Notes under the pieces: model-generated
What the model saw: the letters and a program-made list of their open reading frames with translations, nothing else
What the model was told of the DNA's origin: nothing
Database searches by the model: none
Source: an uncultured Muriicola sp.
GTDB taxonomy: Bacteria > Bacteroidota > Bacteroidia > Flavobacteriales > Flavobacteriaceae
Assembly: GCA_945786965.1 (NCBI GenBank)
Contig: CALZFZ010000043.1
Span: 1-32,956, forward strand
Reading direction: 5' to 3'
DNA: 32,956 nucleotides
Translations under genes and position numbers: made by a program
Part shown: one piece after another, positions 1 through 32,956 of the stretch
How positions within the stretch are numbered: position 1 is the stretch's first letter
How the letters are laid out: each line of letters begins with the position of its first letter

Positions 1-284
1 AATACCTTAACACCTTCCTGCTGTAATTTCTCCAGGGCATCGATGTTTACATTCTCAATTTCAATCGTTAAAACATCCACATCTTTTCCAAAATCATAGA
101 CGGTATTAAAATCGAGTAGATCACCTTTTAAAAACTCATTGCAGGCAATCTTACAGGGGGCATCATCTGAAGGGTCCATTACTTTGGTATAGATGTCTAG
201 TTTTCGCGTTTCATTCAACAACATTTTTCCCAACTGACCTCCGCCCAATATCCCCAATTTAAAATTGGAAGAAAAATAACTCAT
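1..284 (-). CDS. purK: PurK, 5-(carboxyamino)imidazole ribonucleotide synthase (N-terminal fragment)
   Basis: This is the first 94 codons of an ATP-grasp enzyme that carboxylates AIR to N5-CAIR in purine synthesis; the rest lies off the left edge. The sequence shows the PurK N-terminal nucleotide fold with GILGGGQLGKML at residues 11-22, then KVMDPSDDAPC near residue 35 and a TIEIENVN segment near residue 73, all in the expected order. The start at 284 is chosen because the glycine-rich loop follows within ten residues and a Bacteroidota-type promoter lies 45-70 bases upstream on the same strand. It diverges from the HPRT-adenylate kinase gene, so two purine-metabolism genes share this intergenic region. 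Assignment is firm although only the N-terminal quarter is visible. Confidence 0.93.
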   Translation of the reverse strand, partial: MSYFSSNFKLGILGGGQLGKMLLNETRKLDIYTKVMDPSDDAPCKIACNEFLKGDLLDFNTVYDFGKDVDVLTIEIENVNIDALEKLQQEGVKV

Positions 285-327
285 ACTTACTATCTTATAG
301 ATGATGTATACCCCTGTAATTGTACCA

Positions 328-356
328 CAAAAATACATCTTAATCTCATAATCCAA
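328..356 (-). promoter_or_regulatory. Bacteroidota-type promoter for purK
   Basis: Read on the minus strand, TTG (354-356) is followed after 18 bases by TATTTTTG (328-335), which fits the known Bacteroidota consensus TTG / TAnnTTTG. Transcription would start near 322, giving a leader of roughly 40 bases. This is a motif match only. Confidence 0.5.
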
Positions 357-389
357 GGGCAGCGCGCCTAAAAAGAGAAATCAAAATGT

Positions 390-397
390 TATCTTTG
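390..397 (+). promoter_or_regulatory. -7 promoter element for the HPRT-adenylate kinase gene
   Basis: TATCTTTG is an exact match to the Bacteroidota -7 consensus TAnnTTTG. No convincing -33 TTG lies at the usual distance. Initiation here would put the start site near 404, just before AAAGGA (405-410) and the TTG codon at 420, which agrees with the chosen translation start. Confidence 0.45.
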
Positions 398-419
398 GCA
401 ACCTAAAGGAATATAGGCC

Positions 420-1529
420 TTGATTAAATTATACGATAAATATTTTGATTTATTTCTGTCCGAGGAAGAGATTTTAGCAATCGTTAAAAAAATTGCGGAT
501 CGTATTGCTGAAGATTATAAGGATGAAGTACCCATTTTTGTAGGTGTACTCAATGGTGCTTTTATGTTTGTTTCAGATTTTTTAAAATGCTATCCGTATC
601 CCTGTGAAGTATCTTTTGTAAAACTGAGCTCGTATCGCGGGCTCACTTCAACAGGCATTGTAGAAACACTATTAGACGTTCCTGATACCATTGAAGGGAG
701 AAGTGTCATTATTTTGGAAGACATCATTGACACTGGTAGAACACTACAGGAACTGGTTCATATTTTTTCCAATACCAATGTAAAAAATTTCAAGATCGCC
801 AGCTTATTTTTTAAATCTGAATCCTATAATGGGGAGTACCCTATTGATTATTTGGGAATGGAAATTCCAAACAATTTCATCGTGGGGTATGGACTGGATT
901 ACAAGGAACAAGGACGTAATTTGCGGGGGGTCTACCAAATTAACCAATCTAAAATGATAAATCTTGTCTTATTCGGCAAGCCTGGTGCAGGTAAGGGCAC
1001 ACAGGCCGGGTTTTTAAAGGAAAAATACAATCTGAAACATATCTCTACAGGGGATGTTTTTCGATACAATATCAAGAACAACACCAAATTGGGAAAATTG
1101 GCCAAATCGTATATGGACAAAGGCGATTTAGTCCCAGATGAGGTTACAATCAGAATGTTACAGGACGAGGTAGAGAAGAACCCCGAAGCTAGTGGCTTTA
1201 TTTTTGACGGTTTTCCCAGAACAGCAGCCCAGGCCGAGGCTTTAGATAATTTTTTGGAGACCAAGGATATGAAAATACATGCCACCATTGCCCTTGAAGC
1301 CAATGATGAGGTATTGATCAAACGATTGTTAGAGCGAGGTAAAGTTAGTGACCGTCCTGATGATCAGGACGAAGAAAAGATCAGAAATCGTTTTGAGGAA
1401 TACAATCAGAAAACAGCTCCTTTAATAGACTATTACAGTACTCAGAAAAAATTTCACAGTGTCAACGGAATAGGGAGCATTGAAGAGATCACGAAACGGC
1501 TCACTCAGGTAATTGATTCCCTAACCTAG
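420..1529 (+). CDS. Fused hypoxanthine phosphoribosyltransferase / adenylate kinase
   Basis: One 369-residue frame encodes two complete enzymes. Residues 1 to about 175 are a type I phosphoribosyltransferase (hypoxanthine + PRPP to IMP), with VGVLNGAF at 41-48, the KLSSYRG loop at 68-74 and the PRPP motif VIILEDIIDTGRTL at 96-109. Residues 179-369 are a full-length short-type adenylate kinase (ATP + AMP to 2 ADP), with P-loop GKPGAGKGT at 186-194, DGFPRT at 263-268 and a short lid without a zinc finger. A stop codon at 414-416 precedes the TTG start at 420, and AAAGGA sits 9 bases upstream of it, so TTG initiation is likely. Met179 (codon at 954) would make a free 191-residue adenylate kinase and could be an internal start. 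Both products are normally separate proteins of about these lengths. I infer a real fusion, because the frame is open across the junction. Confidence 0.9.
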   Translation: MIKLYDKYFDLFLSEEEILAIVKKIADRIAEDYKDEVPIFVGVLNGAFMFVSDFLKCYPYPCEVSFVKLSSYRGLTSTGIVETLLDVPDTIEGRSVIILEDIIDTGRTLQELVHIFSNTNVKNFKIASLFFKSESYNGEYPIDYLGMEIPNNFIVGYGLDYKEQGRNLRGVYQINQSKMINLVLFGKPGAGKGTQAGFLKEKYNLKHISTGDVFRYNIKNNTKLGKLAKSYMDKGDLVPDEVTIRMLQDEVEKNPEASGFIFDGFPRTAAQAEALDNFLETKDMKIHATIALEANDEVLIKRLLERGKVSDRPDDQDEEKIRNRFEEYNQKTAPLIDYYSTQKKFHSVNGIGSIEEITKRLTQVIDSLT

Positions 1530-1601
1530 AGATCCCTCATTACTAAACGCAGAACAGTATGCTTGTAACCAATGGCATACGAAGTAAAATACGCACAAAA
1601 A

Positions 1602-2603
1602 ATGACCGAAGGTAATTTTGTTGACTATGTAAAGTTGCATTTAGCTTCAGGTAATGGGGGTAAAGGTTCTACTCATCTACACCGCGAGAAATATGTTCCC
1701 AAAGGGGGGCCTGACGGAGGTGATGGCGGGAGAGGGGGCCATATTATATTGCGGGGCAATGAAAGTCTATGGACTCTACTTAGTTTTAAATTTAAAAGGC
1801 ATTTTAAAGCAGGCCATGGAGAGCACGGGAGTAAAAACAGGAGTTCCGGGGCCGATGGCAATGATGTATATCTTGATGTTCCACTTGGGACCGTCGTTCG
1901 GGACTCGCAAACAAATGAAATTATCCTTGAAATAACCGAGCATGGCGAAGAAAAAATAATCCTTGAAGGAGGTAAAGGAGGGCGAGGGAACTGGCATTTT
2001 AAAACGGCGACCAACCAGACACCCCGATATGCCCAACCGGGTATCCCCGGATTGGAAAGGGAGGTTACTTTTGAATTAAAGGTACTGGCCGATGTAGGTC
2101 TTGTCGGATTTCCAAATGCAGGTAAATCTACCCTGCTTTCTGTACTTACCTCTGCAAAACCAAAAATTGCCGACTATGCATTTACTACCTTAAAACCCAA
2201 TTTGGGAATTGTAAAGTACCGGGAATTCAAAAGTTTTGTAATGGCCGATATTCCTGGAATTATTGAAGGGGCAGCCGAAGGTAAAGGCTTGGGTCATTAT
2301 TTTTTAAGGCATATTGAACGCAATTCTATTCTCCTGTTCCTGATACCGGCAGATAGTACGGACATTTCTAAGGAATATGAGATATTATTGAACGAACTCC
2401 GCAAATACAATCCTGAATTGCTCGACAAGAACCGATTGGTAGCCATTTCAAAAGCCGACATGCTCGATGAGGAATTGATGGCCGAAATGAGAAGCGAAGT
2501 CGAAAAAGATCTTGGGGAGACCCCTTTCCTGTTTATATCTTCGGTATCGCAATATGGGCTGCAAGAACTTAAGGATACCTTGTGGTCGCTTTTAAACGAT
2601 TAA
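1602..2603 (+). CDS. obg: Obg family GTPase (ObgE/CgtA)
   Basis: This is a ribosome-associated GTPase with roles in 50S assembly and stress control. The 333-residue product has the glycine-rich Obg fold first (GNGGKGS near 17-23, [13 protein letters not shown] at 35-47, GGKGGRGN near 123-130). The G domain follows, with P-loop GFPNAGKST at 169-177, switch I FTTLKPN at 194-200, DIPG at 216-219 and SKAD at 283-286. Family members in Flavobacteriia begin [11 protein letters not shown], so ATG 1602 is preferred over the in-frame ATG at 1572, which would add ten unconserved residues. It lies 72 bases after the adenylate kinase stop and is probably co-transcribed. It lacks the C-terminal OCT extension seen in Bacillus Obg, as expected for this phylum. 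Confidence 0.96.
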
Positions 2604-2677
2604 AGCAGAATTTATCCTTTAAAAAATCCATTTTTCCGTAAATTAGAGAGAAACTCCTTGTTTTTATCTGGAAATAC

Positions 2678-3205
2678 ATGAAAAAGTGGCATTTAGTTTT
2701 GTGTTTTGTATGCTTTGCTTGCAGCAGTATCCGTGTTCAGTACGACTATGATAAGGGTACTGATTTTTCGAACTATGCCACCTATAATTATTATCCCGAT
2801 ATGCAAACCGGCCTTAGCGAATTGGATACGAAACGGCTGTTAAAGGCTTTGGATTCCGTACTTCTTTCAAGAGGGATTCAGTTTTCGGAAGAGGCCGATT
2901 TTTTGATCAATATCGAGAGCCGGGAATTCCGTATGCCTCAAGGGAGTACGGTAGGGGTTGGTGTAGGAGGTGGCGGAAGAAATGTTGGAGGAGGTGTTTC
3001 CATTGGGCTTCCCCTTGGGCAACCTAATAGCGAACGCGAAATCGTATTCGATTTTGTAGACAGTCAGAAAGATGCCTTATTCTGGCAAGCAGTTAGTGAG
3101 AGCAGCTTTCGGGAGAATGCATCACCAAACACCAAAGAAAAATTACTTCGGGAAATTGTTATCAAGGTTTTTGCAAAATATCCTCCTAAAAAAGCCATAA
3201 AATAG
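2678..3205 (+). CDS. DUF4136 domain lipoprotein
   Basis: A 175-residue predicted lipoprotein: the N-terminal signal has a basic MKK start, a hydrophobic core and a lipobox ending at Cys15. The mature part matches the DUF4136 pattern as I know it: an early YDYDKGTDFSNYATYNYYPD stretch, then a helical region with a conserved SRGIQ-type motif near 64-68, then a very glycine- and valine-rich strand at 91-112, and a C-terminal helix. Function is unknown; the family is found in Proteobacteria and Bacteroidota envelopes. It follows obg by 74 bases on the same strand and converges with the SDR gene, whose stop codon begins 2 bases downstream. Membership is fairly sure, function is not assigned. Confidence 0.8.
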   Translation: MKKWHLVLCFVCFACSSIRVQYDYDKGTDFSNYATYNYYPDMQTGLSELDTKRLLKALDSVLLSRGIQFSEEADFLINIESREFRMPQGSTVGVGVGGGGRNVGGGVSIGLPLGQPNSEREIVFDFVDSQKDALFWQAVSESSFRENASPNTKEKLLREIVIKVFAKYPPKKAIK

Positions 3206-3206
3206 A

Positions 3207-3995
3207 TTACATGGACTTTAACAATCCGCCATCAATGGGGATATTGGTTCCGGTTATGTAGGAAGCTCTATCCGATGCTATGAAAGTGACCAGGTATCCG
3301 TATTCCATGGGATCTCCAATTCGCTTCATAGGCACCTGTGTAATCATATGATTTTTCACTTCAGAAACTGGTATTCCTAATTGCTCGGCCTTTTTTTTAT
3401 TTAGTTCAGACAGCCGTTCAGTATCAAAATAACCGGTTAAAATATTATTTACGGTAATTTGATAGGGTGCAACCTCTGTTGCCAGGCTTTTGCCCCAGGT
3501 CACCACCGCAGCACGTATGGTATTAGATAATACAAGGTAGGATAAGGGCTCCTTCACAGACACTGAAGCCACATTGATGATACGGCCCCAATGTTGTTTT
3601 TTCATATGATCTAAGGCCAGTTGGGTGGTAAATACGACCGATTTGAAAAGTACATCAAAGGCCTCCTGATAATCATTGATTTCTTTTTCCAAACTGGTCC
3701 CGGCTTTAGGTCCCTGCGTATTATTTATTAAGATATCTACCGATGTTCCTTCAAAATAAGAAGTTATAATATCCTTAAATGCTTCAAAATTTGTGAAGTC
3801 GGCCACCAGATAGCGATGTTCCTGTTCATGAGCTTCCACAGGCAGATCGGCAACTAGTTTCTTTAATTTAGACTCATTTCGTGCCATCAGCGTTACACTT
3901 GCCCCGCTAGCTGCCAGCTGTTGGGCAATGGCCAGGCCTATACCCCTGCTACTGCCGCCAATGAGTGCTCTTTTACCCTTTAGTGTAATGTTCAT
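3207..3995 (-). CDS. Divergent SDR-family protein lacking the Tyr/Lys catalytic pair
   Basis: A 262-residue Rossmann-fold short-chain dehydrogenase/reductase. Cofactor motifs are present in altered form: GGSSRGIG at 13-20 (usual TGxxxGIG) and NNTQG at 91-95 (usual NNAG). The active-site region reads NVASVS at 141-146 followed by LVLSNTIRA at 154-162. In canonical SDRs YxxxK occupies this place; here the Tyr position is Leu154 and the Lys position is Asn158. A group of SDRs described as 3-oxoacyl-ACP-reductase-like but lacking a perfect catalytic tetrad has this LSNxxR pattern, so this is a subfamily trait and not damage. It is the last gene of a unit with the cupin and methyltransferase genes, 7 bases after the cupin stop. 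Substrate unknown. Confidence 0.85.
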   Translation of the reverse strand: MNITLKGKRALIGGSSRGIGLAIAQQLAASGASVTLMARNESKLKKLVADLPVEAHEQEHRYLVADFTNFEAFKDIITSYFEGTSVDILINNTQGPKAGTSLEKEINDYQEAFDVLFKSVVFTTQLALDHMKKQHWGRIINVASVSVKEPLSYLVLSNTIRAAVVTWGKSLATEVAPYQITVNNILTGYFDTERLSELNKKKAEQLGIPVSEVKNHMITQVPMKRIGDPMEYGYLVTFIASDRASYITGTNIPIDGGLLKSM

Positions 3996-4002
3996 AGGTA
4001 GA

Positions 4003-4326
4003 TTATTTATAAGCTTCTCTTACCGGACAAAAAACATCCATTAATTTACAGGCAGTTAGCGCTTTACCGCTATGTGGTATGTTCGAAGGGATAATAACGA
4101 GCTCATTGGGTTTGTAAATTTTAGTTGCGCCCCCAACAGTAAATTCAAATTCTCCCTCCAACACATGCATGATTTGTTCATTGATGTGGGCATGTTCCGG
4201 AACAGTGGCTCCCTTTTCAACGTCCCAAAAGGCTATCGTCATGGTTTCCCCATGTATCATCTTGCCATGGTACCCGGGCATTATTTCTTTTGGTGTAATT
4301 TCTGATAATGATAAATTCATCCTCAT
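4003..4326 (-). CDS. Small single-domain cupin protein
   Basis: A 107-residue cupin_2-type beta-barrel. Motif 1 is visible as PEHAHINEQ at 43-51, with His45, His47 and probably Gln51 as metal ligands, followed by VLEGEFE. Motif 2 is PSNIPHSGKA at 80-89, with His85. The C-terminus DVFCPVREAYK is typical of small cupins often found beside catabolic genes. The start is placed at 4326, 4 bases beyond the upstream methyltransferase stop; an earlier in-frame ATG would overlap that gene and adds unconserved sequence, and ATG 4320 is an equally plausible alternative. Enzymatic role unknown: small cupins may be isomerases, dioxygenases or binding proteins. It is translated between the methyltransferase and SDR genes, suggesting one transcript. 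Confidence 0.85.
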   Translation of the reverse strand: MRMNLSLSEITPKEIMPGYHGKMIHGETMTIAFWDVEKGATVPEHAHINEQIMHVLEGEFEFTVGGATKIYKPNELVIIPSNIPHSGKALTACKLMDVFCPVREAYK

Positions 4327-4330
4327 AATT

Positions 4331-5164
4331 TTATTTAATCCTTTTAAGCAGGTACATATGCTCATTTAATACTTCTTCATTCGGCAATACCCGACCTGGA
4401 TCGTAATATGCCGAAAGACTAAGCGTATCCTGATGGTCTATAAGTTTGTATCCCCGCCTGTTTTTGTAATAACCATCTTTTACTGTTTGATACTGAAATT
4501 GCTGGTTTTTTTCCAAATTGCTTTCCACAAATTCTATAAGCTTGCGAAAGACCACACTTTTTTCTAATTGGGGTTGGAAAGACACACTTGCCAGGTATTC
4601 ATCGGGTCCTTGAAGGCGTTCAAACAAGTCAAAAAGTCGATTCGTATCCTCTTTTCCCAAAAAGAAAAGAACCCCTTCTAATAGGATAAAAGATTTCTTG
4701 TTTCCTTTTAAAGGTACTATTTGATGGTAAAGATCCTCCAAACTAGGCATATTAAAATCGGCCTCAATATAGTGTATCTCCCTAAAAGGCAGGAACCCTT
4801 GTTCTTGCCATTCAGAAATCTTTTGATGTTTATGGGTAATCACATCCAATTTATCAATTTCAATATAGATTAGATCCTTATTGAGTAAATAGGGATACAT
4901 GCTAAAACCGCATCCGAAATTAATTAGGACCTCTACCTCATTATGATCAATCAGCTCTACCAGGGTGTCATAGAAATAGCGGTTGCGCAGGCAATGGGCA
5001 TAGGGTTCATATGCTGAAACAGTACTGCTATAGCGAACCGCATGTTCTTCAATACTCGAATTAGCCCATAAATGAGCGTGATGATCCTTGCTAATGCCGG
5101 TGTCGCCGGCGCGAAAAGCGGCAGTTACAAAAGCAGTCTCATCTATGGTTATTTTATTGTTCAA
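4331..5164 (-). CDS. SAM-dependent methyltransferase, leucine carboxyl methyltransferase (LCM)-like
   Basis: A 277-residue class I methyltransferase. The SAM-binding motif I is INFGCGFSMYPY at 81-92, followed by the acidic end of strand 2 in YIEID (100-104) and LLEGVLFFL at 161-169. These are the hallmarks of the LCM/PPM family (PF04072), which methylates carboxylates and small secondary metabolites. The N-terminus contains DHHAHLWANSS at 27-37. It is the first gene of a minus-strand unit with the cupin (4-base gap) and SDR. It diverges from the mpl gene across about 100 bases. The true substrate cannot be read from sequence; bacterial members of this family are diverse and often misnamed O-methyltransferases. 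No unusual residues in the SAM pocket were noted. Confidence 0.82.
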   Translation of the reverse strand: MNNKITIDETAFVTAAFRAGDTGISKDHHAHLWANSSIEEHAVRYSSTVSAYEPYAHCLRNRYFYDTLVELIDHNEVEVLINFGCGFSMYPYLLNKDLIYIEIDKLDVITHKHQKISEWQEQGFLPFREIHYIEADFNMPSLEDLYHQIVPLKGNKKSFILLEGVLFFLGKEDTNRLFDLFERLQGPDEYLASVSFQPQLEKSVVFRKLIEFVESNLEKNQQFQYQTVKDGYYKNRRGYKLIDHQDTLSLSAYYDPGRVLPNEEVLNEHMYLLKRIK

Positions 5165-5218
5165 TTCTTAATTCGTATCCTCATCACTAAGATATAAAGA
5201 ATCTGAGGCAAACTATGA

Positions 5219-5249
5219 TTTGAGTTGCACTTTTCAATCCTTATCTTTA
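5219..5249 (+). promoter_or_regulatory. Bacteroidota-type promoter for the mpl-like gene
   Basis: TTTG (5219-5222), a 19-base spacer, then TATCTTTA (5242-5249). The spacer is identical in length to the rpsL promoter in this window, and the -7 box differs from TAnnTTTG at the last base only. It places transcription start near 5255 and so supports the translation start at 5270; an ATG at 5225 would lie inside the promoter. Confidence 0.55.
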
Positions 5250-5269
5250 CTGCATATTTTCAAGATCAG

Positions 5270-6628
5270 ATGCGAATTCATTTTATTGCCATTGGGGGCA
5301 GTGCCATGCATAATTTAGCCCTTGCCTTACAACATAAAGGATATCAAATTACGGGAAGTGATGACGTTATTTACGAACCTTCCAAAAGCCGGTTGCAGGC
5401 AAAAAGTTTGCTACCCGAAGCCTTTGGCTGGTATCCTGAAAAAATTACTGCCAACCTGGATGCAGTGATCCTCGGGATGCATGCAAAGCAGGATAACCCC
5501 GAATTAAAAAAGGCACAGGAAATAGGGGTGCCCATCTATTCGTATCCTGAGTTCCTGTATGAACAATCCAAAAATAAAACCAGGGTCGTGATCGGCGGCA
5601 GCCATGGAAAGACAACCATTACCTCAATGATCCTTCATGTCCTAAACTATCACGATAAGAAAGCAGATTTTATGGTAGGAGCCCAACTCGAGGGCTTTGA
5701 AAGAATGGTACACCTTACCGAGGAAAATGATTTTATTGTTTTGGAAGGGGACGAATATTTATCGTCTCCAATAGATAAACGACCCAAATTTCACTTATAC
5801 AAACCTAATATTGCCTTATTAAGCGGAATTGCCTGGGACCATATCAACGTGTTTCCCACCTTCGAAAATTATGTTTCTCAATTTCAAATATTTGTGGACA
5901 GCATCGTAAAGGGTGGTAGTATTACCTATAACGAGGAAGATGAAGAAGTGGTTAAGGTGGTAGAAAATTCGGAGAATACAATTCGGAAATTTCCATATAG
6001 GACACCCTCATATGAATTAGTAGACGGTCAAACTTATTTGGAAACTCCTGAAGGACCCATGCCTATTGAAGTTTTCGGGCAACATAATTTAAGCAATATT
6101 GCAGGAGCTAAATGGATCTGTCAGAACATGGGGATTGATGAAGATGATTTCTATGAGGCCATAGCAACCTTTAAAGGAGCTTCAAAACGCCTCGAAAAAA
6201 TGGCCGAGGGGAAATCAACAATTTTATTTAAGGATTTTGCGCATTCTCCCAGTAAAGTTGCCGCTACTACCAAAGCGGTAAAAGAACAATATCCCGATAA
6301 AAAATTAATAGCCTGTTTGGAATTACATACCTATAGCAGTCTAAATGCGGCCTTTTTGTCACACTATAAAAATGCAATGAACGCAGCTGATGTGGCCAGT
6401 GTTTTCTACTCACCAAAATCGGTTGCAATTAAGCAGCTTAAAGAGATTTCCGGGACACAAATCAAGGAGGCATTTCAACGCGATGACCTCTATGTCTTTA
6501 CCAAACCATCCGATTTTGAAGCCTTCTTATATGAGCAGAGCTATGACAACACATTATTGTTGCTGATGAGTTCTGGTGATTACGGTGGGTTGAACCTACC
6601 CTCTTTGATAAATCATCTGGAAAAATAG
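5270..6628 (+). CDS. mpl: Mpl-type UDP-N-acetylmuramate:L-Ala-gamma-D-Glu-meso-DAP ligase
   Basis: A 452-residue Mur ligase. Mpl attaches recycled cell-wall tripeptide to UDP-MurNAc in the cytoplasm, bypassing MurC, MurD and MurE. The N-terminal UDP-binding domain begins MRIHFIAIGGSAMHNLA; the central ATPase domain has P-loop GGSHGKTTIT at 109-118, the acidic LEGDEY segment at 158-163 and SGIAWDHINVFPT near 185-197. The C-terminal domain includes KDFAHSPSK, matching the DAHHP/AHSP-type motif of Mpl and MurC. GSAMHN instead of GIGMS near the N-terminus distinguishes it from MurC. Start 5270 is chosen because the IGG loop follows directly and because the promoter covers earlier ATGs. The downstream DUF1569 gene is convergent. 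Confidence 0.88.
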   Translation: MRIHFIAIGGSAMHNLALALQHKGYQITGSDDVIYEPSKSRLQAKSLLPEAFGWYPEKITANLDAVILGMHAKQDNPELKKAQEIGVPIYSYPEFLYEQSKNKTRVVIGGSHGKTTITSMILHVLNYHDKKADFMVGAQLEGFERMVHLTEENDFIVLEGDEYLSSPIDKRPKFHLYKPNIALLSGIAWDHINVFPTFENYVSQFQIFVDSIVKGGSITYNEEDEEVVKVVENSENTIRKFPYRTPSYELVDGQTYLETPEGPMPIEVFGQHNLSNIAGAKWICQNMGIDEDDFYEAIATFKGASKRLEKMAEGKSTILFKDFAHSPSKVAATTKAVKEQYPDKKLIACLELHTYSSLNAAFLSHYKNAMNAADVASVFYSPKSVAIKQLKEISGTQIKEAFQRDDLYVFTKPSDFEAFLYEQSYDNTLLLLMSSGDYGGLNLPSLINHLEK

Positions 6629-6661
6629 AATTTCGGGAAATAGTTGTCTGGGTATATAGGG

Positions 6662-7105
6662 TCAGACACCAAATTGTCGTAGATGATGGTCCAGATGTTT
6701 GTATTCGAACTGCCCCCATTGTTGAGGTGTAAAGGTGCCAAAAATAGGGTGAGGGTTCCATTCCTTTCGATCTTTCAACAGATGGAATTCAGTGATCATT
6801 TCTTTTAACAGGTCCTTTTCGCTTTTAAAATCCTTTTCCTCTTTAGCCCTTGCCACAGTGGGCGTAGGCAGATTTTTTCTCCAGGGCCTGTCGTTGTAGA
6901 GTGATTTTTTGTAGAACCATTTGATAAGCGGATTTGCTTTCTTACGGGGCATTTTATTTTTAATACCTAATTTCAATGGGATCTGACAATGCCACAACAT
7001 TTGCCCAACGGTCATTTTACCCCATTGTCTTTCAGATGTTTCCCCCAGGCGATCTATGCGTGCCAGTATCTCCTGATAAGTCTCCGATTCGAACAATGAT
7101 TTCAT
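6662..7105 (-). CDS. DUF1569 (DinB-like fold) protein
   Basis: A 147-residue protein resembling the DUF1569 family of the DinB/YfiT-like four-helix-bundle superfamily. Likely metal-binding histidines are His39 in the MLWHCQ segment, His119 and the C-terminal cluster HLDHH at 137-141. The opening GxMTVGQMLWH (30-39) is the region in which DinB-like proteins carry their first metal ligand. Members of the superfamily include thiol transferases and metal-dependent hydrolases, but this family has no assigned reaction. The stop lies 33 bases from the convergent mpl stop, and the start is 62 bases from the divergent radC start. Length is normal for the family. Confidence 0.78.
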   Translation of the reverse strand: MKSLFESETYQEILARIDRLGETSERQWGKMTVGQMLWHCQIPLKLGIKNKMPRKKANPLIKWFYKKSLYNDRPWRKNLPTPTVARAKEEKDFKSEKDLLKEMITEFHLLKDRKEWNPHPIFGTFTPQQWGQFEYKHLDHHLRQFGV

Positions 7106-7167
7106 TTCTTTGATTTGATTTTACATAGGAAATGTACATTAAAAATTTTAGTTGTTTATCTTTAGAC

Positions 7168-7866
7168 ATGCAAAAAAAACCAGCTGCATTTTCCATTAAA
7201 TCTTGGTCCGATGATGACAAGCCCCGCGAAAAATTATTGCATAAAGGTCGCGGAATCCTTACAGATGCGGAACTTTTGGCTATCCTGATAGGTTCCGGAA
7301 GCAAGGATGAAAGTGCCGTTGCCCTGGCGAAGCGAATATTGGCAAGTGTAAATCACAACCTGAACGAATTAGGGAAAGTTTCTATTCAACATTTAATGCA
7401 GTTTAAAGGGATAGGAGAAGCCAAGGCGGTTGCCATTGCCGCCGCTTTGGAAGTAGGTAGAAGAAGAAGGTCTGAAAATGGAGAAAAAGTAACTAAAATT
7501 TCGGGTAGTGTCGATGTTTTTCACCTGCTGCAACCCACGTTGGGGGAATTGGAACACGAAGAATTCTGGATTCTTTATCTGAACAATTCGAATACAATTC
7601 TCCACAAAACGCAATTGAGCAAAGGAGGAATAACAGGCACCCTGGTCGATGTTCGGCTCGTTCTGAAAAGGGCTCTGGAATTGGGAGCAGTGGGTCTTAT
7701 TTTGGCCCATAATCATCCTTCGGGGACCTTAAAAGCCAGTGAGGCCGATAAAAAAATAACAACCAAATTGAAGGTAGCATCAGCTGCTATAGATATCAAA
7801 GTTTTAGACCATGTGATCATTACAGAAAAAGCTTATTTCAGTTTTGCAGATCATCAAATGTTGTAA
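7168..7866 (+). CDS. radC: RadC family JAB1/MPN (JAMM) protein
   Basis: A 232-residue RadC-like protein: N-terminal helix-hairpin-helix region (LMQFKGIGEAKAVAI, 76-90) and a C-terminal JAMM metalloprotease-like domain. The metal site is visible as Glu131/132, HNHPSG at 181-186, Ser191 and Asp194. Despite the name, a direct role in DNA repair is not established. ATG 7168 is chosen over the in-frame ATG at 7132 because MQKKPAAFSIKSWSDDDKPRE matches the usual beginning of the family. A near-consensus -7 box, TATCTTTA (7157-7164), lies only 3 bases before this start, so the transcript may have almost no leader. The next gene starts 2 bases after the stop. Confidence 0.94.
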   Translation: MQKKPAAFSIKSWSDDDKPREKLLHKGRGILTDAELLAILIGSGSKDESAVALAKRILASVNHNLNELGKVSIQHLMQFKGIGEAKAVAIAAALEVGRRRRSENGEKVTKISGSVDVFHLLQPTLGELEHEEFWILYLNNSNTILHKTQLSKGGITGTLVDVRLVLKRALELGAVGLILAHNHPSGTLKASEADKKITTKLKVASAAIDIKVLDHVIITEKAYFSFADHQML

Positions 7867-7868
7867 GG

Positions 7869-9164
7869 ATGCTATTGATTTATACCCATAAAATAACCCC
7901 GCGTTTCATGTATACCATGAAACAAATATTCACAAGAATATTGAATATTGACATACGCTATACCACCAAAGTAGAAGATTTTATTAAGCACAGCGGCCCA
8001 AAAATAACGTATGCAAAACAACCACTGCAGAACGAATTTTTTATTAGAAGTAATAAGTTATTATTCGATCAGGGCATAAGTGATCTCCAAATTACGATAG
8101 GTGAATGGGACGAAATACCCTGTTTCTTTCCAACAGGAGAACGCAGTGTTATCCCTTTTGATATCTTTGCGGCAAGTTTTTATATGCTTTCCAGATATGA
8201 GGAATACATACCCCATGTAAAGGATATGTATGGCCGATTTCCATACAAGGAGAGTCTGTCTTATAAGCATAATTTTCTTCATTTACCGGTCGTTGATCTG
8301 TGGGCCCGTAAATTCCTAACCATTCTTAAAGATCGATTTCCAAATATTGAATATAAAACTAAGACAGTGCGATTCACATCTCTAATCGATGTTACAACTT
8401 CGCATAGTTTTGCGCTGAGGGGTTTTTTTAGGGGCACTATGGGCTTATTTCTGGATTTGGGTAGATTTCATTTCAAACGAGTGGGTCAACGTTTTATGGT
8501 AGCCCTAAAATTGCGACAGGATCCCTATGATAATTTTTCAATCCTGATCGATATACATAAAAAGTATAAGCTTTCGAGTGTGTTTTTCTTCCAGTTTGCG
8601 CAATATTCCAGATACGACAAAAATATATCAACAGAAAATAACAGATTTAGACATTTAATTAAATCGGTTGCAGATTATAGTACGGTTACTCTCGCTGCCT
8701 CCTATAGTTCAATCACGAATATCGATCTTTTAAAACAGGAAAAGAAAAATCTATCTGGCGTTATTAACAAACCCGTAAATTATTGCCGGCTTCGTTACAA
8801 TCGAGTAGATGTTCCGGAGACCTACCGCAATTTGGTGGCTGCAGAATTTACGGACGATCATACAATGGGATATACCCATGAAATGGGCTTTAAAGCAGGG
8901 ACCTGCACCTCATTCTATTTTTATGACATACCACTGGAGGTACAGCAACCCATAAAAGTACATCCCTTCGCCTTTCATGACTATTCCTTGCTGAAATACA
9001 ACTCTGAAGATGAGGTATTAAAAGAAATTAATGTTTTATACGAACAAGTTAAAAAGGTGAACGGACACTTTATGATCGTCTTTTCAAATGAACTGCTTGG
9101 GACAAAACAAAAGATAAACTGGTTAAAATTATACACTAAAATCGTAGAGCGCTATCATGTATAG
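7869..9164 (+). CDS. Polysaccharide deacetylase-like protein, probably catalytically inactive
   Basis: A 431-residue protein whose full length resembles the flavobacterial polysaccharide deacetylase family with a long N-terminal domain (about 1-165), followed by a NodB-like barrel. The start MLLIYTHKITPRF is conserved in the family as I remember it. In related proteins the metal site has an Asp-x-Asp after the first strand, a His-Pro-Ser-Tyr motif and a late Trp-His-Asn-Glu. Here those positions read LIDVTT (172-177; one Asp kept, the second is Thr), LAASYSS (275-281; His is Ala276) and FSNE (405-408; His is Ser406). TDDHTMGY (328-335) is retained. I infer a non-catalytic paralogue with kept fold. 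The gene is 2 bases after radC and overlaps the HAD gene by 8 bases, so all three are probably one transcript. Confidence 0.75.
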   Translation: MLLIYTHKITPRFMYTMKQIFTRILNIDIRYTTKVEDFIKHSGPKITYAKQPLQNEFFIRSNKLLFDQGISDLQITIGEWDEIPCFFPTGERSVIPFDIFAASFYMLSRYEEYIPHVKDMYGRFPYKESLSYKHNFLHLPVVDLWARKFLTILKDRFPNIEYKTKTVRFTSLIDVTTSHSFALRGFFRGTMGLFLDLGRFHFKRVGQRFMVALKLRQDPYDNFSILIDIHKKYKLSSVFFFQFAQYSRYDKNISTENNRFRHLIKSVADYSTVTLAASYSSITNIDLLKQEKKNLSGVINKPVNYCRLRYNRVDVPETYRNLVAAEFTDDHTMGYTHEMGFKAGTCTSFYFYDIPLEVQQPIKVHPFAFHDYSLLKYNSEDEVLKEINVLYEQVKKVNGHFMIVFSNELLGTKQKINWLKLYTKIVERYHV

Positions 9165-9846
9165 GGAGATTGTTACTGACGTTTTTTTCGATTTGGATCA
9201 TACCCTTTGGGATTTTGAAAAAAATTCGGCCCTGACTTTTGAGAAAATATTTGTACAACACGGTGTGCAGGTAGATCTTCCCGACTTTCTGGATCGGTAT
9301 ATACCCATTAACCTTGAATTTTGGAAATTGTACAGGGAAGAAAAAATTGCGAAGGAAGATCTGCGCTATCAGCGCTTACGGACCGTATTCGATGCACTGG
9401 GTTATAGAATAAAGGATGATTTGATTCATTTGCTGGCCGATTCCTATATTGAGTATTTGTCTTCTTTCAATCATTTGCTACCGTATTCCGTAGAGATTCT
9501 GGAATACTTAAAACCGCATTACAAGATCCATATCATCACAAACGGATTTCAGGAGATCCAGGAGAAAAAATTGCGGAATGCCCGTATTAAAGAGTATTTC
9601 AGTCAGGTTATCAATTCGGAAATGGCAGGGGTTAAAAAACCGAACCCTCTTATTTTTAAACTTGCTTTGGAACGTGCCAGGGTAACTGCAAACAATGCCA
9701 TTATGGTAGGGGATAGTATTGAAGCGGATATATTGGGGGCACGGGCCGTAGGCTTTCATACAATTCACTACAATGTTCATAAAGATCCTGAGCATAAACA
9801 TGGCGAAATCATTCATCATCTAAGTGAAATAAAAAGCTATTTATAA
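9157..9846 (+). CDS. YjjG-family HAD hydrolase (noncanonical pyrimidine nucleotidase)
   Basis: A 229-residue HAD-superfamily phosphatase. Motif I is DLDHT at 12-16 region (nucleophile Asp12, acid Asp14), motif II IITNG at 127-131, motif III lysine in VKKPNP at 160-165, and motif IV GDSIEADILGA at 186-196. The order and length match YjjG, which removes phosphate from modified or noncanonical pyrimidine nucleoside monophosphates in the cytoplasm; family assignment rests on the motif I-FWxxY region and general layout. The start overlaps the preceding stop by 8 bases, implying translational coupling. A 78-base gap separates it from the lipoprotein gene. Related HAD phosphatases with other substrates cannot be excluded. 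Confidence 0.85.
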   Translation: MYREIVTDVFFDLDHTLWDFEKNSALTFEKIFVQHGVQVDLPDFLDRYIPINLEFWKLYREEKIAKEDLRYQRLRTVFDALGYRIKDDLIHLLADSYIEYLSSFNHLLPYSVEILEYLKPHYKIHIITNGFQEIQEKKLRNARIKEYFSQVINSEMAGVKKPNPLIFKLALERARVTANNAIMVGDSIEADILGARAVGFHTIHYNVHKDPEHKHGEIIHHLSEIKSYL

Positions 9847-9924
9847 AGTTATATAAGGTAAACACTAAAGTAAGCTACCCTCAAGGTCTTATTTAATGAC
9901 CATATAGGGCTTAAGATATCTGAA

Positions 9925-10467
9925 ATGAAGAAGATATATGCTTTAAGTATTGCCTTGTTCATGGGACTCTGTTCCTGTGTGGAAGAACAGAATTTTGATC
10001 AGTTCGATGATCTGAATATTACTCCTACCCTCGAAGCTAGTATTTTGTATGTTGAAAGCCCGGAAGAGGTGATCAATGACGCACCGGGGGCCGTCTGGTA
10101 TATACAAACCTTTAACTTTGATGCTTTTAGTGAGGCCTTCTTTGCCGATAATGTACTGGATGGTGTTATTACCTATGAACTTGAGAATACTACCAGTAAG
10201 GAGTTAGGGATCATTTTTGAGTTTTTGGATGATTCGGGCACAGTGCTCGACACTGAAAATTTTAGAATTGATCCGGCACCAACAGCCGTCTTGAGACGGG
10301 AAATTGCCTATGGAAACGCTACCGGGCGAAGTTTGGACATTATACGCAATACATCGGCCATTCGTGTCAGCGCGAGTAACTTTGGAGATAATACCAGTGT
10401 TTCCAGCCTTCCGGATCCTATGATAATTTTTAGGTCCAGCGGTAAATTCAGGCTGCGACTAAAATGA
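9925..10467 (+). CDS. Conserved flavobacterial lipoprotein, function unknown
   Basis: A 180-residue predicted lipoprotein. The signal is MKKIYALSIALFMGLCSC, with the lipid-bearing Cys18 followed by Val-Glu-Glu; acidic residues just after the Cys resemble the surface-export signal of Bacteroidota lipoproteins. The mature part is acidic and predicted mostly beta, with WYIQTFNFDAFSE near 57-69 and a C-terminal MIIFRSSGKFRLRLK. I recognise no named domain. Its stop overlaps the ATG of the DUF5723 gene (ATGA at 10464-10467), so the two are almost certainly translated together and may form one envelope complex. Confidence 0.75.
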   Translation: MKKIYALSIALFMGLCSCVEEQNFDQFDDLNITPTLEASILYVESPEEVINDAPGAVWYIQTFNFDAFSEAFFADNVLDGVITYELENTTSKELGIIFEFLDDSGTVLDTENFRIDPAPTAVLRREIAYGNATGRSLDIIRNTSAIRVSASNFGDNTSVSSLPDPMIIFRSSGKFRLRLK

Positions 10468-11906
10468 ATAGGTTCAAATTATTTCAAATAGCCATTCTTT
10501 TTGGATGCAGTGCTCTATTTGCCCAAAATAAAGAACTGCTATACGATTATACCGAAATTCCCCAGGCCCTCCTGTTAAATCCCGGAATGCAGACTTCGTT
10601 TTCCTGGTACGCCGGCATCCCTTTAACCTCTGGTATTTACGGACAAGGAGCAACAAGCGGTATTACGGTCCATTCCATATTTGCCAATGACGGACTCGAC
10701 ATTAATGATAAAGTAAGGAACCGGGCACTTGATGGGATGAATCAGCGCGATGAATTTGGGACAACCATTCAACTCGACCTCTTTAATGGGGGTTACCGAA
10801 GCAATAAAAATCCTCAAATATTTTATTCGTTTGGAGTCTATTTCGAATCGAATACCATTTTATATTGGCCACAGGACCTCGCGTATTTGGCGTTTGATGG
10901 AAATGCAGACCAGCTGGGGAGAAAATTTGATCTGGGGCATTTAAAAACGAAAGGGGAAGGACTTACGGTATTTCATTTTGGGATCAACAAAGAAATAGAC
11001 CGAAATCTAACCCTGGGGGTACGAGGTAAGATATATTCCGGAATTTATGATTTTAACTCATCCAAAAACGATGGCTATTTTGTAACTACGGAAGGGGAAA
11101 ATAATCTATTGGCAAATACCATGGTGGCCGACCTTGAATTGAGGACCTCAGGCCTTGAAGAAATAAGGCGCGTATTGGATGATGAATCCAATGGTTCTGT
11201 ATCCAATATAATAACGAAAAGGGCCTTGTTGGGAGGTGATCTGGGTTTAGGTGTAGACCTTGGGTTTAGTTACCATTTAAACGACCGAACCATAGTTACC
11301 GGAAGCATTTTAGATCTGGGCTTTATATACCATACCGGAGATGTGTTGGGTTATACTTTGCAGGGAACAGCCACTACGGAGGGGGTTGAGGTTATTTTGC
11401 CTGATGCCTTCAGTGATCCTACCGCTGATTTTTGGCAAGATCTGGTTGATGAGATCGAAGCCTTGATCCCATTTGAAGAAAATACCAATAGCTACCTTAC
11501 TTTTAGACCAACGCAGCTGTATGGTTCCATTCGCTATAATTTTGGGGAACCTGTAGATGGGGAAGTAGATTGTGATTGTGGGGTTGGTGAATCAAGTGCC
11601 GATAATCGCTTTCAGTACAGGAATGCAGTAGGAGGGCAGCTACATATGATCAATCGTCCCAGAGGGCCTCAAGCCGCCCTGACGGCCTTTTATTTAAGGA
11701 GGGTTGGAAATTTCCTTTCCCTGAAAACGACCTATACGGTCGACAAATTTTCTTTCTCTAATCTGGGAGTTGGGATCAATGTACAGGCCGGACCTGTTAA
11801 TTTTTATGCCCTGGCCAATAACATCCTGGGGTACAGCAACCTCGCCAACAGCCAGTATGCTTCTTTCCAAATAGGATTAAATATCTTATCTTGGGGAACC
11901 AATTGA
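10464..11906 (+). CDS. DUF5723 family outer-membrane protein
   Basis: A 480-residue protein with a Sec signal peptide (about 1-20, ending SALFA before QNK). The mature chain consists of alternating amphipathic strands of outer-membrane beta-barrel type, with recurrent aromatic-Gly motifs, and closes with FQIGLNILSWGTN. The early segment QALLLNPGMQTSFSWYAGIP near 34-53 is typical of DUF5723, a barrel family related to PorV/FadL-like proteins in Bacteroidota. A Cys-rich insertion VDCDCGVGES lies near 369-378, probably an extracellular loop. It is translationally coupled to the preceding lipoprotein and followed after 13 bases by another secreted protein gene. Cargo or substrate unknown. Confidence 0.78.
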   Translation: MNRFKLFQIAILFGCSALFAQNKELLYDYTEIPQALLLNPGMQTSFSWYAGIPLTSGIYGQGATSGITVHSIFANDGLDINDKVRNRALDGMNQRDEFGTTIQLDLFNGGYRSNKNPQIFYSFGVYFESNTILYWPQDLAYLAFDGNADQLGRKFDLGHLKTKGEGLTVFHFGINKEIDRNLTLGVRGKIYSGIYDFNSSKNDGYFVTTEGENNLLANTMVADLELRTSGLEEIRRVLDDESNGSVSNIITKRALLGGDLGLGVDLGFSYHLNDRTIVTGSILDLGFIYHTGDVLGYTLQGTATTEGVEVILPDAFSDPTADFWQDLVDEIEALIPFEENTNSYLTFRPTQLYGSIRYNFGEPVDGEVDCDCGVGESSADNRFQYRNAVGGQLHMINRPRGPQAALTAFYLRRVGNFLSLKTTYTVDKFSFSNLGVGINVQAGPVNFYALANNILGYSNLANSQYASFQIGLNILSWGTN

Positions 11907-11919
11907 GAGACCATTTTAT

Positions 11920-12807
11920 ATGAAATTCCTTATCGTATTCCTTACCATGTCATTGGGGTTACAAGCCTATTCGCAGTCACAACTAAATGAGTATAAGTAC
12001 ATCATTGTGCCTAAGAAGTTTGATGGCTTTAAAAATGAAAATCAGTACCAAACAAGTACTGCTATTAAATATTACTTTGTAGAACTGGGTTTAAATACTG
12101 TTTATGATGATGCCTTGCCTGGGGATCTTAATAGTGACCGTTGCCTGGGACTCTTAACGACCCTATTAGACAACTCATCAATGTTCGTAACAAAAATCAC
12201 TATAATTCTTCAAGACTGTAATGGCAAAGAGGTATACAGAACGCAACAGGGGCTAAGTAAAGAAAAGGATTACAATGCAGGCTATAGAGAAGCTATAACA
12301 AAGGCTTTTATGTCGCTTAATGGATTTAATTATGCCTATAAACCAAAAGTGCATAAAGAAGAACCGCTCACCATTAGTTTTAAGGATGATGTAAAGAACC
12401 TGGATCTTGAAGATAAAGGGGAGGAAGAACTAGTATTACCACAGCAGGACAAAGCAGACCTGGATACTCCCAAAGATATTTTGGAGGATAAAGAAATGGC
12501 AGAGCCCAAAAACGAAGCCCCCGAAGAACTAATTAAGGATGATTTACCTCCCGTAAAGCCGGAATTGGCCTTGAACCAGGATGAAAAGGACCAAGCACTT
12601 TATGCTCAAAAAACAGCTACTGGTTACCAATTGGTAGACACTACCCCAAGCATCCAATACTATTTAAAGGAAACCTCAATGAATGATGTATTTCTGACAG
12701 AAGGGGAGAACCATTCCGGATTGGTCTACAAAGTGGGCGATCAGTGGGTCTTTGAGTATTATGAAGGCTCCAGACGGGTTAAAAAGTCCCTGGAGATTAA
12801 GTTTTAG
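11920..12807 (+). CDS. Secreted protein of unknown function with acidic linker
   Basis: A 295-residue protein with a Sec signal (about 1-18, MKFLIVFLTMSLGLQAYSQ). Three parts can be seen. The first is an N-terminal domain (20-145) with the pattern YKYIIVPKKFDGFK and AIKYYFVELGL, common in flavobacterial secreted proteins. The second is a low-complexity Glu/Lys/Asp/Pro linker (about 150-225). The third is a C-terminal domain (230-295) containing TGYQLVDTTPSIQYYLKETS and ending [13 protein letters not shown]. No enzyme motif is present. It is the third gene of the lipoprotein-DUF5723 unit, and its stop codon overlaps the rarA stop on the other strand (12804-12807). A periplasmic or inner-face partner of the DUF5723 barrel is a guess from position only. 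Confidence 0.72.
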   Translation: MKFLIVFLTMSLGLQAYSQSQLNEYKYIIVPKKFDGFKNENQYQTSTAIKYYFVELGLNTVYDDALPGDLNSDRCLGLLTTLLDNSSMFVTKITIILQDCNGKEVYRTQQGLSKEKDYNAGYREAITKAFMSLNGFNYAYKPKVHKEEPLTISFKDDVKNLDLEDKGEEELVLPQQDKADLDTPKDILEDKEMAEPKNEAPEELIKDDLPPVKPELALNQDEKDQALYAQKTATGYQLVDTTPSIQYYLKETSMNDVFLTEGENHSGLVYKVGDQWVFEYYEGSRRVKKSLEIKF

Positions 12808-14081
12808 ATCTTGTATTTGTCTTTCCAGCGAGACTGAAGAAATTCTTTGAGCGTTTTTTCTCGGGTATTATCGCCCGGCTTATAAAATATAGTGCCGGAA
12901 ATTTCTTCAGGGAGAAATTGTTCTTCCACAAAATTATTCTTGAAATCGTGGGCATATTTATAATCGGTTCCATAGCCCAGATCTTTCATCAGTTTTGTGG
13001 GTGCATTTCGCAAGGCCAAAGGGACCGACAGGTCGCCTGTTTCTCTAACTGTTTCCTGAGCTTTTTTAATGGCCATATAACTGGCGTTGCTCTTTGGGCT
13101 TGTAGCCAGGTAAATGGTACACTGGCTTAAGAGGATACGGGCCTCCGGATACCCAATGGTCGTGACCGCCTGGAATGTGGCATTGGCCATGACCAAAGCG
13201 GTTGGATTGGCCAATCCTATGTCTTCCGAGGCCGCGATCAGTAATCTGCGGGCAATAAATTTTACATCCTCGCCGCCTTCTATCATTCTGGCAAGCCAAT
13301 ATACAGCCCCTTGGGGGTCACTTCCGCGGATGGCTTTTATAAAGGCAGAAATGATATCATAATGCTGTTCTCCGGTCTTGTCATAGAGCACCGTATTTTT
13401 TTGAACCTTGTTCATTACCAGGCTATCGGTAATTATGACCTTATCCGAATCTTCAGAGGCAACTACCAATTCAAAGATGTTCAATAATTTTCTGGCATCA
13501 CCTCCGGAAAGTCTTAGCAGAGCTTCGGTTTCTTTAAGTTTGATGGTTTTGGCCTGAATAACAGCATCTTCTTTTATGGCTCTTTTTAGTAGGGTCTCAA
13601 GATCCTCTTTTCCAAATGGATTAAGGATATAGACCTGGCACCTGCTAAGTAATGCAGGGATCACTTCAAAACTGGGGTTTTCGGTAGTGGCTCCTATTAA
13701 GGTGATCCATCCCTTCTCAACGGCTCCTAGTAGTGAATCTTGTTGCGATTTACTGAAACGATGGATCTCATCGATGAACAGAATGGGATTTTTGGTACTA
13801 AAGAGGTTGCCACGCTCTTTTGCTTTTTCGATCACTTCACGTATATCCTTAACGCCACTGTTAATAGCACTTAAGGCGTAAAATGGGCGTTTACTTTCGT
13901 TTGCAATAATGTTGGCCAGAGTGGTTTTGCCTGTCCCCGGGGGACCCCATAGAATCAAAGAAGGGATCATTCCTTTTAATATCTGATTTGTAAGTGAACC
14001 CTGTTCTCCTACCAGGTGATGTTGGCTTATATAGGCATCCAGCGTTCTAGGACGCATTCGCTCTGCAAGAGGTGCATTCAT
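12804..14081 (-). CDS. rarA: RarA/MgsA replication-associated recombination AAA+ ATPase
   Basis: A 425-residue clamp-loader-like AAA+ protein that acts at stalled replication forks. Motifs in order are Walker [10 protein letters not shown] at 46-54, Walker [11 protein letters not shown] at 100-109, sensor 1 ATTENP at 131-136 and an arginine finger in LLSRCQV at 145-151. The C-terminal tetramerisation region follows, with the family signature [18 protein letters not shown] near 256-273. Length is normal. The start is supported by the conserved [13 protein letters not shown] opening. It converges with the preceding secreted-protein gene, sharing bases of the stop codons, and diverges from the rhomboid gene across 93 bases. 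The assignment is secure. Confidence 0.96.
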
Positions 14082-14127
14082 AATGATAAAAATAAACTAT
14101 TTATACGGATGACAATGTTTCAGGTTT

Positions 14128-14135
14128 TAGGTTTG
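14128..14135 (+). promoter_or_regulatory. -7 promoter element for the rhomboid gene
   Basis: TAGGTTTG matches TAnnTTTG exactly, 39 bases before the rhomboid start. No clear TTG lies 17-20 bases upstream, so this is a half-match. Confidence 0.35.
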
Positions 14136-14174
14136 TGGCTGGAAAATTGTAGAAATAATATGTAAATTCAATGT

Positions 14175-14921
14175 ATGTCTGAAGAGAACTACTTTAAATT
14201 CTCTAACCGCGTATTACTGGTCCCCATGATAGCGGTATTGTTGATATGGATCGTATTTTGGGTCGAAATTAAGTTTCAGATTAATCTAAATGATTACGGT
14301 ATTTATCCGAGGAGGTTTTCCGGCCTTCGGGGAATTTTATTCGGTCCTTTTTTACATGGGTCAATAGAGCACTTATATAATAATACCATCCCACTGGCGA
14401 TCTTAACCGGGTCATTGGTATATTTCTACCGAGGTATTTCCTTTAAAGTGTTGTTTTGGGGGCTGCTTCTTTCCGGGATGATTGCCTGGCTTATTGGCAG
14501 GCCTTCATATCACATTGGTGCTAGTGGAATAATTTACCTCCTGGCCAGTTTTATTTTTTTTAAAGGGATCTTTACCAAGCATTATCGATTGGTTGCCGTA
14601 TCGCTTGTCGTTGCATTTATCTATGGAAGCATGCTGTGGTACATTTTTCCTATTAAGGACGGGATCTCCTGGGAAGGTCATTTGGGGGGATTTGTTATTG
14701 GTTTGCTTATGGCCGTTTTTGTAAAAGCAAAAGTTCCTGCGGTAAAAAAGTTTGCATGGGAAAAGGATGATTATAACGAGGAGGAAGACGAGTTTCTTCA
14801 GCATTTTGATGAAGACGGAAATTTCATCGAAAACAAACCACCTGTTGTTTCACCGAAGGACAAATCGATCCAAATAACCTATCATTACAAGAAGGAGTCA
14901 AATAAAAAGGACCCGGAGTAA
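14175..14921 (+). CDS. Rhomboid family intramembrane serine protease
   Basis: A 248-residue polytopic membrane protein with about six transmembrane helices between residues 12 and 185. The rhomboid active site is intact: nucleophile Ser117 in GASG (115-118) and general base His169 in EGHLGG (167-172), together with the HGSIEHLYNN segment at 61-70 that supplies the conserved His and Asn of the oxyanion region. It cleaves membrane-anchored substrates within the bilayer. After the last helix there is a 60-residue acidic cytoplasmic tail (about 188-248) with DDYNEEEDEFLQHFDEDG, longer than a minimal rhomboid. It converges with rlmB; the stops are separated by 5 bases. Confidence 0.92.
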   Translation: MSEENYFKFSNRVLLVPMIAVLLIWIVFWVEIKFQINLNDYGIYPRRFSGLRGILFGPFLHGSIEHLYNNTIPLAILTGSLVYFYRGISFKVLFWGLLLSGMIAWLIGRPSYHIGASGIIYLLASFIFFKGIFTKHYRLVAVSLVVAFIYGSMLWYIFPIKDGISWEGHLGGFVIGLLMAVFVKAKVPAVKKFAWEKDDYNEEEDEFLQHFDEDGNFIENKPPVVSPKDKSIQITYHYKKESNKKDPE

Positions 14922-14926
14922 TCTAG

Positions 14927-15664
14927 TTATACCCTTCGCTGCCTAACCACCTCATATAAAAATACGCCACAGGCCACGGAAACATTTAAAGATTCTATTT
15001 CTCCCAATAATGGAAGCTTTGCTGTATAATCAGCAGCCTTAAGGATGGAAGGTGAGATACCGGCATCCTCGGAACCCATTACAACGGCTACGGCATGGTT
15101 TAAGGGAACATCGTAAAGTACGGTAGTGGTCTTTTCGGTGGCTGCAACGATACGTACTCCGGATGCCTGTAAGTAAAAAATGGCATCTTTAATATGGTCT
15201 ACCTTGGCAATAGGGACCTTAAATGCCGCCCCGGCAGATGTTTTAATGGTATCGGCCGTTACGGGTGCAGCTCCTTTTTTCTGAATAATAATACCATCTA
15301 CTCCGGTGCATTCGGCTGTTCTGATAATGGCACCAAAATTCCGAACATCTGAAAGTTGGTCCAGGAGAAGAAACAGCGGTTCCTTCTTGGTTGCCATCAC
15401 TTTTTCTACAAGTTCTTCAAAATTGTGAAATTGAATAGGTGAAATGGTAGCCACTACCCCTTGATGGTTATTTTGCGAAAGACGATTTATTTTTTCTAAA
15501 GGCACATAGGAGGCGTGGATCCCTTTTTTTCGTATCAAACTTTCCAATTCTTTGGACAAGTCGCCATGCAGTCCTTTTTGAATAAACACTTTATCAATAG
15601 CTTCATTGGAGTTAATGGCTTCAATCACTGCGCGTATTCCGTAAATCTGCGTTGTCTCTTGCAT
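14927..15664 (-). CDS. rlmB: RlmB-type 23S rRNA 2'-O-methyltransferase (SpoU/TrmH family)
   Basis: A 245-residue SPOUT methyltransferase, predicted to methylate the 2'-OH of G2251 (E. coli numbering) in 23S rRNA. There is an N-terminal substrate-binding domain (1-75, including NNHQGVVA at 65-72) and a C-terminal trefoil-knot domain. The knot carries motif 1 NFGAIIRTAE (109-118), motif 2 GSEDAGI (197-203) and motif 3 SLNVSVACGVFLYE (225-238). The NxxGVxA motif before the knot favours RlmB or the related TrmH-type enzymes over TrmL. A -7 box ends only 4 bases upstream of the ATG, so the mRNA may be leaderless. It converges with the rhomboid gene. Confidence 0.92.
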   Translation of the reverse strand: MQETTQIYGIRAVIEAINSNEAIDKVFIQKGLHGDLSKELESLIRKKGIHASYVPLEKINRLSQNNHQGVVATISPIQFHNFEELVEKVMATKKEPLFLLLDQLSDVRNFGAIIRTAECTGVDGIIIQKKGAAPVTADTIKTSAGAAFKVPIAKVDHIKDAIFYLQASGVRIVAATEKTTTVLYDVPLNHAVAVVMGSEDAGISPSILKAADYTAKLPLLGEIESLNVSVACGVFLYEVVRQRRV

Positions 15665-15668
15665 GGAT

Positions 15669-15676
15669 CAAAGGTA
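15669..15676 (-). promoter_or_regulatory. -7 promoter element abutting the rlmB start codon
   Basis: TACCTTTG on the minus strand is an exact TAnnTTTG match, 4 bases before the ATG at 15664. If used, transcription would begin at or next to the A of the start codon. No good -33 TTG is seen at 17-20 bases. Confidence 0.3.
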
Positions 15677-15867
15677 ATCAACATTTTGTTCCCTAAACCA
15701 CATTCGTGTTCATCAAAAGGTTAAAGAATAATAATTGCGGTCAACATTGGAATTACTGTGCTTGCACGCATTAGACTTGGAAATTAAGTCAATTGTGTTT
15801 ATAAAAAGAACTTGTGGTTAAGATAATTATCCTTAAATTAAAATTTTTAGTCACTATATTATATCCA

Positions 15868-18156
15868 ATGTCCAAACTATTTTTTTACTTCTTTTTTATC
15901 GTATGTTTTTTAGGAAATGCTCAATTAGCTTTTCAGGAAAATGCCTTAAATCTAGGTGTGGCCCAAAGTTATGGCTCAAGTAATTTAGGAGGAGGAGTAT
16001 CTTTTGTTGATTTTGATAATGATGGATGGGACGATATTACCTTCGCCACCGGGGATAATATGGAAACACTCTTTTTTAAGAATTTAGGCGGTACATTTGT
16101 TCAGGTTGAATTGGGAATTAACGATACTTATGAAACGAAACAAGTTATATGGGTTGATTACGATAACGATGGGGATAAGGATTTTTTTGCCACAAGTATC
16201 ACGGGACTCAATAAGTTTTACCGGAATGAAGGAAATTTAACATTTACAGATATTACAGAGACTACGGGACTATTTACCGAAAATTTGTATACCTATGGGG
16301 CTGCATTCGGAGATATTGATAACGATGGAGATCTGGATATCTTCTTGACTAATCGTGATGTAATAAGCCTGGATCAAAGAAATTATTTATACTTAAATGA
16401 TAATGGCTTTTATGTTGATGTAACGGAAACTGCTGGATTGTTTATGGGGAATGAGTTGTCTTTTTGCGCTTCTTTTTTTGATTATAACAAAGATGGATTA
16501 CAGGATATTTATGTGTCCAACGATAAGTACACCAAAATAAATAGGTTATACAAGAATAACGGCGATAACACCTTCGATGATGTATCTGAAGCCAGTGGTG
16601 CTGGAATGGCTATTGATGCTATGTCTACCACCATAGATGATTATAATGGAGACGGTTGGTTGGATATCTATGTAACCAATACCACAGAAGGAAACTATCA
16701 TTTGCGAAATAATGGGGATGGTACGTTTACGAATGTGGCAGAAGCACTTGGAACAGCCTTCTACAGCATTGCCTGGGGAGCTGTCTTTTTAGATGCAGAG
16801 AACGATGGGGATTTAGATTTGTATGTTAGTGGTATGTTAGACGGATCCAATTCCAGTTTACCATCTGCTTTTTACCAGAATTTAAATGGCTTTTATACTA
16901 TCCCATCAAACATTGGTTTCGATGAGGATACAAGAACAAGTTTTTCCAATGCCATAGGGGATTTTAATAACGATGGCCTTCCGGATATCATCGTAATGAA
17001 CGATACTGAACCTAATTTTCTATGGGAAAATAAAAGCAATACTAATCATAATTGGGTGAAACTAAAATTGGAGGGAACGACAAGTAATCGGGACGGCATA
17101 GGAAGCACCATTGAAATAGTCGCCAATGGGAAATCTCATTTTAGATATACTTTATGTGGTGAAGGATATTTGGGTCAGCATTCAAATATAGAACTTATTG
17201 GTCTATTGAATGCCCCCGTTATAGATTACATTAAGGTCATCTGGCTTAGTGGTATTGAAGATATTATTCAAAATGTAGACGTTAATAAAACATACAAGGT
17301 CATAGAGGGAACTGGAGAAGTGGAGGAAATATTTACAGGGGAAACTCCCTTTGAAGATGAAGATAATGATGGCGTTAGTGATGCCTATGATCTTTGTCCG
17401 GCTACTCCGGATAACACAGTGGTAGATAGTGATGGATGCACCGCTTTCAGTTTACCATCTACAAACTTCCGTATTTTAACTACTTCAGAGTCCTGTGCCT
17501 CGAGTAATAACGGAAGCATACAAATTGAGGTGGTGGAAACTTTGAATTATACTGCCGTATTAACGGGCGTAGGAGTTAATCGAGAAATAACTTTCAATGA
17601 AACTGCACTATTTCAAGATCTTTCATCTGGCAGTTATACCGTTTGTATTACTGTAGAAGGCCAGGTAGATTATGAAATCTGTTTCGATGTGATAATTTCA
17701 GAACCGGAAGACTTATCCGTATCATCGGTCGTTAGCACTTTGGATAATGAGTTGAGTTTAACATTCAAAGGTGCCCGTGAATTTATCATCCACCTCAATC
17801 AAAAGGAATATAGAACTTCTCAAAGCGAAATGAAATTACCATTAGTTCCGGGCACAAACAAGCTATTAGTGAAAACCATTGCAGATTGCCAGGGTACTTA
17901 TGAACAGACTATCTTCATCAATTCTGGAATCATTATATATCCCAATCCATCTCCCGATGGCATTTTTACATTAAACGAAGGTTTTACATCGGAAACAATA
18001 ATAGCACAAGTATTTGACCTTCAAGGACGAAGTCTTGGCACCTATTATATAAGTGAGTCAGGAAAGGTTGATTTGTCTACGCTTGAATCGGGGATGTATC
18101 TAATTAATTTTATAGGACCGGGCTTTGTTTACATCGAAAAACTAATTAAACTTTAA
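15868..18156 (+). CDS. T9SS-secreted FG-GAP/ASPIC-UnbV repeat protein
   Basis: A 762-residue surface or secreted protein. A signal peptide (1-18, ending FLGNAQ) is followed by a beta-propeller of FG-GAP/VCBS repeats with calcium-loop motifs such as DFDNDGWDD at 48-56 (about 45-390). Next come an ASPIC/UnbV domain (about 409-480, starting GIGSTIEIVANGK) and a thrombospondin type 3-like segment (DEDNDGVSDAYDLCPATPDN, from about 497). A beta-sandwich stalk follows (about 525-685), and finally a type IX sorting domain from about 688 (IYPNPSPDG ... GMYLINF ... YIEKLIKL). The protein should cross the outer membrane by the T9SS and remain attached or be released. ATG 15868 is chosen because the signal peptide begins there; an in-frame GTG/ATG-rich extension from 15814 lacks signal character. 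Ligand unknown. Confidence 0.87.
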   Translation: MSKLFFYFFFIVCFLGNAQLAFQENALNLGVAQSYGSSNLGGGVSFVDFDNDGWDDITFATGDNMETLFFKNLGGTFVQVELGINDTYETKQVIWVDYDNDGDKDFFATSITGLNKFYRNEGNLTFTDITETTGLFTENLYTYGAAFGDIDNDGDLDIFLTNRDVISLDQRNYLYLNDNGFYVDVTETAGLFMGNELSFCASFFDYNKDGLQDIYVSNDKYTKINRLYKNNGDNTFDDVSEASGAGMAIDAMSTTIDDYNGDGWLDIYVTNTTEGNYHLRNNGDGTFTNVAEALGTAFYSIAWGAVFLDAENDGDLDLYVSGMLDGSNSSLPSAFYQNLNGFYTIPSNIGFDEDTRTSFSNAIGDFNNDGLPDIIVMNDTEPNFLWENKSNTNHNWVKLKLEGTTSNRDGIGSTIEIVANGKSHFRYTLCGEGYLGQHSNIELIGLLNAPVIDYIKVIWLSGIEDIIQNVDVNKTYKVIEGTGEVEEIFTGETPFEDEDNDGVSDAYDLCPATPDNTVVDSDGCTAFSLPSTNFRILTTSESCASSNNGSIQIEVVETLNYTAVLTGVGVNREITFNETALFQDLSSGSYTVCITVEGQVDYEICFDVIISEPEDLSVSSVVSTLDNELSLTFKGAREFIIHLNQKEYRTSQSEMKLPLVPGTNKLLVKTIADCQGTYEQTIFINSGIIIYPNPSPDGIFTLNEGFTSETIIAQVFDLQGRSLGTYYISESGKVDLSTLESGMYLINFIGPGFVYIEKLIKL

Positions 18157-18630
18157 TTCATCTATATAGGCATTTGTAAGATTCGGCGGTTATATACTTG
18201 GCCGTATTCTTTAGGCTTGTTCAAAAACGTTTTTTAAACCTCAAACCACATTGCTTTTTAAATGTTTATAAAAGAAATTTTTCTTAAGAGACTACTTACT
18301 TTTTGCATATAGCGTTCTATATACTTGGTAAACTTATTGGGAATGGAATTAACCATATCCTTAGCTACCTCTTTTTTCTGATATGCGTGTTATAAAATCA
18401 ATGATCTAAGGCATATTATCACATTTTATTTTAAGAATAAATACGCGTGCATATTTTCATTTTAAATAATAGATTGTGGTAAACTACCTTTTATGACTCC
18501 ATATATAGCGATTACTCTTTTACGGGAGGCTACTGAAAACTCTTTGTTCCAATGTACTCTGGTACTAAGGCAATACCATTAAGAAGAAGGGATTTTATTA
18601 TAATAGAGACTTAGAAACTTAAGATTTGTA
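18157..18630 (+). other. 474-base gene-poor gap between convergent genes
   Basis: No credible gene, RNA gene or strong terminator was found. The gap is long for a convergent junction in this otherwise tight region. A 43-codon open stretch on the minus strand (18258-18389) has a plausible protein composition but no start-to-stop gene structure. An 11-base direct repeat, TATATACTTGG, occurs at 18191-18201 and 18318-18328. Decayed sequence is possible but not shown. Confidence 0.4.
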
Positions 18631-19953
18631 TCATAGTCCAAGGCTTATTATCTCAGGAGCATCTTTGTCATAGTGATATGCACGCCAGAAAAAGCCGGGG
18701 GCACTAAATTTCCAAACAACCTCGCCAGCATCAGTAACTTCCCAGATGCCAAAATCGCCTTCGGTGATCATCCGGTTACCATTGGGTAATTTAACCGCAC
18801 CAGACACTTTTGGGGCAAAGAGATCGGGATCTGTAAAACTCCAAACCACCTCAGGTTCATTATCAGCATTGGGTTGTAACGAAAAGGTGGTGGGTAATTG
18901 CAACTCCAAGGCCGTTGATTGGCCTATGCCATTGCCATTTGTGAAGACCAGGATTTTCCCTTCATCTTCTCCTTTCAATAGATTCGGAAAATGATTGTTG
19001 TGAAAGAGCCGTTCCCCTGCGGTATTGTTATAAGCTTCCGGATTCCCAAACCGATATACTAAATCGCCTCCTTTATTGTATATACCGCCCGAATGTGCAG
19101 CCGCTTCAGAGGTTGTTGTGCTGTGATCGATAACCCAAATTTCACTAAAGTAATTAACGCTCAAGTAGATCAGATCTTTATTTGGGTCGTATGCGATGCC
19201 ATTCGCATGCATAATGTCCCCTTTTTCATCGGAAACATAATTAACGTTGATCAACTGCGGACTCTCTGATACATTCCCAAAATTATTCTTGGTATCATCA
19301 AAATCCTGAATAAGATGATCCCAGGCATGCCATTCCCAGACGATCTCATCAGTGGAAGGGTCGACTTCTATAATGGCTTCCGGGAAGACATCGATTAAGG
19401 AATTGGAACCGGCCGCAGCAGCTTCTTCTGCCGTTCTTTTTTCCCAAACCATCGCCAGCACATTGCCATTGGGCAGTAATTCGGCATCGTGATGTGTTTC
19501 AGCATTTTCGGAGGAATAATTAAAATTCCATTCAATAGTTCCGTCTGCGGCAATAAACTGCAATTTACCCCCTTGGCCACCTAATTCTATTTTGGGATCA
19601 TCGGCTTCAAGGGAAGCCAATATTTTTCCGTTGGGCAACAAAAATGCATCATTTCCCAAATTATTGCTTAAGGTCCATTCATGTACTAGTTGGGCATTTT
19701 TATCCATTATAAAAGCCCTGTTATTACCAGCATCATTGACTAGCACCAAGCCATCATAAATCAATGAAGCATTCAGGATTTCAACCGTATCCATAATAAT
19801 TGGAGGTTCCTCTTCCTCGGGATCTTCGGACTGGGGTTCTTCTTCTATGACGGGATTATCCATGATGGTCTGGAAACCATCATCCTGACTACATGATACA
19901 AAGATCAACAGGATAGTAAAAAAGAATAATATTAGGAGATTTCTACTTTTCAT
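18631..19953 (-). CDS. Arylsulfotransferase (ASST)-family lipoprotein
   Basis: A 440-residue predicted lipoprotein: signal with lipobox ending at Cys21, followed by Ser-Gln-Asp-Asp, a pattern like the Bacteroidota surface-export signal. A Glu/Pro-rich linker (about 33-55) precedes a six-bladed propeller with repeated LPNGN-type turns (106-109, 160-164 and near the C-terminus). Conserved histidines typical of arylsulfotransferase folds are seen in ETHHDAELLPNG (152-163), DIMHANGIAYD (246-256) and LFHNNHFPNLL (316-326). Bacterial ASSTs move sulfate between phenolic compounds without PAPS, but related members are uncharacterised, so enzymatic activity is an inference. It is the last of a minus-strand run below susCD, separated from the next gene by about 200 bases with no recognisable promoter. 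Confidence 0.8.
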   Translation of the reverse strand: MKSRNLLILFFFTILLIFVSCSQDDGFQTIMDNPVIEEEPQSEDPEEEEPPIIMDTVEILNASLIYDGLVLVNDAGNNRAFIMDKNAQLVHEWTLSNNLGNDAFLLPNGKILASLEADDPKIELGGQGGKLQFIAADGTIEWNFNYSSENAETHHDAELLPNGNVLAMVWEKRTAEEAAAAGSNSLIDVFPEAIIEVDPSTDEIVWEWHAWDHLIQDFDDTKNNFGNVSESPQLINVNYVSDEKGDIMHANGIAYDPNKDLIYLSVNYFSEIWVIDHSTTTSEAAAHSGGIYNKGGDLVYRFGNPEAYNNTAGERLFHNNHFPNLLKGEDEGKILVFTNGNGIGQSTALELQLPTTFSLQPNADNEPEVVWSFTDPDLFAPKVSGAVKLPNGNRMITEGDFGIWEVTDAGEVVWKFSAPGFFWRAYHYDKDAPEIISLGL

Positions 19954-20155
19954 TTCCCTTAAATATACTTAGAAATTTCTTGATAAATCGTCATAAGAAG
20001 CTAAATAGATTTACATTAGGTAATTTATATATAGGCTTGGTTAAGATGAGTAAATGTATTTATAAGATATTAAACCGTTAATTTTTAGCGTTTGTTTTTA
20101 TTATAAAAAACCAAGTACTTCAAAGCATTAAATTATACTTTTTAAACGATTTTAG

Positions 20156-20902
20156 CTATTGCTCATTTAGATAATTTATAAGTGCTATTAAATCCTGTTC
20201 TTTCTTGATATCCAATTTATTCTCTTTTATAAATGCTTTTAGATCCATATTGTTATCGACCTTAATAAGTTTAAGAAACTGCCTATTCTTTAAAGGAATC
20301 TCATCTATTCTGTCAATAGAAGCTTTTTGAACGTAATATTCAGTATAATGGCTAAATCTACTTGGTATTGCTTTTACAAAAGAGTTTGCCGCAGGTGAAC
20401 CTTCTGTGAACTTAACGTGTATTCTTTTATAGAGATCGTAGGTTTCACCTTCTGCCAATTGCGTTAAATAGCCATTTAAGGTTCTTCCTTTCAGGTTTAT
20501 AAAAGTCATAAAGCTCATGTGCTTTTCGTTATTCAAAATTTTGATTTTCTTATCTCTTCCTAATGCTCTAATGCCTACCCCCTCAATATTTTGTTCTTTT
20601 ATTTCTATTTCCTCATTTAATGCATTATAACGGTAATAAATCGCTCCAATTTTTTCATCACCATAATAAAGAGTAGTTGATTGAAAATTGTTGGATACAT
20701 AGGGTGTACCCTGGAACTCCTCAGTATTAAAGGAACGCTTGCTCAAAGCATCACGGATTGGACCCAAAAGATTCGCAATGGCCCCGGTACTTCCAGCTGT
20801 CGCACCCCCCTGTGATAAATTGGACGCTACTTGTCCGGAATATTGACCGTGGACTGAACTTACAAAAAGTAGTAAGATAAGAGATGTAAAAATATTTTTC
20901 AT
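20156..20902 (-). CDS. Secreted protein of unknown function
   Basis: A 248-residue protein with a Sec signal (about 1-19, MKNIFTSLILLLFVSSVHG). The mature protein opens with a Gly/Ala/Ser-rich stretch (25-45), then a mixed alpha/beta region with YYGDEKIGAIYYRYN near 79-93 and a run HYTEYYVQKA near 185-194. It ends with a Lys/Asp/Leu-rich helical tail (215-248). No Cys in a lipobox, no enzyme motif and no known domain are recognised. It starts 63 bases below the stop of the giant FG-GAP lipoprotein, so the two may share a transcript; their pairing could be functional. Codon use looks like the neighbours. Confidence 0.7.
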   Translation of the reverse strand: MKNIFTSLILLLFVSSVHGQYSGQVASNLSQGGATAGSTGAIANLLGPIRDALSKRSFNTEEFQGTPYVSNNFQSTTLYYGDEKIGAIYYRYNALNEEIEIKEQNIEGVGIRALGRDKKIKILNNEKHMSFMTFINLKGRTLNGYLTQLAEGETYDLYKRIHVKFTEGSPAANSFVKAIPSRFSHYTEYYVQKASIDRIDEIPLKNRQFLKLIKVDNNMDLKAFIKENKLDIKKEQDLIALINYLNEQ

Positions 20903-20965
20903 ATAATATTTTTATATAGTTATAATTAAAGTTTCCATAAAAATTGTTCGCAAAAAGTAATAAAA

Positions 20966-23900
20966 TTAATCTAATTCAAATGCTAATGGAATGTTATTGT
21001 TTCTTGCAAACAGAAGAATGTTTTTCTCATTATGGGATATTACCTGAAGGTCTTTGATGTTGCCATCTATATACAGACCTGTTTTTAAATACGAAAGCGG
21101 GTAATACCCTTCTAATTTATCGGCAAGTAGTATTAAACCAGAAAAAGCATCTAACCTTGGAGTTTCAACTTCGGTTTCGTAAATGTTTCCTGCTAAAACA
21201 AGATCTTCATAACCATCTTTATTTATATCTAAAGATTTTATGGCCATTATGGGAAACATCTGAGCTTCTTTAGGAAGTGGGATCTTGTCAAAGGTAAAAT
21301 CACCCCTGTTAATTAGCAGTATAGATCTAAATTCTGTTACTTCTTTAGTATAAGATTCATTTAATTTTTCTCCATATACTTCTTCTAAAGAAGCACTGGC
21401 AAATGAACTGTAACTAGGGAATTTTTGCTTGATAAATGGCATTTGTTGTGAGGAACATTCTCGCCCTCTTACGGGCACATAAGCGCCATTGTATTTTTTA
21501 CTTAATACAACGTCGAAAGTACCATTATCATCAAAATCAGCAGCATATACCCTCAATGGTTTTTTTTCATTGGCCTTAAATTTAATATTGAGCCCGGCAT
21601 TACCTAATATATAATCCTTTAATCCATCATTATTTACGTCGGTTTCTGTTATTGAATACCACCATCCTTTTTCATTTAGGATATTCTCCTTATCCATTAT
21701 TTGACGAAAGGTTCCATTATCATTTTTGAAAAAACCAATACTGCTCCATTCTCCTACGGCAATAAAATCTTCCCTACCGTCATTATCAAAATCAGTAGCA
21801 ATAAGTTTGTTAACAATCCCAAAAGTCATCAATTCTGGTGCAATAGAGGACGTCACATCTTCTAAAACGCCGTCTTTGTTTTCATAAATAACTGAAGGCG
21901 TATGTTTAGGATAATTTTTTGGAACAATTCTGTTTCCAACTAAAATATCATTATCACCATCCTGGTCAAAATCCAGAATAGCAACCGATTTACCACTTTT
22001 AGGAAATCGTTCCAAAACACTGCTTTGATATTTTGAGAAGTTTCCTTTACCATCGTTTAAGTAGATCCTGTCTGCGTACAAGGAAGAAAATTCGTCAAAT
22101 TCGTTTCCACCACTTACAACATACAGATCCTGATCCCCATCACCCTCAAAGTCAAAGAATATAGATTCCATATCCTCATATGCCAAATCGTTCTTAAATG
22201 CCTCAATATTGGCTTTTACAAAAGATTTTCCCTTCTGAATATACATTTGACCCGGTTGTCCGGAGGCACCGCCTAAATAAATATCGGTCTTGTTGTCCCC
22301 ATTAACATCGCCTTTGGCAATGAATGGGCCCAGATTAGATTGTTTGTATGGAAGCAATACCTCATTACTAAAATCATCATAAACATTTTCTTTATGTTTA
22401 AAATCAATATGAAGGGTATTTAGATTTAAAGGTTTGAAAAGTGTTTCTAACTTCTTAGAAGTACTCGATAAAGGTTTAGCCTCCTTGCGATCTATAACTA
22501 CTTGAGTATTAGCGGCAATATTATATTTTTCGATGTAATGCCCATCTAACCAATCAACGCGTAAGGTATCTATGACTTCTTCCTTTCCTAAACCAAAATG
22601 GGCACTATTTTCATGAGCGGACATATATCCGCGAACCCTTTTGGTTTCTACCAGTTGTGTTTTACCATTGTAGCGAAGTGTAACCTTTACAAAAGGTTCC
22701 GAATGGCGGCGATCTTGTATGTTTACTTTCAAATAATTACCTAATTCCTTTTCACGTGAGAGATTTTTATAAAGAAAAGCATTATCATCCATATTGTTTA
22801 CTACCAAATCCAGATCACCGTCATTATCTAAATCACCCATGGCAGCACCATTACTAAAAGAAAAATCTCCCAGTCCCCAATCCTCTGCAACATTAGAAAA
22901 ATTTAAATCGCCATTATTCCGATAAAGAATGTTGCTTAGCTTTTCTGAAGGCATTGAATTATACAGGTCTTTTTTTACCTGCAGGGGTACTTGGTTTTTA
23001 TATCGTTGTTTGGCTTCAAATACGCGCATCTGCAGATCATTGTCCAAGGCATATCTTCTGTACCCATTAGTTACATAAATATCTTTAGATTCATCAAGAT
23101 CAAAATCAGACATTAATACGGACCAACTCCAATCTGTATTCGCGGTTTCTGTCAGCTGCGCTATGTTATTGTACTTATTATTGCCAATATTGAGCTGCAA
23201 AGAATTATACATATACTGGTAATGGAAGCCCGCTGTATTCACAAGGTAGTTAAAACGACTAGTATTCATCGATGCCATTAGGGTTTTAGATCTGTAATGA
23301 TCGCTCGAAGCCATATCAAGAACAAAAATATCTTGTAATGCATCATTATTAATATCGGCAATGTCGATGCCCATCCCATAATAGGAGATATGATTTGTGT
23401 AGTCGGCAATTTTATCGGTAAAGGTGTTATCGCCATTATTAATGAAAAGTGCATCCGGGATATAGTAATCACTGGCAATATAAATATACAATGAGCCATC
23501 AGAATTGATATCACTGACCATTAATCCCAAGCCAAATATAGGCCGTTCCAGTCCTGCTACTTTAGTAATATCAGTAAAAACACCATTGTCGTTTCTATAT
23601 AGGTGCGAACTGTTAAAATAGGCGGTTTCGGGATTGTTCTCAATAATTCTGTATAGGTTAATTGGATCTACTCCATACAACTCATTTTCATTCATTACGA
23701 TACAATCCAGATCACCATCATTATCCATATCAAAAAATGCAGATTGGGTGCTTATTCCCATATCTGCCAAGCCATAGTTTTCTGCCTGTTCTGAGAAAGT
23801 CCCATCTTTTTGATTAATAAACAACAGATTTTTTCTTTGTTCTCGTTGTTTTGGTCCTCCCTGGGAGATATAAAAATCCATCCAACCATCTCCATTGATA

Positions 23901-24313
23901 TCAACGAAAGTAATACCATTGGACCAGTTCTTCCCTTGATTTATATTGGAGTTTTCAGTGATATCTTCGAAAACCATTGCGCCTTTGTTCAGAAAAATTT
24001 TGTTTCCTGACTGATTCCCACAAAAAACAACATCTAATAAACCATCATTATTTAAATCTTCAACACCAACACCGGCTCCATTGTAGAAATAGTCAAAATC
24101 GAACAGATTGTCAGGGCTACTAAGGTTTTCCTTAATTTCATTTCTAAATTCAATTTGGCTATAAGAAGCCTCAATTCTTTCAAAAACAGCGGAAGTTTCT
24201 TTGTTATTTGTTTCTGATGAATTAGATGTGGCTATGTTAGGATCTTTATTTTCCTTACAGCTAATAATTAGTAACAGAAGCAGGTAAAATAATCCTAGAG
24301 TATAACTTTTCAT
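20966..24313 (-). CDS. Giant FG-GAP/VCBS and ASPIC-UnbV repeat lipoprotein
   Basis: A 1115-residue predicted lipoprotein with lipobox Cys19 (MKSYTLGLFYLLLLLIISC) and a Ser/Asn/Glu-rich linker. A first FG-GAP propeller spans about 75-505 (calcium-loop motifs such as DLNNDGLLDV at 86-95 and many DxDxDG-like loops). An ASPIC/UnbV domain follows at about 526-608 (GYMSAHENSAHFGLG ... DTLRVDWLDG), then a second propeller from about 640 to the end. Proteins with this layout are frequent neighbours of SusC/SusD pairs in Bacteroidota and are thought to sit on the cell surface; their ligand is not known. ATG 24313 is chosen because the lipoprotein signal starts there and a -7 promoter box overlaps the upstream in-frame ATG at 24343. 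A terminator separates it from the susCD unit. Confidence 0.88.
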   Translation of the reverse strand: MKSYTLGLFYLLLLLIISCKENKDPNIATSNSSETNNKETSAVFERIEASYSQIEFRNEIKENLSSPDNLFDFDYFYNGAGVGVEDLNNDGLLDVVFCGNQSGNKIFLNKGAMVFEDITENSNINQGKNWSNGITFVDINGDGWMDFYISQGGPKQREQRKNLLFINQKDGTFSEQAENYGLADMGISTQSAFFDMDNDGDLDCIVMNENELYGVDPINLYRIIENNPETAYFNSSHLYRNDNGVFTDITKVAGLERPIFGLGLMVSDINSDGSLYIYIASDYYIPDALFINNGDNTFTDKIADYTNHISYYGMGIDIADINNDALQDIFVLDMASSDHYRSKTLMASMNTSRFNYLVNTAGFHYQYMYNSLQLNIGNNKYNNIAQLTETANTDWSWSVLMSDFDLDESKDIYVTNGYRRYALDNDLQMRVFEAKQRYKNQVPLQVKKDLYNSMPSEKLSNILYRNNGDLNFSNVAEDWGLGDFSFSNGAAMGDLDNDGDLDLVVNNMDDNAFLYKNLSREKELGNYLKVNIQDRRHSEPFVKVTLRYNGKTQLVETKRVRGYMSAHENSAHFGLGKEEVIDTLRVDWLDGHYIEKYNIAANTQVVIDRKEAKPLSSTSKKLETLFKPLNLNTLHIDFKHKENVYDDFSNEVLLPYKQSNLGPFIAKGDVNGDNKTDIYLGGASGQPGQMYIQKGKSFVKANIEAFKNDLAYEDMESIFFDFEGDGDQDLYVVSGGNEFDEFSSLYADRIYLNDGKGNFSKYQSSVLERFPKSGKSVAILDFDQDGDNDILVGNRIVPKNYPKHTPSVIYENKDGVLEDVTSSIAPELMTFGIVNKLIATDFDNDGREDFIAVGEWSSIGFFKNDNGTFRQIMDKENILNEKGWWYSITETDVNNDGLKDYILGNAGLNIKFKANEKKPLRVYAADFDDNGTFDVVLSKKYNGAYVPVRGRECSSQQMPFIKQKFPSYSSFASASLEEVYGEKLNESYTKEVTEFRSILLINRGDFTFDKIPLPKEAQMFPIMAIKSLDINKDGYEDLVLAGNIYETEVETPRLDAFSGLILLADKLEGYYPLSYLKTGLYIDGNIKDLQVISHNEKNILLFARNNNIPLAFELD

Positions 24314-24340
24314 AACTGAAAGCATTATTGACCAGAAATG

Positions 24341-24348
24341 CAAAGCTA
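24341..24348 (-). promoter_or_regulatory. -7 promoter element for the giant FG-GAP lipoprotein
   Basis: TAGCTTTG on the minus strand matches TAnnTTTG exactly. The nearest TTG is 23 bases upstream (24372-24374), rather far. Start of transcription would fall near 24335, giving a leader of about 20 bases before ATG 24313 and excluding the ATG at 24343. Confidence 0.45.
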
Positions 24349-24462
24349 CGATTTACTTAAATATTAAAATACAATTATCCTTGCTATTTTATAATCAGAA
24401 GATCCCATATAAAAAATTAGCCATTTAATGCAAGTATTAGGAATGGCTTACAGACAAATAAA

Positions 24463-24493
24463 AAAACGGCCTACTAATTTAGTAGACCGTTTT
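24463..24493 (-). terminator. Rho-independent terminator of the susC-susD-susE-like unit
   Basis: Two 14-base arms pair around a tiny loop: AAAACGG plus CTACTAA on one side and TTAGTAG plus CCGTTTT on the other, with one C/A mismatch. Read on the minus strand, the hairpin is followed by a run of seven T. It lies 24 bases beyond the stop of the SusE-position gene and before the promoter of the next lipoprotein gene. Confidence 0.85.
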
Positions 24494-24516
24494 AATTTTT
24501 ATAGTAATGTATCTAA

Positions 24517-25401
24517 CTAGAGATCTAAAGTAAGATCACAAAAATCAAACATCACTACAGCCGTAGGTGGGGATGGACCTTCATCCAAAACTGTCAATCC
24601 ATTGGCTGATATTACCTGATAGGTATTCTCCGAATCCCAATCACCTTGGTTATATACTATATTTATTTCAACAGCACCTTCTGGTACCTCAAAAGTAAAG
24701 ATTGTTTCCGATCCACCTTCATGTGCATAATCCGTAGATACACCATCAAGAGTTACCGTTATCGATGCGCCATTCCATGAATCCCCATAAGAATCTTGCT
24801 GTGCTATAGTCCACGTTCCAGGTGTTGGCGTAACAGGAGGACATACTACCGTAGCACTATACAAGAATGGTGAACGGAAGAATGAACCCGTTAAGGTACC
24901 TGAATTATCATCATTCGAATATGTTCTTCCGTCTGATAGCACTAGTTCGAATCGAATTCTGAATTGATCACTTCCATTAATATCAGCAGGGTTAACACCG
25001 GTTGCGGTGGCTAAATCCAAATAGTTAGCATTAAAGGTCACTCTAGGCCATCCAAATTCGCCCGTAACAAAATCACTTTTTAAAATTGAACCAACCGAAA
25101 CTTCTGCGACATCACCCGGGCCATCCTCTGGGCTTTCATCTCTAAAACTGTAGAAATAATCGATAGAAGCTACAAGATCACCATCTTCTTGGTCTTGCAT
25201 TTCTAATTCTACAGAGAAAACACCATCAGTAGTACCAATAATAAATTCATCATTAAAAATATTAATGGTTCTTAAGACAGCTCCTCTTTGGACGTCGGCT
25301 TGAACCTGGTCAAAAACCTGATCTCCTTCCTCACAGGCGGCAAATAGCATGACTATTGCTCCTAGTGCGGTACTTAATAATTTATTTACGTACTTCTTCA
25401 T
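24517..25401 (-). CDS. SusE-position surface lipoprotein with DSYGDSWNG domain
   Basis: A 294-residue predicted lipoprotein with lipobox Cys23 followed by Glu-Glu-Gly-Asp, an acidic surface-export-like signal. Residues 30-185 form a beta-rich domain with no named family that I recognise. A C-terminal beta-sandwich (about 195-290) carries W-x-I-x-QQDSYGDSWNGASIT at its start and GLTVLDEGP near its end. The DSYGDxWNG pattern is common in secreted marine Bacteroidota proteins and is presumed to bind a ligand or metal. The gene follows susD by 14 bases and precedes the terminator, the position usually held by SusE/SusF-type binding lipoproteins. Function inferred from position only. Confidence 0.78.
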   Translation of the reverse strand: MKKYVNKLLSTALGAIVMLFAACEEGDQVFDQVQADVQRGAVLRTINIFNDEFIIGTTDGVFSVELEMQDQEDGDLVASIDYFYSFRDESPEDGPGDVAEVSVGSILKSDFVTGEFGWPRVTFNANYLDLATATGVNPADINGSDQFRIRFELVLSDGRTYSNDDNSGTLTGSFFRSPFLYSATVVCPPVTPTPGTWTIAQQDSYGDSWNGASITVTLDGVSTDYAHEGGSETIFTFEVPEGAVEINIVYNQGDWDSENTYQVISANGLTVLDEGPSPPTAVVMFDFCDLTLDL

Positions 25402-25415
25402 TTTTATACAATTTT

Positions 25416-27086
25416 TTAGTTAGCAACTGGAAAAGCAGGGCTTGCTGGATTTGTATCCCAGAAAACCTGTGTGGTCAAAGTTGTCCTTTGCGTCAAATTT
25501 GGATTTGTGATAACTTCATTTTGAGGCAATAAGAATGATCTTGGGAATGGTCCTGGATCTGGTTCCCAGTTGGGAAGCAAAGTGGTTGGATATCCCCTCT
25601 TTCTATAATAGTTATAGGCCTCAGTAGCACCACCGTATAAGGCTATAAAGAATTGCTCTGCAAATATATTTTCTTTATCATCACCTGTAGCAGTGTTAAA
25701 AGCGTCAACAGTATCATCTATGTAAGTAGTAACCTCAGCTGCAGTAGGCTCAAAAGACAAGTCAGCACTACCATCTAAAGATCCAAAACTTTGTACTTTA
25801 GCAATAGATTTCTCCATGCCTGCTCTCATGAAGGTTGCTTTTGCAGCATCACTGGCAGCCATGTCGGCTCTCCAGAAGTCTACATAAGAAGCTAGGATAA
25901 TAGGTTCGATTCCTGCCCCTCCCCCGCCTAGAGCTAGACCTACGTTGCTAAAGGCATCGTCATCAAATCTTCCTCCGGCCGGATAAACACCAACAGCAGT
26001 TCTTAAGAAGTTGTCAGGAGGCGTACCTTCATCATTTCCATGGGTTCTTCCCCAGTAGCCATTTGGCACACTACAGAAGACAAAACCACCATCAATAAAA
26101 TGTTGTGGAGGAACAAAAAGAGAGCAAGATATAGTCTCTTCATCACCTGGAGCATCTGCACCTGGGGTAGCATCTACTTGTCTGTAAAAGTAATACCTGA
26201 TTCTGGGGTCATCCAAGTTCAACATAGCTTCCATGATCCAGTTAGACTGGTAGATGTTCGCACCACTGGGTGTATAATCTGCGGCATAATCAGGATGACG
26301 GGTATCTGGCTGTAATTCGCTGGTACCGTATTGAAATTCAAAGTCATCCGCGCTATCACTAATAAAATTACCAGCGGCAATAGTACTGTTAAAACTAGCA
26401 ACATTATTAGTGGTTTGATAGGCTTTTAAACGTAAGGTATTAATTAATTTTCTCCATTTAGAAGTATCCCCACCATAAAACAAATCGGTAGCCCCTTGTG
26501 TAAGCGGACTCCCAGCAAACAATGATTCAGCTTCATCTAATAATCCAAAAGCTGCGGTATATATTTCCTGACCACTATCTAATAATGGTGCTGGAAATTC
26601 CGCAGGATTAGAAGCCTCGCTAAATGCCGCTTCACCTATATAATCTGCTAACAAGAAAAGCATATGCGCTTTTAAAGTTTGCCCTACCGCTATATGAAAT
26701 GAATAATCAGTATCCGTTTGTTCGTTTATAGCAATAAGGGCGTCTACATTAGTAAACATTCCTACGCTAACACCAGCACCTGGTCCATTTCCACCACTAC
26801 TATAGGTTCTGGACCAAACGCCATTCATGGTAGCTCCCGAATAATTATTAAAATAATCACGACCGAACATATAGTCTATTCGTGTTAATTCTGCTCCTCT
26901 GTCACTCAAGACGCTCTGGTTTGTGGCATAAGCCAATTGTATTGAATTCAATACCAAATTGGGATCTGCCTGATCAGACGCAAGGTCATTAGGACTTACT
27001 TTCAAGTCCAATTCTGTTGTTTCGCAAGCGGTAAATACTCCCCCGGCGATAAACACAACTGTTATGTATTTAATTAATTTTCTCAT
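25416..27086 (-). CDS. susD: SusD/RagB-family nutrient-binding outer-membrane lipoprotein
   Basis: A 556-residue lipoprotein with lipobox Cys21 (FTAC). The mature part begins ETTELDLKVSPNDL, then DPNLVLNSIQLAYA, the typical opening of the SusD-like nutrient-binding group (PF12771/PF12741 type). Helical TPR-like repeats follow, with AHMLFLLADYIGEAAFSEA near 139-157 and SKWRKLINTLRLKAY near 209-223, a SusD signature. It acts as a lid over its SusC partner at the cell surface, binding the substrate before import. The gene is 26 bases after susC and 14 bases before the next lipoprotein gene, so the three form one operon. Members of this group are linked both to glycans and to peptides; the ligand cannot be told from the sequence. 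Confidence 0.93.
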   Translation of the reverse strand: MRKLIKYITVVFIAGGVFTACETTELDLKVSPNDLASDQADPNLVLNSIQLAYATNQSVLSDRGAELTRIDYMFGRDYFNNYSGATMNGVWSRTYSSGGNGPGAGVSVGMFTNVDALIAINEQTDTDYSFHIAVGQTLKAHMLFLLADYIGEAAFSEASNPAEFPAPLLDSGQEIYTAAFGLLDEAESLFAGSPLTQGATDLFYGGDTSKWRKLINTLRLKAYQTTNNVASFNSTIAAGNFISDSADDFEFQYGTSELQPDTRHPDYAADYTPSGANIYQSNWIMEAMLNLDDPRIRYYFYRQVDATPGADAPGDEETISCSLFVPPQHFIDGGFVFCSVPNGYWGRTHGNDEGTPPDNFLRTAVGVYPAGGRFDDDAFSNVGLALGGGGAGIEPIILASYVDFWRADMAASDAAKATFMRAGMEKSIAKVQSFGSLDGSADLSFEPTAAEVTTYIDDTVDAFNTATGDDKENIFAEQFFIALYGGATEAYNYYRKRGYPTTLLPNWEPDPGPFPRSFLLPQNEVITNPNLTQRTTLTTQVFWDTNPASPAFPVAN

Positions 27087-27112
27087 AATTTCTATATCAT
27101 TAACAAATTTTA

Positions 27113-30100
27113 TTAGAATGAAGCTTTAATACTAATTCCATATCTTCTGGAGCTAGGTCCGTTTATGAAATCGAATCCACGACCGTTACCTATACCAACA
27201 CCCTGAACATTAGGATCAAAGTTAGCACCATCAGGCATGTTATAAGCCTCGTACCATAAATTGAAACCTTGTGCTGTAAAAGTCAATGACCCGAATGGTG
27301 TTTTGTCTAAGAATTTAGATGGGACTGAATACCCTAAAGATAATTCTTGTAAACGAATTACAGAAGCATCATAAATTCTAGTCTCAGTAGGTCCAAATAA
27401 CAGGTTGCTAAAGAAATAAGTAGAATTATTGATTTGAGTATTGTTAGTTTCTCCGGTAGATTGATTAACACCAGGAAGCACGTAGGTATTTAACCTATCC
27501 TCAGTTTCTACGATAAGCCCTCTACCTAACAATACTGCAACTGTACTTGATAACATATCACCACCTTTAACATGGTTAATCTGGAAACCAAGACTCCAAT
27601 CCTTGTAACGCAACGTGTTAATGAAATTCATTGTATAATCTGGTATAGCGTCACCAATGATTGGTACATTTCCATCCAGATCTTGTTCTGCAACTACATA
27701 GCTACCACCATTATTTACCAAGAAATTGCCTTGTGCATCTCTTCCGATAGCAGTACCTACTATAGTACCGAGTGATTCTCCTTCTATAGCGGCATTAGAA
27801 CCTCTAAACAGACCGCCACCTACCGCAAGACTACCTGCGTAGGCAATGAAATCCTGGTCTTGTTGGGTAACAACCTCGTTATTGGTGAAGAAATTAACTC
27901 TGGAATTCCAGCTGAAATCACCTCTGAAAATATCAACTCCCAGGTCGGCTTCAAAACCACTGTTTTTAATCTCACCAATATTACTTTGTGTAAAACTAAA
28001 ACCCGTTGACGGAGATAATGGTTCCGTTACAATTAAGTCGTTCGTCCTTCTATCAAAATAGGTAAAATCTAAAGTGATCCTATTTCTCCATATTTTAGAC
28101 TCTAATCCAACTTCAACCTCTTCTAAAAGCTCAGGCTTTAATTGAGGATTGGCACGGAAGTTATCTATTTGGTTGGTAGTTATTTCTCCGCTCTCTCCAT
28201 AAACAACCGTATTCTGTTCTACTACGTTCACTGTAGGATATCCGACAGGGAAGGTAGCTGAAGTACCATAACTAGCCCTCAATTTCAAGAAATTGATTCC
28301 GTTATCGCTTTTTATTCCTTCGAACGCTACAGTAGGAAGGAACGATAAACTAACCCCGGGATACGCTTTGCTGTTATTCTCGGTAGTAAGGTTAGATACC
28401 CAGTCTGTTCTCGCAGAAACATTCAGGAATAACATGTTGTCATAATCTAATGTTGCCTGCCCTAAAATACCCGCAATGTTCCTTTTTCGAGTAAATTGAA
28501 TTGGGGTCTGATTTAGGAAATTAAAGTGTCGTTTTATACCAAAAACAATTTGACCAGAACTAGAAACCCCTTGTCTGTCATACTCATCAGATCTGGAAGT
28601 GGCACCTGCAGTAAACGTAAGGCCTAACTTTTCAGAAAGATCATAATTACCGTTGATTGAGAAAAAGTGCTCCCAGATGGTGTTGTTATTGTCATAAGTG
28701 TCTAAGAACCCAAAAATTGCCGATGTAAATTCTACACCACCTTTGTTAGATCCGTTCACATTGCGTTCATTGTAAAAATCGAGACCTGTTCTCCAGTTAA
28801 TACTAAGATTATCATTTACCTCATAACCTAAATTAGCATTCCAGAAAACTCTGTTCGTTAACTGTTGGTTAGTAACGTTCTTTGCAGTCCAACGCGGGTT
28901 GATAATATCGTTACCGTTACGATAATAAACACTAGAACCATCAATTGGGTTCTCGAAAGGTAGGCCCATTAAGTCTACACTACGAGGTGTAAACAATACG
29001 TTACCATAAACAGAAAGACCATCAGTACCATTACCCCTACTTGATGCAATTGGAGGTGTACGGTAATCTGTTCTGGAGTAGTTCATAGCACCACTAACCG
29101 TAAATTTATTGGATAATTTTGAGCTACCACCTATGGAAAGGTTAGATCTTCTCAAGGAATTGCCAGGAGTAAATCCTTCATCATCTAAATGACCAAAATT
29201 TAAATTAAATGAAGTATTGCCATCAGCTGTACTTCCCGCAACGTTTAATGAAGTATTAATTACGTAGCCTGGTCTGAAGAACTGATCAACTGAATTATAA
29301 GGTTTCCAGGCGTAACGTGCATTTTGCAATTCTGGGAAGGCATCAATAGTTTTTTGAACACTGGTTACTGAATAAGGGTGGTTGATTGTACCGTCATCCG
29401 TAAGTCCCCAACGTTCAGCAAACGCATTTGGGTTACCCCATCCTGCTGGACTGTTTCTTTGGAAACTAGGTCCCCAGTTACTAAAGAACCATCCGAACGC
29501 TTGGTCAAAACCGTTACCATATTCATTTTGATAATCTGGAGCTGAAGCGAACTCATTGGTAAAAAACGACTGGCTGAACGTAATCTCTGTTTTCTTTGCA
29601 CCAGTTGTAGCAGCGCCAGCGCCAGCTTTGGTAGTAATTAATATTACCCCGTTTTTACCCTGAGTACCATACAATGTTGCCGCAGCCAAACCTTTAAGTA
29701 CTTCTACACTGGCAATGTTATTTGGATCTATATCTAAGAAACGAGAAGATCCGGTATTACCACCAATAAAGCTTCCAGTGTCATTGGTATCATTGCTAAA
29801 TGGAACACCATCTACTATAAATAGCGCCTGGTTACTTCCACTAAAGGAACTTAAACCTCTAATTGTAACGTTGGTTGCAGACCCAGAAGCACCACCGGCG
29901 GCGGTAATTTGAACCCCAGCGGCTTTACCAGCAAGAACCCTTGCAACATCCCCTTCTGTCCTTTGCTCTAATTGATCGGCACCTACGGAAGTTACAGCAT
30001 ATCCTAATGCTTTCTTTTCACGCTTAATACCTTGGGCAGTTACTATTACCTCTTCTAATGCCTGAGCATCTTCCAGCATTTGCACATTGATGGTGTCTGA

Positions 30101-30361
30101 TGCGCCAATAGTAACCTGTACATCTTTTTGACCTATGTACGAAAACAGCAGAGTCTGACCTTCAGTACCCCTTATTGAGTAATTTCCATCGAAATCAGTT
30201 TGGGTACCTGTAGTAGTTCCTTCCACAACGATGTTTACACCGGGTAATGGAAGACCTGCTTGGTCAGTTACCGTACCTGAAATCGTCTTCTCCTGCGCAA
30301 ATGATAAATGCACAACAAACGCCAATAATAGCGTCAAGATTCCATTTAAATTTGTTCTCAT
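27113..30361 (-). CDS. susC: SusC/RagA-family TonB-linked outer-membrane transporter
   Basis: A 1082-residue TonB-dependent transporter. In order it has a signal peptide (1-22, ending SFAQ), an N-terminal carboxypeptidase-regulatory-like domain (26-95, with GVNIVVEGTTTGTQTDFDGNY), and a TonB-box-like EEVIVTA at 103-109. The plug domain (about 115-245) contains LFIVDGVPF at 180-188 and YGTQGKNGVILITTK near 228-242. A large barrel follows and ends RRYGISIKASF with terminal Phe. It imports the ligand captured by the SusD lid using TonB energy. No anti-sigma-factor STN domain is present, so it is not directly a signal transducer. The start is followed by a classic signal peptide; a -7 promoter box lies 56 bases upstream. 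Confidence 0.96.
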   Translation of the reverse strand: MRTNLNGILTLLLAFVVHLSFAQEKTISGTVTDQAGLPLPGVNIVVEGTTTGTQTDFDGNYSIRGTEGQTLLFSYIGQKDVQVTIGASDTINVQMLEDAQALEEVIVTAQGIKREKKALGYAVTSVGADQLEQRTEGDVARVLAGKAAGVQITAAGGASGSATNVTIRGLSSFSGSNQALFIVDGVPFSNDTNDTGSFIGGNTGSSRFLDIDPNNIASVEVLKGLAAATLYGTQGKNGVILITTKAGAGAATTGAKKTEITFSQSFFTNEFASAPDYQNEYGNGFDQAFGWFFSNWGPSFQRNSPAGWGNPNAFAERWGLTDDGTINHPYSVTSVQKTIDAFPELQNARYAWKPYNSVDQFFRPGYVINTSLNVAGSTADGNTSFNLNFGHLDDEGFTPGNSLRRSNLSIGGSSKLSNKFTVSGAMNYSRTDYRTPPIASSRGNGTDGLSVYGNVLFTPRSVDLMGLPFENPIDGSSVYYRNGNDIINPRWTAKNVTNQQLTNRVFWNANLGYEVNDNLSINWRTGLDFYNERNVNGSNKGGVEFTSAIFGFLDTYDNNNTIWEHFFSINGNYDLSEKLGLTFTAGATSRSDEYDRQGVSSSGQIVFGIKRHFNFLNQTPIQFTRKRNIAGILGQATLDYDNMLFLNVSARTDWVSNLTTENNSKAYPGVSLSFLPTVAFEGIKSDNGINFLKLRASYGTSATFPVGYPTVNVVEQNTVVYGESGEITTNQIDNFRANPQLKPELLEEVEVGLESKIWRNRITLDFTYFDRRTNDLIVTEPLSPSTGFSFTQSNIGEIKNSGFEADLGVDIFRGDFSWNSRVNFFTNNEVVTQQDQDFIAYAGSLAVGGGLFRGSNAAIEGESLGTIVGTAIGRDAQGNFLVNNGGSYVVAEQDLDGNVPIIGDAIPDYTMNFINTLRYKDWSLGFQINHVKGGDMLSSTVAVLLGRGLIVETEDRLNTYVLPGVNQSTGETNNTQINNSTYFFSNLLFGPTETRIYDASVIRLQELSLGYSVPSKFLDKTPFGSLTFTAQGFNLWYEAYNMPDGANFDPNVQGVGIGNGRGFDFINGPSSRRYGISIKASF

Positions 30362-30416
30362 TTTTGAATTATTTGAATTAGCTAGGTGCTAAAATCCTAA
30401 TTCTATGTTAATAATC

Positions 30417-30424
30417 CAAACTTA
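30417..30424 (-). promoter_or_regulatory. -7 promoter element for susC
   Basis: TAAGTTTG on the minus strand is an exact TAnnTTTG match, giving a leader of roughly 50 bases before the susC ATG. A TTTG lies 30 bases further upstream, too far for the usual spacing, so a weak or activator-dependent promoter is possible. Confidence 0.4.
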
Positions 30425-30538
30425 TTTTAATAAAACTTTAAGAAGAAAATTTACCAAAGACACAATTAGAGGTCCACTTGTGTTAATACAGTGACATAAA
30501 AGGTTAAAAAAAATAATATAAAGACATCAAAATATTAA

Positions 30539-30562
30539 TTTAATAAAAAATTTCTTATTAAA
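30539..30562. repeat. A+T-only perfect inverted repeat (8-base arms)
   Basis: TTTAATAA (30539-30546) and TTATTAAA (30555-30562) are perfect reverse complements separated by 8 bases. It lies in the 479-base intergenic region between divergent susC and rpsL, well upstream of both promoters. It could be an operator or simply chance in an A+T-rich stretch. The remainder of 30362-30840 contains the two promoters and nothing else I can identify. Confidence 0.35.
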
Positions 30563-30767
30563 GATGTTAAAAAAATGATTCTATTCAAGTTAGCTAGCTT
30601 AGTTTGACTTTTTTAAAGGTTTATGGTTACTCTGACGTTGATGAAAGCGGAATTTATTGTAATATATTTTGGTATATATAATAAGGTATAAAAATTATGA
30701 ATTAAAGAGTGTTTAATCCTATGAATTGATTTGGATTGAATTTTCTCATAAAATTAATCGGGAACCA

Positions 30768-30798
30768 TTTGAATTATGTTTAATAATTACTACATTTG
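30768..30798 (+). promoter_or_regulatory. Bacteroidota-type promoter of the str operon (rpsL)
   Basis: TTTG (30768-30771), a 19-base spacer and TACATTTG (30791-30798) match the Bacteroidota consensus TTTG / TAnnTTTG at both elements. Transcription should start near 30805, about 36 bases before the rpsL ATG. Confidence 0.75.
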
Positions 30799-30840
30799 CC
30801 GACCCTTAAAAGAAGGGAAGATTAAGATATATTACAATAT

Positions 30841-31215
30841 ATGCCAACAATTTCACAATTAGTACGAAAAGGAAGGGCCACAATTACCAAGAAGAGTAAA
30901 TCGGCTGCTTTGGATTCGTGTCCCCAGCGACGGGGGGTTTGTACGCGTGTTTATACCACAACACCAAAAAAACCAAACTCGGCTATGAGAAAAGTAGCAA
31001 GGGTTAGGTTAACCAATGGTAAAGAGGTAAACGCATACATCCCCGGAGAAGGGCACAATTTACAAGAGCACTCGATAGTATTGGTTAGAGGCGGAAGGGT
31101 GAAGGATTTGCCAGGAGTTAGATATCACATCGTGAGAGGAGCTCTGGATACTGCAGGTGTAGCCGGCAGAACCCAGAGACGATCTAAATACGGAGCAAAA
31201 AGACCCAAAAAGTAA
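30841..31215 (+). CDS. rpsL: 30S ribosomal protein S12
   Basis: A 124-residue S12, full length, central to decoding at the ribosomal A site. It shows [25 protein letters not shown]-type core sequence, with the PKKPNSA loop at 42-48 and [13 protein letters not shown] at 84-96. Lys43, Lys88 and Pro91 have the ordinary streptomycin-sensitive identity, and Asp89 is the residue that is methylthiolated in many bacteria. It is the first gene of the str operon, directly behind a good promoter and followed by rpsG after 22 bases. Confidence 0.99.
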
Positions 31216-31237
31216 TCAAAACTTTTAAGCAGAAGCA

Positions 31238-31714
31238 ATGAGAAAAAGACAGGCAAAGAAAAGACCGCTTTTACCAGATCCGAGATTTAACGACCAGCTG
31301 GTAACCCGTTTTGTAAACATGATGATGTGGGACGGGAAAAAGTCGGTAGCCTTTAAAGTTTTCTACGATGCCATTGACATTGTAGACGAAAAGAAAACAG
31401 ACGAAGAAAAAACGGCACTGGAATTATGGAAAGACGCCCTTTCTAATGTGATGCCTCACGTAGAAGTGAGAAGCAGACGGGTTGGGGGAGCTACGTTTCA
31501 AATTCCTATGCAAATTAGGCCAGACCGTAAGATCTCTACGGCTATGAAATGGTTGATCAATTTTTCCAGGAAGCGTAACGAGAAATCTATGGCTCAAAAG
31601 CTTGCAGGTGAAATATTGGCAGCATCCAAAGAGGAAGGCGCAGCTGTTAAGAAAAGAGTGGATACCCACAAAATGGCAGAAGCAAACAAAGCATTTTCCC
31701 ACTTTAGATTTTAA
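31238..31714 (+). CDS. rpsG: 30S ribosomal protein S7
   Basis: A 158-residue S7, the primary binder that nucleates assembly of the 30S head on 16S rRNA. The start [19 protein letters not shown], the [10 protein letters not shown] segment (28-37), [16 protein letters not shown] (75-90) and the C-terminal [15 protein letters not shown] are all standard. Length is normal for Bacteroidota. It lies between rpsL and fusA with short gaps (22 and 9 bases), the canonical str operon order. Confidence 0.99.
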
Positions 31715-31723
31715 TTATCAGGA

Positions 31724-32956
31724 ATGGCAAGAGATTTAAAATACACAAGAAATATAGGGATCGCAGCCCACATAGACGCGGGTAAGACCACAACTACAGA
31801 ACGTATTCTTTTTTATACTGGCGTAAGCCATAAGATGGGTGAGGTTCATGATGGTGCGGCTACGATGGACTGGATGGAACAGGAACAGGAGCGTGGAATT
31901 ACCATTACCTCTGCGGCTACTACATGTACCTGGAATTTCCCAATGAAGAATGGTGAGATCATTCCAGAATCTAAACCTTACCATTTTAATATTATTGACA
32001 CCCCCGGACATGTAGATTTTACCGTTGAGGTAAACAGATCTTTGCGTGTATTAGATGGGTTGGTGTTCCTTTTTAGTGCTGTTGATGGGGTTGAACCTCA
32101 ATCTGAAACTAACTGGCGATTGGCAGATAATTACAAAGTCCCAAGAATGGGCTTTGTAAATAAAATGGACAGACAGGGTTCTAACTTCTTAAATGTATGT
32201 AAGCAGGTTAGGGAAATGTTGAAATCGAATGCGGTTCCAATTGTATTGCCAATAGGAGATGAGGCCGATTTTAAAGGTATCGTTGACCTTGTTAAAAATC
32301 GTGCCATTGTTTGGCATGAAGATAACATGGGATCTACTTTTGATGTAGTTGATATTCCTGCTGAGATGGAGGCTGAGGTAAAAGAATGCCGTGCAGCCCT
32401 TATTGAGGCAGTTGCAGAATATGATGAAACCTTGATGGAGAAGTTCTTTGAAGATGAGGAATCTATTACAGAAGACGAAGTGCATGCAGCCTTAAGAGCG
32501 GCAGTTATGGATATGAGCATCATTCCGATGATCTGTGGATCCTCTTTTAAAAATAAGGGAGTTCAGTTTTTGTTAGATGCAGTATGCCGTTACCTTCCTT
32601 CTCCTATGGATAAAGAGGGTATTGTAGGGATCAACCCTGATACCGGGAAAGAAGAAAGAAGAAAACCAGATATTAAAGAGCCGTTTGCCGCACTTGCCTT
32701 TAAAATTGCAACGGATCCGTTTGTTGGTCGTTTGGCCTTTTTTAGGGCATATTCAGGAAAACTGGATGCAGGGTCCTATGTATTGAACAACAGATCTGGC
32801 AATAAGGAACGAATTTCAAGAATTTATCAAATGCATTCTAACAAACAGAATGCAGTTGCCTCTATTGCTGCCGGAGATATTGGAGCAGCCGTAGGTTTTA
32901 AAGATATTAAAACAGGAGATACCTTATCGGATGAAAAACACCCGATAGTACTGGAA
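31724..32956 (+). CDS. fusA: Elongation factor G (5' part, cut by the window edge)
   Basis: The first 411 codons of a translational GTPase that drives ribosome translocation; no stop codon occurs before the end of the window. G motifs are AHIDAGKTT at 15-23, the switch I region with [10 protein letters not shown] (57-66), DTPGH at 92-96 and NKMD at 146-149. These are followed by the G' insertion and the beginning of domain II ([20 protein letters not shown]). The insertion between switch I and DTPG ([18 protein letters not shown]) is slightly longer than in E. coli, as in other Bacteroidota. The start [13 protein letters not shown] follows rpsG by 9 bases. Confidence 0.98.

Follow-up and report, generated by a model that had tools for sequence, protein, structure and literature searches.

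What does a SusC/SusD uptake locus import when no degradative enzyme accompanies it, and do the envelope genes around it form a single system? Such a locus lies in a 32,956-nucleotide stretch of DNA (the window) from a marine flavobacterium of the genus Muriicola, whose draft genome comprises 2.39 Mb in 214 contigs and is 80% complete. The explanation that we favor, and regard as rather likely, is that it represents an rpsL-linked SusCDE locus of Flavobacteriaceae related to the BT2261-2264 importer, and probably the counterpart of Fjoh_0403-0405 in F. johnsoniae.

Gene content of the locus and its chromosomal slot

The six minus-strand envelope genes proposed by the sequence-only reading are all present as open reading frames at the positions given (Table 1). 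The SusC protein scores 540.5 bits against TIGR04056 (cut-off 368.25), with PF07715 and PF13715 also above cut-off, and SusD scores 118 bits against the SusD-like_2 family PF12771 (cut-off 27). Similar to RagAB-type SusCD importers, the pair thus combines a barrel with a plug and a carboxypeptidase-like N-terminal domain with an adjacent SusD-family lipoprotein. The propeller lipoprotein contains nine FG-GAP_3 stretches and UnbV_ASPIC in Pfam; TTG is the first start codon of its ORF, and ATG starts further in are possible. The arylsulfotransferase-like (ASST) protein matches PF05935 with 71.2 bits (cut-off 24.2) and also passes PF14269, while neither P2 (248 aa) nor the SusE-position protein (294 aa) matches any family above cut-off. 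By pattern search alone, lipobox-like cysteines were found at position 21 of SusD, 23 of SusE, 29 of the FG-GAP protein and 21 of ASST, and none in P2.

Table 1. Features of the locus and the borders of its slot (window coordinates)
Feature	Coordinates	Strand	Basis
susC, SusC/RagA-type TonB-dependent transporter, BT_2264 (Omp121) type	27113..30361	-	TIGR04056; clade profile
susD, lid lipoprotein	25416..27086	-	PF12771; lipobox-like Cys21
susE-position lipoprotein, C-terminal DSYGDSWNGA-like stretch	24517..25401	-	Homologues behind susD; alignment
Intrinsic terminator, 14 pairs, 3' of susE	24463..24493	-	Hairpin search
Two-propeller FG-GAP/ASPIC lipoprotein (cargo)	20966..24343	-	FG-GAP_3, UnbV_ASPIC
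P2, putative secreted protein (cargo)	20156..20902	-	Homologues in slot loci; tandem copies in relatives
ASST-like lipoprotein (cargo)	18631..19953	-	PF05935
FG-GAP/ASPIC protein with T9SS sorting tail, within slot, convergent to ASST	15814..18156	+	Pfam
Slot border 1: rpsL, rpsG, fusA (fusA truncated at window end)	30841..32956	+	Pfam; conserved border
Slot border 2: SpoU/TrmH-type methylase (-), rhomboid (+), RarA-type ATPase (-)	12804..15664		Conserved border

The Pfam scan covered 26 of the 28 non-overlapping window ORFs of at least 90 aa (the other two encode 118 and 120 aa), and among these 26 none matched a glycoside hydrolase, lyase, sulfatase or regulator family, in agreement with the earlier description of a susCD locus without degradative enzymes or a regulator. 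Peptidase families beside the locus were likewise not matched. A canonical polysaccharide utilization locus (PUL) shares with the window a susCD pair and surface lipoproteins, whereas the window has no CAZyme or regulator that we found and occupies a fixed genomic position. Neither the Rfam nor the tRNA scan of the window gave a hit, and the flavobacterial promoter motif TANNTTTG was uninformative (43 matches versus 39 expected). For the second FG-GAP/ASPIC gene, on the plus strand, none of the loci compared yielded a match covering 80% of its length. Elsewhere in the same genome (L130, contig C36, positions 2378-8109), a P2 paralogue stands behind a 1427-aa protein resembling this second FG-GAP protein, and a similar set adjoins another susC in genome G001 (L135).

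The neighbors of the locus are housekeeping genes. The window susC is divergent to the rpsL-rpsG-fusA genes, and the methylase, rhomboid and RarA-type ATPase genes and a DUF5723 gene lie past ASST on the other side. We searched 60 genomes for rpsL, found it in 57, that of the window among them, and read the region upstream of it. Among 37 genomes of the same family, 34 were testable (rpsL was not found in G007 and G011, and the contig ends in G023), and susC is next to rpsL in 31 of them; the three others are G024, where the contig ends 3.2 kb past rpsL, G030 and G031. None of the 22 genomes from other families has susC beside rpsL, five of these having less than 1.6 kb of readable upstream sequence and the remaining 17 at least 10 kb. 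The locus therefore occupies one chromosomal slot, from rpsL to trmH/rhomboid/rarA, in most tested members of the family. In some loci (L153, L156, L159 and L170) the slot carries two or three tandem copies of susC. A partial literature search, judged by title and abstract start, returned no paper on point for rpsL or fusA with SusC/SusD or for FG-GAP/ASPIC with SusD, and no paper on arylsulfotransferase with SusC, SusD or Bacteroidetes.

Two assemblies deserve a comment. In G003, rpsL occurs three times (contigs C48, C61 and C69) and the slot in two types, so this assembly probably represents mixed strains. A Flavobacteriaceae slot locus is also present in PBYI01000032.1 (L254), a Nocardioides MAG according to its title, and the bin is therefore probably contaminated.

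In 17 family loci, rpsL is separated from susC, or from the border, by a gene homologous to POTRA/Omp85 proteins (TamA-like). The domains were confirmed by Pfam in three of these 17 loci, and by eye the N-termini resemble ordinary signal peptides. Such a gene is missing from the window, and no match was found at E 1e-15 in nine genomes of its genus. The F. johnsoniae protein Fjoh_0402 is TamA-like and, according to the available part of the source, combines three POTRA domains and a barrel of 16 strands with an SPI signal peptide (PMC12045153). Fjoh_0403, Fjoh_0404 and Fjoh_0405 assemble into a SusC-SusD-SusE complex that is in the top two of the outer-membrane components of this species by abundance and whose function is described as unknown in the accessible text (PMC12611786). 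As far as locus tags in these partial sources give the order, Fjoh_0402-0405 follow the same succession of TamA-like, SusC, SusD and lipoprotein genes as the 17 loci (e.g., L121, L122 and L126) (PMC12045153, PMC12611786). The window has the same SusC-SusD-SusE composition as the F. johnsoniae complex but lacks the Omp85 gene and has cargo genes added. By this analogy of gene order and composition, the slot susCDE genes may be orthologous to Fjoh_0403-0405. BamG and BamH were also considered for this locus and were ruled out, being Fjoh_1412 and Fjoh_0823 in the portion of the source at hand.

The susCDE unit and its optional cargo

The sequence-only reading had treated the six genes as one functional set. 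We compared gene order in loci fetched with the SusD alignment, namely the best 80 SusD matches listed, a sample that leans to the window's type because it consists of the best SusD matches and in which some loci repeat genomes of the main set (L279 is G006 and L266 is G020). Among these 80, susD is followed by a susE homologue in 62 of 63 slot loci, with the remaining one cut by the contig end, and in all 57 slot loci whose far border is visible. In the same 57 loci, again among the best 80 matches, P2 occurs in 43, FG-GAP in 30 and ASST in 19; at least one of these cargo genes is present in 45, all three in only 12, and their order differs between loci. One locus with FG-GAP and two P2 genes (L235) was missed in this tally, which is left as printed. 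The check for conserved co-occurrence of P2 and ASST with susCD is thus positive for many relatives in the list, and a single six-gene set, as originally proposed, is not supported.

The other 17 of the 80 rows lie off the slot or could not be placed in it: six are on short or cut contigs, one is L228, and ten are off-slot susCD loci (L233, L236, which is cut upstream, L285, L287-L290, L296, L302 and L303). P2 and ASST are found in none of these ten, and an FG-GAP gene, on the opposite strand, in one. In L228 all three cargo genes sit amid other susC genes, with neither border visible. Within the susD-trmH interval of the named slot loci from the same list, 182 of 187 ORFs are homologues of slot or border genes and five are not. 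Among the other slot ORFs given to Pfam, the sole enzyme-like match besides ASST is an alpha/beta hydrolase (Peptidase_S9/DLH), encoded together with a PKD/T9SS protein in L152 (7538-11071, minus strand).

A hairpin followed by a T-run was detected behind 70 of 82 susE genes, compared with a rate of 0.005 in mononucleotide shuffles; its sequence differs between species, and it is present off the slot too. The corresponding counts are 1/83 for susD and 0/41 for FG-GAP (stretches that are largely coding), 40/78 for P2, 3/25 for ASST and 1/55 for trmH. In the window, this terminator separates susE from the FG-GAP gene. Measured against rpsL, rpsG and fusA, the codon adaptation of susC lies above the median of its neighbors in 42 of 49 loci, that of susD in 39 and that of susE in 35; the respective values for the cargo are 20/40 (P2), 8/30 (FG-GAP) and 5/17 (ASST). 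In the window itself, FG-GAP ranks first and susC sixth of 24, a modest signal for susC. The terminator behind susE, the variable cargo and the codon adaptation together suggest that susCDE is a well-expressed unit, presumably at a high level, and that the rest is separate: FG-GAP, P2 and ASST look like optional, reordered cargo.

In an indicative sample of 45 hand-picked places, at least 32 FG-GAP genes follow a listed SusC in the same orientation, and in Altibacter, Gilvibacter and Dokdonia (L266, L267, L268, L270 and L275) an FG-GAP gene stands past rarA, outside the slot yet close to it. P2 occurs in tandem copies in relatives, and in L242 and L300 arrays of P2-like genes in reverse orientation were observed between rpsL and susC, at the opposite slot end. 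An AlphaFold2 model of P2 has a mean pLDDT of 80; Foldseek gave no hit at E of 0.001 or below, the best VIA Z was 3.8, and P2 was given no fold assignment.

Allele exchange between genera at the slot

We compared the best percent identity of each window protein within Muriicola and outside it, among the loci compared. The flanking proteins are closest to the genus: fusA 97 within versus 92 outside, RarA 88 versus 84, rhomboid 77 versus 70 and DUF5723 82 versus 61; rpsG (96 and 96) and trmH (80 and 81) do not discriminate. The slot proteins behave in the opposite manner, with 60 within versus 83 outside for SusC, 49 versus 76 for SusD, 41 versus 51 for SusE and 40 versus 59 for P2. The FG-GAP protein has no full-length match in the Muriicola loci compared and reaches 66% outside the genus, its slot homologues in other genera being 56-66% identical, whereas ASST again follows the genus (75 versus 69).

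When three flank proteins were used to build a tree, seven of the eight Muriicola rows clustered, and the eighth, from the probably mixed genome G003, joins Poritiphilus beside them. The SusC tree needs four origins for the same eight rows, two of which rest on the long rows G002 and G003b. With these two left out, the AU test rejects a single SusC clade for the window and its five genus mates (p 1.9e-32); for all eight rows as one clade the value is p 6.6e-6, and a single clade of four close Maribacter SusC rows is also rejected (p 1.8e-35), the tested groups having been picked after the trees were seen. Since the window susCDE, FG-GAP and P2 are nearest to other genera, and most flanks and ASST are nearest to Muriicola, we conclude that susC alleles have been exchanged between genera at the slot. 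The wider proposal, that the slot is a family-wide, serotype-like exchange site at which whole susCDE alleles and movable lipoproteins are swapped between genera by recombination in the flanks while the chromosome around stays unchanged, may hold, and we consider the case for and against it evenly balanced.

The replacement of SusC alleles at one site in both Muriicola and Maribacter also fits a slot that works chiefly as a cassette for surface variation, under pressure from phages or bacteriocins with an abundant SusC as their receptor, and with nutrient range secondary. Adaptation to diet would account for the exchange equally well, and we hold this possibility to be unlikely as the main explanation, although it is compatible with the favored reading of the locus as a relative of the BT2261-2264 importer.

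Transporter type, probable ligand and alternative explanations

In the phylogeny of SusC, built from 36 slot and 33 other sequences, a fully supported branch sets 32 slot rows and two others apart from the rest. The four slot sequences that fall among ordinary SusC comprise three from tandem sets and one (G018) that is the sole susC of its slot. Searched against solved SusC chains, a profile of the window's subclade scores 521 bits with BT_2264 and 260 with the next chain, and a profile of the other slot subclades 872 versus 390. A control profile of 13 non-slot SusC from the same genomes, biased to the canonical type because mostly best-scoring TIGR04056 members were used, gives 1003 bits for 8aa4, presumably a levan importer, 615 for RagA and 374 for BT_2264, which ranks ninth of 11. 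RagAB, also a peptide importer of solved structure, shows no particular closeness to the profile of the window's subclade. The result for SusD is different: BT_2263 ranks only 16th of 26 chains with 91 bits, and the best chain is 5j5u. Of the placement of both proteins relative to characterized importers, the SusC part thus points to BT_2264, and the SusD part does not favor BT_2263.

According to the accessible text of two sources, the substrates that BT2263-64 takes up are oligopeptides (PMC10132118, PMC7782687). The window resembles BT2261-2264 of B. thetaiotaomicron in its SusC type and differs in a SusD that is not near BT_2263, a SusE-position protein without an assigned family, and the presence of FG-GAP, P2 and ASST. 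One slot locus, L159, shares more: behind susCD it encodes lipoproteins like BT_2262 (E 1.2e-12) and BT_2261 (4e-24), and the same two families recur behind a second susCD pair. Such lipoproteins have no match in the window and were found only in other slot subclades. The slot of L170 holds one Lipid_bd (PF12888) and one Ig-like lipoprotein.

A non-glycan ligand, as the sequence-only reading had suggested, is likely, given that the slot SusC profile is nearest BT_2264 and the control profile is not. A SusC inside a glycan-specific clade with CAZymes just outside was not what we found, as SusC is nearest BT_2264 and the flanks carry ribosomal and housekeeping genes. From sequence comparison, our best guess is that the ligand would be an oligopeptide or another non-glycan compound taken up by TonB-dependent import; for an oligopeptide specifically, the chances appear about equal either way. 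By homology with the standard SusCD model, SusC would form the barrel powered by TonB, with SusD as the lid and SusE as a partner at the surface. Uptake by susCDE would then begin with capture of the ligand outside the cell by SusD and SusE above the SusC barrel, after which the lid would close and TonB would drive release into the periplasm. The FG-GAP propeller and ASST may assist outside the cell, at lower copy, by binding or modifying either the ligand or groups on the surface.

Split PULs exist, and the locus could be a glycan uptake system with its enzymes encoded elsewhere, the more so as the susD profile ranks the glycan-binding proteins 7nox, 6dmf and AqSusD above BT_2263. We consider this unlikely, since the slot SusC favors BT_2264 two to one and the ordinary SusC of the same genomes do not, nearly all ORFs of the susD-trmH interval in the named slot loci among the best 80 matches belong to slot or border families, and the L152 hydrolase is the sole enzyme-like match besides ASST among the other slot ORFs in Pfam. 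The BT_2261- and BT_2262-like genes in the slot lower the probability of a split PUL further and raise that of a peptide ligand.

Less probable still is that the six genes form one pathway for sulfated aromatics, in which ASST transfers sulfate and SusCD imports the product. In a weak match (E 2e-4) to E. coli AssT (3elq), which shares PF05935, the window ASST has H249, N251 and H321 as the equivalents of H356, N358 and H436. We take His436 of AssT to be catalytic and H356, N358 and R374 to have active-site roles; entry 4p04 has Asn at position 436. The retained residues, the recurrence of ASST in the 19 slot loci counted above among the best 80 matches, and a long form with a T9SS tail (Pfam) in L121 speak for such a pathway. 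Nevertheless, the R374 equivalent is Asn in all eight short forms aligned (and Arg in both long forms), so that the window protein, a putative 440-aa lipoprotein, departs from AssT at this position. Furthermore, the majority of slot loci that share this SusC type have no ASST, the terminator stands between it and susCDE, and its nearest relatives are not those of susCD. The earlier proposals of a sulfated phenolic or cofactor-like ligand lose their footing here, as they lean on an optional cargo gene with a replaced active-site Arg.

The last alternative, that the window is a misassembly of two organisms and its allele mismatch false, gains a little from the fragmented draft and the non-discriminating rpsG and trmH and is very improbable, since fusA, rarA and DUF5723 on both flanks as well as ASST match the genus with a foreign block between, which would need two wrong joins, and Maribacter, isolates included, has an equal mismatch.

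The favored reading of the slot locus as a BT2261-2264 relative bears on the F. johnsoniae SUS complex, for which placement by gene order in a conserved slot with a BT_2264-type SusC would suggest a ligand class. The slot also offers dozens of natural susCDE alleles for comparison. If the exchange between genera is true, a principal surface pore in this large family of bacteria would be modular, which bears on diet, on phage range and on how well a susCD pair predicts glycan use.
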